Of a stretch of 56,498 nt of DNA, positions 1-56,498 are shown piece by piece. The position numbers were made by a program, and so were the translations under genes. The stretch lies in contig JAFXSQ010000050.1 in NCBI GenBank assembly GCA_017525525.1, positions 1-56,498 on the forward strand, in the 5' to 3' direction. This DNA comes from Lachnospiraceae bacterium (GTDB taxonomy: Bacteria; Bacillota; Clostridia; Lachnospirales; Lachnospiraceae). The notes under the pieces are model-generated. The model did no database searches, was not told where the DNA came from, and worked only from the letters and a program-made list of their open reading frames with translations. Position 1 is the first letter of the stretch. Each line of letters starts with the position of its first letter.

Positions 1-288
1 ATATGTAATGGCATGATTACTACGTAATCCTGCCCAATCTAATGTCATAAGGAATCCACCGCTTCGCGGTACCCCTTATGACGAAAGTCGGTGCGATGCA
101 AATTATGACTTCGTCATAATCGCACCTCCCTCTCAGAATGACACTTGTAATCAGCGTGTCACTCTGAGCGACGCGACGCAGACCTCAATGCGAAGCGTTG
201 AGGTGCCGGCCCGGCGAGGGCTTGCGAAGCAACAGGAAGAGTCTTGTGGAATATGTAAATAGAGTAGAAAAGAGTAGGAGGCGAGGTT
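1..288. repeat. Intergenic block of dispersed palindromic repeats
   Basis: No credible gene is seen here. The stretch is a chain of small inverted repeats. They include GTGCGAT...ATCGCAC around a TTATGACTTCGTCATAA core, CAGAATGACAC answered by GTGTCACTCTG, and CCTCAATGCGAAGCGTTGAGG. The words TCAGAATGAC and GCGAAGC recur near 10.2 kb and 14.1 kb, so this looks like a dispersed repeat family. The Shine-Dalgarno of the next gene (AGGAGG, 276-281) lies at its right end. Confidence 0.6.
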
Positions 289-1197
289 ATGGCTAAAGGA
301 AGCTATGATACAAATCGAATTCTTTCGTGGATGGGATACTTCGCGAAGACCATGGATGTGAGCCCGGAGAAGATTAAAATCCTGGACATCTGCGGGAAGC
401 TTAAGAACGTGATCCCCTTCGTGGAGACACACAAGAGAGTTCTCATCTTTGCGGATGAGGCGCATGAGGATCTGTTTTATGAGTTCTGGGAGGCGGGCTT
501 CGGCGAGTATGATATGTGGTACGGAGTCGGCATCGAGGAGGAAGGACAGGTTAAGCACGTCAAGATAAAGGAGGTTATCGACAGAAAGATAACCGCTCCT
601 ACGGTTGTATTTATTTTGAATGAGAATACAAGAGAGTCATACAGAATCGGCATGAAGAACGAGATGTTCTCGAAGGGACCGATTAAGTATGTGGGTAATG
701 AGATTCGCGCGATGATCATGGCCATGCTCAACGTGGACAGTCAGGATATCATCTGTCTTGTGGATGCGGAGAGTATAGCTATCGAGGCAGCATTTATCGC
801 AAGCGAGGGTACCATAATCTGTGTGGAGAACGACAAGGGCGCCAAGGAAACCATGGAGGACAACGTAAAGCAGTTCGGCGTGCACAATGTTATGATAATT
901 CCGGATATCAACGAGGATTGTATGTCGACGATACCGGTTCCGAGACTTTCATTCATAGTAGCGAACAAGCATCTTGAGGAGGATATAGAGAGACTTTTGA
1001 AGAAGAACCCGAAGATGCAGTTCATGATATATACGCTTGAGTTGAACATACTGTCGAACATCAAGCCGCTCTTTGACAAGTACGGCATAAAGAATATGGA
1101 GGTTACTCAGATAACCGTGTCCAAGACCGACAAGAACAGTGTGTTTGTAACTCAGCCTTCACCTTGGCTTATTACAGGCGAAGCAGGAGTAGAATAA
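289..1197 (+). CDS. Degenerate CbiE/CbiT-like (precorrin-6Y methylase-like) protein
   Basis: A 302-aa protein starting 7 bases after AGGAGG. The second half follows the layout of CbiT, the decarboxylating methyltransferase half of CbiET in cobalamin synthesis. There is a linker with GMKNEMF and [10 protein letters not shown], where the family has G-I-P-D-E-E-F and T-K-x-E-I-R-A. Then come a strand with [10 protein letters not shown], an acidic VEND strand end and a [12 protein letters not shown] helix-strand. The SAM-binding glycine loop (family form D-I-G-A-G-T-G) is replaced by LVDAES, so methyl transfer is doubtful. The first half (about 25-120) resembles the CbiE domain only weakly. No other cobalamin gene is nearby and leuS follows. 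I infer a CbiET-derived protein with a new or lost function. The fold call is fairly sure; the function is not known. Confidence 0.55.
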
Positions 1198-1198
1198 T

Positions 1199-1290
1199 CA
1201 AGCAGGTGAGACAAAGGCGAAACCTGCTTGCCGCGCGCGATGCGTGTTGCGCAGCAACAAATTACATTACGCATCGCTGCGCATAAATAA
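1199..1290. repeat. Two inverted repeats between the CbiET-like gene and leuS
   Basis: CAAGCAGGT (1199-1207) pairs perfectly with ACCTGCTTG (1222-1230). A second palindrome, GCGATGCGT...ACGCATCGC, encloses TGTTGCGCAGCAACA. Neither is followed by a clear T-run, so they are more like the dispersed repeats at 1-288 than simple terminators, although the first could stop the upstream transcript. No T-box leader is recognisable before leuS. Confidence 0.5.
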
Positions 1291-1333
1291 ATGTCTAATG
1301 AGACAGACAAAAAAAGTTTGGAGGAGTAATAAA

Positions 1334-3751
1334 ATGGCTTACAATCATAAGCTCATAGAAGGCAAATGGAGAAAAAAGTGGGAGGAGAATCCCATCAATG
1401 TGGATGACGGCAAAAAGGAGAAGTACTACTGCCTTGATATGTTCCCTTATCCTTCGGGCAACGGACTTCACGTAGGACACTGGAGAGGCTATGTTATCTC
1501 CGATGTGTGGAGCCGTTATAAGATGATGCACAATTATTATCTTATTCACCCGATGGGCTGGGATGCATTCGGACTTCCGGCAGAGAACTACGCTATCGAG
1601 CACGGTATACATCCGTCAATCTCGACAGCAGAGAACATAAAGAATATCAAGAGACAGATAAATGAGATAGCTGCCATCTACGATTGGGACAGAGAGGTCA
1701 ATACGACCGATCCCGATTACTTCAAGTGGACACAGTGGATTTTCGTGCAGATGTTCAAGAAGGGCCTTGCTTATGAGAAGGAGATGCCGATTAACTGGTG
1801 TCCTTCATGTAAGACCGGACTTGCAAACGAGGAGGTTGTTGACGGAAAGTGCGAGCGCTGTCACAGCGAGGTTACAAAGAAGAACCTCCGTCAGTGGATG
1901 CTCAAGATAACCGCTTATGCAGAGAGACTTCTTGCCGATCTCGACAAGCTTGACTGGCCTCTTAAGGTTAAGAAGATGCAGACAGACTGGATTGGAAAAT
2001 CATACGGCGCGGAGGTTAACTTCAAGATAGAAGGTCGCGATGAGTCAATAACCGTATACACGACCAGACCCGACACCCTGTATGGAGCAACCTTCATGGT
2101 GCTTGCTCCCGAGCATGCAATGGCTGCTTCGCTTGCAACAGAGGAAACAAAGGCAGCGGTTGAGAAGTACATCTACGATGCTTCCATGAAATCAAATGTT
2201 GACCGTCTCCAGGACAAAGAGAAGACAGGCGTGTTCACCGGAAGCTATGCGATCAATCCGTTAAACGGCGCCAAGGTGCCTATCTGGCTTTCGGACTATG
2301 TGCTTGCGGATTACGGTACCGGAGCTATCATGTGCGTTCCGGCACACGATGACAGAGACTTTGAATTCGCCAAGAAGTTTGACCTGCCGATAATCCAGGT
2401 TATAGCAAAGGACGGCAAGGAGATTGAAAATATGACAGAGGCCTATACCGAGGCTGCCGGAACCATGATCAACTCCGGCGACTGGAATGGTATGGAGTCT
2501 TCGGAGCTTAAAGTTAAGGCTCCGGAAATGATAGAGAAGGCAGGCTACGGCAAGAAGACAGTGAACTACAAGCTTCGTGACTGGGTATTCTCACGCCAGC
2601 GTTACTGGGGCGAGCCGATACCGATCGTTCACTGCCCGGACTGCGGCGCCGTTGCGGTTCCCGAGGAACAGCTTCCGGTGCTTCTTCCGGATGTGGAAAA
2701 GTACGAGCCGACAGGCACGGGCGAGTCACCGCTCGCTGCCATAGATGAGTGGGTTAACACAACCTGCCCCAAGTGCGGCAAGCCTGCAAAGAGGGAAACC
2801 AACACCATGCCTCAGTGGGCGGGTTCATCCTGGTATTTCCTTCGTTATGTGGATCCGAAGAATGACAAGGCTTTGGTTGACAGGGACAAGGCTGACAAGT
2901 ATCTCCCGGTTGACATGTATATAGGCGGAGTGGAGCATGCGGTTCTTCACCTGCTTTACTCAAGGTTCTACACCAAGTTCTTGAATGATATAGGAGTTGT
3001 TGATTTCGACGAGCCGTTTACAAAGCTCTTCAACCAGGGCATGGTCTGCGGAAGGGATAAGGTGACAGGCGCGGCTACCAAGATGAGCAAATCGCTCGGC
3101 AACATAGTTTCACCGGATGATATGGTGCGCGACTACGGTTGCGATTCGCTTCGTATGTATGAGCTCTTTATCGGACCTCCGGAGCTTGACTCGATTTGGG
3201 ATGACAGCGGTATGGATGGTATATACCGATTTATCAACAGGTTCTATACCATGGTTATCGCCAACGCCGAGAAGAACGCTCCCGAGACACCCGAGCTTGT
3301 CAAGCTGAGACATAAGCTCACCTATGATGTGACCACCAGATTGGAGCAGTTCTCGTTGAACACGGTTATCTCGGCCTTTATGGAGTACAACAATAAGTTT
3401 GTTGAGCTTACGAAGACTACCGGAGTAGACAAAGAGACGCTTCTTACCATGGTTAAGCTTATTGCGCCTTTTGCTCCGCACATCGGCGAGGAGCTCTTCG
3501 AGCTGCTCGGCGGAAGCGGATCTGTATTCCACCAGAGCTGGCCGGAGTATGATGAGGCTGCCATGAAGGATACCGAGAAGGAGATTGCTGTACAGATCAA
3601 CGGCAAGACCAGAGTAACGGTTATGATAGATGTAAATGCTCCGAAGGAAGAGGTTATAGCCAAGGCGAAGGCTGCTTTGGGCGACAGGATAACCGGCGAG
3701 CCAAAGAAGGAGATTTACGTGCCGGGCAGGATCGTTAATATTGTATTATAG
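1334..3751 (+). CDS. leuS: Leucine--tRNA ligase
   Basis: Class I aminoacyl-tRNA synthetase that charges tRNA-Leu in the cytoplasm, 805 aa and the usual bacterial size. The HIGH signature appears as HVGH in [17 protein letters not shown] near the N-terminus and the KMSKS loop as KMSKSLGN. The insert has paired Cys motifs (CPSC...CERC and CPDC...CPKC), followed by the editing (CP1) domain with [12 protein letters not shown]. The C-terminus has the VQINGKTR segment. An upstream in-frame start would add 30 residues translated from repeat DNA. The ATG at 1334 follows GGAGGAG at a good distance, so I chose it. The gene appears monocistronic or co-transcribed with the following membrane protein. Confidence 0.97.
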
Positions 3752-3770
3752 AGTATTGCTTTACAGATAA

Positions 3771-4757
3771 ATGAAAAGAAAACGCTTTGAAGGATTATTA
3801 TTCAGGAACACCGTTGCGATAGCGCTTCCTGCGATGGCGGTGTTCCTGGTGCTTGTATTTATGTTCATCAGGTATCCAATCCTCGACAAGGTGCATAATT
3901 ATCACATAAAGGGGATTATACGGCTTCCGGACGAGTTCTCGCTTCTTTATGCCGACGGGAGCGTAAATGTGATAGCCGACGTAAAGGATCTTACATATTC
4001 CGGGCTTGATTATTACGAGAACGGAGAGCTTAAGGCTTCGTATTACTATACCTACTATGACGAGACGATACAGTTCTTTCTGGTTAAAACGACAAAGCCG
4101 AAGAGCCATATAGATAGCATAAGTCTTAAAGGTAAAATCATAAAAGACGGGATGAGGACCGAGAGTATACTGACGCAGCTTGCCATGGAGGGAAAGCTTC
4201 CTCCGGAGCTTTTTACAGGCATGGCGTCGGAGTATATTTTAAGCGAACCGGATTATCCGTATGTTTATATATGGACCATCTATATAGTGTTCGCCGCGCC
4301 AATCTTAGTTAACCTGATGATTATTCTGTATCTTCTCTTCTCGTGGGCGAACCCGTCCATGCATTCTCAGGCAAAACAGCTTGCGGCATACGGAGAGATA
4401 GATGAGGTTATAGAAGATATTGACAGGGAGCTTGAAGAGGAGCTCATCTTCAAGAAGAACAACATATTCGTCACGTCGAATTACCTTGTGGTGAGTTATT
4501 TTGCGAAGACGGATGTCGTAAAGCTTGATATGGTAAAGTACATATCCAATAACCTGTCGGAGGAGAAGAGCCGGGGGAGGAAAAAGGTTTATTGTGTTAC
4601 CTTGTCCAATCCGGACGCTCTTTTTTATGAGGTTTATTTTTCGAGTGAAAGACTTGCAGATGATGTGACGGAGTATATCAAATCGATTATAGACTCGGAT
4701 GGCGAGAACCAAGAGGTTCATCGCGAAAATAAAGTAGATGAAGATGAATTCTTCTGA
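3771..4757 (+). CDS. Two-span membrane protein of unknown function
   Basis: A 328-aa protein that I do not recognise as a named family. Residues about 14-34 form a first membrane helix and about 168-192 a second. Between them lies an outside domain of about 130 residues, rich in aromatic residues, with a YADGSVNVIADVKDL strand region. After the second helix a cytoplasmic segment of about 130 residues contains an acidic helix (EIDEVIEDIDRELEEEL), a strand-rich region and a charged tail ending in EDEFF. It lies 19 bases after leuS and 29 bases before pheS, so it may be read with them. No convincing Shine-Dalgarno precedes the ATG. A role in envelope sensing is only a guess. Confidence 0.75.
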   Translation: MKRKRFEGLLFRNTVAIALPAMAVFLVLVFMFIRYPILDKVHNYHIKGIIRLPDEFSLLYADGSVNVIADVKDLTYSGLDYYENGELKASYYYTYYDETIQFFLVKTTKPKSHIDSISLKGKIIKDGMRTESILTQLAMEGKLPPELFTGMASEYILSEPDYPYVYIWTIYIVFAAPILVNLMIILYLLFSWANPSMHSQAKQLAAYGEIDEVIEDIDRELEEELIFKKNNIFVTSNYLVVSYFAKTDVVKLDMVKYISNNLSEEKSRGRKKVYCVTLSNPDALFYEVYFSSERLADDVTEYIKSIIDSDGENQEVHRENKVDEDEFF

Positions 4758-4786
4758 TGTATTATAAAGAATAAGAGGTGCTGATA

Positions 4787-5857
4787 ATGACAATCAAAGA
4801 AAGGTTAGAGCAGATAAGCAAGGAAAACCTTGCGAAGATAGCCGGCTCTTCCGACGTGGCTTCCTTAAATGATATCAAGGTTGCGATTCTCGGAAAGAAG
4901 GGCGAGCTTACACAGGTATTAAAGGGCATGAAGGATGTAGCGCCCGAGGACAGGCCCAAGGTAGGACAGCTTGTGAATGAGGCGAGAGCCGCCTTAGAGC
5001 AGAAGCTCGAAGAGAAGATGAAGGAGATCAACAGGCGTGCGAGAGCCGAAAAGCTCAAGAGGGAGACTATAGATGTTACGCTTCCCGGCACGAGAAAGCT
5101 CATAGGACACAGACATCCCAATCAGATAGCTGTTGAGGACCTTGAGAGAGTATTTATAGGTATGGGCTACGAGATCGTATCCGGTCCCGAGGTTGAATAC
5201 GACAGGAACAATTTTGAACTTTTGAATATACCTGCAAACCATCCCGCAAAGGACGAGCAGGATACCTTCTACATACAGAGAAGTGCTTCGGGTGAGAGCA
5301 GGGATGACATCCTGTTAAGAACACAGACATCATCGGTTCAGGCGCGTATTATGCTTGAGGCGAGCGATCCGACCAAGGACAGACAGCTTCCCATCAAGAT
5401 ACTTTCTCCGGGAAGAGTGTTCCGCGCGGATGAGGTAGATGCTACGCATTCACCGTCCTTCCATCAGATAGAGGGACTGGTTATCGATAAAGGCATAACC
5501 ATGGCTGACTTAAAGGGTACTCTTGCGCAGTTTGCAAGGGAGTTCTTCGGCGAGAAGACCAAGACCAAATTAAGACCGCACCATTTCCCTTTTACGGAGC
5601 CTTCCGCAGAGGTGGATATAACCTGTTTCAAGTGCGGCGGCAAGGGCTGCCGTGTGTGCAAGGGCAGCGGATGGATAGAGATACTCGGCTGCGGCATGGT
5701 TCACCCGCATGTGCTTGAGATGTGCGGCATAGACCCTGAGGTTTACTCGGGCTTTGCCTTCGGTATAGGACTTGAGAGAATAACACTTTTGAAGTACGAG
5801 ATAGACGACATGAGACTCTTGTATGAGAATGATACAAGATTCCTCGGCCAGTTCTAA
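4787..5857 (+). CDS. pheS: Phenylalanine--tRNA ligase alpha subunit
   Basis: Catalytic alpha chain of the (alpha-beta)2 phenylalanyl-tRNA synthetase, a class II enzyme, 356 aa. An N-terminal coiled coil (about 1-90) is followed by the class II core. Motif 2 reads FRADEVDATHSPSFHQIEGL. A Cys-rich loop (CFKCGGKGCRVCKG) precedes the GWIEILGCGMVHP strand, and motif 3 reads GFAFGIGLERI. An in-frame GTG at 4778 overlaps the ribosome site AGAGGTG; the ATG at 4787 is correctly spaced after it and is taken as the start. It is followed after 20 bases by pheT, in the normal operon order. Confidence 0.97.
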   Translation: MTIKERLEQISKENLAKIAGSSDVASLNDIKVAILGKKGELTQVLKGMKDVAPEDRPKVGQLVNEARAALEQKLEEKMKEINRRARAEKLKRETIDVTLPGTRKLIGHRHPNQIAVEDLERVFIGMGYEIVSGPEVEYDRNNFELLNIPANHPAKDEQDTFYIQRSASGESRDDILLRTQTSSVQARIMLEASDPTKDRQLPIKILSPGRVFRADEVDATHSPSFHQIEGLVIDKGITMADLKGTLAQFAREFFGEKTKTKLRPHHFPFTEPSAEVDITCFKCGGKGCRVCKGSGWIEILGCGMVHPHVLEMCGIDPEVYSGFAFGIGLERITLLKYEIDDMRLLYENDTRFLGQF

Positions 5858-5877
5858 GACATAGGGAGGAAAACAAG

Positions 5878-8304
5878 ATGAATACACCGATTTCATGGAT
5901 CAAGGCCTATGTCCCTGATCTGGATGTAGATATAAAAACCTTTACCGATGAGATAACCCTCTCGGGCTCACATGTCGAGGGTTATGTGGAAAGAGATAAG
6001 AATCTTGAGAAGATAGTTGTAGGCAAGATAGAGAAGATAGAGAAGCACCCGGATGCCGACAAGCTTGTGGTATGTCAGGTGAATGTGGGCGCGGAAACCA
6101 TACAGATAGTTACCGGTGCTCCGAATGTTAAGGAGGGAGACCTTGTACCTACCGTATTGGACGGAGGAAGGGTAGCAGGCGGTCATGACGGTTCACCGCT
6201 CCCCGAGGACGGTATCAAGATCAAGAAGGGCAAGCTCAGAGGAGTTGAGTCCTTCGGTATGATGTGCGCCATAGAAGAGCTTGGTTCAAGCAGGGACCTC
6301 TTCCCCGAGGCACCCGAGGACGGAGTATATGTATTCCCGGCAGAGTCCGGCGTTAAGCCCGGCGACGATGCGATTGAGGCACTCGGACTTCACGACGCAG
6401 TGGTTGAATACGAGATTACGTCTAACAGAGTAGACTGTTTTTCGATAATAGGCATGGCGAGAGAGGCGGCCGTTACATTTAAGAAGAAATTCGTGCCTCC
6501 GGTTATTGAGGTTAAGGGCAGCGGCGGAAATGTAAATGATTACGCTTCCGTTGAGGTTGTGGACACAGACCTTTGCAGACGTTACTGCGCAAGGGTTGTT
6601 ACAGACTTGAAGATCGGTCCTTCGCCGAAGTGGATGAGGGACAGGCTTGCCGCTCAGGGCATAAGATCCATAAATAACTTAGTCGATATAACAAACTATG
6701 TTATGGAGGAGTACGGCCAGCCCATGCACGCTTTCGACCTTGACACCGTTGCGGGTCACAAGATAGTTGTAAAGCGCGCAAAGGACGGTGATAAGTTCAC
6801 CACATTAGACGGTCAGGAGAGAACTCTTGACAGCGAAGTGCTTATGATAAATGACGGTGAGAAGCCGATAGGCATCGCAGGTATCATGGGCGGAGAAAAC
6901 TCCATGGTAACCGACAGCATAAGCACGCTGCTTTTCGAGTCGGCCTGCTTTGACGGAACCAACATAAGACTTTCTTCGAGAAGACTTAACCTTGCGACCG
7001 ATGCGGCTTCAAAGTTCGTGAAGGGGCTTGATCCGAATCTGGCGCTTACGGCCATAAACCGCGCCTGCCAGCTTATCGAGGAGCTTGGCTGCGGTAAGGT
7101 TGTGGACGGAGTTATAGATGTATATCCGGAGCCGGTGAGCGAGAAGACACTTCCTTTCGAGCCGGACAAGATGAATGCCCTCCTCGGAACCGACATCTCC
7201 AAGGAAGAGATGCTCGATATATTTGAGAGACTTGAATTAAAATACAACAGCGCAGACAATACTCTGACTATTCCAACCTTCAGACAGGACCTTTTATGCA
7301 TGGCGGATCTTGCGGAGGAGGTTGCTCGCTTCCATGGTTATGACAATATCCCGGTATCGCTTCCTCATGGAGAGTCTACCGCGGGCAAGCTTTCCTATGC
7401 GGACAGGATTGCGGGCATAGCAAGGGATATAGCCGAGAGCAACGGCTTCTCGGGAGCTATGGGTTACTCCTTCGAGAGTCCGAAGGTATTCGACAAGCTT
7501 CTGCTTCCCGAGGATGCAAAGGAGAGAAAGGCCGTGTCTATCTTGAATCCGCTCGGAGAGGATTTCTCGATTATGAGAACCGTTTCTCTTAACGGAATGA
7601 TGACCTGGCTTGCGACTAATTATAACAGAAGAAATAAGTACGCAAGACTTTATGAGATTGCGAATATCTATATACCGAAGTCACTTCCGTTGGAGGAGCT
7701 TCCCATAGAAAAGCAGGTACTTACATTGGGAATGTTCGGTGACGGCGATTTCTTTACATTGAAGGGCGTGGTTGAGGAGCTTCTCGAAAAGCTTGCGATA
7801 GTTGACGGAGTAAGCTTTGAGCCGGGAAGCAGCAGACCTTACCTGCACCCGGGAAGACAGGCTGAGATTGTTAAGGGCAACTTAAAGCTCGGATTTATAG
7901 GACAGATACATCCTGAGGTAGGCGACAATTATGACATCAAGGCTGATTGTTATGTTGCGGCTCTTGATATGGAGCTTCTTACCAAGCTTTCAAGCTTTGA
8001 CAGGAAGTATGAGGGCGTAGCCAAGTTCCCGGCAATCACAAGAGACCTTGCGCTTGTTATGGACAAGGGTATCTTCGTAGGTGAGATAGAGAAGGTTATA
8101 AAGAAGACCGGCGGAAAGCTTTTGGAGAGCGTGAAGCTCTTTGATGTATACGAGGGCGAGCAGGTCGGAGAGGGCAGAAAGTCGGTTGCTTTCTCGCTTA
8201 CCTTCAGAGATAAGACAAAAACCCTTGAGGACAAGGATGTGACTACCGTAGTAGACAAACTCCTTGAGCAATTAAAGGGTATGGGCATAGAGATAAGAGG
8301 TTAA
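5878..8304 (+). CDS. pheT: Phenylalanine--tRNA ligase beta subunit
   Basis: Beta chain of phenylalanyl-tRNA synthetase, 808 aa and full length. The domains follow the family order: an EMAP/OB tRNA-binding domain (about 40-150, with HPDADKLVVCQV), the B3/B4 editing region (about 210-390, with NNLVDITNYVMEEYGQPMHAFD), the B5 domain (about 400-475), the inactive class II-like core, and a C-terminal anticodon-binding FDX-ACB domain (about 715-808, with YEGVAKFPAITRDLALV). The start follows AGGGAGG. The gene is cotranscribed with pheS, and queA follows after 24 bases. Confidence 0.97.
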   Translation: MNTPISWIKAYVPDLDVDIKTFTDEITLSGSHVEGYVERDKNLEKIVVGKIEKIEKHPDADKLVVCQVNVGAETIQIVTGAPNVKEGDLVPTVLDGGRVAGGHDGSPLPEDGIKIKKGKLRGVESFGMMCAIEELGSSRDLFPEAPEDGVYVFPAESGVKPGDDAIEALGLHDAVVEYEITSNRVDCFSIIGMAREAAVTFKKKFVPPVIEVKGSGGNVNDYASVEVVDTDLCRRYCARVVTDLKIGPSPKWMRDRLAAQGIRSINNLVDITNYVMEEYGQPMHAFDLDTVAGHKIVVKRAKDGDKFTTLDGQERTLDSEVLMINDGEKPIGIAGIMGGENSMVTDSISTLLFESACFDGTNIRLSSRRLNLATDAASKFVKGLDPNLALTAINRACQLIEELGCGKVVDGVIDVYPEPVSEKTLPFEPDKMNALLGTDISKEEMLDIFERLELKYNSADNTLTIPTFRQDLLCMADLAEEVARFHGYDNIPVSLPHGESTAGKLSYADRIAGIARDIAESNGFSGAMGYSFESPKVFDKLLLPEDAKERKAVSILNPLGEDFSIMRTVSLNGMMTWLATNYNRRNKYARLYEIANIYIPKSLPLEELPIEKQVLTLGMFGDGDFFTLKGVVEELLEKLAIVDGVSFEPGSSRPYLHPGRQAEIVKGNLKLGFIGQIHPEVGDNYDIKADCYVAALDMELLTKLSSFDRKYEGVAKFPAITRDLALVMDKGIFVGEIEKVIKKTGGKLLESVKLFDVYEGEQVGEGRKSVAFSLTFRDKTKTLEDKDVTTVVDKLLEQLKGMGIEIRG

Positions 8305-8328
8305 GCCTGAGCAGGCTTATGATAAGCT

Positions 8329-9357
8329 ATGATGAAATTAGAGGATTTTGATTATGAATTGCCTGAAGAGCTTATAGCTCAGGATCCGCTGGCCGAAAGG
8401 TCTGCTTCGAGGCTGATGGTTATAGACAGGGCGAGCGGGAGCGTTACCCACAGGCATTTCTCTGATATAACCGACTACTTAAAGCCGGGGGACTGCCTTG
8501 TGCTTAACGATACGAGAGTTATCCCGGCGAGGCTTATAGGCGTCAAGGAGGATACCGGTGCCGTCGTGGAGCTGCTTTTATTAAAGCACCTGGATGACGG
8601 TTGCTGGGAGACCCTGGCCAAGCCGGGGAAGAAGCTTAAAATAGGGGCGAAGGTAAGCTTCGGGGATGGGCTTCTTCATGCCGAGATAGTCGATATACTT
8701 GAAGAGGGCAACAGGAAGGTGAGGTTTTCCTTTGAGGGGATTTTCGAGGAAATCTTAGACAAGCTCGGGGAGATGCCTCTTCCGCCCTATATACATAATA
8801 AGCTTGAGGATAAGGAGCGATACCAGACGGTATACGCGAAGAATGCCGGCTCTGCGGCGGCGCCTACGGCAGGACTTCATTTTACAAACGAACTGCTTAA
8901 TAAGATAGAAGAGATGGGCGTAAATAAGGCCTTTGTCACGCTGCATGTGGGACTTGGGACATTTCGCCCGGTAAAGACGGAGAATATCTTAGAGCACCAT
9001 ATGCATACCGAGTATTGCGAGATCAGTCAGCAGACAGCGGACATGATTAACGGCGCGCATGAGGCCGGAGGCAGGGTTATATGCGTCGGCACAACTTCGG
9101 TCAGGACGATAGAAAGCATGGCCGGGGATGACGGCAGAGTGCGCGCAGGCAGCAGGGATACGGATATATTTATCTATCCAGGGTATAAGTTTAAATGTGT
9201 CGACAGCCTGATAACGAATTTTCATCTGCCGCAGTCGACGCTGCTCATGCTGGTATCGGCTTTCTACGACAGGGAAAAGGTGCTTGCCGCCTATAAGGAG
9301 GCAGTCGAGGAAAGATACAGGTTCTTTTCGTTCGGGGACGCCATGTTCCTGATATAA
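8329..9357 (+). CDS. queA: S-adenosylmethionine:tRNA ribosyltransferase-isomerase
   Basis: Makes epoxyqueuosine in tRNA by moving the ribosyl part of SAM onto the 7-aminomethyl-7-deazaguanine base at the wobble position. The 342-aa length matches QueA. Family signatures include [50 protein letters not shown] and [17 protein letters not shown]. Two adjacent ATG codons (8329 and 8332) are possible starts. The ribosome site is poor, and a small AAGCCT/AGGCTT hairpin lies between pheT and this gene, which suggests translation coupled to the pheST transcript. No other queuosine gene lies in the window. Confidence 0.96.
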
Positions 9358-9413
9358 AAATGGGGGATTAAACGACAACAGGGTTTTTGCATAATTGACA
9401 ACGGAGGACAGAC

Positions 9414-10154
9414 ATGACTAAAATAGCGGTTTGTGATGATAGACATACTGATGAGACGGGAAAGATAAGAAAACTGCTGATAAAACTCAAAGAAAGAGCC
9501 GATGAGGAATGGGAAGTAAGCTATTTTAATTCCGGAGGAGAGGTGCTTGAGGCATCGAAGCAGACGAGCTGCTTTGATGTGTATATTCTGGGGGCGGAAG
9601 CTGAAGGCGTAAGCGGTGTTGAGGTTGCGCGCATCATCAGAGACGATCCGGTACACCCGAAGGTGGTTATAGTATCTGACAAAAAGGACTATTGTTTTGA
9701 TGCGTTTCAGGCGCATGTGTGCAGATATCTCTTAAAGCCGATAGATGAGGCGGAATTTGCCGAGGCAGTTGATATTGCCATAAAAGGCAATAAGTATTAC
9801 AGAGACAACAGAACCTTCAAAATAAAGACCGGAACAGGCTTAAGAAGGATAGAATTCAGAGACCTTCTGTATGTGGAGAGCTTAAGCCGGGTAATGGTCG
9901 CGCATACGGTTAAGGGTGAACGCGTGGAGAGCGTGTGTCTGAGAAAAGCTTTTGAGAAGGAGGCCGAGGAGCTCATCTTAAGCGGCGCATTTCTTCAGCC
10001 TCACAAATCATATATTGTGAACATGGATTACATAGATTCGCTTAAAACCGCGGAGCTGGTTTTGACAACGGGCGAACATTTGAGGATAAGCAAGAACCGC
10101 CACGGTTATGTGAAGAAAACCTTTGCGGATTATCTTGAGAAGAGAAATGTCTGA
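9414..10154 (+). CDS. LytTR-family response regulator lacking the phospho-acceptor Asp
   Basis: A 246-aa protein with an N-terminal receiver domain (1-125) and a C-terminal LytTR DNA-binding domain (about 140-240, with FRDLLYVESLSRVMVAHT and FLQPHKSYIVNMDYI). LytTR proteins bind DNA through a beta fold and usually control secretion, peptide or cell-surface genes. The receiver keeps the acidic pair (CDD) and the LLKP lysine. However, the strand that normally ends in the phosphorylated Asp reads FDVYILGAEAEGVSG, with Gly in its place. There is no partner kinase beside it. Control by phosphorylation is therefore unlikely, unless the fold uses another residue. A GGAGG site precedes the ATG by 8 bases. 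Confidence 0.88.
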   Translation: MTKIAVCDDRHTDETGKIRKLLIKLKERADEEWEVSYFNSGGEVLEASKQTSCFDVYILGAEAEGVSGVEVARIIRDDPVHPKVVIVSDKKDYCFDAFQAHVCRYLLKPIDEAEFAEAVDIAIKGNKYYRDNRTFKIKTGTGLRRIEFRDLLYVESLSRVMVAHTVKGERVESVCLRKAFEKEAEELILSGAFLQPHKSYIVNMDYIDSLKTAELVLTTGEHLRISKNRHGYVKKTFADYLEKRNV

Positions 10155-10179
10155 AGAATAGATTCAATGATTGCTCAGG

Positions 10180-10245
10180 TTCCGTGCTAAAATCAAAGAC
10201 ACGGAATCGGTGTCATAACTTTAGCGAAGCGAAGAATCTTAACAG
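10180..10245. repeat. Hairpin and repeat word before the ABC-F gene
   Basis: TTCCGTG (10180-10186) pairs with CACGGAA (10200-10206). Downstream comes AGCGAAGCGAAGAATCT, a word typical of short dispersed repeats and related to the block at 1-288. No T-run follows, so terminator function is uncertain. Confidence 0.4.
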
Positions 10246-10277
10246 AGTTTCAGACGATAAAAGAAAGGGATTGTATT

Positions 10278-11909
10278 ATGATCAGTGCAAACAATGTAAC
10301 CTTGAGATTCGGAAAGAAGGCTCTCTTTGAGGATGTGAACATCAAGTTCACGGAGGGCAACTGCTATGGCCTTATAGGTGCCAACGGTGCGGGAAAGTCC
10401 ACCTTCTTAAAGATCCTTTCCGGTGAGATAGAGCCTTCAAAGGGCGAGGTCATCATGAATGACGGCGAGAGACTGTCCATTTTAAGACAGGATCATTTCC
10501 AGTTTGATGAATACACCGTGCTTGATACTGTAATCATGGGAAATCAGCGTCTGTATGACATCATGAAGGAGAAGGATGCCATATATATGAAGGAGGATTT
10601 CTCGGATGAGGATGGTATAAGAGCGTCGGAGCTCGAGGCTGAGTTTGCCGAGATGGACGGCTGGAATGCAGAGTCCGATGCGGCTACGCTTTTGAACGGT
10701 CTCGGTGTTGACACTGAAATTCATTATAAGCAGATGAGTGAGCTTGACGGTAACTTAAAGGTGAAGGTGCTTTTAGCGCAGGCGCTTTTTGGTAACCCCG
10801 ATGTGCTTCTCTTAGATGAGCCTACGAACCACCTTGACCTTGATGCTATAGCCTGGCTCGAGGAGTTCCTGATTGAATTTGAGAATACCGTCATAGTCGT
10901 ATCTCACGACAGATATTTCTTAAACAAGGTCTGCACACAGATTGCGGACATAGATTATGCGAAGATCACTCTCTACGCAGGCAATTACGACTTCTGGTAT
11001 GAGTCAAGTCAGCTGATGATACGTCAGATGAAGGAAGCAAACAAGAAGAAGGAGGAGAAGATTAAGGAGTTAAAGGAATTCATACAGCGCTTCTCCGCCA
11101 ACGCTTCAAAGTCAAAGCAGGCTACTTCCAGAAAGAGAGCCTTGGAGAAGATTGAGCTTGATGAGATTAAGCCTTCGTCAAGAAAGTATCCCTACATAGA
11201 TTTCAGACCTAAGAGAGATATAGGAAATGAGGTTCTTACCGTGACAAACATCTCCAAGACCGTAGACGGTGAGAAGGTTTTGGACAACATTTCCTTTACG
11301 GTAGGACGCGAGGATAAGATTGCCTTCGTAGGACCTAATACAAAGGCTACAACGACATTGTTCCAGATACTTGCCGGCGAGCTGGAGCCGGACGAGGGAG
11401 AGTACAAGTGGGGCGTTACCACCACACAGGGCTACTTCCCTAAGGACAACACCAAGGAGTTTGACAACGACCTGATTATAGCCGACTGGCTCGCGCAGTA
11501 TTCCGACGACAAGGACACAACCTATGTAAGAGGCTTCCTCGGAAGGATGCTCTTCGCCGGGGACGACGGAGTGAAGAAGGTCAAGGTACTCTCCGGTGGT
11601 GAGAAGGTGCGTTGCCTGCTCTCCAAGATGATGATCATGGGAGCAAATGTGCTCATACTCGATGAGCCCACGAACCACCTTGATATGGAGTCCATAACCG
11701 CACTGAACAATGCGCTGATCAAGTTCTCGGGCGTATGTCTCTTTGCCTGCCAGGATCACCAGTTTGTGCAGACAACGGCTAACCGCATCATGGAGCTTAC
11801 GAACAACGGAGGACTTATCGATAAGCAGACCACATATGATGAGTATCTTGAGAGCGATGAGCTTGCAAGAAAGCGCCAGGTTATGAACTTTGCAACGAAT
11901 GATGACTGA
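10278..11909 (+). CDS. ABC-F family ATPase, YkpA/YbiT type
   Basis: A soluble twin-ATPase protein of 543 aa that by family acts on ribosomes rather than membranes. Domain 1 has Walker A GANGAGKS and Walker B VLLLDEP. Its signature, normally L-S-G-G, is reduced to SELDGNLKVKV. A linker rich in Lys/Glu (about 245-300) carries FSANASKSKQATSRKRALEKI. Domain 2 has a broken Walker A (GPNTKATT) but a good signature (LSGGEKVR) and Walker B (VLILDEP). The switch His after it, normally S-H-D, reads ACQD. The sequence fits the B. subtilis YkpA group, where the second Walker A is also degenerate. The role is probably translation-factor-like; antibiotic resistance is not implied. The Shine-Dalgarno is GAAAGGGA. 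Confidence 0.92.
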   Translation: MISANNVTLRFGKKALFEDVNIKFTEGNCYGLIGANGAGKSTFLKILSGEIEPSKGEVIMNDGERLSILRQDHFQFDEYTVLDTVIMGNQRLYDIMKEKDAIYMKEDFSDEDGIRASELEAEFAEMDGWNAESDAATLLNGLGVDTEIHYKQMSELDGNLKVKVLLAQALFGNPDVLLLDEPTNHLDLDAIAWLEEFLIEFENTVIVVSHDRYFLNKVCTQIADIDYAKITLYAGNYDFWYESSQLMIRQMKEANKKKEEKIKELKEFIQRFSANASKSKQATSRKRALEKIELDEIKPSSRKYPYIDFRPKRDIGNEVLTVTNISKTVDGEKVLDNISFTVGREDKIAFVGPNTKATTTLFQILAGELEPDEGEYKWGVTTTQGYFPKDNTKEFDNDLIIADWLAQYSDDKDTTYVRGFLGRMLFAGDDGVKKVKVLSGGEKVRCLLSKMMIMGANVLILDEPTNHLDMESITALNNALIKFSGVCLFACQDHQFVQTTANRIMELTNNGGLIDKQTTYDEYLESDELARKRQVMNFATNDD

Positions 11910-11914
11910 TGATA

Positions 11915-12235
11915 TGACGCAGCACGAGCGCAGGTACGAAAAGTACACAGGACGCTCGCGCTTAGCTGAGACCTTAGTGAACGCAGTGAACTTAGTTCGA
12001 AGCTATACAGAGTACTATTTCACGACGAGTGGTTCGTGCTTAGCCGACTCGCACAGCTCGTCGGAGCACTGTCACATGGGCGGTACCAACGACTCACTTC
12101 GTTCGTCGGGTACACGCTCCAACCCTTCTAAGCTCGTGAGGAACCTTGCTAAGAAGGGACGTCGCTCTACGGCCTGTTTAACTTTTGTACACTGCACTCG
12201 TGCTGCTGTTTGATTCAGGTCGTGATAAATAGATT
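11915..12235. repeat. Structured, repeat-rich gap upstream of trpS
   Basis: These 320 bases hold several short direct and inverted repeats. AGTGAAC occurs twice (near 11980). CGACGAG (about 12034) pairs with CTCGTCG about 30 bases later. GTACC...CGAC pairs with GTCGGGTAC (about 12092-12115). TCGCGCTTAGCTGA and TCGTGCTTAGCCGA are near copies. A 107-codon open frame runs through, but its composition is repeat-like. A GGGCGGTACC word recalls the T-box element, but the UGG is changed and no terminator with a T-run precedes trpS. Confidence 0.45.
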
Positions 12236-12254
12236 ATTTTAGGAGGTTTTATTC

Positions 12255-13265
12255 ATGATAGATGGCAAGAAGGTCATGCTTTCGGGCATGCAGTCAACGG
12301 GAATGATTACACTCGGAAATTACCTCGGTGCATTGAAGAACTGGGTTCACTTCGGGGATGACGAGGATATAAAGTGCTTTTACGGCATTATGGATCTGCA
12401 TTCGATAACCGTAAGGCAGGATCCGAAGGAGCTCAGGGCGAATGCCAAGAGACTTATGCTTCTTTACATAGCGGCAGGGCTTGATCCGGAGAAGAATTGT
12501 CTCTTCTTCCAGTCACATGTTCCGGCGCATCCGCAGCTTGCGTGGATACTTAATTGCTATACATATATGGGCGAGATGAACCGTATGACACAGTTCAAGG
12601 ATAAGTCTGCGAAACATGCGGACAATATCAACACGGGACTCTTCACATATCCGGTTCTTATGGCCGCGGACATACTGCTTTACCAGGCAGACCTTGTTCC
12701 GGTGGGCAAGGATCAGATACAGCACCTTGAGATAACAAGGGATATTGCAACCAGGTTTAATTCTATATACGGCGATGTGTTCACTATACCGGAGGGGTAT
12801 GTGGGCGAGTCGGGCGCGAAGATTATGAGTCTTCAGGATCCGACAAAGAAGATGTCAAAGTCGGATGAGAATCCGAACGCAAGCATCTTCCTCTTAGATG
12901 ACAAGGATACTATCATGCGCAAGTTTAAGCGTGCAGTGACAGACTCAGAAGGTTGCATAGCATACCGCGACGAGCAGCCCGGCGTGAAGAATCTTATCGA
13001 CATCTACAACGCTGTTACCGGAAAGAGCGTTGTAGAAACCTTGAAGGAATTTGAGGGCATGGGTTACGGCGCGTTAAAGGAGCGTGTGGGAGAGACTGTT
13101 GCGGCCGAGCTTGAGCCGCTTCAGGCGCGTTATAAGGAGCTTGAGGGCAATAAGGACTACATCGAGCGCATCATGAAGGACAATGCGGCTCAAGCGTCCT
13201 ACTATGCCGAGAAGACCTTGAGAAAGGTTAAGAAGAAGGTCGGTTTTATCGAGATGCCGAGATAA
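12255..13265 (+). CDS. trpS: Tryptophan--tRNA ligase
   Basis: Class I synthetase that charges tRNA-Trp, 336 aa. The first nucleotide-binding signature lies around TLGNYLGALKNW and the KMSKS loop is KKMSKSDENP. Other family marks are SHVPAHPQLAWIL, GLFTYPVLMAADILLYQADLVPVGKDQ and the C-terminal tRNA-binding helices. AGGAGG lies 8 bases before the ATG. The gene stands alone between a repeat-rich leader and its own terminator, so it is probably transcribed singly. Confidence 0.97.
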   Translation: MIDGKKVMLSGMQSTGMITLGNYLGALKNWVHFGDDEDIKCFYGIMDLHSITVRQDPKELRANAKRLMLLYIAAGLDPEKNCLFFQSHVPAHPQLAWILNCYTYMGEMNRMTQFKDKSAKHADNINTGLFTYPVLMAADILLYQADLVPVGKDQIQHLEITRDIATRFNSIYGDVFTIPEGYVGESGAKIMSLQDPTKKMSKSDENPNASIFLLDDKDTIMRKFKRAVTDSEGCIAYRDEQPGVKNLIDIYNAVTGKSVVETLKEFEGMGYGALKERVGETVAAELEPLQARYKELEGNKDYIERIMKDNAAQASYYAEKTLRKVKKKVGFIEMPR

Positions 13266-13270
13266 GAGAT

Positions 13271-13315
13271 AAAAGAGTTGTCACATCAGTAATCGATGTG
13301 ACAGCTCTTTTGTTT
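13271..13315 (+). terminator. Intrinsic terminator of trpS
   Basis: The stem AAAAGAG-TTGTCACATC pairs with GATGTGACAG-CTCTTTT around a short AGTAATC loop, followed by TGTTT. It starts 6 bases after the trpS stop. Confidence 0.85.
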
Positions 13316-13347
13316 ATTAAGAGATCATAAAGAGGGCAGGTGTGATT

Positions 13348-13689
13348 ATGGCGTGGAGGATGTCTAACGAAGATGTGGCGGTGGGTGATATCTTTAAAAA
13401 GGGCTCTACCGATGAGGTCGGACACATTGACACATTTTACAAGGTGCTTGAGAAGCGGGGAAAGACAATCGTTATTATTTGCAAGGTTGATGCAAAGCCG
13501 ACCGGGAAGAAGAAAGATGGTGGAATGGGAATTAAAGCTTTGAAGAACGAGACGGTCGGAGAGCCGTTCAGAGTGAGAGCATATATTACAGATGAGAACA
13601 AGGCGGTTCTCTGTGACATTAATTCAACAGGATACTATAATACGTATTGGCGGGGAGCCACCGGCTCTCGTTCAGGCTACTATGAATAA
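13348..13689 (+). CDS. Small protein of unknown function
   Basis: A 113-aa soluble protein that I do not recognise. It begins MAWRMSNEDVAVGDIF and has a strand-rich body with GKTIVIICKVDAKP, a Lys/Gly-rich turn (PTGKKKDGGMG), FRVRAYITDENKAVLCDI and a Tyr/Gly-rich tail ending in SGYYE. No Cys pair, membrane segment or signal peptide is seen. An in-frame GTG at 13342 is possible, but the ATG at 13348 sits 7 bases after AGGGCAGG and is preferred. The gene lies between two terminators, so it is its own transcription unit. Confidence 0.75.
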   Translation: MAWRMSNEDVAVGDIFKKGSTDEVGHIDTFYKVLEKRGKTIVIICKVDAKPTGKKKDGGMGIKALKNETVGEPFRVRAYITDENKAVLCDINSTGYYNTYWRGATGSRSGYYE

Positions 13690-13729
13690 AAAACAAAGGA
13701 TTTGGAAACCTCCAAATCCTTTGTTTTTT
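13688..13729 (+). terminator. Strong intrinsic terminator
   Basis: The stem AAACAAAGGATTTGG and its complement CCAAATCCTTTGTTT form a 15-bp hairpin with a 5-base loop. A run of T follows, right after the stop codon of the 113-aa gene. Confidence 0.9.
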
Positions 13730-13739
13730 ATGCACACGC

Positions 13740-13820
13740 CCGTGCAAGGTGGAATGTCACTTGCGTGACACCCGGGCGGCGCAGCGAATAGGGTACGACT
13801 TCGTCTTCCCTAATCGATTA
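13740..13820. repeat. Short inverted repeats next to tRNA-Pro
   Basis: TGTCAC-TTGC-GTGACA (13755-13770) and TAGGG...CCCTA around GACTTCGTC (13789-13812) form two small hairpins. The style, and the CTTCG loop, match the repeat block at 1-288. On the minus strand they lie just downstream of the tRNA and could help end its transcript. Confidence 0.45.
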
Positions 13821-13826
13821 TAATAA

Positions 13827-13900
13827 TCGGCGCGACAGGATTCGAACCTGCGACCTCTGCGTCCCGAACGCAGCGCTCTACCAAACTGAGCCACGCGCCG
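13827..13900 (-). tRNA. tRNA-Pro (anticodon CGG)
   Basis: The minus strand folds as a full cloverleaf. The acceptor stem CGGCGCG/CGCGCCG has seven pairs and is followed by discriminator A. The D arm is GCTCAGTTTGGTAGAGC. The anticodon stem CTGCG/CGCAG holds loop TTCGGGA, so positions 34-36 are CGG, reading the Pro codon CCG, with G at 37. The T arm contains GGTTCGAATCC. The 3' CCA is not encoded (the genome continues TTATTA). Confidence 0.97.
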
Positions 13901-13937
13901 TAATAATAATACCTGCCTTTCCGCAAGCGCAAGTGGT

Positions 13938-13966
13938 ATTATAACACAGCAATAATTACTTGTAAA
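13938..13966 (-). promoter_or_regulatory. Sigma-A-type promoter of tRNA-Pro
   Basis: Read on the minus strand, TTTACA (13961-13966) and TATAAT (13938-13943) are separated by exactly 17 bases and lie about 38 bases before the tRNA 5' end. Confidence 0.8.
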
Positions 13967-13993
13967 GCAATTTTTTCGTATTTTTGAGTTGAG

Positions 13994-14022
13994 TTGACTT
14001 TTGTTATTCTTTGGTGTAGATT
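13994..14022 (+). promoter_or_regulatory. Probable promoter for the Sua5-type gene
   Basis: TTGACT (13994-13999) and TAGATT (14017-14022) are 17 bases apart. The transcript would carry about 135 bases of leader, including the inverted repeat at 14081-14115. Confidence 0.55.
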
Positions 14023-14080
14023 TACAAAAGGCGCTTAATGCGCGTAAGCAATTGCTTTGTAGCGTCGTGTCCGGTCGTCG

Positions 14081-14134
14081 AAACGCATATATAAAATGAT
14101 TTTGTCATTGCGTTTCTCCGCTCAGAATGACGCG
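14081..14134. repeat. Inverted repeat in the leader of the Sua5-type gene
   Basis: AAACGCA (14081-14087) pairs with TGCGTTT (14109-14115) around AAAATGATTTTGTCATT. It is followed by CTCAGAATGACGC, which shares the TCAGAATGAC word of the block at 1-288. It looks like another copy of the dispersed repeat. Confidence 0.5.
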
Positions 14135-14165
14135 GAATTAAAATACAGGCGAAGAAGTGGGTAAA

Positions 14166-15284
14166 ATGAATACTTTATTATTAAAAAGCGAGAACAATGA
14201 TGACATAATAATGGCTGCCGGAATCATAAAAAACGGCGGCCTTGTTGCGTTCCCTACCGAGACGGTGTACGGCCTCGGAGCGGATGCGCTTGTCCCGGAG
14301 GCTGCGGCAAAGATATACAGTGCGAAGGGACGCCCGAGCGATAACCCGCTCATAGTACATATTGCGGAGACCGAAGCGGTAGAAAAGCTTGCTCTGGAGA
14401 TACCGGATAAGGCTAAGGCTTTGATGGAAGCATTCTGGCCGGGACCGCTTACTATCATCCTTAAGAAGAAGACTGTGGTGCCGGATACTACAACGGGAGG
14501 ACTTCCGACGGTTGCCATACGCATGCCTTCACATCCTGCGGCCCTGCAGCTGATAAGAGAGAGCGGCTGTTATATCGCGGCGCCGTCAGCGAACACCTCC
14601 GGCAGACCGAGTCCCACAACGGCGGCACATGTGGAGGAGGATATGACAGGCAGGATAGACGCAATAATTGACGGCGGTCCCGTGGGAATAGGGATTGAGT
14701 CTACCATAGTAGACATGAGCGAGGACATACCGACCATCTTAAGGCCGGGATTTATAACCAAAAAAATGCTTGAAAACATAGTGGGAGAGGTAAAAATCGA
14801 TCCTGCGTTGGAAAGTCCGGACAGTACGGCAAGACCTAAAGCCCCCGGTATGAGATATACCCATTATGCGCCAAAGGGCGAGCTTACGATAGTCGAAAGC
14901 AGCAGTGAGAGCGATGGCGAGCTCTACGATGATTACAGACTGCTTGATGAGATCCCTGAGCCTTCGGAGGGTTCCGTTCCGGCTACGGCATCGGTAATCA
15001 ATGCGATCAACGATATAGCCTCTAACGCTCTTATTGACGGGCACAGGGTTTGTATACTCACAACCGAGGAGAATGCGGACTGCTTTGAAGCGGGGCATGT
15101 GATCACGGTGGGAAGCGCGGCGGACGGAGGAACAGTGGCTGCAAGGCTTTATGCGGCTCTTCGCGAGTGCGATGCCTACGGGGCGGATATAATCTTAAGC
15201 GAAGCATTTGCGGGCACGGATTTAAGCTCCGCGATCATGAACCGTCTGATTAAGGCTGCGGGCCATAGGGTAATAAAGGTTTAA
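14166..15284 (+). CDS. L-threonylcarbamoyladenylate synthase (Sua5/YwlC type)
   Basis: Makes threonylcarbamoyl-AMP from threonine, bicarbonate and ATP for the t6A modification of tRNAs that read ANN codons. The 372-aa protein has the YrdC-like catalytic domain (about 1-200), with GGLVAFPTETVYGLGADA, SAKGRPSDNPLIVHI, FWPGPLTIIL and PSANTSGRPSPTTA. A C-terminal Sua5 domain starts after the PGMRYTHYAPKGE linker. An in-frame GTG at 14157 would add three residues; the ATG at 14166 is the more usual start. The gene is read alone from the upstream promoter. Confidence 0.94.
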   Translation: MNTLLLKSENNDDIIMAAGIIKNGGLVAFPTETVYGLGADALVPEAAAKIYSAKGRPSDNPLIVHIAETEAVEKLALEIPDKAKALMEAFWPGPLTIILKKKTVVPDTTTGGLPTVAIRMPSHPAALQLIRESGCYIAAPSANTSGRPSPTTAAHVEEDMTGRIDAIIDGGPVGIGIESTIVDMSEDIPTILRPGFITKKMLENIVGEVKIDPALESPDSTARPKAPGMRYTHYAPKGELTIVESSSESDGELYDDYRLLDEIPEPSEGSVPATASVINAINDIASNALIDGHRVCILTTEENADCFEAGHVITVGSAADGGTVAARLYAALRECDAYGADIILSEAFAGTDLSSAIMNRLIKAAGHRVIKV

Positions 15285-15317
15285 CTGTGAATAGTAACGT
15301 TTAACCTTCAAAGTATC

Positions 15318-15345
15318 TTGCAAAAAGATAAAAACGGACTATAAT
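15318..15345 (+). promoter_or_regulatory. Promoter of the frameshifted gene and DtxR-type regulator
   Basis: TTGCAA (15318-15323) and TATAAT (15340-15345) are 16 bases apart. Just downstream, GTGTTTTTTGTAAAACAC is a near-palindrome in the position of an operator. It does not match the MntR or DtxR boxes I know. Confidence 0.65.
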
Positions 15346-15403
15346 ATGTAGTGTTTTTTGTAAAACACGATGTTTTCATAAGCATCTTTTGGGAGTTTCG
15401 GGA

Positions 15404-15675
15404 ATGGCTGATAAGGATGAATACTTTGAAAAGCTGTTGGGTGAATATTCAAAATCCTTTGATATAACCCGGGGGTATAAGATAGGTAATATTACGGCTT
15501 TGAGCATATCCTGTTCATGGAAAAGGATAACGTGACCATCGAGGACATAGAGACAGCCCGGCTGCTTATGACTGAGCGCATGGAGCCGGAGCTTGTGAGG
15601 AAAGAAATACCCGAAGAAGAAGAGCGCTTAACGGACAGATATACAGGGATAAAGGGGGACACTAAATGCAGATAA
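15404..15675 (+). pseudogene. Small gene broken by a one-base frameshift
   Basis: From the ATG at 15404 (GGGAG 8 bases before), the frame reads MADKDEYFEKLLGEYSKSFD and stops at 15535. In another frame from about 15496 a coherent continuation runs GFEHILFMEKDNVTIEDIE and on to a stop at 15675. It ends inside the start of the next gene (ATG at 15666), as in a coupled operon. Joining the frames needs one extra base near 15495. No slippery heptamer is visible, so this is a mutation or a sequencing error, not programmed shifting. The intact product would be about 90 aa, acidic and cytoplasmic. I cannot name the family. Confidence 0.6.
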
Positions 15676-16046
15676 GAGAATCGGCTGAGGATTACCTTGA
15701 GGCTATACTTCAGCTTTCCGAGACGAGAGAACATGTAAGGTCGATAGATGTGGTAAGGCACCTTGGGATATCAAAACCAAGTGTGAGCGTGTACTTAAAG
15801 AATTTAAAGATAAACGGCTATATCAATATGGATGATAACGGTTATCTGACGCTCACTGACAGCGGTCTTTCGATAGCCGCGAAGATATACGAGAGGCATA
15901 AGGTCTTAGCGAAGATATTCATGTCGCTCGGAATCCAGGAGGATACGGCTTATGAGGATGCGTGCCGTACCGAGCATGTGTTGAGCGATCCGACCTTTGA
16001 GGCCTTAAAAAAGCATTTCGAAAAACACTTTGAAGAAAATGAATAG
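15666..16046 (+). CDS. DtxR/MntR-type metal-dependent repressor
   Basis: A 126-aa protein. An N-terminal winged helix (MQIRESAEDYLEAILQLSE, then VVRHLGISKPSVSVYLKNL) is followed by the helical metal-binding and dimer domain (HKVLAKIFMSLGIQEDTAYEDACRTEHVLSD). The family senses Mn(II) or Fe(II). The second half keeps the His and Glu/Cys positions typical of MntR-like clostridial members and lacks the SH3-like domain of DtxR. It overlaps the broken upstream gene by 10 bases. An mntP gene lies 6 kb away and could be a target, but this is a guess. A terminator follows at once. Confidence 0.9.
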   Translation: MQIRESAEDYLEAILQLSETREHVRSIDVVRHLGISKPSVSVYLKNLKINGYINMDDNGYLTLTDSGLSIAAKIYERHKVLAKIFMSLGIQEDTAYEDACRTEHVLSDPTFEALKKHFEKHFEENE

Positions 16047-16052
16047 CAATAT

Positions 16053-16097
16053 AAAGGAAAACTGTCAACGCTTATGTTGACGGTTTTCTTTATTTTT
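16053..16097 (+). terminator. Intrinsic terminator after the DtxR-type gene
   Basis: AAAGGAAAAC-T-GTCAAC pairs with GTTGAC-G-GTTTTCTTT around GCTTAT, followed by ATTTTT. Its right arm also supplies the -35 box of the next promoter. Confidence 0.8.
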
Positions 16098-16105
16098 GGT
16101 AGAAT
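16077..16105 (+). promoter_or_regulatory. Promoter of the hybrid kinase, overlapping the terminator
   Basis: TTGACG (16077-16082) and TAGAAT (16100-16105) are 17 bases apart. The -35 box lies within the right arm of the preceding terminator hairpin. The leader would be about 75 bases. Confidence 0.7.
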
Positions 16106-16186
16106 TATTTCGTATCTGCGCACATAAACAGCGCGGGATTGCTTTAGCAATCCCGCCAATAATTATTCTTCAAGGAATGCTCATAT

Positions 16187-19100
16187 ATGAACAATGCCAA
16201 GTATCAAAGCACATTAAAAAAGACGCATACCAGGACTGTGTTCGTGGCTGTTGCAGTTATTGCCTTTTTTATCACGGTTATCCTTGCCTGCTATGTATTT
16301 ATGTACAATTCGGTTAAGGACAATATCCGTATGAGAGGCGAGAAGTTCGCCATGGAGTCGGCGGAAAGCTTTGACAGATATTTTACCATGAGTTCAAATC
16401 TAATCAGGCTTGAGAAGGAGATGTTCGATCAGATGCTTCTGGACGGCAAAACTCATGAGGAGATACAGCACTACATTGTTCAGGAAACTGAGCGCATTCA
16501 GTCTGCTGTTAACAAAGACTATACCGGCCTGTACGGTTATATAATGGGTGAGTATCATGACGGTGCCAACTGGGTGCCGGATGATGATTATGTGCCTACG
16601 GAGAGACCGTGGTATATAGAAGCAATCAAGAAGGACGGCGAACTGGCTATAGTAAAGCCTTACTTAGATGCGCAGACGGGACAGATCATCACCACTATGG
16701 GCGCTGCTTTGATAGACAAGAAAAGCGTCGTGGCAATAGATATAAGCTTTGACATGATTAAGACCATGACCTCGTCCGATATCGAGGAAAGCGGCGCGCC
16801 CATACAGGTCATAATCGATGACAAGGGTAATGTTGTTGCGCACTCCTTAACGGAAGAGATAGGAAAAAGCTATAGTGAGGATGACGGATCCTTAGGTTAT
16901 GCCATATCACAGAAGCTTAAAGAGGCTGTGGTTGAAGAAAACAGCATTGAGGTGTTCCACAACGGCACGCGTTACATGGTTTACTCAATACCTTTGAGCA
17001 ACGGCTGGAGAAGTATCTCGGTTATAGATGCCACCGAGAGCTACAGCCCGCTTTATAACATGGTTATAGCTATGTTCCTGGTACTTATAGTAGTTGTGCT
17101 GATACTTACGGTTATGTTCGTAAGCTCGAGCGCTAAAACAGCCAAGGCAGATCTGCTGAACCATCAGCTTGCTTCTACGGCAAATGTATATATGTCGGTT
17201 TATGATGTGGATTTAGCAAACAATGTAGCTTCTGAGATTAAGTCCTCCACGGCTCCTGTCGTCAACAGACAGGAAGGGGAGAAAAAGGGCGCTCAGGAGA
17301 TATTCTTCGGCATAATGAGCAGGATACCCGAAAGCCCAACCAAGGCTCCGATGATGGACTTTGTCGATTTGACAACCATTGACGAGAGGATGAAGGATAC
17401 GGATTCCGTAACCAGGGAGTTCATAAGCTTTGACAATCGCTGGTGCCGCGCGCGTTTCCTCGTATCAGAGAGAAATGATGACGGGACGGTGTCGCATGTG
17501 CTCTGGCTTGTGGAGAACATAGATTCCGAGAAGAGGAGCAGGGAGAAGCTCAAGGATATATCAGAGAGGGCGGTTGCCGCAAGCGAGGCAAAGTCGGCGT
17601 TCCTTTCGAACATGTCCCATGAGATAAGGACTCCTATCAACGCTATGCTCGGTCTTAACGAGATGATCTTAAGGGAGTGCGGCGATAAGGACATACTCTC
17701 ATATTCGGCGGGCATTAATACCGCGGGTCACACCTTGCTCGGCATAGTAAACGACATTCTTGACTTCTCGAAGATTGAGGCAGGCAAGCTTGAGATAATA
17801 CCCGTTGATTACAGCCTGTCATCTGTCTTAAATGACCTTGTGACCATGGTTCATACCAGGGCGGACGAAAAGGGTCTTGAGATAAACGTTAAGGTAGACA
17901 GCCACTTGCCTGAGCAGCTTCACGGCGATGAGATAAGACTGAAGCAGGTTATTACGAACATCTTAACCAATGCGGTAAAGTATACCGAGAAGGGTAGCGT
18001 TACATTTGCAGTGAACTATGAAAGGCTCTTCGAGGGTTCGGATGAGATAAGACTTAAGGTGTCGGTTAAGGACACCGGAATCGGAATAAAGAAAGAGGAT
18101 ATGAGCAAGCTGTTCTCCGAGTTCGACAGGATTGAGGAGGAGAGAAACCGCAACATCGAGGGAACCGGTCTCGGAATGGCCATAACCCAGAGTCTGCTGA
18201 ATATGATGGGCAGCGTGCTTAAGGTGGAGAGCGAGTACGGTAAGGGCTCGGAGTTCTCGTTTGAGATAAAGCAGACGGTAGTTGATTGGAAGGAAATCGG
18301 CGACTACGAGAATACCTACAAGGAGAATACGCTGAACCGTGAATCGTACAGGGCAAGCTTTGTTGCGCCCGAGGCAGAGGTTCTTGTGGTTGACGATACG
18401 CCTCTCAACCTTACGGTGTTCAAGTCGCTGCTTAAGAAGACAAAGGTCAAAATTGATACTTTAGACAGTGGAGATAAGGCTATCAGGGCTTGTTGCAATA
18501 AGGTCTATGACATAGTATTCCTTGACCACAGGATGCCTGAAAAGGACGGCGTGGAGACATTGAAGGAGCTTAAAGGTCGTCCGGACAACATCAATGCAAA
18601 CACTCCTTTTGTCTGTCTTACCGCAAATGCAATCTCGGGAGCAAGGGAGCAGTATATCGAGGCAGGCTTTAATGACTATCTTACAAAGCCTATAGACTCG
18701 GCGCGGCTTGAGGAGATGCTTATGGAGTATCTGCCGCAGAACAAACTGATGGAATCGTCTCCCGACGACGAGGAGGATAAAAGCGGCTTTGATGATGTAA
18801 TACCGGATATTGTGCGCGGAATAAAAGAGCTCGATGTAAAGCAGGCAGTTGAGAAATGCGGTTCCGCGGAGATGTATATGGATATTCTGTCGGCCTTTGC
18901 CGGAATGGTAGAGGATTGCGTGGCAGAGGCGAAGGTTTTCCGTGAGAAAAAGGATCTTAAGAATACGGGAATAAAGATACATGCTTTAAAGAGCGAGTTA
19001 AGAACCGTGGGGGCTTACGAGCTCGGCGAGCTTGCCCAGAAGCTTGAGACGGCTGCGGATAAGGGAGATGAAAAGCTCCTTGATGAAAAGGCAGATGAAC

Positions 19101-19381
19101 TCTTTGAAAGAGGGCTTGCGCTTGCATCAGAGCTTTCGGTGCTTAAGAAGGAAGAATTGATTGAAGATGAAAGCATGCCGCTTATGCCGGTGGAGGAATT
19201 AAAGGAATTGCTTGAGCAGATACGCGAGAAGGCAGAGGAATTCGATGACAGCGGCGTGGATGAGCTTTTAGAGCAGCTTAAAGGCCATCGTTTCCCGGAT
19301 GAATACAGAGAGAAGGTAATAACTCTGTTCCGATTGGTAGACAACATGGATTATGATCAGATACCGGAGCTTCTGCAGTAA
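16187..19381 (+). CDS. Hybrid sensor histidine kinase (dCache-HisKA-HATPase-REC-Hpt)
   Basis: A 1064-aa membrane-bound phosphorelay protein. Membrane helices lie near residues 20-42 and 295-320. Between them is an extracellular double Cache domain with ERPWYIEAIKK and KPYLDAQTGQIITTMG, a fold that usually binds small solutes. After a linker comes the H-box SNMSHEIRTPINAM (His478). The ATPase domain follows with N-box TNILTNAVKYTEKG and the DTGIGI and GTGLGMAI loops. The receiver carries its Asp in IVFLDHRMPEKDG (Asp780) and LTKPID, and the Hpt domain has His932 in KIHALKSELRT. All key residues are present, so an internal relay to an outside regulator is likely. No response regulator lies beside it. 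Start: AAGGAA precedes the ATG. Confidence 0.95.
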   Translation: MNNAKYQSTLKKTHTRTVFVAVAVIAFFITVILACYVFMYNSVKDNIRMRGEKFAMESAESFDRYFTMSSNLIRLEKEMFDQMLLDGKTHEEIQHYIVQETERIQSAVNKDYTGLYGYIMGEYHDGANWVPDDDYVPTERPWYIEAIKKDGELAIVKPYLDAQTGQIITTMGAALIDKKSVVAIDISFDMIKTMTSSDIEESGAPIQVIIDDKGNVVAHSLTEEIGKSYSEDDGSLGYAISQKLKEAVVEENSIEVFHNGTRYMVYSIPLSNGWRSISVIDATESYSPLYNMVIAMFLVLIVVVLILTVMFVSSSAKTAKADLLNHQLASTANVYMSVYDVDLANNVASEIKSSTAPVVNRQEGEKKGAQEIFFGIMSRIPESPTKAPMMDFVDLTTIDERMKDTDSVTREFISFDNRWCRARFLVSERNDDGTVSHVLWLVENIDSEKRSREKLKDISERAVAASEAKSAFLSNMSHEIRTPINAMLGLNEMILRECGDKDILSYSAGINTAGHTLLGIVNDILDFSKIEAGKLEIIPVDYSLSSVLNDLVTMVHTRADEKGLEINVKVDSHLPEQLHGDEIRLKQVITNILTNAVKYTEKGSVTFAVNYERLFEGSDEIRLKVSVKDTGIGIKKEDMSKLFSEFDRIEEERNRNIEGTGLGMAITQSLLNMMGSVLKVESEYGKGSEFSFEIKQTVVDWKEIGDYENTYKENTLNRESYRASFVAPEAEVLVVDDTPLNLTVFKSLLKKTKVKIDTLDSGDKAIRACCNKVYDIVFLDHRMPEKDGVETLKELKGRPDNINANTPFVCLTANAISGAREQYIEAGFNDYLTKPIDSARLEEMLMEYLPQNKLMESSPDDEEDKSGFDDVIPDIVRGIKELDVKQAVEKCGSAEMYMDILSAFAGMVEDCVAEAKVFREKKDLKNTGIKIHALKSELRTVGAYELGELAQKLETAADKGDEKLLDEKADELFERGLALASELSVLKKEELIEDESMPLMPVEELKELLEQIREKAEEFDDSGVDELLEQLKGHRFPDEYREKVITLFRLVDNMDYDQIPELLQ

Positions 19382-19383
19382 GA

Positions 19384-19434
19384 CAGGGGACGAATCTGAG
19401 TCTTATGTATATAAAGACTCAGATTCGTCCCCTG
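19384..19434. repeat. Perfect 21-bp inverted repeat, possible bidirectional terminator or REP-like element
   Basis: The arm at 19384-19404 (starting CAGGGGACGAATC) is exactly complementary to 19414-19434, around a 9-base AT loop. It sits between convergent genes (the hybrid kinase and azlD). There is no good T-run on either side. The CAGGGGACG arm start resembles palindromes found beside REP-associated transposases, but no such transposase is in the window. Confidence 0.75.
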
Positions 19435-19448
19435 CTTTATATGTCGGG

Positions 19449-19757
19449 TTAAACCAACAGCTCTGTTACATATACGCAGGCGCAGGCGATTACCGCGACT
19501 GTGGTAAGACTGCATCCCTTCAGGGAGAAAACCACGGCGGCCGCAAAGCCCGCGAGAGCAGATATCGGATTTGAGGTGGCGTAGAATACTGCCGGAACCG
19601 TCATGGCCGAGAGCACCGCGTATGGGATGTAGTATAGAAAGCTTCTTATGGTTTTATTTTCTATTTTCCTGGTTATCAACGCAAAGGGGAGAGCGCGTAT
19701 AAGATAAGTCACTCCCGACATTATCAGAAGATATGTAAAGAATTGAGTGTTATTCAT
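19449..19757 (-). CDS. azlD: AzlD-like branched-chain amino acid export subunit
   Basis: A small membrane protein of 102 aa with about four hydrophobic segments (FFTYLLIMSGVTYLIRALPF..., SFLYYIPYAVLSAMTVPAVF, AAAVVFSLKG, TTVAVIACACVYVTELL). This family is the partner of AzlC in exporting branched-chain amino acids or their analogues. A longer frame exists, but the ATG at 19757 follows GAGGAGG and overlaps the azlC stop by 8 bases, the usual coupled arrangement. It is the last gene of the NSS-azlC-azlD operon. Confidence 0.9.
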   Translation of the reverse strand: MNNTQFFTYLLIMSGVTYLIRALPFALITRKIENKTIRSFLYYIPYAVLSAMTVPAVFYATSNPISALAGFAAAVVFSLKGCSLTTVAVIACACVYVTELLV

Positions 19758-20463
19758 CGTAAGCCTCCTCTTCGTCTGAGAAATCCTTCGGGAAGAGCAG
19801 AGCTCCGACAATGGCTGCGGCTATGGCGCAGATGCTCACCGAAAAACCGGATGGGATTTCCCTTATCACGGGCACATAGTAAAAAAGACAGCTCAAGGCT
19901 ACGGCGATAAGCACAACCCAGATGACCGGACGTACCTTCTGCATCTCCGGCACAATGATTGCTATGAACATGCCATATATGGCAAGGCCCAAGGCCGAAA
20001 GTAATTTGGCGGGAAGCACGTTGCCCATAAGGGCTCCCACCATGGTTCCTAAGGTCCAGCCTATCCATGGGATGGTGGAAAGACCTGCGAAGAAAGCGGC
20101 GCCCACTACCTTTTCGGCAGCGGCCACCGCAAATATTTCGTCCGTCATAAAGAAGCCTAAGATCCATCGCTTAAGGCCGCTGAATCTCGTTGAAGCCTTC
20201 TGCCCTATGGATATGCTCATAAATGAATAACGTACATTTATTGTCAGCTGTGATATGACCATCTCGGCGTAGTTGCCGGGCACCAGCATAGTTTTTATTC
20301 CGGAAAACTGCCCTGCGGAGGTGACGGTAAGAAGTGAAATAAGTGTTGCCTGCCACCAGGTATAGCCGAGAGTGATCGCCATTATTCCGAATGTAAAGCT
20401 TACGCTTAAGTATCCGAGTCCTATAGGAATCCCGGACTTTAAGCCGCGGATGTAGTTGTTCAT
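19750..20463 (-). CDS. azlC: AzlC-like branched-chain amino acid exporter
   Basis: A polytopic membrane protein of 237 aa. The N-terminus MNNYIRGLKSGIPIGLGYLS, the segment TVTSAGQFSGIKTM and the stretch INVRYSFMSISI are typical of the AzlC (LIV-E type) exporter family. About six or seven hydrophobic segments can be counted, and the C-terminus is acidic (DFSDEEEAYDE). It is read from the NSS gene upstream (10-base gap) and coupled to azlD. Together with an amino acid importer this would let the cell balance aliphatic amino acid pools. Confidence 0.92.
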   Translation of the reverse strand: MNNYIRGLKSGIPIGLGYLSVSFTFGIMAITLGYTWWQATLISLLTVTSAGQFSGIKTMLVPGNYAEMVISQLTINVRYSFMSISIGQKASTRFSGLKRWILGFFMTDEIFAVAAAEKVVGAAFFAGLSTIPWIGWTLGTMVGALMGNVLPAKLLSALGLAIYGMFIAIIVPEMQKVRPVIWVVLIAVALSCLFYYVPVIREIPSGFSVSICAIAAAIVGALLFPKDFSDEEEAYDE

Positions 20464-20473
20464 GATGACACTC

Positions 20474-21880
20474 CTACAGTAGATTAAATGACTTGAGTAA
20501 AAGAATGATCAGCAACGCGGGGGATACGTATTTTATCATGATGTCAAAGAGTAGCGAGCGTCCGAACTTTTCGCCGTTCTTTGTGGCCTCGTCTTTGACA
20601 AACTTTGGTTTCAGCACCCAGCCCACGAGCAGGCAGGTTCCGATTGCCACAACGGGCATCATGATGTTGTTGCTTATATAGTCTAATACGTCAAGTATCT
20701 GAGCGGAGCCTCCCGGAGCGGTGTTCGGGAGCTTTAATTCCACGTAGAGCACATTGTAACCGAAGCATACGAAGACGCCAATCAGGAGAGCAAAGATTGT
20801 CTCAAGTATGGTTGCTTTAGGACGGGACAATTCATGTCTGTCGATAAGGCTTGAGATTATTGCCTCGAGTATGGATATTCCGCTTGTGATGGCCGCAAAG
20901 AGCACCATAGCGAAAAAGAGTGTGCCGATTACATTTCCGATGGAACCCATATCCGCAAATACCTTGGGCAGGGCGACGAACATAAGCGAGGGACCGGCTG
21001 TCATGCCTTCGGTGCCGTTGAATACATATACCGCAGGGATAATCATAACGCCCGCAAGCACAGCAACAAAGGTATCGAAGAACTCTATCTGGTTTATGGA
21101 CTTAACCAGGTTTGACTTGTCAGGTACGTAGGAACCGTAGGCTATCATGATACCCATTGCAATGCTCAAAGAGAAGAAGAGCTGCGTAAGGGCATCCACA
21201 AATACACCGAAGAATTTGGTTATGGTCATTCCTTCGAAATCAGGCACAACATATACCTTGAGGCCGTCCAAGCCGGTAGTGGTAACGCCGTCGGCGCTTG
21301 TGTGTCTTAAGGTCAGAGAGTATATCGAAATGCCGACTACAAGTATGAGTAAAACAGGCATGATAATCTTTGACGAGCGCTCGATACCGCCGCTTACGCC
21401 TATGTAGATGATGACAGCGCATGCAATCAGGAAGATACTCATGTAGATAATGGGTTCATATTGTCCGGTGATAAAATCGCCGAAGTAACCGTCCTGAGCG
21501 GCTTCTACTCCGTGTCCTGTTGCAAATGCGACGAAGTACTTTATAACCCAGCCGCCGATCACACTATAGTACGGCATAATAAGGAAGGGAACGGCGTAAG
21601 CGAAAAGTCCTATCCATGCCCACTTTTTGTTAAGCTTTCCGTAAGCTGTAAGAGGACTCTGCTTCGTGTTACGGCCTATGGCTACCTCTGAAGTAAGCAG
21701 CGCAAAACCGAAGGTAAGCGCAAGCACTATGTAGACAACTAAGAATACGCCGCCTCCGTTCTTGGCGGCAAGGTAGGGGAACCTCCATATATTTCCAAGC
21801 CCCACGGCGCTTCCTGCCGCGGCAAGTACAAACCCCAAAGAACCCTTGAAGGAGCCACGCTCCTTGCTTTCATCATGCAT
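20474..21880 (-). CDS. Sodium-dependent amino acid transporter (NSS/SNF family)
   Basis: A 468-aa membrane protein with about 11-12 helices. Helix 1 has the family signature GFVLAAAGSAVGLGNIWRFPYLAAKNGGGVFL, whose unwound region binds sodium and the amino acid. Helix 6 reads ALTQLFFSLSIAMGIMIAYGSY, and helix 8 carries LFAAITSGISILEAI with the sodium-site Ser/Thr. By family it imports an amino acid with sodium. Bacterial members take Trp, Tyr, Leu, Ala or Met, and the sequence does not tell me which. It heads an operon with azlC and azlD, which hints at aliphatic amino acids. The start follows AGGAGAG. Confidence 0.94.
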   Translation of the reverse strand: MHDESKERGSFKGSLGFVLAAAGSAVGLGNIWRFPYLAAKNGGGVFLVVYIVLALTFGFALLTSEVAIGRNTKQSPLTAYGKLNKKWAWIGLFAYAVPFLIMPYYSVIGGWVIKYFVAFATGHGVEAAQDGYFGDFITGQYEPIIYMSIFLIACAVIIYIGVSGGIERSSKIIMPVLLILVVGISIYSLTLRHTSADGVTTTGLDGLKVYVVPDFEGMTITKFFGVFVDALTQLFFSLSIAMGIMIAYGSYVPDKSNLVKSINQIEFFDTFVAVLAGVMIIPAVYVFNGTEGMTAGPSLMFVALPKVFADMGSIGNVIGTLFFAMVLFAAITSGISILEAIISSLIDRHELSRPKATILETIFALLIGVFVCFGYNVLYVELKLPNTAPGGSAQILDVLDYISNNIMMPVVAIGTCLLVGWVLKPKFVKDEATKNGEKFGRSLLFDIMIKYVSPALLIILLLKSFNLL

Positions 21881-21923
21881 CTAAATTCACTCTCCTGTCA
21901 GATTTATTTCAGCATACCCGCAT

Positions 21924-21952
21924 ATTCTATACTTGCGGTCTTTTTTTGTCAA
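21924..21952 (-). promoter_or_regulatory. Promoter of the NSS-azlCD operon
   Basis: On the minus strand, TTGACA (21947-21952) and TAGAAT (21924-21929) are separated by 17 bases, about 45 bases before the start codon. Confidence 0.85.
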
Positions 21953-22036
21953 TCGGATATAGACATAAGTACATATACACTTTCGCTCAAATGCCGTATA
22001 AATGCTGATTTTTGAGTTTTATTTCGGAGTCAAATG

Positions 22037-22045
22037 TGGTAAAAT
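22037..22045 (+). promoter_or_regulatory. Extended -10 promoter of mntP
   Basis: TGGTAAAAT (22037-22045) is an extended -10 box without a good -35. It runs up to the ATG at 22046, so that codon would sit at the transcript start. This supports the later start for mntP. Confidence 0.55.
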
Positions 22046-22078
22046 ATGAATAATTGCTTTTATGGGAGAAATAACTCG

Positions 22079-22663
22079 ATGAATGATGTATTGCTGATCG
22101 TTTTTAACAGTCTTATGCTGGGTGTCGGGCTTGCAATGGATGCCTTTTCGGTGTCTGTTGTGAACGGCATAGCCGAGCCTGATATGACTAAGGGCAAGAG
22201 ACGAAGGGTAGCCGGGACGTTTGCGGGCTTTCAGGCGGCCATGCCCATGATAGGCTGGTTTCTGGTGCATACCCTGGTAAGTGTGTTCAGCAGTCTGGAG
22301 GGCTTTATACCCTGGATTGTGCTGATATTGCTTTTATTCCTCGGTGGAAAGATGATAATTGAAGGGATAAAGGGCGATGCGGATACCGAAAGCGAGATAG
22401 GGCACGGGGCTTTGATAGTTCAGGGAATTGCTACTTCGATAGATGCATTGTCGGTAGGCTTTACAATAGCTGATTATAACTGGGTGTATGCGCTGGTAAG
22501 CGCGCTTATCATAGGAGCGGTAACCTATCTGCTTTGCAGGGTTGCGCTTAAAATAGGCAGGACCGTGGGTATGAAGATAGCCGATAAGGCCACAATTGTG
22601 GGCGGTATCATACTCTGTGCCATAGGAATAGAGATTTTTGTTAAAGGCGTGTTTTTCACTTGA
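22079..22663 (+). CDS. mntP: Manganese efflux pump MntP
   Basis: A six-helix membrane protein of 194 aa that expels Mn(II). It has the two repeated Asp-containing motifs of the family, GLAMDAFSVSVVNG in the first helix and GIATSIDALSVGF in the fourth, plus GTFAGFQAAMPMIGW in helix 2. An in-frame ATG at 22046 is rejected because it abuts the -10 box. The ATG at 22079 follows GGGAGA. It is followed after 18 bases by galK, perhaps on the same transcript. In many bacteria mntP is controlled by Mn; no yybP-ykoY riboswitch is seen in the short leader. Confidence 0.92.
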   Translation: MNDVLLIVFNSLMLGVGLAMDAFSVSVVNGIAEPDMTKGKRRRVAGTFAGFQAAMPMIGWFLVHTLVSVFSSLEGFIPWIVLILLLFLGGKMIIEGIKGDADTESEIGHGALIVQGIATSIDALSVGFTIADYNWVYALVSALIIGAVTYLLCRVALKIGRTVGMKIADKATIVGGIILCAIGIEIFVKGVFFT

Positions 22664-22681
22664 TGACAGGAGGAGACAAAA

Positions 22682-23974
22682 TTGAGAAGCATATCTGAAA
22701 TTATTAAAGACTTTGAGGGCGGGGCCAAGGACAGCAGGCTCCTTGAGATATATATGGATATGTCCAAGATAAGCTACCAGAGGGCGAGATACATAGATGC
22801 GCTGATAGCTTATGCGGATGAATTCGCAGGAGGAGACAGAAGCGGGGAGGTTGAGTTTTACAGCGCACCCGGAAGAAGTGAGATTGGCGGCAATCATACC
22901 GATCATCAGCACGGCAATGTTCTCTGCGCTTCCGTAAACGTGGACGCGATAGCGGTAGCGGGAAACAAAAACCCGGATACGGTAAGAGTTTTGTCTAAGG
23001 GATACGACGTTATGACTATCAGCTTAGACGACTTGGATAAAAAGATCGAAGAAGAGGGCACAACCATAGCTCTGATTAAGGGTGTGCTTTTCAAGATAAA
23101 GGAGAACGGACATAATATAGGCGGCTTTGACGCCTATATTACAAGCGATGTGCTTTCAGGCTCGGGACTTTCGTCCTCGGCGGCCTTCGAGACTATTATA
23201 GCGACCATTATTTCCGGACTGTACAACGATATGGATATAGATGCGGTGGAGATAGCAAAGATTGGTCAGTATGCGGAGAATGTGTACTTCGGAAAGCCAT
23301 GCGGGCTTATGGACCAGATGGCCTGCTCGGTGGGAAGTCTGTGCCATATAGACTTTATTCATCCGGAGGAGCCTAAGATAGAGAAGATTGATTTCGACCT
23401 TGCTTCGGTCAGCTACAGTCTGTGCATAACAGATACAAAGGGTTCTCATGCAGACTTAACGCCCGATTATGCGGCCGTTCCGAAGGAGATGAAGGAGGTT
23501 GCGGCCTGCTTCAACAAGGAGGTCTTACGCGAGGTTCCGGAGGAAGACTTCATGCGTGAAATCAATACCGTGAGAACCAAGTGCGGAGACAGGGCTGTTT
23601 TAAGGGCGCTTCACTTCTACGGTGAAAACAGGAGAGCAGTTGAGGAAGCAGAGGCACTTAAGAAGGGCGACTTCTATGAGTTCTTAAGGATATTCAGGCT
23701 TTCGGGGGATTCGTCCTACAAGTATCTGCAGAATGTGTATACAAATCATGATGTGGGACACCAAAATGTATCTATAGGAATCGCCATAAGCGATTATGTG
23801 CTTAAGGGACGCGGAGTTCCGAGGGTTCACGGAGGCGGTTTTGCCGGAACCATGCAGGCCTTTGTGGATGACCGTGCGGTAGCGGAGTACAAGACGGCCA
23901 TGGACAGGCTTTACGGAGAGGGTGCGTGCATGGTCTATAAAATCAGAAGGTTTGGTGGAATAAAGGTTATTTAG
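22682..23974 (+). CDS. galK: Galactokinase family protein
   Basis: GHMP kinase of 430 aa that phosphorylates galactose at C1 in the Leloir pathway. It has the sugar-binding N-terminal motif as APGRSEIGGNHTDHQHG (classical form G-R-x-N-L-I-G-E-H-T-D-Y), the ATP loop VLSGSGLSSSAAFE, the catalytic Asp region PCGLMDQMA and the C-terminal HGGGFAGTMQAF. The first motif has Asn where the textbook enzymes have Glu. The start codon is TTG at 22682, 8 bases after AGGAGG. An N-terminal extension of about 50 residues precedes the kinase core. It is followed by galT, which supports galactose use. Confidence 0.9.
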   Translation: MRSISEIIKDFEGGAKDSRLLEIYMDMSKISYQRARYIDALIAYADEFAGGDRSGEVEFYSAPGRSEIGGNHTDHQHGNVLCASVNVDAIAVAGNKNPDTVRVLSKGYDVMTISLDDLDKKIEEEGTTIALIKGVLFKIKENGHNIGGFDAYITSDVLSGSGLSSSAAFETIIATIISGLYNDMDIDAVEIAKIGQYAENVYFGKPCGLMDQMACSVGSLCHIDFIHPEEPKIEKIDFDLASVSYSLCITDTKGSHADLTPDYAAVPKEMKEVAACFNKEVLREVPEEDFMREINTVRTKCGDRAVLRALHFYGENRRAVEEAEALKKGDFYEFLRIFRLSGDSSYKYLQNVYTNHDVGHQNVSIGIAISDYVLKGRGVPRVHGGGFAGTMQAFVDDRAVAEYKTAMDRLYGEGACMVYKIRRFGGIKVI

Positions 23975-24000
23975 AGAGAACACTTTAGGGGGTATGGCTT

Positions 24001-25500
24001 ATGATTTCGGGACTTATACAGGAATTGATAGAATACGGCAAAGTGACTAACTTAGTAGACAAAGAGGATGAGGTCTATGTTAGGAACAGACTGCTGGAGC
24101 TTTTTGATGAGCAGGAGTTTGATGAAAGCGCGCTAGAGACAGATATCGAGGTAAGAGAGCTTCATCTGATTCTTGAGGATATGCTTGAGTTTGCATATAA
24201 GAAGGGACTTATCCCCGAGGATACCATAACCGAGAAGGACCTCTTCGATACGAAGATAATGGGGCTTATCACTCCGGCACCCTCGGTTGTAAGAGCGAAG
24301 TTCCGTGAGCATTATATGATGGGCGCAAAGGAAGCGACAGACTTTTATTATGATTTTTCCAGGGCAACAAACTATATCAGGACAGACAGGATAAAGAAGG
24401 ATGAGAAGTGGAATTCTCCGACGGAGTTCGGAGATCTGGACATAACCATCAATCTGTCCAAGCCCGAGAAGGACCCGAGAGATATAGCGAAGGCGGGACA
24501 GGCTAAGAAGTCCGGATATCCGAGTTGTCTTTTGTGCAGAGAGAACGAAGGCTATGCGGGGCATTTCTCACATCCCGCAAGACAGAACCACAGGATAATT
24601 CCCATCACGCTATGTGGCGAGAAGTATAATCTGCAGTACTCACCGTACGTGTATTATAACGAGCACTGTATTATATTCAATGACAAGCATGTACCAATGA
24701 AGATTGATAAGGATGCATTTGACAAGCTGCTTGATTTCGTAAGGCAGTTTCCGCACTACACGGCGGGATCAAACGCCGATCTTCCGATAGTCGGAGGCTC
24801 CATCTTAAGCCATGATCATTTCCAGGGAGGCAATTACGAATTCCCGATGGTGAGGGCACCGTATGAAAGAGAGTTCACGGTAAGTGGATTTGAGGATGTG
24901 CATGCGGGCGTTATCAGGTGGCCTCTTTCGACGATCAGGCTTCAGGCAGGTGATCCGGCAAGGCTGTCAGAGCTTTCGGACAGGATACTTAAAGCCTGGA
25001 GAGGCTACACGGACGAGGATGCATTTATACTTGCAGAGACTGACGGGGTTCCTCATAATACCATAACGCCGATCGCGAGGATGCGCGGTGATCTGTATGA
25101 GATAGACCTTGTTCTGCGAAATAACATAACTACGGATGAACATCCGATGGGTGAGTACCATCCTCACCCGGAATATCATCATATAAAGAAGGAGAATATA
25201 GGTCTTATAGAGGTTATGGGGCTTGCAGTGCTCCCGGCCAGATTAAAGTCCGAGATGGCCGAACTCGAAAGTCTTATGCTTTCGGGAGGAGACCTTAAGG
25301 CAAATGAGAAAACGGCCGCTCACGCTGACTGGGCGGAAGGATGGAGAAAGAATCATGCGGATATAAATGCCGGGAATATACATGACATAGTCAGGAACGA
25401 GATAGGCATGGTATTCGCAAAGGTTCTCGAGTGTGCCGGTGTTTACAAATGTACCGACGATGGACGTGCAGCCTTCAAAAGATTCACGGACAGCATTTGA
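24001..25500 (+). CDS. galT: UDP-glucose--hexose-1-phosphate uridylyltransferase, class II
   Basis: Swaps UMP between UDP-glucose and galactose-1-phosphate, giving UDP-galactose and glucose-1-phosphate. The 499-aa length and sequence fit the Firmicutes class II GalT (GalT N- and C-terminal domains), which lacks the zinc site of the E. coli type. Family marks are YPSCLLCRENEGYAGH, the active-site stretch SILSHDHFQGGNYEFPM and YHPHPEYHHIKKENIGLIEVMG. It starts 26 bases after galK behind AGGGGG. GalK and GalT form an operon without galE or galM here. Confidence 0.95.
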   Translation: MISGLIQELIEYGKVTNLVDKEDEVYVRNRLLELFDEQEFDESALETDIEVRELHLILEDMLEFAYKKGLIPEDTITEKDLFDTKIMGLITPAPSVVRAKFREHYMMGAKEATDFYYDFSRATNYIRTDRIKKDEKWNSPTEFGDLDITINLSKPEKDPRDIAKAGQAKKSGYPSCLLCRENEGYAGHFSHPARQNHRIIPITLCGEKYNLQYSPYVYYNEHCIIFNDKHVPMKIDKDAFDKLLDFVRQFPHYTAGSNADLPIVGGSILSHDHFQGGNYEFPMVRAPYEREFTVSGFEDVHAGVIRWPLSTIRLQAGDPARLSELSDRILKAWRGYTDEDAFILAETDGVPHNTITPIARMRGDLYEIDLVLRNNITTDEHPMGEYHPHPEYHHIKKENIGLIEVMGLAVLPARLKSEMAELESLMLSGGDLKANEKTAAHADWAEGWRKNHADINAGNIHDIVRNEIGMVFAKVLECAGVYKCTDDGRAAFKRFTDSI

Positions 25501-25519
25501 TCTAATATGATATATACGC

Positions 25520-25548
25520 TTGTTACAGGGGACAACTTGGTGTAAAAT
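25520..25548 (+). promoter_or_regulatory. Promoter of the EAL-domain gene
   Basis: TTGTTA (25520-25525) and TAAAAT (25543-25548) are 17 bases apart. The transcript would begin near 25555, leaving too little leader for an ATG at 25561 and favouring the one at 25582. Confidence 0.65.
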
Positions 25549-25581
25549 GATGTATATATAATGAGTTTTGTGAGGGTATTT

Positions 25582-28581
25582 ATGAAAAGATTTGCGTATG
25601 ATAAAACCGAAGCAGAGATCATGGAGAGAAGCGACATTCCCTTTGGCATATATCAGTTTGTCGGAGGGAGGGTTCTTACCGTGCTGCTTTCCGACGGGTT
25701 TATAGATCTGTTCGGCTTTGCCGATAGAGAGACAGCCGTAAAGGTGATGGACAGTGATATGTACAGGGATGCTTATCCGGATGATGTAGCCAGGGTTGCG
25801 GAAGCGGCCTTAAGGTTTGCAACGGAAGGAGACAGATATGATGTCATCTACAGATCCATGAAGAAGGGAGAGTATCACATAATACATGCCTACGGAAAGC
25901 ATATCTATCCCGAGGAGGGTGTAAGGCTTGGACTCGTGTGGTATGCGGATGAAGGAGTCTATGTGTCGGGTGAGGTTGGCAGAGGAGACCTGTTGGTTGA
26001 ACATTACAGCGGTTCGCTCTATGAGAATGTGCTTCACAGAAAGAATAATTACGACTTCCTTACAGGCCTTCCGAATATGACATACTTCTTTGACCTTGCA
26101 AGGAACAGCAGAGATGACGCTTTCGAAAGAGGTGCGGAATGCTATCTGGGCTTTGCCAACCTAAACGGCATGAAGTATTTTAACCAGAAGCACGGTTTCG
26201 CGGAGGGGGACAAAGTACTGAGAGGCTTTGCCGATCTTTTGGTAAAGCATTTCGGAAGCGAGAATTCGTGTCGTATCGGGCAGGACAATTTTGCGTTTTT
26301 CTATGAAGGCAAAGATCTCGAAAATGTGCTGTATGAGCTGTTTGATGAGGTGGACGAGGAAAGCGGAGAAAAGAATATCACTGTGAGGGTCGGTGTTTAT
26401 CCGTCAGCGATGGGCATGGTTGACACGAGCACAGCCTGTGACAGGGCGAGGTATGCGTGCAATCTGCAGAGAAAATCCCACGCGTCCTGCTTTAAGGTCT
26501 TCAACGAATCTATGCTAAAGTATGAGAACAACCGACAGTACATTATAGATAATTTAGACAGAGCATTAAGAGAAAACAGGATACGGGCTTACTACCAGCC
26601 GATAGTTCGTGCAGCTAACGGCAGGGTATGTGATGAGGAAGCACTGGCAAGGTGGATAGATCCGGAGAAAGGCATGCTTTCGCCGGCCGACTTTATTCCG
26701 GTACTTGAGGATGCAAAGCTTATATATAAGGTCGATCTCCATATGGTGGATGAGATCATCATGAGGATAAAGCGCCAGCAGAAGCAGGGACTGCATGTGG
26801 TTCCTATATCGGTCAATCTGTCAAGGACCGACTTTGATATGGTAGATATGGTCGAGGAGATAACGGATAGATTAGACGCGGCGGGAATCGACAGAAAGCT
26901 TCTTACCATAGAGATAACAGAGAGTGTGATCGGCTCGGATGTGGACTTCATGAGAAAACAGATTGAGAGATTCATGAGCTTGGGATACAGTGTCTGGATG
27001 GACGATTTCGGAAGCGGATACTCATCTCTTGATATCCTCCAGACCATGCATTTTGATCTGATCAAGCTTGATATGAGCTTTATGAAGCAGTTTAATAACG
27101 GTGACAGATGCAAGATAATCGTCACCGAGCTTATGAAGATGGCCGCCGGACTCGGTATAGAGACAGTAACCGAGGGCGTGGAGACAGAGGAACAGGTTGA
27201 GTTCCTAAGAGAGGTCGGTTGTACGAAGCTTCAGGGCTACTATTACAGCAAGCCTATCCCATACGAGGAGATAGTTAAGAGAAATGAAGAGGGCAGGCAG
27301 ATAGGATTTGAGAATCCGGCCGAGTCAGGGTATTTTGAATCGGTTGGTAAGATCAATCTTTACGATCTGTCGGCTGCGGCAAGTGATGATTCCGACAGCT
27401 TCGATCAGTATTTTAACACTTTGCCGATGGCGGTGATAGAAGCCGGAGAGCAGGGCATCAAGGTACTGAGAAGCAATCGCTCTTATAGGGATTTCCTTAA
27501 GGTGGTTTTCGGTGCTCCGACCGTAAGCAAAGAGGTGAATTATGATGACCTTTCCGATCCGTCGAATGTAGCCTTTGTCAAGGCCATAAAGCGTTGTGTC
27601 GACGGTGAGGGTGATAAGGAACTTCTGAACGAAAAGATAGGCGGGAATTCTACCCTTCATGCTTTTATCAAAAAGATAGCGACCAATCCGGTGACGGAGC
27701 TTTCGGCATGCATAGTCGTGATACTCGGTATATCCAAGAATACCGATAAGGGAATATCGTATGCAGATGTTGCAAACAGTCTGTCGGCCGATTATATGTA
27801 TCTTTATTATGTGGACCTTAATACCGAAAGCTTTGTAGAGTACCGCCCGGATACTACGAACAGAGATCTTACTGTCGAAAGACGGGGCGATAACTTCTTC
27901 GAGCAGAGCCGGAAGGATGCACTTGACATGCTGCACAAAGATGATGCTGTTAATTTTGTATCGGTATTCAATAAAGAAAATGTGCTTCAGACTATTGACA
28001 CCAAGGGATCCTTTACAGTTATATACAGGCTTTTGACGGGCGATTCCGCGCTTCATGTAAGTCTGAAGGCTATGCGCATGAGCGGTGATGCCGATCATCT
28101 GATAATAGGCGTCAATAATGTCGAGAATCAGATGAAGCAGCAGGAGATGATAGACAGGATGCGCATGGAACAGATGGCATACTCGAGAATCGCAGCTTTG
28201 TCCGGAGGCTTTATAGTTCTTTACTCTGTGGATATGGATACGGACAACTATATCGAGTACAGTTCGACCAAGGATTATGAGAACTTTGGTTTCGCAAAGC
28301 GCGGAGAGGATTTCTTTGGGAAAACCCTGGCAGGTTCGGTGAGAAGTATATATCCCGAGGATCTCGAGAGATTCAACAGCTTGTTTAACAAGGAAAATAT
28401 TCTGAAAGAGTTGGAGAAAAACCGCGTATTCATGCTGAATTACCGCCTTATGCTGGATGGTAAGCCGACTTATGTGGGCCTTCGCGCGGCATTTATCGAG
28501 GAAAATGGCGGAAGGCAGCTCATAGTAGGTATAAATAACATAGATTCGCAGGTTCGAAGAGATCTGGATCTCGAATTATAA
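25582..28581 (+). CDS. c-di-GMP phosphodiesterase with degenerate GGDEF and two PAS-like repeats
   Basis: A 999-aa cytoplasmic signalling protein without clear membrane spans. An N-terminal PAS-like region (about 1-140) is followed by a GGDEF fold whose active loop reads RIGQDNF (near 230), so cyclase activity is unlikely. The EAL domain keeps its catalytic motifs: EALARW (near 352), SVNLSRTDF, EITES, DDFGSGYSS (near 473) and VTEGVETEEQ, so it should split c-di-GMP. The last 400 residues hold PAS-like modules. Two of them (about 735-848 and 871-995) are internal copies sharing YSVD/YYVD, RGDNFF/RGEDFF, FNKEN and IIGVNN/IVGINN. The start at 25582 follows GAGGG. Confidence 0.9.
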   Translation: MKRFAYDKTEAEIMERSDIPFGIYQFVGGRVLTVLLSDGFIDLFGFADRETAVKVMDSDMYRDAYPDDVARVAEAALRFATEGDRYDVIYRSMKKGEYHIIHAYGKHIYPEEGVRLGLVWYADEGVYVSGEVGRGDLLVEHYSGSLYENVLHRKNNYDFLTGLPNMTYFFDLARNSRDDAFERGAECYLGFANLNGMKYFNQKHGFAEGDKVLRGFADLLVKHFGSENSCRIGQDNFAFFYEGKDLENVLYELFDEVDEESGEKNITVRVGVYPSAMGMVDTSTACDRARYACNLQRKSHASCFKVFNESMLKYENNRQYIIDNLDRALRENRIRAYYQPIVRAANGRVCDEEALARWIDPEKGMLSPADFIPVLEDAKLIYKVDLHMVDEIIMRIKRQQKQGLHVVPISVNLSRTDFDMVDMVEEITDRLDAAGIDRKLLTIEITESVIGSDVDFMRKQIERFMSLGYSVWMDDFGSGYSSLDILQTMHFDLIKLDMSFMKQFNNGDRCKIIVTELMKMAAGLGIETVTEGVETEEQVEFLREVGCTKLQGYYYSKPIPYEEIVKRNEEGRQIGFENPAESGYFESVGKINLYDLSAAASDDSDSFDQYFNTLPMAVIEAGEQGIKVLRSNRSYRDFLKVVFGAPTVSKEVNYDDLSDPSNVAFVKAIKRCVDGEGDKELLNEKIGGNSTLHAFIKKIATNPVTELSACIVVILGISKNTDKGISYADVANSLSADYMYLYYVDLNTESFVEYRPDTTNRDLTVERRGDNFFEQSRKDALDMLHKDDAVNFVSVFNKENVLQTIDTKGSFTVIYRLLTGDSALHVSLKAMRMSGDADHLIIGVNNVENQMKQQEMIDRMRMEQMAYSRIAALSGGFIVLYSVDMDTDNYIEYSSTKDYENFGFAKRGEDFFGKTLAGSVRSIYPEDLERFNSLFNKENILKELEKNRVFMLNYRLMLDGKPTYVGLRAAFIEENGGRQLIVGINNIDSQVRRDLDLEL

Positions 28582-28603
28582 GAAAGCAAACGGAGAGATC
28601 GCT

Positions 28604-29266
28604 TTGATCATATATATCTTAAGACACGGGACTACGGAATGGAATAATATACACAGGATACAGGGCAACTCCGATATAATGCTCGATGATCTCGGAAGGA
28701 AGATGGCGGTGCAGACCGGAGAGTATATAAGAAACTCCGGGATACATTTTGATAAGGTTTTTTCAAGCCCGCTAAAAAGGGCGTTCGAAACGGCGGAACT
28801 TGTCGGTGGCGGAGATATAACGGTAGACCAAAGGCTTCGGGAGCTTGACTTCGGAAGGCAGGAGGGACAGCTCGTGGAGGATATGCTCGGGGACGAAAGC
28901 GTGCCCTTCAGATTCTTTCGGCCGGCTCCGGAAAAGTATGATGCGGCGATGAAGGCAGAGGAAAGAGGCGAGAGCCTGACCGCGCTGTGTGAGAGAGCTG
29001 CGGAATTTCTTGTGGACAAGATAGAGCAGGCGGATTACGGAACTGTTCTTATAGCGGGGCACGGCGCCTTGAACAAGGCTCTGCTTATGCATATAAGGGG
29101 AGAAAAGGACATAGCCGGGTTCTGGGGCGACGGGCTTTCGAGAAACTGCGGCATGGATATAGTAAGCTATGAAAGGGGTACCGGACGGTACAGCATATTG
29201 AGCTCGGACAATGTGTTCTATGACACGAGTCTGCTGGCACAGACCACGAATCTGCTTCATGAGTGA
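28604..29266 (+). CDS. Histidine phosphatase superfamily protein (phosphoglycerate mutase-like)
   Basis: A 220-aa soluble enzyme. The catalytic motif LRHGTTEWN (His/Arg) lies at the N-terminus, SSPLKRAFETAE and LRELDFGRQEGQ follow, and the second catalytic His is in LIAGHGALNKALL. Members remove phosphate from sugar phosphates, nucleotides or cobalamin precursors. The exact substrate cannot be read, and phosphatase rather than mutase activity is likely. The start codon is TTG at 28604, after GGAGAG. It lies 22 bases downstream of the EAL gene and probably shares its transcript. Confidence 0.9.
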   Translation: MIIYILRHGTTEWNNIHRIQGNSDIMLDDLGRKMAVQTGEYIRNSGIHFDKVFSSPLKRAFETAELVGGGDITVDQRLRELDFGRQEGQLVEDMLGDESVPFRFFRPAPEKYDAAMKAEERGESLTALCERAAEFLVDKIEQADYGTVLIAGHGALNKALLMHIRGEKDIAGFWGDGLSRNCGMDIVSYERGTGRYSILSSDNVFYDTSLLAQTTNLLHE

Positions 29267-29352
29267 ATGAGTCAACGATCAGCGGCCGGTCACTGTGTGG
29301 TGGTCGGTCACTGAATTGTAATAAGCTATGAAAAGAAACTTGTTTTATGAAC

Positions 29353-29381
29353 TTGTTTCATACATGCATTTGTGGTAAAAT
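29353..29381 (+). promoter_or_regulatory. Promoter of the NifU-like/GGGtGRT operon
   Basis: TTGTTT (29353-29358) and TAAAAT (29376-29381) are 17 bases apart, with an extended TGG before the -10. The first gene starts about 55 bases after it. Confidence 0.75.
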
Positions 29382-29438
29382 CTTACGAGGTGTTTAATAG
29401 AGATATTAACATTAAAAAATACATAAAAGGAGGACTAT

Positions 29439-30137
29439 ATGATCTACTCAACCGAAGTAAAGAACATGTGCCCTGTACATCAGGGTGTACATCACGGTGC
29501 GGCACCGATACCCGAAGAGGCAAAATGGGTGCAGGCAAAGAAGGTAGAGGACATATCCGGTTATACACACGGTATAGGCTGGTGTGCTCCTCAGCAGGGA
29601 TGCTGTAAGCTTTCCCTCAACGTAAAGGACGGTATCATCCAGGAGGCTTTAGTCGAGACAATCGGATGCTCAGGTATGACACACTCGGCTGCTATGGCAG
29701 CGGAGATTCTTCCGGGTCTTACTATTCTTGAGGCTCTTAACACAGACCTTGTGTGCGATGCCATCAACACAGCTATGAGGGAGCTCTTCCTTCAGATAGT
29801 ATACGGCAGAACACAGAGCGCATTCTCGGAGGATGGTCTTCAGATCGGTGCAGGTCTTGAGGATCTCGGTAAGGGCAATCGTTCCATGGTTGGTACAACC
29901 TACGGAACACTTGAGAAGGGACCGCGTTACCTTGAGCTTACAGACGGTTACATCACCAAGGTTGCTCTTGATGAGGATGACGAGATAATCGGTTATCAGT
30001 ATGTAAACTTCGGCAAGATGATGGACTTCATCAAGGCCGGCGACGATGCAAATACAGCTTTGGAGAAGGCTTCAGGTCAGTACGGCCGTGTTGCCGATGC
30101 CGTAAAGCTTATAGACCCGAGAAAAGAGTTAGGATAG
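29439..30137 (+). CDS. NifU-like iron-sulfur scaffold family protein
   Basis: A 232-aa soluble protein. It carries a Cys-bearing core resembling the IscU/NifU scaffold fold: WCAPQQGCCKLSLNVKDGIIQEALVETIGCSGMTHSAAMAAEIL, with Cys in positions that could hold a cluster, and a further Cys in LVCDAINTAM. The N-terminal part has a CPVHQGVHHGAA motif. It is always paired in my knowledge with the GGGtGRT protein that follows here after 12 bases. AAAGGAGG lies 8 bases before the start. The codon choice is that of a well expressed gene. The biochemical role of the pair is not known to me. Confidence 0.8.
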   Translation: MIYSTEVKNMCPVHQGVHHGAAPIPEEAKWVQAKKVEDISGYTHGIGWCAPQQGCCKLSLNVKDGIIQEALVETIGCSGMTHSAAMAAEILPGLTILEALNTDLVCDAINTAMRELFLQIVYGRTQSAFSEDGLQIGAGLEDLGKGNRSMVGTTYGTLEKGPRYLELTDGYITKVALDEDDEIIGYQYVNFGKMMDFIKAGDDANTALEKASGQYGRVADAVKLIDPRKELG

Positions 30138-30149
30138 GAGGATAAAAAT

Positions 30150-31169
30150 ATGGCATTATTTGAATCATATGAAAGAAGAGAGCCTCAGATCCTTGCCGCT
30201 TTAAAGGAGTATGGCATCTCATCTATAGAAGAGTGTAAAGAGATAACAGATGCAGCCGGCATCGATGTATACCACCTTATCGAGGGTATCCAGCCAATCT
30301 GCTTTGAGAACGCTAAGTGGGCTTACACGGTAGGTGCCGCTATAGCTATAAAGAAGGGATGCCGCAGGGCTGCAGATGCAGCAGCTGCTATAGGTATCGG
30401 TCTTCAGGCTTTCTGTATTCCGGGTTCTGTTGCTGACCGCCGTAAGGTAGGTCTCGGACACGGTAACTTAGGAAAGATGCTTCTCGAGGAGGATACAGAG
30501 TGCTTCGCATTCCTTGCAGGTCACGAGTCATTCGCGGCAGCAGAGGGTGCTATCGGCATCGCAGAGAAGGCTAACAAGGTTCGCCAGAAGCCGCTTCGTG
30601 TTATCCTTAACGGTCTCGGTAAGGATGCTGCACAGATCATTTCTCGTATCAACGGTTTCACCTATGTTGAGACAGAGTACAACTACTTTACAGGTGAGGT
30701 AGAGGAGAAGTTCAGAAAGTGCTACTCCAAGGATCCCGAGTCACCGCGCGCTAAGGTTAACTGCTATGGTGCTAACGACGTTCAGGAAGGTGTTGCTATC
30801 ATGTGGAAGGAGAATGTTGATGTATCTATCACAGGTAACTCAACCAACCCGACCAGATTCCAGCATCCGGTAGCAGGTACCTACAAGAAGGAGCGCGTTG
30901 AGGCAGGCAAGAAGTACTTCTCGGTTGCTTCAGGCGGTGGTACAGGACGTACACTTCACCCGGATAACATGGCAGCAGGCCCCGCTTCTTACGGTATGAC
31001 AGATACCATGGGCCGTATGCACAGTGATGCACAGTTTGCAGGTTCTTCATCGGTTCCCGCACACGTTGAGATGATGGGACTTATCGGCGCAGGTAACAAT
31101 CCTATGGTCGGTATGACAGTTTCAACAGCGGTTTCTATCGAGGAAGCAGCAAAGGCAGGCAAGTTCTAA
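30150..31169 (+). CDS. GGGtGRT protein (function unknown)
   Basis: A 339-aa soluble protein named for its signature, seen here as VASGGGTGRTLHPDNMAAGPASYGMTDTMG. Other marks are the start MALFESYERREPQILAALKE, an AIGIGLQAFCIPGSVADRRKVGLGHGNLG region rich in Gly, and FAFLAGHESFAAAEGAIG. The glycine loops suggest a nucleotide or phosphate site, but I cannot name the reaction. It is translated with the NifU-like gene and ended by a strong terminator, so the two genes are a complete operon. Strong expression is suggested by the clean codon use. Confidence 0.85.
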   Translation: MALFESYERREPQILAALKEYGISSIEECKEITDAAGIDVYHLIEGIQPICFENAKWAYTVGAAIAIKKGCRRAADAAAAIGIGLQAFCIPGSVADRRKVGLGHGNLGKMLLEEDTECFAFLAGHESFAAAEGAIGIAEKANKVRQKPLRVILNGLGKDAAQIISRINGFTYVETEYNYFTGEVEEKFRKCYSKDPESPRAKVNCYGANDVQEGVAIMWKENVDVSITGNSTNPTRFQHPVAGTYKKERVEAGKKYFSVASGGGTGRTLHPDNMAAGPASYGMTDTMGRMHSDAQFAGSSSVPAHVEMMGLIGAGNNPMVGMTVSTAVSIEEAAKAGKF

Positions 31170-31205
31170 TACTTCAGAACAAAACTGAATAAAGAATATA
31201 AGAAT

Positions 31206-31247
31206 AAAGGCGTTCGGTTACATATCTTTGTTACCGAACGCCTTTTA
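31206..31247 (+). terminator. Intrinsic terminator of the GGGtGRT operon
   Basis: AAAGGCGTTCGGT (31206-31218) pairs perfectly with ACCGAACGCCTTT, followed by T. It lies 36 bases after the stop. Confidence 0.9.
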
Positions 31248-31288
31248 CGTAGATTTATAAAGAAAAATCTCCATTAGCTGCCCGATTG

Positions 31289-31297
31289 TGATATAAT
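31289..31297 (+). promoter_or_regulatory. Extended -10 promoter before the kinase remnant and ABC-NRPS genes
   Basis: TGATATAAT (31289-31297) is a full consensus -10 with an upstream TG; no good -35 is seen. It is the last recognisable promoter before the exporter and NRPS genes, so it may drive all of them. Confidence 0.6.
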
Positions 31298-31329
31298 TTC
31301 GGCATGATTGTTATGGACGGAGAAATAAA

Positions 31330-31771
31330 ATGAGTGACAGTAAGGTTATAAATAAGAATAAAAAATACGGCGTATTGGAAATATGCATTCTCGTAGGCAA
31401 GATTCTCTTATGCGCCATGCTGCTGATCAATTTTTATATTTTTGTAGTGTACGGTCTGCTGAACAGAGGAAATATAATGGAGGGGGAAGATGTCTGGTTT
31501 GTTAACGGCTGGACTGTTGCGGACGGCGCCGAAGGCGAGAAAACTCTCAGCGCGACCCTTCCGAGGGACGTAAGCAATAATGACTGTTTTTACTTTAAAA
31601 CATGCAAGGACACAGCGGTATATAGGCATGAGTGAATTCAGTGAGAAAGCCAAGCAGCATGAGTATGCTGCAAAGGACAACAATATTGATTTCATAAAAG
31701 AGAACGCCGAGACATTTATCGGTGAGTATGAGGATATATGCAGAAAACTGGAAAAGTATTATTGCAGGTAA
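31330..31771 (+). pseudogene. Remnant of a sensor kinase: N-terminus joined to an Hpt tail by deletion
   Basis: The first frame (31330-31635, 101 aa) has one membrane helix (about 21-45) and the start of an outside domain with VWFVNGWTVADGA and FYFKTCKDTAVY. It then stops. Overlapping in another frame, a stretch reads YIGMSEFSEKAKQHEYAAKD and on to IDFIKENAETFIGEYEDICRKLEKYYCR, which looks like the last helices of an Hpt domain. I infer that a hybrid kinase of perhaps 900 residues lost its whole middle in a deletion with its junction near 31620. The tail overlaps the ABC ATPase start, as if kinase and exporter were once one coupled operon. Confidence 0.6.
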
Positions 31772-32454
31772 ATAATCTGTTCAAAGTATATGGCAGTGGT
31801 GAAAATGCCGTAAACGCCTTAGACGGAGTGGATATTTCGGTTTTTGAAGGGGAACTTCTGGTGATTCTCGGAAGCAGCGGCAGCGGTAAATCCACGCTTC
31901 TCAACCTGCTTGGAGGTATGGATATTCCAAGCAAAGGAGCGGTTTTGTTTCGGGAAACGGATATTGGGAAATACAGCGACAGGGAACTGACTTCTTATCG
32001 AAGAAATCATGTGGGTTTCGTGTTTCAGTCCTTCAATCTGATAGGGGAGCTTACGGTCCGTGAGAATGTTAAGCTGACTGCGGATCTTAAAAGCAATCCG
32101 AATAAAGTGGAGGAAACACTGGATATCCTGGGACTTTCCGAAAAAAAGGATAAGTATCCGTCACAGCTTTCAGGCGGACAACAGCAAAGAGTGGCGATAG
32201 CCAGAGCGCTCGCTTCAAATGCGGATATTCTGTTGTGTGACGAACCGACTGGCGCATTGGATTATGAAACCGGAAAGCAGATCCTGGTTCAGCTACAGGA
32301 TTTAACGAGAAACCACGGAAAAACCGTGATTATCGTCACGCATACGAAGGAGATTTCCATGATGGCAAATCGCGTGATAGTCATGAAGGACGGAAAGGTG
32401 ATACGTGAGGAGAACAATGCTTCTCCGGTTTCGGCGGATATGATTGACTGGTAA
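31738..32454 (+). CDS. ABC transporter ATPase, MacB/LolD type
   Basis: A 238-aa ATPase of the FtsE/LolD/MacB group, which powers mechanical or extrusion-type transporters. Walker A is GSSGSGKST, the Q-loop is FVFQSFNLIGELTV, the signature is LSGGQQQRVAIARAL, Walker B is ILLCDEPTGALD and the switch His is in IVTHTKEI. All catalytic residues are present. The ATG at 31738 lies inside the end of the kinase remnant; a TTG at 31762 is an alternative. The permease follows after two bases. With the NRPS just beyond, export of or immunity to its product is the likely job. Confidence 0.9.
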   Translation: MQKTGKVLLQVNNLFKVYGSGENAVNALDGVDISVFEGELLVILGSSGSGKSTLLNLLGGMDIPSKGAVLFRETDIGKYSDRELTSYRRNHVGFVFQSFNLIGELTVRENVKLTADLKSNPNKVEETLDILGLSEKKDKYPSQLSGGQQQRVAIARALASNADILLCDEPTGALDYETGKQILVQLQDLTRNHGKTVIIVTHTKEISMMANRVIVMKDGKVIREENNASPVSADMIDW

Positions 32455-32456
32455 AT

Positions 32457-35438
32457 ATGAAAAATAGCCTGTTTCGAGTGATCATAAAAAGATATGCCGG
32501 CTTGCTGGTATCAATGTTGTTGGTTTTGTCGCTGGGCTGCGGGCTCATGTCCGGCATGTCCAACGGTTTTTTGTCGTTGAAAGAAACCCTGGATGAGTAC
32601 ATTTCGGATATGAAATATCCTGATGTCGTGATCACAACAATGGAATATACAACAAAAGACCGGGCCGATTTGATACGCAGCTTGGAGGGTGTGGAAGAGG
32701 TAAATCCCAGACTGAAGGGGAATCTTGTTCTGATTGGCAGTGAGGGACGGTATATGTCAGCGGAGGCCTTGACCTACGAAGAACAGGATTTTTCGCAGTT
32801 TTATTATTGGGAAAAGACGGAAAAACAGGGGGAATACCCCATTCTCTTAGAGCATGCCTTCTGTGAAAACAATGATATTCATGCGGGAGATGAACTTAAC
32901 ATCAGACTCGGGGAAGAAGAAAGGGCATGTACGGTATACGGGGTGGTTTCCAGACCGGAAACGCTGTCAACGCCGAGTATCGGCAGTATGAAGGTTTCGG
33001 CGATGGATATCTGTTATATGTATGTTCCGGTGTCTGTTCTTATAAATGAAGTTGATCCGAAATATGTAAAAGCATATGCCGAGTGGGAAGAGAAAACCTC
33101 GGAATATGAAGAGGCAAAGGAGAAGGCGGATTCGGAACATGAAAAGGCTTTGGAAAAGATAGCAGATTCCGAAAAGGAACTGTCTGAAAAAGAAAAGGAA
33201 TTAAAGGATAAAAAAACTGAGGCAGAGGAACGTAAGGATTCTTTGATTTCGAATCGGGAGGAACTAAAACAGAAGCAACAGGAATTGGACGAATTTGAGT
33301 ATCAAATCTATATTAAGAAACAGGAGCTTGCCGATGGTGAGAAGGCGCTTGAACAGGCCCGGCTGACGATCGAGGATGAAAATCTGCTTCAGGAGGAAGA
33401 AGAAAAGCTTCGGCTCTATCAAAGTCAGATTCAGGACAGTGAGGAAAAGCTTGCCTACGGCAGGTGGGAGATAGAGAATTATCTTTTTGAAATTGAGCAA
33501 ACGATTGGGGAAATAGAGCAGGGAATCCGTGACTGGGAAGCGGAATTTGAAAAAGCGCGGGATCTTCTGAAGGAAAAGAAGGAGGAGCTCTCATCCGAAT
33601 GGGAGAAGACCGTAAAGGAACTGTCGCAGGCAGAAGAAGAGCTTCAGAGAGCAAAGACAAAGCTGGATGAATGGCCGGGATATGATGCTTACTGTAATCA
33701 GTTCCTGATACGGGTTTCGAAAGGAACAGATCCGGAAAACGTGCGTTGCAGGGCAGAGGAAGTTCTGAATGATATCGAAATCAAGGAAAGCTATACTTAC
33801 CTGACATCTCCGGTAAAGAATAAGATAGAGGATAAAAACCTGAATCCCCTTGAGATCATGACCATGTATGTTCCGATGGTTTACTTTGGCGTAGCGCTGA
33901 TTGTAATCTTCCTTTTCATGACTCTGTTAGTTCGATGGTGCCGAAGGGAGATTGGAATCCTGCGCGCTCTCGGTTTTTCCAAAGGAACGATAGCAGCGCA
34001 GTTTTGTACGGTGAGCTTGGTGGTTTCTCTGGGAGCGGTACTGCTTGGAGCTTTTTTGGGGTGGTTTGTGTCCAAAACAATCGGCGGATATTTTCAGCAT
34101 TTTTTTGACTTATACTATTTTAACAATAAATTTTATGGGGGACGAATTCTCCTTGCAGTGGTTGTGACGATCATGGTGGGCCAGGTTGCCACCTTGCTCA
34201 GCATGGGCTATGTGAATCATATTTCGCCTGCGGAGGCTATGACGCGTCCGACGCCGAAGGAAGCATTCAAATCAGAAGCATTCAAATCAGAAGCATTCAA
34301 ATCAGAAGCATTCAAACCATTTCATATAGTCGGATTTATGAAAAAAGGGAATTCATTTTTTAAGTATTCTCTCTTTTCGTTACTGCGGAATAAAGTACGT
34401 TTCTTCTTCTCAATCATTTGTCTTTCGGCTTCGGCTATGATGGTCTTCTCGGCATTCGCTTTCGGGGCTTCCAAGGACAAGATTTTGGTCAGCTATTACG
34501 AAGACAGAATTAATTATGACTGTGAAGCTTTTTTTGCTTATGAACCGCCGGCAGATAAAATCGGGAATATGAAGGAACTTGGAATACTCGGGGTTCCGGA
34601 GTCGGTCAGGTATTATAAAAAGATAATCTCTTTCGGTGGCATTTCGGAGGAGGCGGTATTCCAGGCTATTCCAAAGGATACCGATAAGGTGAGGATACTT
34701 GATTCCGACGAAAAAGAAATCCGACTTAAGGATGATGGGATAATACTTGAGAGTCATCTTGCCGAGAAGCTGGGGCTTAAGGTTGGAGATGCGGTTACGA
34801 TTGAAGGAGAGAGCTTTCTGTTGACCGGCATATCCCTGCAGCACGAGGGACGGGTTCAATACATTTCAACAGAAGCGGCAGAACGGCTCGGGAAACCGAT
34901 GATTTATTCGGTTATTATGAATGTGGAAAAGAAGCAGCAGGTTGCTCTGAGTCAGCGATTATCCGGGATTGAAGGATATGTCTTTGCGTCCTTTGTTGAC
35001 CGAAACTATCAATATTGGAAGAATGGCTTCGCCGCTTTCACTGCTTGTGTGGTTGCCATTATTTTGTTTTCAATACTGATCGGATATGTGATCATAACCA
35101 ATACGCTTCGGGCAAATCTTCTCGAGCAAAAGAGGGAGCTCTGCATATTGCGAACGTTGGGATTTCAGTGTTCCGAACTGTCCTTCAGGTTGTTTTTCCA
35201 GACGGCGATTTATTATATATGCGCCTGCCTGATCGGAATTCCCATGGGAGCGTTCGTTGCGAAAACGGCATTTATTCAAATGGAGACGGAAGGAAGAAGC
35301 TATCCCTTTGTAAATGAACCTTATTTATATCTTCAGACCATTATTCTGGTTCTCGGATATTTGACCATCGGGCATATCATGTCTATGAGAACATTGAAGA
35401 AATGGGATATTGTGGAAAGTGTGAAGGACAAAGAATAA
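32457..35438 (+). CDS. ABC transporter permease, FtsX/MacB type with long coiled coil
   Basis: A 993-aa membrane protein. Helix 1 is near residues 14-34. An outside MacB-like domain follows, then a Glu/Lys-rich coiled coil (about 205-405). Three helices come next (about 470-610), then a second copy of the scheme with helix near 655, a domain, and three helices near 860-975 (GYVIITNTLRANLLEQKRELCILRTLGF). The long periplasm-like coiled coil recalls permeases that push substrates through or off the envelope. A 15-bp repeat codes EAFKS repeats in the loop near residue 605. It is co-directional with, and 68 bases ahead of, the NRPS. Confidence 0.9.
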   Translation: MKNSLFRVIIKRYAGLLVSMLLVLSLGCGLMSGMSNGFLSLKETLDEYISDMKYPDVVITTMEYTTKDRADLIRSLEGVEEVNPRLKGNLVLIGSEGRYMSAEALTYEEQDFSQFYYWEKTEKQGEYPILLEHAFCENNDIHAGDELNIRLGEEERACTVYGVVSRPETLSTPSIGSMKVSAMDICYMYVPVSVLINEVDPKYVKAYAEWEEKTSEYEEAKEKADSEHEKALEKIADSEKELSEKEKELKDKKTEAEERKDSLISNREELKQKQQELDEFEYQIYIKKQELADGEKALEQARLTIEDENLLQEEEEKLRLYQSQIQDSEEKLAYGRWEIENYLFEIEQTIGEIEQGIRDWEAEFEKARDLLKEKKEELSSEWEKTVKELSQAEEELQRAKTKLDEWPGYDAYCNQFLIRVSKGTDPENVRCRAEEVLNDIEIKESYTYLTSPVKNKIEDKNLNPLEIMTMYVPMVYFGVALIVIFLFMTLLVRWCRREIGILRALGFSKGTIAAQFCTVSLVVSLGAVLLGAFLGWFVSKTIGGYFQHFFDLYYFNNKFYGGRILLAVVVTIMVGQVATLLSMGYVNHISPAEAMTRPTPKEAFKSEAFKSEAFKSEAFKPFHIVGFMKKGNSFFKYSLFSLLRNKVRFFFSIICLSASAMMVFSAFAFGASKDKILVSYYEDRINYDCEAFFAYEPPADKIGNMKELGILGVPESVRYYKKIISFGGISEEAVFQAIPKDTDKVRILDSDEKEIRLKDDGIILESHLAEKLGLKVGDAVTIEGESFLLTGISLQHEGRVQYISTEAAERLGKPMIYSVIMNVEKKQQVALSQRLSGIEGYVFASFVDRNYQYWKNGFAAFTACVVAIILFSILIGYVIITNTLRANLLEQKRELCILRTLGFQCSELSFRLFFQTAIYYICACLIGIPMGAFVAKTAFIQMETEGRSYPFVNEPYLYLQTIILVLGYLTIGHIMSMRTLKKWDIVESVKDKE
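34260..34316 (+). repeat. In-frame 15-bp tandem repeat in the permease gene
   Basis: The unit GAAGCATTCAAATCA occurs three times exactly and a fourth time as 12 bases. Each copy codes Glu-Ala-Phe-Lys-Ser. It sits in the linker between the two FtsX halves. Copy number can vary by slippage without breaking the frame. Confidence 0.95.
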
Positions 35439-35506
35439 GCGCGTTGCGCCGGGATAAATTATAGGAATACTCATAGAAACTATTGTTGGTAAGGAGACTT
35501 AGCGAG

Positions 35507-38500
35507 ATGGAAAGCAATGCTCATAAGAAAAGGGAGGATTACCTTAAGTCCGCCGAATTTTTGAAGGATGCCGGATATTGGTCGGATTTGATCTCAGCAT
35601 CGGGGAGCTGCCTGAAATTTCATAATATAAAAACAAATAACCGGAATTCCGTAAGGATTGGTATAAAGGAAAAACGTGTTTCAGCTTTTGTCAAAGAGCG
35701 GGAGTGTTCTTTGCTTGACTTTTACGGCAGTGTTTTTTCGCTATATTTATCGCTGATAAACAGGCAGGAAGGTTTTCTGCTGAATACGAGTATTCCCGCA
35801 GAGGATGCCGGGTTGTCCTACAAAAAGACACTGCTTAAAATCTCCGTAAATCCACATGACAGTTTCTATGACTTGTTAAGAGCATTTCAAACCACTTACA
35901 GGGAGGCTTCCGAGCATACGATTGTCGATGTTGACCAATACCTGAAGAGGAAGGCTTCGTATTATTCGGTTTACGATTATTCTGTTTCAAATGAAAATTC
36001 AGGGGCAGTTAATGATGACGAAAATGCAATGACCCTGATTATTTTAGAAAGTGAATTGGAACTTAGGTATAATACAGGTCTTTTTTCGGATATCTATATA
36101 AGTCATATGGTAAAAAACCTGGAAAGTCTGACAGACAGAGTTCTCAGTGATCCGGAGCAGAGCATCGCAGATATTGATATTCTTTCACAAGAGGAGAAAG
36201 ATTGTCTTGCTGTCTTCTGCAGGGGAGAAAGCATTGAGGTTGACCGGGACAGGATGTTTGCAGAGTCCTTCCGCAGCTTTGCTGCTGCAAATCCGGATGC
36301 TTTGGCGGTAGATGACGGTGTTTCAAAAATCAGCTACGGAGAGCTTGAAAGAACAAGCAATTCCGTGGCCTATGATCTTTTAAATAATCATAAGATTGCT
36401 CGCGGTAGCCGCGTGGCATTAATGCTTCCGAGAAATTATCATTTTCCGGAGCTGGTCCTGGCTTTAAATAAGATCGGAGCTGCTTATGTTCCGATTGATA
36501 TGCAGTTTCCTTCGGCCAGAATAAGGCATATGCTCGATATAGCGCAGGCAGAACATCTTATCACAGTAAGGTCCGTCTCGGAAAGTCTGGATTTGGGCGT
36601 GAAGATTATCTGTCTTGAAGACCTTAAGTTTGACAATGATGCTCAAGTGGAGATTAAAAGCAGGAAGGAGGATCTGTTCGCAATCCTTTTTACCTCAGGC
36701 ACCTCAGGCATTCCCAAAGGAGTCATGTTTTATAACAGACAGTTTCCGTGGGCTGCCGCAGCGGTTAAAGAGGCCTTCCATGCTTCATGCGGAGATTGTA
36801 TGGGTTCTTTTTTCAGCTTCAGTTTTGTGGCATCTTACGTAGTCTGCGCGGCGCTTTATATGGGCTGCTCGCTCAGACTGTTCAACGAAGAGGAGCAAAA
36901 GAACAGTCTGCTGATGGTGAAGGCGCTTAAAGAAAACCATTTGAATAGCTTGATTCTTCCGCCGAATGTAGGAATTCCCATCTATGAAAGTGAAGAATTG
37001 AATTTGGATTATCTGGTTTTAGCCGGCGCGAAGCTGAATGAATTAAGCAAAAAAGAGAGACATACCAAGCTGGTTAATTTCTACGGAACCACAGAGGTTA
37101 TAGTGGCAATCAGCAAGATTTATGATCTTAAGAACAGTAAGGATGACAGAGTGCCTTTGGGAAAGCCGGTTGCGAATACATGGGCTTATATTCTGGATGA
37201 AAATAATCACCGCATGCCGGTGGGTGTCCCCGGGGAGATCTGCATATCCGGCGGACTCTGTACGCCGGGGTATTGTAATGATTCGGAGCTTACGGCTGAA
37301 AGCTTCGTGGAAAATCCTTATTCCGACTGTGAAGTTAACAGGATAATGTATCGTACCGGAGATATCGGCTATTATAATTTTGACGGTGAGATCGAGATTA
37401 TCGGGAGGGAAGACAACCAGTTGTCCGTCAGGGGCTTCAGAATCGAGTCCGATGAGATTATATCCGTAATGAAAGGCTTTGCGGAGATTTCCGATGTGTG
37501 CCTTGATGTTGAGAATGATACTTTAATCGCTTATTATGTCGCTTCGGATGAAGCGAATGCGGACCGGACAGCGAGTCAGACAGTAGATCGGATAAAAGAG
37601 GCTTTAGAAAAGGAGCTCCCCTTTTATATGATCCCGTCACTGTTTGTCAGACTGGATAAGATTCCGTTGAATATTAACGGAAAGATTGATAAATTCGGAC
37701 TGAAAAGGGCGGTTGCGCATGAGAACATTGAGATAGCGGACGAGACGCTTCGAATAGTTGTGGATGCGTTCAGGGAGGTTCTTAAAGCAGAGGTTGTCCT
37801 GCCGGATGACAGTTTCGTTGCCTTAGGCGGAAACTCACTGTCTGCGATGAAGCTGCAGTTATTGTTGCATGATAAGCTTAAAATCAGTCTTTCCTCTAAC
37901 GAATTTATCGGACTATCCACGCCGGTGGAGATTGCGGATTACATCAAAAATAATATCAACGCCCGTCCGGTGATTGACGAGAGCCGGTATTCTTTTGTTG
38001 CTCCGTGCCCCTTATCGGAATCTCAGTTGAACATTTATTTGGATGAAAGCGTGCATGACAGGGGGACCGCGTACAACAATCCGTTTACACTTACGTTCGG
38101 GGATAAAGAAAGCGCTTCTATCGATGAGATAAAAGCAGCGCTTAAGAAACTGTTTGAAGTGTATCCGGTGTTAAAGGCGCGCGTCATGAGTACGGAAGGA
38201 GAATTGTCACTGTTTTTTGACGCGGAGCCTGTGATTGAGGAAGGTTCCGTGGATGAGATTGGCTCGTTTGTTACACCCTTTGCTACGGATGAGAGCCTGT
38301 GCAGATTTCTTCTCGTCCGGGATGGCGAATCCACGGTCCTGTGCGCAGATTTCCACCACCTTATTTTTGACGGGGTTTCATTGAGTGTCTTCCTGAACAG
38401 TCTCTTTTCGGTTTTACGGGGAGAAGAAATAGATTACACGGATAAGGGATTGTTAAGAGAGCTTTCCTTTGAGGAGACCGTTCGTTCTTCGGGTATGAGT

Positions 38501-41500
38501 GAGGCTGAAGCTTTTTATGATCGTATGCTTGCCGATAGGGATGAAGTATACGAATTGCTCCCGTCGGTTTCAGTTGATGGTGGGGTGGATGGTTATGAGT
38601 ATATAAAGTCTTTTGACATGGATACGGAGCAGCTTGATTCTTTCCTTAAGCAGCATTCCGTCACACGCAATCAGTTTTTTGCGGGTGTCTTTGCCTATAC
38701 CCTGTCGAGATTCAGCGGTTCGGAGAAGGTTCTTTTTAATCTGCTCGAGGACGGAAGAGGTCATATGGATTTGTCGCATTCAGTCGGCATGTATGTGAAA
38801 ACGCTGCCAATCCTTATAGACTGTCGCAACAGGAACATTGACGACTTCCTTTCGTATACATCGGAGCTGGTGAATTCAATAATGAAATACGATCTGGTCC
38901 CGTTCCGAAGCATGGCTTCCAAATATGAACTGAACGCAGATATTCTGTTCCAGTATGCCCACACCATGTATATTGAGGCTGTGAACCGGGACGAAATGCA
39001 GATAGAACTCGAGGCGTTAAAGCATGACTTGGATGCGGAGTTGTCTGTGTATGTTTTCGAAAATGCGGATGATGGGATGATCTTAAGAATCCAAGCGTCT
39101 GCCCGTTACTCAAAGGATTTTGTCCGTCGTTTTGCGGAAGCCTATGAGCGCATCCTAAGGGAGATGTTGGAAGCGGAGCAATTAAAGGATATTCGCTTTA
39201 CTAAGGCAGAGGATTTGGAGTGTTTAAACGATTGGTGCAGGACGGAGAAACAGTTGCCCTATGGGGATATTCTGGATGCATTTAATTCTAATCTTTCGGA
39301 GTACGGCGGCAACAAGCTGGTTGAGTTTGAGGATGTCTCATATACCTTTGCGGAAGGCGCTTTTATCGCGGACAAGGTACGCCGGAAGCTTCTTTTGCTC
39401 GGGGTAACGAAGCAGGACAGAGTCGGCTTTTTAGTTCCGCGCTCGGAGCTTTATATGTTCTGCATTCTGGGAATTATGTCTGCGGGAGCGGTCTATGTTC
39501 CGTTGGATAATACCCTTCCGGATGAGCGAATCTCGTTTATGCTTAAGGATACCGAATCCCGTGTTCTTATCGTAAGTGATGATACATTGGCGCGCGCCGA
39601 AAAGCTTGATACCGGAAAGAACGATTTCAAAGCTCCGGTTATTTTGAATATCTCCGATATTATGAGGGGGAGAATCGGGACTCTTGTTTCCTTGCCGGTA
39701 AGCGAGGGCGAGATTGCATGTATCTTATATACAAGCGGCAGCGCCGGTATTCCTAAGGGCGTAAGAATCACAAGGAAGGCATTGTTATCGTTTATTGATT
39801 TTCAGGTAACGGATCTTAAGCTTAGGCCGGGAGATGTGTACGGGCTATATGCTTCCATAGGCTTTGATGTGTCAATGGGAGCGGTCTTCTCAGTGCTTTA
39901 TTCCGGCGCCTGTCTGGATGTTATTCCCGAAAGCAAAAAGAGGGATATCCGGGCCCTGAACCGTCATTTCGAGGAGCATCATGTTACGCACACCCATATT
40001 ACAACGCAGATTGCAAAGTTATTTATCAGAGAGATTAAGGAATCATCATTAAAGGTTCTTGTTACCGGCGGAGAAAAACTGGGTCAGATCGAAGGACACG
40101 GCAATTACAAAATCACGGACACTTATGGTCCTACCGAAGCCTGTGTATATGTAACAAGCATCGATTTAGAGGAGAAAATCGATTCCTCAAGTGTGGGATA
40201 TTTGCTGAGCAATATGAAGGCATATGTGCTGGACAGGGAACAAAGGAGAGTGCCGGTGGGGGCAGTCGGAGAGCTTTATCTGGCAGGACCGCAGCTTGCT
40301 GACGGATATCTGAATCGGGAAGATGAAACTGCCCGGGCATTTTTGACAAATCCGTTTGAAGATAATAAGGAATATGGGACCTTCTATGCTACAGGTGATG
40401 TGGCCAGGTTTTTGACGGACGGAACCCTTGATATCATAGGAAGACGTGACGGTCAGGTTAAAATACGCGGAAACCGGGTGGAATTATCAGAGGTTGAAGC
40501 GTGGATCCGGAAAATCGACGGTGTGAGAGATACGACTGCGCAAATAAGAAAACATGGCAGTAATAATGAATTGGTCGCATATGTTGTATCGGACAATCCG
40601 GATAATGAAACGGCGGCAAAAAGAGTTTCGGACTATCTGTCCGGACGTGTACCCGATTATATGGTTCCATCCTTTGTCGTCAGGCTGGATAGCATACCGC
40701 TGAATGTCAATGGAAAGGTAGACAGACGGGCCTTGCCGGAGGTTGATTCAGAACTGTTGCGCGCCAAATACGTAGCTCCGCGAAATGAGTTGGAGGAACG
40801 TGTTGTCCGTGAATTTGAAAAGGTTTTTGAATCGGATAGGATCGGCATAAATGACGATTTCATCCGGCTCGGCGGAGATTCCCTCACGGCAGTCAGATTG
40901 GTTTCGATTCTTGGGAATACAGGCATCACGGTAGGGGATATACTGCGCTTTAGGACACCCGCCGCTATTGCCGAATATCTGAAGGCCTGCACTGATATTT
41001 CTTCGGCTGATTTGGAAAAGTATTCTTTTGATGCGCCTTGTCCGTTATTGGAATCCCAGTTAAATGTATATCTGGATGAAAGCGTTCATGACAAGGGCAC
41101 GGCATATCATGTTCCTTATGCCATCCGTATAAAAGAGGATTATTCACCGGACGATGTAAGAAATGCGCTTCGGAAGTTGTTTATTTTCTACCCGGTTTTA
41201 AAGGGGCGGGTTCAGAATACGGAAGACTCTTTATCCCTGATCTTTGATGCGGAACCTGAAATCAGGGAAGGCTCTGTGGAGGAGATTGGATTCTTTGTGG
41301 CGCCGTTTGAAACAGATAGGAGTTTGTCGCGATTTATGATTGCGCGGGATGGTAATGACACTGTGCTATGTGTCGATTTTCATCATCTGATTTTTGACGG
41401 CGGTTCGATGAATGTATTCCTGGACAGTCTCCGTTCTGTCTTAATGGGGGAGGACATCGATTTTGTCGATAAAGGAATGTTAAGAGAGGCAGCTCTTGAG

Positions 41501-44500
41501 GAGTTACTCCGTTCTGAAGGCATGGAGGCAGCCGAGGCATTTTACAATCGCATGCTTGCCGACAGGGAAGAGGTTTATCCGTTGTTGCCTTCCGTAGATG
41601 GGGCAGGGGAATCCTTTGAGTATATACACACCTTCGACCTTAAGAAGAAAGAGTTGGATTCTTTTTTACGAAAGCGCTCTGTCACACGCAATCAGTTTTT
41701 TACCAGTGTCTTTGCCTATACCCTGTCAAGGTTTAGCGGCTTGGAAAAGGTGCTTTTCAATCTGATTGAAGATGGCAGAGGTCATATGGATCTGTCCCGA
41801 TCTGTCGGAATGTATGTAAAGACGCTGCCTGTTTTGATTGATTGTAAAAACAGGGATACCGATACCTTTCTTTCGGAGACATCGGAACTGATGAATTCCA
41901 TAATGAAATACGACCTTGTTCCGTTCCGCACACTGGCTTCCAAATATGAACTGAACGCAGACATTCTGTTCCAATATGCCCATGCCATGTACATGGATGC
42001 GGTGAATATGGATAAATTGCAGATGGAACTCGAAATGTTAAAGCATGACCTGGATGCGGATTTGTCTGTCTATGTTTTTGAAAATGCGGACGACGGGCTG
42101 AGCTTAAGAATCAGGTCTTCTGCCCGTTACTCACAGGATTTCGTACGGCATTTTGCGCAAGTCTATGAGCGCATCTTAAGGGATATGATGCGGGCAGAGC
42201 AGTTAAAGGATATACATTTCACGACGGAAGAAGATCTTGAGCGATTGAATGAATTGAATAAAACGGATGCGGATATTCCTTATGTGGACATTCTGGATGC
42301 CTTCAATGTTAATTTGGCACGGTATCCGGGCAACAGGTTGGTTGAGTATGATGATGCTTCATACACCTTTGAAGAAGGCGCTTTTATCGCAAATCAGGTA
42401 CGGCAGAAGCTACTCGCATCAGGCGTAAGGGCGGAGGATAGAGTCGGCTTTTTGGTTCCACGCTCGGAACTGTATATGTTTTGTGTTCTGGGTATCATGT
42501 CTGCCGGCGCCTCGTACGTTCCTATGGATGATAAACTTCCCGATGAGCGTATAGCTTTTATGCTTAAGGATACTGAAGCCCGCGTTCTTATTGTCAGCGA
42601 TGATACCTTGGAGCGTGCCGAAAAGCTCGATACGGATACAAGGAAGCTTTTGAATATCTCGGATATTATGAAGGAGGAGATTGGGACGCTTGCTTCTCTG
42701 CCTGTAACCGTAGGCGATACGGCATGCATCTTATATACCAGCGGCAGCACCGGTATTCCGAAGGGAGTAAAGATAACAAGAGATTCGCTGAGGTATTTTA
42801 TCGATTTTCATGTTAAGGATTTGGATATCCGTCCGGGAGATGTATACGGATTGTACGCATCTATCGGGTTTGACGTTTCTATGGCTGCGATGTTCTCCGT
42901 AATTTATACCGGCGCGTGCATGAATGTGATTCCAAACTGTAAGAAGCTGGATATTCGGGCATTGGCCGAGCATATTACGACACATCACATAACACATTCC
43001 TATATTACGACGCAGATTGCCAAGCTGCTCATAAGTCAGGCTGAGGATACAAGCTTAAAGGTTCTGGTTGCCGGCGGAGAAAAACTGGGGCAGATCAGAG
43101 ATATCAGGAGATACAGGATTGTCGATGCATACGGTCCCACTGAAGCCTGTGTATACGTGATCAGTGCCGATACACGGAATAAAATTGATTCAAGCAGCGT
43201 GGGATATGTACAGAGCAATGTAAAAGCATATATCTTAGACAGCGAGCTTAGACGTGTGCCGATCGGTGCGGTCGGAGGTTTATATCTGTCCGGTCCGCAG
43301 CTTGCCGACGGTTACCTGAACAGGCCGGAGGAAACCGACAGAGCCTTCATTAGAAATCCGTTTGAAGATAGTGAAAGATACGGAAGCCTGTATTATACCG
43401 GAGATGTGGCAAGAATACTTCCGGACGGAACCTACGGAATAGTCGGCCGAAGGGACAGTCAGGTAAAGATCAGGGGAAATCGTGTTGAATTATCCGAGGT
43501 TGAAGCTGTCATCCGAAAGATGGATATCGTAAAAGACGTGACAGTTAAGACCTTTAGTGTCGGCGGTAACAATGAGCTTACAGCCTACATTGTGTCCGAT
43601 GAGACTGATTCTAAGGTCCTTAAAGATAAGGTTTCGGACTATCTGTCCGGACGTGTTCCGGATTATATGGTTCCTTCCTTTGTGATCCGGATGGACAGTA
43701 TCCCCTTAAGCATCAACGGGAAGGTGGATAAGCGAGCGTTACCGGAGGTTGATTTCAATCTTCTGCATGCCGAGTATGTTGCGCCGCGAAATGAGCTTGA
43801 GGAACGCATAGTCCGCGAATTTGAACGGGTATTTGAACTGGACAGAGTTGGCATAAATGATGATTTTGTCAGCCTTGGCGGGGATTCTCTGACAGCGGTT
43901 AGGTTGCTTGCCGGTTTAAGGGACAGCGGCATTACGATTGCCGACATCTTAAGCCTGCGCACGCCGGCAGCCATAGCGGCAGGGGCAGAGCTGCTGCCGG
44001 ATTTGGATTTGTATTCCATAGAGAACGGTTGTCCGCTGAGCAACTCGCAGACTATGTTCTACCACATTGCCGAAAAAAAGCCGAAAAAGGATGCCAGTCT
44101 GATCCCGTCCGTCATTTCTGTCGACAAAAAGTATACCGACGAACAGATTATACAGGCGCTTGATGTTGTATTTACGGCGCATCCCGTACTGACCATGCAT
44201 GTCGAAAAAAGAGACGATGGTCCTTACCTGGTAAAGGGTTCAAAACCGGTTGTCACAAAGGGCGTATTCAGTATGGTGAATGTGTTCACGCACATGACAT
44301 CGGATTTTAGTATCTACAAAAGCCTGGCAAGATTTGTGATCGTGAGGACACCCGGAAAATGCTACCTTGTATCGGTTTTCCATCATGTTATCTTTGATCT
44401 TTTCTCACATATTGTGTTCCGGCGAGTTTTTTACGATGCGTTGGAAGGCATTGTGCCGGACCATGTGGATACAGAATTTTTAAAGGTGCCTGCTTTACAG

Positions 44501-45232
44501 CAACAGGTCCGAAACGGAAAGGATTTTGAGCGGATTGAGAAGGAAGCCCGGGGGTTACTTAGCAATCTTAAGGATGTTGGCTTCTACATAAACCCGGGTA
44601 AGAAGGGAAAGGCCGGTTTTATCATGCGCGATATTGACGTGAAGCCGGAGAAGGTAAAACAATTCGCGGATAAGGTCGGTATCGACAAGACCGTTTTGGT
44701 TACGGCAGTCATGGCAGCCACCTTATCAAAACTGTCAGAAAGGGAGGATGTATTCTTCGGTTTTATCGAAAACGGACGTGACAGACTCAAAAGCTTTGAC
44801 TCCATCGGTTTATTTATCAATGCGATTCCGCTGGTTGCGCATGTGAATCATCAGGATATGGGCGACTTTCTTAAGAAGCTGTCCGAGCAATACTATAATA
44901 TAGCCAGGGACAGTCATTATCCTTTTGTTCCGCTGGCGCTCGAGTATAATGTTTCTCCCGTTATTCTGTTCCAGTTCTTCCCGGACTGGATCGCTGATGA
45001 AGGAGACTATGCCCAGCTTTCTGTCAAAGAGTGGATGCTCAATATGGCCCTCTCGACCCTGAAAGATCTTGTGGTCGAGGCGCTGACTGAGGTGGTTGAA
45101 GGAAAAGACGGTTATACACTTAGAATCTACCATTCGGGATACTATTCCGGGAAGATGATGAAGCTGCTGGCAGACACTTATCAGGAAACATTGGTTGAGA
45201 TGATAAACTATGATTGGGGCGTAACCGAGTAG
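35507..45232 (+). CDS. Nonribosomal peptide synthetase, [C]-A-T-C-A-T-C-A-T-C
   Basis: A 3241-aa modular enzyme that would join three activated units. Residues 1-230 match only the C-terminal part of a condensation domain. A1 (about 255-690) has FTSGTSGIPKG, YGTTE, YRTGD and NINGK, and T1 has LGGNSL (Ser near 775). C2 (about 825-1240) has HHLIFDG, A2 (to about 1730) YTSGSAGIPKG and T2 LGGDSL (near 1790). C3 has HHLIFDG, A3 YTSGSTGIPKG and T3 LGGDSL (near 2792). The last C4 has HHVIFDL. There is no thioesterase, reductase or epimerase domain. The substrate loop FDVSMGA (A2) or FDVSMAA (A3) keeps the amino-group Asp, while A1 reads FSFVASY. A TTG 24 bases earlier is possible, but the ATG at 35507 follows AAGGAGA. 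No phosphopantetheinyl transferase is in the window. Confidence 0.95.
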   Translation: MESNAHKKREDYLKSAEFLKDAGYWSDLISASGSCLKFHNIKTNNRNSVRIGIKEKRVSAFVKERECSLLDFYGSVFSLYLSLINRQEGFLLNTSIPAEDAGLSYKKTLLKISVNPHDSFYDLLRAFQTTYREASEHTIVDVDQYLKRKASYYSVYDYSVSNENSGAVNDDENAMTLIILESELELRYNTGLFSDIYISHMVKNLESLTDRVLSDPEQSIADIDILSQEEKDCLAVFCRGESIEVDRDRMFAESFRSFAAANPDALAVDDGVSKISYGELERTSNSVAYDLLNNHKIARGSRVALMLPRNYHFPELVLALNKIGAAYVPIDMQFPSARIRHMLDIAQAEHLITVRSVSESLDLGVKIICLEDLKFDNDAQVEIKSRKEDLFAILFTSGTSGIPKGVMFYNRQFPWAAAAVKEAFHASCGDCMGSFFSFSFVASYVVCAALYMGCSLRLFNEEEQKNSLLMVKALKENHLNSLILPPNVGIPIYESEELNLDYLVLAGAKLNELSKKERHTKLVNFYGTTEVIVAISKIYDLKNSKDDRVPLGKPVANTWAYILDENNHRMPVGVPGEICISGGLCTPGYCNDSELTAESFVENPYSDCEVNRIMYRTGDIGYYNFDGEIEIIGREDNQLSVRGFRIESDEIISVMKGFAEISDVCLDVENDTLIAYYVASDEANADRTASQTVDRIKEALEKELPFYMIPSLFVRLDKIPLNINGKIDKFGLKRAVAHENIEIADETLRIVVDAFREVLKAEVVLPDDSFVALGGNSLSAMKLQLLLHDKLKISLSSNEFIGLSTPVEIADYIKNNINARPVIDESRYSFVAPCPLSESQLNIYLDESVHDRGTAYNNPFTLTFGDKESASIDEIKAALKKLFEVYPVLKARVMSTEGELSLFFDAEPVIEEGSVDEIGSFVTPFATDESLCRFLLVRDGESTVLCADFHHLIFDGVSLSVFLNSLFSVLRGEEIDYTDKGLLRELSFEETVRSSGMSEAEAFYDRMLADRDEVYELLPSVSVDGGVDGYEYIKSFDMDTEQLDSFLKQHSVTRNQFFAGVFAYTLSRFSGSEKVLFNLLEDGRGHMDLSHSVGMYVKTLPILIDCRNRNIDDFLSYTSELVNSIMKYDLVPFRSMASKYELNADILFQYAHTMYIEAVNRDEMQIELEALKHDLDAELSVYVFENADDGMILRIQASARYSKDFVRRFAEAYERILREMLEAEQLKDIRFTKAEDLECLNDWCRTEKQLPYGDILDAFNSNLSEYGGNKLVEFEDVSYTFAEGAFIADKVRRKLLLLGVTKQDRVGFLVPRSELYMFCILGIMSAGAVYVPLDNTLPDERISFMLKDTESRVLIVSDDTLARAEKLDTGKNDFKAPVILNISDIMRGRIGTLVSLPVSEGEIACILYTSGSAGIPKGVRITRKALLSFIDFQVTDLKLRPGDVYGLYASIGFDVSMGAVFSVLYSGACLDVIPESKKRDIRALNRHFEEHHVTHTHITTQIAKLFIREIKESSLKVLVTGGEKLGQIEGHGNYKITDTYGPTEACVYVTSIDLEEKIDSSSVGYLLSNMKAYVLDREQRRVPVGAVGELYLAGPQLADGYLNREDETARAFLTNPFEDNKEYGTFYATGDVARFLTDGTLDIIGRRDGQVKIRGNRVELSEVEAWIRKIDGVRDTTAQIRKHGSNNELVAYVVSDNPDNETAAKRVSDYLSGRVPDYMVPSFVVRLDSIPLNVNGKVDRRALPEVDSELLRAKYVAPRNELEERVVREFEKVFESDRIGINDDFIRLGGDSLTAVRLVSILGNTGITVGDILRFRTPAAIAEYLKACTDISSADLEKYSFDAPCPLLESQLNVYLDESVHDKGTAYHVPYAIRIKEDYSPDDVRNALRKLFIFYPVLKGRVQNTEDSLSLIFDAEPEIREGSVEEIGFFVAPFETDRSLSRFMIARDGNDTVLCVDFHHLIFDGGSMNVFLDSLRSVLMGEDIDFVDKGMLREAALEELLRSEGMEAAEAFYNRMLADREEVYPLLPSVDGAGESFEYIHTFDLKKKELDSFLRKRSVTRNQFFTSVFAYTLSRFSGLEKVLFNLIEDGRGHMDLSRSVGMYVKTLPVLIDCKNRDTDTFLSETSELMNSIMKYDLVPFRTLASKYELNADILFQYAHAMYMDAVNMDKLQMELEMLKHDLDADLSVYVFENADDGLSLRIRSSARYSQDFVRHFAQVYERILRDMMRAEQLKDIHFTTEEDLERLNELNKTDADIPYVDILDAFNVNLARYPGNRLVEYDDASYTFEEGAFIANQVRQKLLASGVRAEDRVGFLVPRSELYMFCVLGIMSAGASYVPMDDKLPDERIAFMLKDTEARVLIVSDDTLERAEKLDTDTRKLLNISDIMKEEIGTLASLPVTVGDTACILYTSGSTGIPKGVKITRDSLRYFIDFHVKDLDIRPGDVYGLYASIGFDVSMAAMFSVIYTGACMNVIPNCKKLDIRALAEHITTHHITHSYITTQIAKLLISQAEDTSLKVLVAGGEKLGQIRDIRRYRIVDAYGPTEACVYVISADTRNKIDSSSVGYVQSNVKAYILDSELRRVPIGAVGGLYLSGPQLADGYLNRPEETDRAFIRNPFEDSERYGSLYYTGDVARILPDGTYGIVGRRDSQVKIRGNRVELSEVEAVIRKMDIVKDVTVKTFSVGGNNELTAYIVSDETDSKVLKDKVSDYLSGRVPDYMVPSFVIRMDSIPLSINGKVDKRALPEVDFNLLHAEYVAPRNELEERIVREFERVFELDRVGINDDFVSLGGDSLTAVRLLAGLRDSGITIADILSLRTPAAIAAGAELLPDLDLYSIENGCPLSNSQTMFYHIAEKKPKKDASLIPSVISVDKKYTDEQIIQALDVVFTAHPVLTMHVEKRDDGPYLVKGSKPVVTKGVFSMVNVFTHMTSDFSIYKSLARFVIVRTPGKCYLVSVFHHVIFDLFSHIVFRRVFYDALEGIVPDHVDTEFLKVPALQQQVRNGKDFERIEKEARGLLSNLKDVGFYINPGKKGKAGFIMRDIDVKPEKVKQFADKVGIDKTVLVTAVMAATLSKLSEREDVFFGFIENGRDRLKSFDSIGLFINAIPLVAHVNHQDMGDFLKKLSEQYYNIARDSHYPFVPLALEYNVSPVILFQFFPDWIADEGDYAQLSVKEWMLNMALSTLKDLVVEALTEVVEGKDGYTLRIYHSGYYSGKMMKLLADTYQETLVEMINYDWGVTE

Positions 45233-45375
45233 GAATCTGATGAATGAGATTTGAGATGTGTATTATAAGATTTACTTGAAAAAAACATCGAGATGAATTA
45301 ACCTTTACGTGGTATCATCTAAGGTATGCAGCGGAGATATGTTTTATAACAAAAAGATAGGAGAGGTTTTGAATT

Positions 45376-46557
45376 ATGAGAAAAACAGTAAAAAGAATAG
45401 GGACATTTACTCTTACTCTGGTTCTGGCGGCAGGAGCGTTTGGCGGTTACGGCAGGCTTAATGCTCGCGCGGAGAAGATGAATGTGAAAAGCAGTGTGAA
45501 TAATGAGATTAATTCCGAAACTGTAGAGGAAGAAAGTGGCTTTTCGTACGAGCACGACCCCATGGAGAACCCAAAGGTGGCGGCTGATATACTCCCGGAT
45601 AAGAATGCCGTCTACGGATATGTTCCGAGCCCTGAGGGGAGTCTTGCGGTTTTTGCGTCGTATGACTTCTCCGATCCGGAGGTTGTGGAAGCCATGCGTG
45701 AGGAGCGTGTAGCGTATCACGAGGAGATGAATCAGATGCTCAACATAATCATCTCCATGAAAGAAGATGGTGAAAGCGTGGAAGCTATAGCCAGGGCAGT
45801 GTCAAAACGCAGGAACGAGATCCGCTTGGAGGCATATGAGGGCAGACCGGAAGAGCTTGCCAAGGCAAAGCAGAGAAACCTGGAAAAATACGGAGACGAG
45901 AACGGTCCTACAGCAGAATCGCTCTATGAAAAGTACGGCTCATGGGAGCTGGTAGCGGAGAAGTCTTTCTCACCGAATCTCGGCGCGGATGCGGTGCTCG
46001 GACTGTATGACTTATATTATAATCAGGATACGGAATACATTCATGAGCTTGTAATCTCAACGCCGGGTATCAAGAAGGTTAATCTGCGGTACAGGACCTA
46101 CGTTCAGAAGAAAAAATGGATGAGCTGGGTTAAAGCGGGAATCGGCACGGAAATCGATGAGGAAGCCTATGCCGGAACAACGGATGACCTTCGAATGGAG
46201 ACGATTCAGATGCAGCTTTCGGGAATCGGCGGAGCAGTTAAGTACAGAGCCTATGTTCAGAAGAACGGATGGACTCAGTGGGCGACCACGGCTGATAAGA
46301 CCACGTACGCAGGCACGAAGGGTGAGTCCAAACGTATAGAGATGATACAGCTTAAGACAACAGGAGAGATAGCGGAGCGCTGTGACATCTACTACAGAAG
46401 CTACTGTGAAAAGTTCGGCTGGCTCGGATGGGCAGGAAACAATGAGAAGTCCGGCTCGGCGGGATATGCAAGAAAGCTTGAGGCTTTTCAGGTGCAGCTC
46501 GTACCGAAGGGCAGTGAGTTCGACAAGGGGACAGAAAAGAGGTTCTACAATAAGTAG
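45376..46557 (+). CDS. Secreted protein with three ChW repeats
   Basis: A 393-aa exported protein. A signal peptide covers about 1-31 (RIGTFTLTLVLAAGAFGGYG, then a LNARAE cleavage region). The middle (about 60-225) is Glu-rich and helical, with EAMREERVAYHEEMNQMLN. The C-terminal third has three clostridial hydrophobic-with-Trp repeats, each with an RTYVQKKKWMSWV-like strand (also YRAYVQKNGWTQW and YRSYCEKFGWLGW) and a Gly-Thr/Arg-x-Glu ending. ChW repeats are thought to act in surface attachment or recognition. It has its own Shine-Dalgarno (AGGAGAGG) and terminator. A link to the NRPS upstream is only positional. Confidence 0.88.
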   Translation: MRKTVKRIGTFTLTLVLAAGAFGGYGRLNARAEKMNVKSSVNNEINSETVEEESGFSYEHDPMENPKVAADILPDKNAVYGYVPSPEGSLAVFASYDFSDPEVVEAMREERVAYHEEMNQMLNIIISMKEDGESVEAIARAVSKRRNEIRLEAYEGRPEELAKAKQRNLEKYGDENGPTAESLYEKYGSWELVAEKSFSPNLGADAVLGLYDLYYNQDTEYIHELVISTPGIKKVNLRYRTYVQKKKWMSWVKAGIGTEIDEEAYAGTTDDLRMETIQMQLSGIGGAVKYRAYVQKNGWTQWATTADKTTYAGTKGESKRIEMIQLKTTGEIAERCDIYYRSYCEKFGWLGWAGNNEKSGSAGYARKLEAFQVQLVPKGSEFDKGTEKRFYNK

Positions 46558-46580
46558 ATAGAGAAAAGTATGATCAAGTG

Positions 46581-46615
46581 AAAGGCCGGGGAGGATAGAA
46601 CTCCTTGGCCTTTTT
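46581..46615 (+). terminator. Intrinsic terminator of the ChW gene
   Basis: AAAGGCCGGGGAG pairs with CTCCTTGGCCTTT (two G-U pairs) around GATAGAA, then TTT. Confidence 0.85.
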
Positions 46616-46648
46616 AAATGTATTTTGTGCGGGAAGAAAAATAATCGG

Positions 46649-46677
46649 TTGACAAAAGAAAAAAACTGTGCTTTAAT
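46649..46677 (+). promoter_or_regulatory. Strong promoter of a small gene
   Basis: A consensus TTGACA (46649-46654) and TTTAAT (46672-46677) are 17 bases apart, in an A-rich context. Confidence 0.8.
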
Positions 46678-46722
46678 CACGCACATAGTAGCTTGTTGTT
46701 AAGTTTTGAAAGGAGGACCATC

Positions 46723-46806
46723 ATGCAGAAGAAGATGAACAACCAATCAACAGTAAAAATGAATCAGGTAACAGAGAGTGCGCAGATTGTCCTCTTAAAG
46801 AATTAG
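46723..46806 (+). CDS. 27-aa small protein or leader peptide
   Basis: AGGAGG (46711-46716) stands 6 bases before an ATG that opens 27 codons beginning MQKKMNNQSTVKMNQVTE and ending in IVLLKN. The peptide is polar and basic, with Asn, Gln and Lys, and has no signal peptide or membrane helix. It has a near-consensus promoter 45 bases upstream and a terminator 100 bases downstream, so it is either a free-standing small gene or a leader in front of the moxR operon. I know no relative. A cell-free role such as a signal peptide is unlikely without an export signal. Confidence 0.55.
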   Translation: MQKKMNNQSTVKMNQVTESAQIVLLKN

Positions 46807-46907
46807 GATTAAGAACAACTTGTTTGATTAATCGTCTAATTTCGGATTGTATTTTGTTTCGAATCAGGTTATTTCGAATCTAATTTTTCGTGTTAGGTTT
46901 TTTCTGT

Positions 46908-46934
46908 GCACCCCGTAAGGGAGGTGCTATTTTT
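46908..46934 (+). terminator. Intrinsic terminator or attenuator before moxR
   Basis: GCACC-CC-GTAAG-GG-A-GGTGC forms a hairpin with one bulge, followed by TATTTTT. No promoter is obvious between it and moxR (47006), so read-through may feed the operon. Just before it TTTCGAATC occurs twice (about 46858 and 46873), and just after it TACCC/GGGTA can pair. Confidence 0.7.
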
Positions 46935-47005
46935 GTACCCTAAATGGGTATTCTTATCGGCATTTCCGGTTTGATTATTGTAGTAGAAAGGAAAAAGACT
47001 AAGAT

Positions 47006-48088
47006 ATGAATTTAGCATATTCGGTTACACAGAAGGAATTATTTGACATATTAATCAACATAGCGCCGATAAGACCTGTATTTATCTGGGGTGCCCCGGG
47101 CATAGGCAAGTCGGCTTTGGTCCAGCAGTTTGCGGATGAGGTCGGCATGGAGTGCGTATCCATGCTCGGCAGTCAGCTTGCGCCGGAGGACATCATAGGC
47201 ATTCCGAGGATAAGCGGAGAGACCTCCGAGTTTCTTCCGCCGAAGATGATAGCAAGGAAGGAGCCGTATGTGTTATTCCTCGATGAGCTGAACGCCTGCT
47301 CGCAGGAGGTGCAGAAGGCATTTTACAGCCTTATACATGAGCACAGAGTAGGTGAATATCACCTGCCCGAAGGAAGCGTAGTTATAGGAGCGGGAAACCG
47401 TTCGCAGGATGGCGCCATTGTTAAGACGATGTCTACCGCATTAGTCAATCGTATGTTTCATGTGCAGCTTGTGGCAGATAGCGCGCAGTGGCTTGATTGG
47501 GCCTATGAAAACCATATCCATCCATGGGTTATCGATTACATTACCCAAAGGCCCGATCATCTGTTCAGCGAACCACCCAAGACAGAGGAGCCTTATTCTA
47601 CACCGAGAAGCTGGCACATGCTCAGCGATGCATTGAAGGAATATCATGCCGGCGAGGAGGGTATAAATGTACCGCAGGACATACTCCGTGTTCTCGCCTT
47701 CGGAAGTGTAAGCGCGTCACATGCAGGAATGTTCCTGGCATTTACAAGAACCATAGGCAACAAGAGTATCCTGGCTGATATAATAAAGGGAGATGCGCGC
47801 TGGCCTGCAGGTCCAGAGGAAAGGGATGTTCTCTACTTCCTTGCCCAGTCCTTCAGGGCAAGACTCATGCAGGAGCTACCAAAGAGCAAGGATAAGTTAA
47901 ACAAGGAAACGCAGTTCTTTACCCATCGCGCAAAGGCGCTTATCAAGGAACTCTCACAGATAAACTATGAGCTTGCGCAGATGGTTGTAAGCGCAGATGC
48001 AGATGAAGTTCTTCCGGACTGGTTTATGGTAGAGATAGTACGCGATCTTCCGAGACTTGTGAGCAGACAGGATAAGAAGGTGAGCTAG
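47006..48088 (+). CDS. MoxR-type AAA+ ATPase
   Basis: A 360-aa chaperone-like ATPase. Walker A is GAPGIGKSA (about 28-36), Walker B VLFLDEL (about 91-97), sensor 1 lies in VVIGAGNRSQDG, and an arginine finger region is in STALVNRMFHV. MoxR proteins work with von Willebrand (VWA) partners to insert metals or mature complexes. Such a partner is encoded immediately downstream with a one-base overlap of stop and start. The C-terminal 130 residues are helical and family-specific. The ATG follows AAAGGAAA at a somewhat long spacing. Confidence 0.92.
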   Translation: MNLAYSVTQKELFDILINIAPIRPVFIWGAPGIGKSALVQQFADEVGMECVSMLGSQLAPEDIIGIPRISGETSEFLPPKMIARKEPYVLFLDELNACSQEVQKAFYSLIHEHRVGEYHLPEGSVVIGAGNRSQDGAIVKTMSTALVNRMFHVQLVADSAQWLDWAYENHIHPWVIDYITQRPDHLFSEPPKTEEPYSTPRSWHMLSDALKEYHAGEEGINVPQDILRVLAFGSVSASHAGMFLAFTRTIGNKSILADIIKGDARWPAGPEERDVLYFLAQSFRARLMQELPKSKDKLNKETQFFTHRAKALIKELSQINYELAQMVVSADADEVLPDWFMVEIVRDLPRLVSRQDKKVS

Positions 48089-49992
48089 TGGCGAAAAAAG
48101 ATGCAAAAAAGGCTATTAAGAAACGCAAACCGAATGAAGAAGCTCTATGCGCCGGCATGGAGATTATAAGGCAAAGTCCTTTATTCTCAAGGTTAAACGG
48201 ATGCTATTGCATAAAATCAGGGAACGAGTTGGGAAAGACGGCTGCGATTGCGAGGGTTGATGACCGTTTGAATGAGAACATATGGCTTAACAGCGATGTG
48301 GCCTTGACGCCGAACGAGTGGGCTTATGTTATCGCTCACTGTCTGCTTCACTTTGCATTCGGGCATTTTGATAAGGACCATCTTCCCGGATATGACAAGG
48401 TATCGGAGGACGGTAAGACAGAGCATGTAACAAAGTTTGAACCGGAGGTATGGAATCACGCTTGTGATATCTTCATAGCGAGGTTTCTTTCGGATATCAA
48501 ATTCGGCAAGCCGGTGTATTCCGATGCCGAAGATACGGGATACATGGGAAAAAACGAGTTGCAGATATATGAATACTTGATGCAGAATGATGCGCCGGGA
48601 AACATATACTGCGGAACGTCAATGCCCGGAATGATGGATATGAAGGGGCTGGATAAGCCGCTGACATACGAAAAAATGCATTACCATAGGAGGGCCACGG
48701 AGACGTTTGCGCATGCCTTGGCGTATTCGGTATCGGCGGCGGTAAGCCGCGCGGGAGGGCATGACTATAACAGAAGAAGCCGTGTTACAAGAGCCCGGGA
48801 GGCGGCCGACTGGTTTATAAACCATTATCCGCTCCTGGGCGGGCTTGCCGCAGGCTTTGAGGTTATAGAGAACCATAAGCTCTGCGAGGAGGAGCATATC
48901 GCAGTGGCTGCCGTAAATGCACGTGACAGGGAGATATACGTCAACCCGGCAGCAGGCCTAAGTCAGGAGGAGCTCAAGTTTGTGCTTGCTCATGAGTATC
49001 TGCACGCGGGCCTGCAGCACAGTGAACGCTGTCAGGGACGTGACAGGTATCTGTGGAATGTGGCCTGCGATTTTGTGATAAACGGTTGGCTGAGCGAGCT
49101 TAAAATCGGAGAGATGCCGGGGGATGGCATGCTCTATGATCCGGAGTTTAAGGATTGGTCGGCAGAGGAGATATATGATTATATTGTGCAGGACATAAGA
49201 AAATACAGAAAGCTCAATACTCTGCGAGGCTATGGAATGGGCGATGTGCTCGAGCCCGGTTTTGGCGACGGTTCAGGCACAGACTCGGGGAAAGGATTCT
49301 TAAGTTCAAGAGGCAGCATGAGTGTGGACGATTTCTGCAGAAGCGCTTTGCAGCAGGGGCTTGAGTATCATATCGTGACAGGAAGGGGCGTTATTCCTGC
49401 CGGTTTGGTACAGGAGATACGCGCCCTATCCATGCCGCCTATCCCTTGGGATGTAGAGCTTGGAAAATGGTTCGATATGCATTTCAAACCGCTTGAAGCA
49501 AGAAGGACTTACGCAAGGCCGAGCCGCAGACAGGGCAGCACACCGGACATAGCAAGACCGAGATATATTCCGGCTGATATACCCGAGTACAGCAGGACCT
49601 TCGGAGTGGTGGTAGATACTTCGGGTTCGATGAGTGTAGAGCTGATAGGCTGTTCTTTGGGGGCGATAGCAAGCTACTCAGCCGCAAAGGAGGTGCCTTA
49701 CGCGAGGGTTGTGTTCTGTGATGCTGAAGCTTATGATGCAGGATACATAAGCCCGGAGGATATAGCGGGCAGAGTCGAGGTAAAGGGACGAGGAGGAACC
49801 GTTCTGCAACCGGCCGTTAACCTGCTTCAGGAAGCGAAAGACTTTCCGAAAGACGCACCGATACTGATCATAACCGACGGGATGATAGAAAACGACCTTA
49901 GAGTGAAAAGAGAGCATGCCTATCTGATACCTAAAGGAAGGAGCTTGCCCTTTAGAGAAAAGGGGAAGGTGTTTTACTTTGGGGAACGGTGA
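48088..49992 (+). CDS. VWA-domain protein with duplicated metallopeptidase-like region
   Basis: A 634-aa cytoplasmic protein. The first part (about 20-150) has an AHCLLHFAFGH motif and VWNHACDIFIARFL. The second (about 270-350) repeats the scheme with AHEYLHAGLQH and LWNVACDFVINGWL. The HExxH of a zinc peptidase is intact only in the second copy. The C-terminus (about 505-634) is a VWA-like domain with the metal-site motif DTSGSMS and IITDG. This fits the DUF2201/VWA-like family that pairs with MoxR. It starts at GTG 48088, whose G is the last base of the moxR stop, after AAGGTGAG. The pair probably remodels or activates an unknown client. Confidence 0.9.
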   Translation: MAKKDAKKAIKKRKPNEEALCAGMEIIRQSPLFSRLNGCYCIKSGNELGKTAAIARVDDRLNENIWLNSDVALTPNEWAYVIAHCLLHFAFGHFDKDHLPGYDKVSEDGKTEHVTKFEPEVWNHACDIFIARFLSDIKFGKPVYSDAEDTGYMGKNELQIYEYLMQNDAPGNIYCGTSMPGMMDMKGLDKPLTYEKMHYHRRATETFAHALAYSVSAAVSRAGGHDYNRRSRVTRAREAADWFINHYPLLGGLAAGFEVIENHKLCEEEHIAVAAVNARDREIYVNPAAGLSQEELKFVLAHEYLHAGLQHSERCQGRDRYLWNVACDFVINGWLSELKIGEMPGDGMLYDPEFKDWSAEEIYDYIVQDIRKYRKLNTLRGYGMGDVLEPGFGDGSGTDSGKGFLSSRGSMSVDDFCRSALQQGLEYHIVTGRGVIPAGLVQEIRALSMPPIPWDVELGKWFDMHFKPLEARRTYARPSRRQGSTPDIARPRYIPADIPEYSRTFGVVVDTSGSMSVELIGCSLGAIASYSAAKEVPYARVVFCDAEAYDAGYISPEDIAGRVEVKGRGGTVLQPAVNLLQEAKDFPKDAPILIITDGMIENDLRVKREHAYLIPKGRSLPFREKGKVFYFGER

Positions 49993-50046
49993 GGGGAGAG
50001 ATTAAAGAGCCTACTGAGCTTTTTGTGCCAAGCCACTCATATAAAG

Positions 50047-50076
50047 TTGACAGGAAATATGGCTGAGCAGTATGAT
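50047..50076 (+). promoter_or_regulatory. Promoter of the transglutaminase-like gene
   Basis: TTGACA (50047-50052) and TATGAT (50071-50076) are 18 bases apart, about 100 bases before the gene. A 37-codon frame (50059-50172) overlaps it and is not credited. Confidence 0.5.
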
Positions 50077-50174
50077 GTATATGCTGCGTTCAGGCTCGGC
50101 AATTCGGCCGGATGGACTGGGCAGGATTACGAAGTAATTATGCCGTTACATATTATAGAGAGAGGTATTTAATT

Positions 50175-51059
50175 ATGGATTTTTTTGACCGGTGCAGCGG
50201 GCATTATGCATATGATGCGCTTTTATCTTTCCCGAACGGGAGTAATCTGCAGAAGTGTTACCTCGATGTGAAACGCATCCTTAAAAGCTATTATATGGAG
50301 CCTATCAATCTTCCGTATGGTTTTCCATGTGAATTACACAAGCTTTCCAGCGAAAATCTTAAATATAAGGAGTGCACTGAATACGCCAGGTTTTCTGTTA
50401 GCTTTGAAGAGGCGAAGACCGCCAGCCTTGCTGTTTTGGCAGACTGTCCTCTGATTTACTTTGCAGATACTTATTATATCTACGGAAACAAAGAGAAGGG
50501 GCTTTCGCTGGTAGGAATCGGTGATGAATTCAGCGAAGGATTTGTGCGGATTGGCTGTCGCTCGATTATCGAAAAGGAACTGCAGGAGACTGCTGCTATG
50601 GCAGAAATCGATGGGATTTCTAACAATGCCAAAATATCTGCCGTTCATTCCTATATTGTGGCAAACTGCTCTTATGATAAGCATCTGGGAGGAGAAGTGA
50701 ACTATACAGATTTAACCGCACATTCAGTGCTCGGATATGCCAAGGATCATAAGGCGGTATGTGAGGGCATTGCTAAGACGTTTCAGGCGGTCATGACTTA
50801 TCTGGGAATTGAATGTATATATGTGAGTGGAGTTGTTTATAACAATCCCAAGGATCCCACAGCCCACAGTGGACGACATGGCTGGAATATGGTCCGCTCG
50901 GATGATGGGTGGAAGGTGATTGATGTGACAGCCAAAGTTTCTAACCATGATTACCCATATCTGTTTGAACCGAATCCGAAGGCTTTCCGTGAAATGCCGC
51001 CTTCTATGCAAAACACGCAAAAAGATTGTTTCCGAATCCCGCTTCCGACAGTTTCGTAA
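50175..51059 (+). CDS. Transglutaminase-like domain protein
   Basis: A 294-aa protein with no signal peptide. The C-terminal half has the Cys-His-Asp triad of the transglutaminase/protease fold: Cys in HKAVCEGIAKTFQ, His in SGRHGWNMV and Asp in WKVIDVTAK. The N-terminal half (about 1-150) is unassigned. A start at 50112 would add 21 residues; the ATG at 50175 follows AGAGAGG and is preferred. Such domains can be peptidases, cross-linkers or amidases. The DNA after it is decayed, so the gene may have lost partners. The sequence ends cleanly at PLPTVS. Confidence 0.8.
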   Translation: MDFFDRCSGHYAYDALLSFPNGSNLQKCYLDVKRILKSYYMEPINLPYGFPCELHKLSSENLKYKECTEYARFSVSFEEAKTASLAVLADCPLIYFADTYYIYGNKEKGLSLVGIGDEFSEGFVRIGCRSIIEKELQETAAMAEIDGISNNAKISAVHSYIVANCSYDKHLGGEVNYTDLTAHSVLGYAKDHKAVCEGIAKTFQAVMTYLGIECIYVSGVVYNNPKDPTAHSGRHGWNMVRSDDGWKVIDVTAKVSNHDYPYLFEPNPKAFREMPPSMQNTQKDCFRIPLPTVS

Positions 51060-51139
51060 GCAATTTGTGATTGAAAAAATACCGGTAAAATAAGTTTGGG
51101 AAAGACCTTTTATGGAAGAGTAGATAGCAGAATTATTAA

Positions 51140-51440
51140 CAATGCGCGCTGCATAGGAAAAAACAGCTCAATAGATTATCAGCAGAAAAGCTTGTTCAGC
51201 ATAGTGACAGGATTAATACTTTGTTGGCCCGCTACGGTGTGAAATTCGGTATCTATAAGAATAATACATTCAAGGAACAGTTGGATCTTTAAAAAGCAAA
51301 ATGACATTTTCTATAGATGGAGTAATGAATTTTGGCAGGATAAAGAAATTGAAACGCTTTGTGGAATAACTGATTTTGAGAACTGCTAGCTGAATTGAAC
51401 GAACTTACCGAAGCTGATATTGAGTCGCTTATGGAAGAGT
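51140..51440 (+). pseudogene. Decayed gene pieces
   Basis: No full gene lies between 51060 and 51465. One frame (51140-51292) reads SAEKLVQHSDRINTLLARYG then VKFGIYKNNTFKEQ before a stop, which resembles a strand near the ATP-grasp or glutathionylspermidine-synthase type fold. Further on come the fragments FYRWSNEFWQDKEIETLCGI and LNELTEADIESLMEES, each ended by a stop. These look like the remains of one or two genes. The family guess is weak. Confidence 0.35.
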
Positions 51441-51465
51441 CCATTGTATTTTGCGTATTTACAGC

Positions 51466-51494
51466 TTGACATCGGGTCTCATGTTTGATACACT
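51466..51494 (+). promoter_or_regulatory. Promoter of the leader and GNAT-RsgA gene
   Basis: TTGACA (51466-51471) and TACACT (51489-51494) are exactly 17 bases apart. Confidence 0.8.
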
Positions 51495-51528
51495 AGCCGT
51501 GTTTATTATTGAAGAAAGCGAGGTACGA

Positions 51529-51597
51529 ATGATGATTGCGGAAAACAGAACATCAGCAATTGAATATGGCATGAAGACCTCGGTTTGTGTTCGTTAG
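51529..51597 (+). CDS. 22-aa leader peptide
   Basis: GAGG (51520-51523) precedes two ATG codons (51529 and 51532) that open a 22-codon frame, MMIAENRTSAIEYG onward and ending SVCVR. It lies about 28 bases from the predicted transcript start and is followed by an intrinsic terminator, then by the GNAT-RsgA gene. The layout is that of the leader peptides that control some ribosome-directed resistance genes by stalling. The sequence matches none I know by heart. Confidence 0.6.
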   Translation: MMIAENRTSAIEYGMKTSVCVR

Positions 51598-51626
51598 TTC
51601 ATTGTATTTTGATTCTTACGATTTTT

Positions 51627-51654
51627 GACCGTGGCTTGTTTGTCACGGTTTTTC
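51627..51654 (+). terminator. Intrinsic terminator/attenuator before the GNAT-RsgA gene
   Basis: GACCGTG (51627-51633) pairs with CACGGTT (51644-51650) around GCTTGTTTGT, followed by TTTCTTT. It ends the short leader transcript unless read through. No second promoter is obvious before 51740. Confidence 0.8.
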
Positions 51655-51739
51655 TTTGCCTTTTTTCGGCATTTTTGATGTCTCATGCTGTATTCCCATA
51701 AGATTGAAACATAATAAAAATACAGAACGGAGATAAAAA

Positions 51740-53350
51740 ATGTCAAATCAAATTTCAAACAACAAACACGGTATCATCATACGAAAAGAGACAAAAGAAG
51801 ATTATTACGCAGCGGAGCTTTGTACCCTGCGAGCATTTTGGAATATACACGGCCCGGGATGCAATGAACACCTGCTGGTGCATAAGCTTCGGCAATCGCC
51901 GGATTATCTGCCGGACATCAGCAGAGTCGCGGAATTGGACGGACGCATTGTGGGCATCGTCATGTATCACAAAGCAAGGATCGTAGACGGCGAAAAGGAG
52001 ACGGAGATCATCACCTTCGGTCCGCTTGCGGTAGAACCGACCTGCTTTAACATGGGGATCGGCAGCATGCTGATGCGCGAAACCATGGCACTTGCAAAGG
52101 AAGCCGGGTATCTTGGCATCGCACTGTGCGGTGAACCGGACTATTACCCGAAATTCGGTTTCCAACGTGGAAAGGGATCGGGACTTGAGCATAACATATT
52201 CGGGACACCGGATCCGTTTATGATCTTGCAATTGAATGAAGGCTTTGAGAAGCTTCGCGGCAAGTTTTACGAAGCGGAGGTTTTCGAAACCTGCGACGAC
52301 GAAGAAGAGATTGCGGAATACACGAAGAAATTTCCGTATTACAAACCCTTAAAGCTTTCCTGTCAGTGGCTTCACGCCGAAAAGCTGGGCAGGATTTGTG
52401 AGGTACAAAAAAACAGTTACACCATCAAATTCTGGGAAAAGGAAATCCCGGCCAGACTGAAGGGATCCTTTTACGAGACAGATGCGGAAAAACTACCCCT
52501 GGTCGGCGACTATGTCACATTTGAATACAACCCCTACGGCGATTCCGTTATCCTTTCGGTCTGCGAACGTACAAGTCTGCTGGAACGGCCGGATCAGGCG
52601 AAGACCGGCGTAATGCAGTACATGGTTGCGAATGCGGATTATCTGTTTATCGTGACCTCACTGAATGAAGATTACAGCTATAACCGGATCGCGCGCTATG
52701 TGAGTGTGGCACTGCAGGGTGATGTGAAACCGGTGGTGATCCTGACCAAGTCGGACCTTTGCGATAACGCGGAAGCGTACGTGAATGAGGTACAGGGTAT
52801 TTCCGATAAGGTCTCGGTACACGCGATTTCAGCGTTGTACGAAACCGGAACGGAAGTTTTGAATGCATATCTTGTACCGGGAACCACGATCTGTTTGATG
52901 GGTTCCTCGGGAGCCGGAAAGTCTACACTGATCAACACATTGCTCGGAAAAGAGGTCATGAAGACCGGAGATATTCGTCTATCGGATTCGACAGGAAAGC
53001 ACACGACTACCTATCGCAGACTTTTTGAACTTGAAAACGGTGTTACGATCATAGACACACCCGGTATGCGCGAGATCGGAATTGCCAACAATGCGGAAGG
53101 TGTTAGCGAAGCTTTTTCCGATATCGCGGAGCTTGAATGCTCGTGCAAATTCAGCAACTGCAGACACGAATCCGAGCCGGGCTGCGCGATCAAGGCAGCC
53201 ATCAAAAGAGGTGAGCTTTCCCGGGAACGCTACGAACTGTACCTTAGTCTGCGTAAGGAAAACGTGAGAAACTACGCCAAGAAAAAAGAGATATCCAAGT
53301 GGATCAAGGCTGAGAAAAAAGCCGGGAAACGCAGATGGGCTTCAAAATGA
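51740..53350 (+). CDS. GNAT acetyltransferase fused to RsgA-type ribosome GTPase
   Basis: A 536-aa fusion. Residues about 8-165 form a GNAT domain, with FGPLAVEPTCFNMGIGSMLMRETM as the acetyl-CoA loop and YYPKFGFQRG. After a linker an OB-fold (about 215-275) leads to the circularly permuted GTPase of RsgA (YjeQ). The G4 box LTKSDLC comes first (near 336), then G1 GSSGAGKST (near 387), the TTTYRR switch and G3 DTPGMREIG. The C-terminal zinc knuckle is CSCKFSNCRHESEPGC. RsgA matures the 30S subunit and is a GTPase stimulated by the ribosome. The acetyl acceptor is unknown. GGAG precedes the ATG, and a leader peptide and terminator lie upstream. Confidence 0.92.
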   Translation: MSNQISNNKHGIIIRKETKEDYYAAELCTLRAFWNIHGPGCNEHLLVHKLRQSPDYLPDISRVAELDGRIVGIVMYHKARIVDGEKETEIITFGPLAVEPTCFNMGIGSMLMRETMALAKEAGYLGIALCGEPDYYPKFGFQRGKGSGLEHNIFGTPDPFMILQLNEGFEKLRGKFYEAEVFETCDDEEEIAEYTKKFPYYKPLKLSCQWLHAEKLGRICEVQKNSYTIKFWEKEIPARLKGSFYETDAEKLPLVGDYVTFEYNPYGDSVILSVCERTSLLERPDQAKTGVMQYMVANADYLFIVTSLNEDYSYNRIARYVSVALQGDVKPVVILTKSDLCDNAEAYVNEVQGISDKVSVHAISALYETGTEVLNAYLVPGTTICLMGSSGAGKSTLINTLLGKEVMKTGDIRLSDSTGKHTTTYRRLFELENGVTIIDTPGMREIGIANNAEGVSEAFSDIAELECSCKFSNCRHESEPGCAIKAAIKRGELSRERYELYLSLRKENVRNYAKKKEISKWIKAEKKAGKRRWASK

Positions 53351-53418
53351 CAGCAAAGCCGCTTGGCAATGAAAACTTCCATATCGGCGGATTCCGGGAT
53401 TATCCGGATGAAACATAG
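53347..53418 (+). CDS. 23-aa ORF overlapping the GNAT-RsgA stop
   Basis: The ATG overlaps the TGA of the fusion gene (ATGA), the arrangement of coupled genes. The product, starting MTAKPLGNENFHIGGF, is only 23 aa. It may be the surviving start of a deleted downstream gene or a small protein. No relative is known to me. Confidence 0.3.
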   Translation: MTAKPLGNENFHIGGFRDYPDET

Positions 53419-53550
53419 AAATCAGAACAGGAGACAGGGAATACAAATGAAAGGATTGAAGATTATCAAATAGGCCTTCTTATGATATAATATTCCTCGG
53501 CAGGGTTTTGTGAAAAACTGAAAATAGATGGAAAATGAGGGAAACAAAGG

Positions 53551-53589
53551 ATGATAAAAGTACTATTCGTATGCCACGGCAATATCTGA
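53551..53589 (+). pseudogene. Stub of a low-molecular-weight protein-tyrosine phosphatase gene
   Basis: The frame reads MIKVLFVCHGNI and stops. This is the family start, which normally continues into the catalytic loop C-R-S-P. The next bases do not continue the family, so the rest was lost. A TATAAT box lies about 65 bases upstream. The remainder of the gap (53419-53719) shows no other gene. Confidence 0.6.
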
Positions 53590-53719
53590 ACAAAAGCTCG
53601 GAAAGACACATGAATACTGGATTTGTTGATCGATAATTGTTGATTTTACACCTTGTTTACACCTTTTGACGGAAGGCTTCCTCGGTTTTTATTCCACGAT
53701 ACATGTAACAGCTTCTATA

Positions 53720-53748
53720 TTGTAAAATGGTGTTGTTTTTGTTAAAAT
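53720..53748 (+). promoter_or_regulatory. Promoter of the chemotaxis receptor gene
   Basis: TTGTAA (53720-53725) and TAAAAT (53743-53748) are 17 bases apart, with the start codon 29 bases beyond the -10 box. Confidence 0.75.
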
Positions 53749-53777
53749 ACAAAGAGATGAAAAAGGAGGAGAAATAA

Positions 53778-55778
53778 ATGTCACTTAGAAATAAACTTAT
53801 TCTGATGGCAATCGTATCTGTGATTGCCGGGGCGATCGCTCTATCATGTATCAGCTATTTCAGTGCATCTGTCATTCTGAAAAATGAAATGAATGAAGAA
53901 TACAGTGCTTCAGCTGGGCGTTATGCACAGGAACTGGATTCCTGGGTTGCCAGTCATGGTGCAATCATCGATACACTGGCATCAGCTATGGTGGCAGATG
54001 GAGCAACGGATCTGGACAATGATGCTCTGCATCAGTATCTGGAAAAGGTCTTCAATGGATTGAACAGGGACGAGGTCTTGTATGATATTTATTTTACCAA
54101 TCTTGACAATATCATGGTGTGTGCCTCTGACTATATCAGCGATGGAAGCGTGGATTTTGTCCATGATCGAGAGTGGTTTGTGGAAGCAGTCAATACAGGT
54201 AGATTGTTTTATTCCACACCCTACATGGATGCGGACTCCGGTCTGCCTGTCATAACGATTTCTCAGGCCATCTATACAGATGGACAGCTACGTGGAGTGC
54301 TCTGTGAAGATGTGTTTGTAGATACCCTGGTAGATGTGATCAGCAATGCTAAGACAGAAGAAAACAGCTATGCTTTTTTGATTGATAGTAAAAATGAAAT
54401 GGTCGTTCATCCGAATGAGGTATACAAATTCGATGATGAACCCTTTGGCGTGATGGATGTTCCTGATGCACCCTACGCAGCGCTGATGGATAATATAGCA
54501 GCTGGAAATCAAACGCCTGTGGAGATCAGAGACTACGACGGGACAACCAGAGTGGTCAACTATGCAGTTATTCCGAGCATGAATTGGTATGTGGGCATTG
54601 CAACGGATAAAAATGTAAGCCGCATGACCGTACGCGGTATGATGCCTGGTTTTGTTATAGGGGCGGTGATCGCCGTGGTAATCGGCGTTGTTCTGGCAAT
54701 CTTCGTCGGGACGAGACTTTTGCAAAATATTTACAAATTGACCAATACTATGGCAGAGAGAGATATCTCACGGGATATCGATGTGACAAGCAATGATGAG
54801 ATTGGAAAGCTTTCTCATGATTACAATGCCATGATGGGACGTCTGAGAGAAGTGGTGATGGGAGTATCTCAGACGGCAGATGAAATCAACGATATTTCAG
54901 AGGCGCTCAGAAGTCACATCAGAGATGTCAATAAAGGCGCAGGCCAGACCTCTGAAACTATGCATGAAGTTAATAACGCCATGGGACAACAACAGACGGA
55001 AGTGGATTCCGGGCGTGGCTGTCTGCAGACATTCAGGGAACGGACGGCATCATTTGGCGAGACATTTGACGCTATGAACCAGACTATACATGAGTTGGAG
55101 CAAAATGCGCGTAATAACGAGGAGACTGTGGTAAAAATGCGGCAAAACACAGATATCTCATCTGAAAACATGGCTGAGTTGAGCATACGCATGGACACCC
55201 TTCGGGAGAGTTCCGAGAATATCTCCGAAATTGTGACTACCATTAACTCCATAGCTGCTCAGACCAACCTGCTTGCATTGAATGCCTCCATTGAAGCAGC
55301 TAGAGCCGGAGAAGCCGGCAAAGGGTTTGCAGTAGTAGCGGAAGAGATCCGAAGTCTATCTGAGCAGACACAGAATTCCATAGACGGAATTACCTCTATC
55401 ACAGTCAATCTTCAGTCTCAAATGAAAGATATCGCGGCCTTTGTTCGGCAGTCTAGCACGCTCTTTGCGGAAAACAGAGAAAACACTGCACAGGCACAGG
55501 AGTTTTTCGATACATTGTCAGAAAGACTTGAAAGTATATATGGTATGACAGGCATGTTGGCCAAAGAGATGAAGGAGGTTGCTGTTGCCGAGTCTCAGAT
55601 TGAAGGCGCCTTTGAAAACATTGGACGAGGTGTTGACACTTGCATGGACATGGTAGAAAGGACCAGTGTGATCGCTGATGAACAGATGGAACAACTGACA
55701 GAGATTGCCAGCCAAACGGATATTATGCATGATATGGCAGACAGTCTGCATGAACAGGCACAGGTTTTCTCTGTGTGA
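53778..55778 (+). CDS. Methyl-accepting chemotaxis protein with dCache sensor
   Basis: A 666-aa chemoreceptor. Helix 1 (about 8-30) and helix 2 (about 290-312) frame an outside double Cache domain with [12 protein letters not shown] and [24 protein letters not shown] domain follows (about 313-365). The cytoplasmic signalling hairpin has its tip at [20 protein letters not shown] then [21 protein letters not shown], which is nearly invariant in the family. It relays ligand binding to CheA/CheW. No che genes are in the window. The GGAGGAG site is well placed. The organism is thus probably motile. Confidence 0.96.
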
Positions 55779-55906
55779 GAACCTTTAAGGAGTCTGCGAC
55801 GGTGATATGCTACCATCCAGTTTGAGACAAATGCTTTTATTTCCGATTGCCTTTCAGAATGTAGTAGTATGTTATAAAGTATAAAACCCACTTATGTACA
55901 AAGTGG

Positions 55907-55977
55907 TGTGCTACCCGTCAAGAGGACAGTGAATAATTAAAAAGTTTTGTGCCGCCAGTCGAGCAATCGGCTGGCGG
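55907..55977. mobile_element. Probable end of the IS3-family element with hairpin
   Basis: TGTGCTACCCGTCAAGAGGA (from 55907) has the look of an IS3-type terminal repeat, TG at the tip and G/C-rich. Inside it CCGCCAG/CTGGCGG (55952-55958 and 55971-55977) form a hairpin just after the transposase stop, perhaps its terminator. The other end is outside the window, so the exact boundary is a guess. Confidence 0.45.
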
Positions 55978-55982
55978 TATTC

Positions 55983-56498
55983 TTATGCTGCCAAATGATA
56001 GTTCTCATGGTATTCGACAGGAGTCATCAAATGAAGATTCCGCTGTATACGTTCTGTGTTGTAGTAGTGGATATAAGACTCTATTGCGTTAATTAAATCT
56101 GTTTTTGAGATAAAACGCTTTCTGTAGTACATCTCACGCTTCAGGATGCCCCAGAAGCCTTCCATCGGACCATTGTCAATGCAGTGAGCTACTCTGGACA
56201 TGCTCTGCTTCATATGGTGTTTCTTAAGCCTTTCAGAGAACTGCTTGCTAGTGTACTGAAATCCTCTGTCACTATGGAACAATGGATGAGCATCCGGCTC
56301 AAGGGCTACAGCCTCATCAAAAGTTTTCATGACAAGAGGATTATCGTTGTGATCACCGATTTTAAAAGCAACGATCCTCCGGTCATAAAGATCCAGGATG
56401 GCGCTTAAGTATACCTTGTGAACTTCAATGCCGATGTAATACTTGAACTCTGTTACATCTGTCAGCCACTTCTCGTTCGGAGCATCCGCGTGGAAATC
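55983..56498 (-). CDS. IS3-family transposase OrfB, C-terminal part
   Basis: The minus strand codes 171 residues of an integrase-core transposase, open at the window edge (5' part missing). The first Asp of the catalytic triad is in EKWLTDVTEFKYYIG, the second in LFHSDRGFQYTSKQF, and the Glu is in NGPMEGFWGILKREMYYRK. The ending LIHYYN-like ERIQRNLHLMTPVEYHENY is standard for the IS150 branch. It may be intact beyond the window. It marks the right border of the accessory region. Confidence 0.93.
   Translation of the reverse strand, partial: DFHADAPNEKWLTDVTEFKYYIGIEVHKVYLSAILDLYDRRIVAFKIGDHNDNPLVMKTFDEAVALEPDAHPLFHSDRGFQYTSKQFSERLKKHHMKQSMSRVAHCIDNGPMEGFWGILKREMYYRKRFISKTDLINAIESYIHYYNTERIQRNLHLMTPVEYHENYHLAA

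What the first reader, a model, noticed from the sequence alone, without database searches (positions are those of the whole stretch)
35507..45232. Three-module NRPS with no release domain beside a dedicated exporter
The protein has three A-T pairs and ends in a condensation domain, with no thioesterase or reductase. Seen directly: Walker-like A-domain motifs, three LGG(N/D)SL carrier sites and condensation HHxxxD motifs. By family knowledge, a terminal C domain can release the chain by condensing it with an amine or by cyclising it. I infer a small tri-unit peptide of unknown structure, exported by the adjacent ABC pump.
Basis: partly seen in the sequence, partly recalled or inferred. Interest (0 to 1): 0.8.

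Follow-up and report, generated by a model that had tools for sequence, protein, structure and literature searches.

The report
Peptide synthetase shared with rumen methanogens
A bacterium carries a large peptide-building enzyme that ends in an unusual release domain, probably starts from a building block that is not an amino acid, and belongs to a family shared with methane-producing archaea of ruminant guts, from which part of it seems to have come.

Summary
Window 35507-45232 is one intact 3241-residue NRPS with three A-T pairs, a terminal condensation domain (Ct, HHVIFDLFS) and no TE or reductase. (1) The protein opens with a half condensation domain (C-lobe only), and the A domain behind it lacks Asp235 and the A5 proline. 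This holds in 24 of 24 distinct half-C-linked A domains; C-linked ones have Asp in 56 of 57 and Pro in 56 of 57. These are reported keto-acid determinants (PMC11253843, passages), so the product is probably an acyl-capped dipeptide unit, not a plain tripeptide. (2) Close relatives occur in Lachnospiraceae and Methanobrevibacter. The bacterial starter segment nests inside the archaeal ones (AU p 0.006); the Ct does not. (3) Modules 2 and 3 are about 71% identical, a duplication. Exporter linkage is supported: an ABC pair lies beside 11 of 14 Ct-ended genes (window included) and 0 of 3 TE-ended ones; the permease and this synthetase are each in 1 of 37 congeneric genomes. Chemistry is inferred. 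Verdict: new variant of a known kind.

The parts
31738..32454 (+). ABC exporter ATPase (238 aa, MacB/LolD-like)
   Evidence: Pfam ABC_tran 4e-35; 82-84% identical relatives beside the NRPS in L050-L053, 45-49% in six Methanobrevibacter loci
32457..35438 (+). FtsX-type ABC permease (993 aa)
   Evidence: Pfam FtsX, 2 stretches; 2-base gap to the ATPase; found in 1 of 37 congeneric genomes, the window's own, at E 1e-40
35507..36241 (+). N-terminal half condensation domain (C-lobe only, no HHxxxD)
   Evidence: Pfam Condensation 365-455 only; model pLDDT 86 matches C domains of LgrA and Txo1/Txo2; aligned with 17 relatives
36251..37741 (+). A1 starter adenylation domain; code VAVIVAFVAK, no Asp235, A5 motif YGTTE instead of YGPTE
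37742..37966 (+). T1 carrier (LGGNSL, residue 773)
37982..39226 (+). C2 condensation domain (HHLIFDG)
39272..40771 (+). A2 adenylation domain; code DVGHVGTVYK
40778..40996 (+). T2 carrier (LGGDSL)
41009..42256 (+). C3 condensation domain, 71.5% identical to C2
42278..43777 (+). A3 adenylation domain, 70.9% identical to A2; code DVAYVGAVYK
43784..44002 (+). T3 carrier (LGGDSL)
44003..45229 (+). Terminal condensation domain Ct (HHVIFDLFS), proposed release domain
   Evidence: C-domain fold (model pLDDT 78, best match LgrA); groups with the terminal C domains of 15 other genes

Best explanation
A linear assembly line. A1 loads a carboxylic acid without an alpha-amino group, most likely an alpha-keto acid, onto T1. 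C2-A2-T2 and the duplicated C3-A3-T3 add two amino acids. The terminal C domain then releases the acyl-dipeptidyl chain by passing it to a free small nucleophile, most likely an amine. The ABC ATPase-FtsX pair exports the product. The half-C cannot catalyse and probably braces A1. The starter segment came into Lachnospiraceae-type bacteria from a Methanobrevibacter-type archaeon, and the third module arose later by duplication. Shown by sequence: domain order, loss of Asp235 and of the A5 Pro, conservation of Ct, near-identity of modules 2 and 3, nesting of the starter segment in the tree, exporter adjacency. Inferred: substrates, release chemistry, export, role of the half-C, direction of transfer.
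For: Architecture. Starter: 24 of 24 distinct half-C-linked A domains (21 groups at 95% identity) have V/I/M at 235 and T/M/S/L at the A5 proline; of 57 C-linked ones 56 have D and 56 have P. The review PMC11253843 (passages) reports Ile for the Asp and Met for a conserved Pro in the keto-acid domain StsA; LgrA P483, the Pro it names, falls on YGPTE if the chain numbering is offset by 2 (my count). Release: HHxxxD is kept in 13 of 13 terminal C domains aligned. Relatives with the same starter end instead in a TE (L061 and L121 above the Pfam cut-off, L116 below it), so Ct stands where a release domain stands. Amine release by a C domain has precedents: glidonin C13 with putrescine (PMC10587159, passages) and OaaC (PMC13142362, abstract). 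Exporter: adjacent ABC in 5 of 6 bacterial loci with upstream sequence (window included) and 6 of 8 Ct-ended Methanobrevibacter loci; 0 of 3 TE-ended. The permease is in 1 of 37 congeners, and so is this synthetase: three others have one C domain each, only 21-24% identical. Origin. The half-C profile hits 1 of 398 genomes of the window's phylum; half-C-A1 hits 14 of 138 genomes of one methanogen family (other query and threshold, and 7 of the 14 were already handled).
Against: Asp235 loss is not proof: McyG, which the same review describes as Phe-activating, has Val there. No ketoreductase follows A1, unlike the keto-acid depsipeptide modules described in PMC11355689 (passages). The pocket codes match no substrate I can name. 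No amine-supplying gene was recognised next to the synthetase. Ct contradicts a simple whole-gene transfer: the bacterial Ct are sister to, not inside, the Methanobrevibacter Ct, and grouping them with L119 and L078 is rejected (p 0.005). L047, the nearest NRPS, has no ABC pair nearby, nor do L072 and L119 (only about 4 kb examined for L119). The archaeal permeases are only about 20-22% identical and lie downstream, not upstream.
Confidence: 0.45

Rival explanations
1. Ct cyclises, or oligomerises and cyclises, the chain, as in fungal NRPSs with a terminal C domain. If A1 takes an alpha-hydroxy acid, its hydroxyl could attack the thioester and give a cyclic depsipeptide, like enniatin or beauvericin synthetase (non-catalytic C1, hydroxy-acid A1, releasing C3).
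For: The two-module archaeal form (half-C-A-T-C-A-T-C) parallels the fungal order C1-A1-T1-C2-A2-MT-T2a-T2b-C3 (PMC5457498, start of abstract, passages). A review (PMC11546977, passages) calls the N-terminal C of such fungal enzymes non-catalytic and gives C3 condensation, length control and macrocyclisation. Hydroxy-acid A domains also lack Asp235 (PMC11253843). The Ct motif HHxxFD[LA]xS (L072 has G) fits the HXXXDXXS that PMC11546977 gives for CT, but it says canonical C domains share that motif.
Against: The hydroxy-acid domains in the review have Ala or Gly at 235, not V/I/M. A keto-acid starter has no head nucleophile. Ct was not compared with fungal CT sequences in a tree.
Confidence: 0.27
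2. Ct hydrolyses the thioester, or works with another enzyme in trans (a separate carrier or TE), so the product is a free acid or is extended elsewhere.
For: A fungal CT, that of IvoA, hydrolyses its substrate (PMC11546977, passage). The genome has another NRPS on contig C1.
Against: No PP-binding or TE domain was found in the 29 other window genes scanned with Pfam. The complete Ct-ended relatives stop within 4 residues of the end of the C profile match.
Confidence: 0.15
3. A1 takes an ordinary or beta-amino acid by another binding mode, so the product is a true tripeptide unit.
For: McyG has Val at 235 and is described as Phe-activating (PMC11253843). By overall sequence A1 is nearest to amino-acid A domains (LgrA, TycA, GrsA).
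Against: Two changes together, at 235 and at the A5 Pro, in 24 of 24 distinct domains. The beta-amino-acid domains in the review passages keep the Asp.
Confidence: 0.13

Closest known systems
Methanobrevibacter ruminantium M1 NRPSs mru_0068 and mru_0351 (Leahy 2010, PMC2812497, passages)
   Same: Archaeal NRPSs of a rumen Methanobrevibacter beside efflux genes; products unknown
   Different: M1's two are described with a terminal thioesterase (a supplementary legend says thioester reductase for mru_0068) and MatE pumps. The relatives here end in a C domain, mostly beside an ABC FtsX pair. Their sequences were not compared.
Fungal cyclodepsipeptide synthetases (beauvericin, enniatin) with terminal C domain
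   Same: Non-catalytic N-terminal C, first A without Asp235, terminal C (PMC5457498, PMC11546977, PMC11253843, passages)
   Different: Half-C only, no methyltransferase or tandem carrier, V/I/M rather than Gly at 235, prokaryotic; product unknown
Keto-acid A domains (StsA)
   Same: Aliphatic residue for Asp235 and a non-proline at the A5 position
   Different: No ketoreductase in the protein; StsA was not among the 60 best PDB matches shown
Amine-releasing C domains: glidonin C13, OaaC
   Same: A C domain can pass an acyl or peptidyl thioester to a free amine
   Different: C13 is followed by A*-T-TE; OaaC is free-standing and starter-like; neither was compared in a tree here
Second NRPS of the same genome (contig C1)
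   Same: Same genome
   Different: C-A-T-C-A-T-reductase beside a MATE pump; its two C domains fall far away in the tree, on long branches

Membership tests
NRPS | C, A and T domains with intact motifs in one open frame | tested here: met
Keto-acid-activating A domain (StsA type) | Aliphatic residue at 235 | tested here: met
   V14, I9, M1 of 24 half-C-linked A domains
Keto-acid-activating A domain (StsA type) | Non-proline at the conserved A5 Pro | tested here: met
   T17, M3, S3, L1 of 24
Keto-acid depsipeptide module (A-KR-T) | Embedded ketoreductase | tested here: not met
   No such Pfam family in the protein
Keto-acid-activating A domain (StsA type) | Activates keto acids in vitro | not testable with these tools
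   Needs ATP-PPi exchange
Fungal CT-type release NRPS | Terminal C domain, no TE | tested here: met
Fungal CT-type release NRPS | Ct falls in the fungal CT clade | not tested
   No fungal sequences were fetched; Foldseek ranks LgrA first
Fungal CT-type release NRPS | Macrocyclises the chain | not testable with these tools
   Needs product chemistry
Amine-releasing terminal C | Passes the chain to a free amine | not testable with these tools
   Needs enzyme assay
Archaeal (Methanobrevibacter) NRPS lineage | Starter A-T-C2 nested inside the archaeal sequences | tested here: met
   archaeal monophyly rejected, p 0.006 (group named after the tree was seen)
Archaeal (Methanobrevibacter) NRPS lineage | Terminal C nested inside the archaeal sequences | tested here: not met
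   Sister group, not nested
Cluster-dedicated exporter | Adjacency kept in relatives and joint presence or absence | tested here: met
   exceptions L047, L072, L119
Cluster-dedicated exporter | Transports the product | not testable with these tools
   Needs deletion or transport assay

The most novel reading that the evidence does not exclude
A ruminant-gut NRPS lineage evolved in methanogenic archaea, with a half-C plus keto- or hydroxy-acid starter module and a terminal C release domain, a prokaryotic parallel to enniatin-type synthetases. It passed into Lachnospiraceae-type bacteria, where it gained a module by duplication and an exporter. Methanogens and fermenting bacteria in one gut would then make related acyl-capped peptides, and transfer ran against the bacteria-to-archaea direction proposed in print.
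Probability: 0.35. Interest if true: 0.8.

Novelty: new variant of a known kind. Interest (0 to 1): 0.6.

Why it matters
Archaeal NRPSs have been proposed to come from bacteria (PMC2812497 and PMC8241843, passages). Here the bacterial starter segment sits inside the archaeal diversity, which points the other way for this family. The family also gives a small, testable terminal-C system with an unusual conserved starter. One genome record, Lachnospiraceae bacterium AC2029 (a cultured isolate as I recall), holds two copies, so the metabolite could be sought directly.

Tried and rejected
Rejected: an assembly-truncated NRPS. The stop is followed by an unrelated gene, and relatives in other assemblies end at the same point. 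Rejected: pseudogene. A viral-contig scan with the whole protein found no relative. A class-wide search (391 genomes) with a 3000-residue part gave, outside the window's own genome, matches of 26-33% identity in 27 genomes. A family search with Ct (299 genomes) hit only the own genome and one 26% match. An empty-site comparison with 17 kb of G180 aligned at DNA level only 29425-31168, so it fixes no island edge on the right. Substrate prediction for A2 and A3 was dropped because the codes match nothing I can name. antiSMASH and MIBiG were not available.

Limits. I treat it as Lachnospiraceae-type because its nearest synthetases are; that is not shown. Hosts of loci rest on record titles. The relatives were found with two short peptide patterns from C2 and C3, so absence elsewhere is not shown. 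L049-L052 are nearly identical and count as one lineage. Both clade tests were named after a tree was seen. Rows dropped: L048, L049 and L057 from the exporter count (no upstream sequence); A domains of 430 residues or less; C pieces of 330 or less; starter segments that are broken or lack a domain (for example L065, L072, L078); L051; near-duplicate or odd rows from the alignments (18 of 21; 13 of 16; 18 of 21).

Full report
What is there. The gene 35507-45232 encodes one 3241-residue NRPS without internal stops. Domain order: half-C, A1, T1, C2, A2, T2, C3, A3, T3, Ct. Pfam finds only AMP-binding, AMP-binding_C, Condensation and PP-binding at E 0.001. Ct has the condensation-domain fold: its model (mean pLDDT 78) matches LgrA and TycC over nearly its whole length, and HHxxxD is intact. 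The first 245 residues are only the C-terminal lobe of a C domain (Pfam positions 365-455; model pLDDT 86). Their one NCBIfam match, far below its cut-off, is the N-terminus of L-aminoadipate-semialdehyde dehydrogenase. Modules 2 and 3 are about 71% identical in C and A.

Surroundings. An ABC ATPase (31738-32454) and an FtsX permease (32457-35438) run in the same direction, 2 and 68 bases before their next genes. Among 37 congeneric genomes (own included) the permease is found at E 1e-40 only in the window's genome. Condensation domains occur in 4 of the 37; the three others have one match each, only 21-24% identical to this synthetase. The genome also has a phosphopantetheinyl transferase on another contig (212 aa, Sfp-like by my reading) and a second NRPS, C-A-T-C-A-T-reductase with a MATE pump.

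Relatives. A scan of the species-genome collection with an alignment of C2 and C3, by two peptide patterns, returned 32 loci. Eight are titled Lachnospiraceae, Eubacterium or Clostridiales (L047-L053, L057), 20 Methanobrevibacter and 4 Thermoplasmata or Methanomethylophilaceae (the last at 30-34% identity). Many titles name rumen or other ruminant-gut samples or RUG bins. The complete bacterial copies (L047, L049-L053) have the window's ten-domain order. Five Methanobrevibacter copies (L056, L058, L059, L068, L076) have the two-module form half-C-A-T-C-A-T-C. Of ten archaeal-locus proteins scanned, one is suggestive of an archaeal host (an archaellum-motor-like ATPase in L076, below the family cut-off); the others do not discriminate, so host assignment rests on titles. 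G+C of the synthetases goes with that of their loci (about 49-50% in the bacterial relatives, 45.8% in the window; 26-37% in Methanobrevibacter).

Starter. In 24 of 24 distinct A domains that follow a half-C (21 groups at 95% identity), position 235 is V, I or M and the proline of the A5 motif YGPTE is T, M, S or L. One more, L078, whose half-C is cut off by a frame break, agrees. Of 57 distinct A domains that follow a full C, 56 have Asp and 56 have Pro; the exception for both is L066. A review (PMC11253843, passages) reports Ile for Asp235 and Met for a conserved Pro in the keto-acid domain StsA, and says that mutating that Pro in LgrA raised keto-acid activity slightly. It also reports Phe-activating McyG with Val at 235, and hydroxy-acid domains with Ala or Gly. 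I therefore read the starter as an acid without an alpha-amino group, keto acid first. This is inference; no ketoreductase is present.

Release and export. Terminal C domains of 16 genes (8 bacterial, 8 Methanobrevibacter) group together with support 94/95, not starred; with 17 rows it was 98/94. Methanobrevibacter synthetases with the same starter can end in a thioesterase instead: L061 and L121 (a C-family domain then a TE, above the Pfam cut-off) and L116 (TE below it). So Ct looks like an alternative release domain, not a truncation. Exporter beside Ct-ended genes: window, L050, L051, L052, L053 yes and L047 no; L056, L058, L059, L068, L076, L078 yes and L072, L119 no. Beside TE-ended ones: L061, L116, L121 no. 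The flanks examined were of unequal length (about 4 kb for L119). L050-L052 are nearly identical, so the positive bacterial cases are about three lineages. The archaeal permeases are about 20-22% identical to the window's, so the exporter was not clearly inherited together with the synthetase.

Origin. In a tree of starter A-T-C2 segments (30 rows) the 7 bacterial sequences form a clade (100/100) inside the 14 Methanobrevibacter ones, with three nested starred branches, to L054/L070, L060 and L055. Holding the 14 together is rejected, p 0.006. The C3 domains nest among the bacterial C2 domains, as expected of a duplication there. Against a simple story, the bacterial Ct are sister to all the Methanobrevibacter Ct, and grouping them with L119 (the same gene as L055) and L078 is rejected, p 0.005. 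A mosaic gene or an unsampled donor would explain both. The half-C profile (E 1e-15) hits 1 of 398 genomes of the window's phylum, its own. Half-C-A1 (E 1e-100) hits 14 of 138 genomes of the family of G721, the genome of L059, and 4 of 19 of its genus; the query and threshold differ, and 7 of the 14 were handled. Two papers take the opposite direction for archaeal NRPSs in general: PMC2812497 (passages) and PMC8241843 (passages). The latter had already noted NRPS similarity between rumen Euryarchaeota and Firmicutes.

Mechanism. Ct most likely passes the acyl-dipeptidyl chain to a small free amine, as reported for glidonin C13 with putrescine (PMC10587159, passages) and for the free-standing gut enzyme OaaC (PMC13142362, abstract). 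The main rival is cyclisation as in fungal synthetases: the archaeal two-module order, with a half-C in front and a first A without Asp235, resembles the beauvericin and enniatin enzymes (PMC5457498, passages; PMC11546977, passages).

Novelty. In the listings of searches (15 of 63 listed; 5 of 7,357 listed) I saw no title or abstract start describing this half-C and terminal-C family or an archaea-to-bacteria path for it; of the listed papers I read passages of some. The library lacks most subscription journals, so this is weak evidence of absence.

Noticed in passing
G000:C1 (L007:9559-18220): Second NRPS, C-A-T-C-A-T-reductase, with a MATE pump just upstream.
   Followed up: partly
window 51740-53350: One 536-aa frame carries a GNAT acetyltransferase stretch (63-142) and an RsgA GTPase domain (274-448), an odd fusion.
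   Followed up: no
L047:4027-7454: The nearest NRPS relative lacks the ABC pair and instead has a radical SAM gene, an unknown 227-aa gene and a SpoIIE-type phosphatase directly upstream; Leahy 2010 reports serine phosphatases beside a methanogen NRPS.
   Followed up: partly
L073, L074, L075, L077: NRPS modules on contigs titled Thermoplasmata or Methanomethylophilaceae, although PMC8241843 says only Methanobrevibacter genomes in its archaeal set had NRPS clusters; binning was not checked.
   Followed up: no
L065, L071, L072, L078: NRPS genes of one Methanobrevibacter assembly (RUG11428) are split by many frame breaks, either sequencing errors or decay.
   Followed up: no
window 47006-49992: AAA ATPase plus DUF2201/VWA gene pair right of the NRPS; the AAA gene is in 4 of 37 congeneric genomes, own included.
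   Followed up: partly
G000:C27 (L009:111-1833): Phosphopantetheinyl transferase (212 aa) next to a 293-aa frame that was not scanned, on a contig without either NRPS.
   Followed up: no
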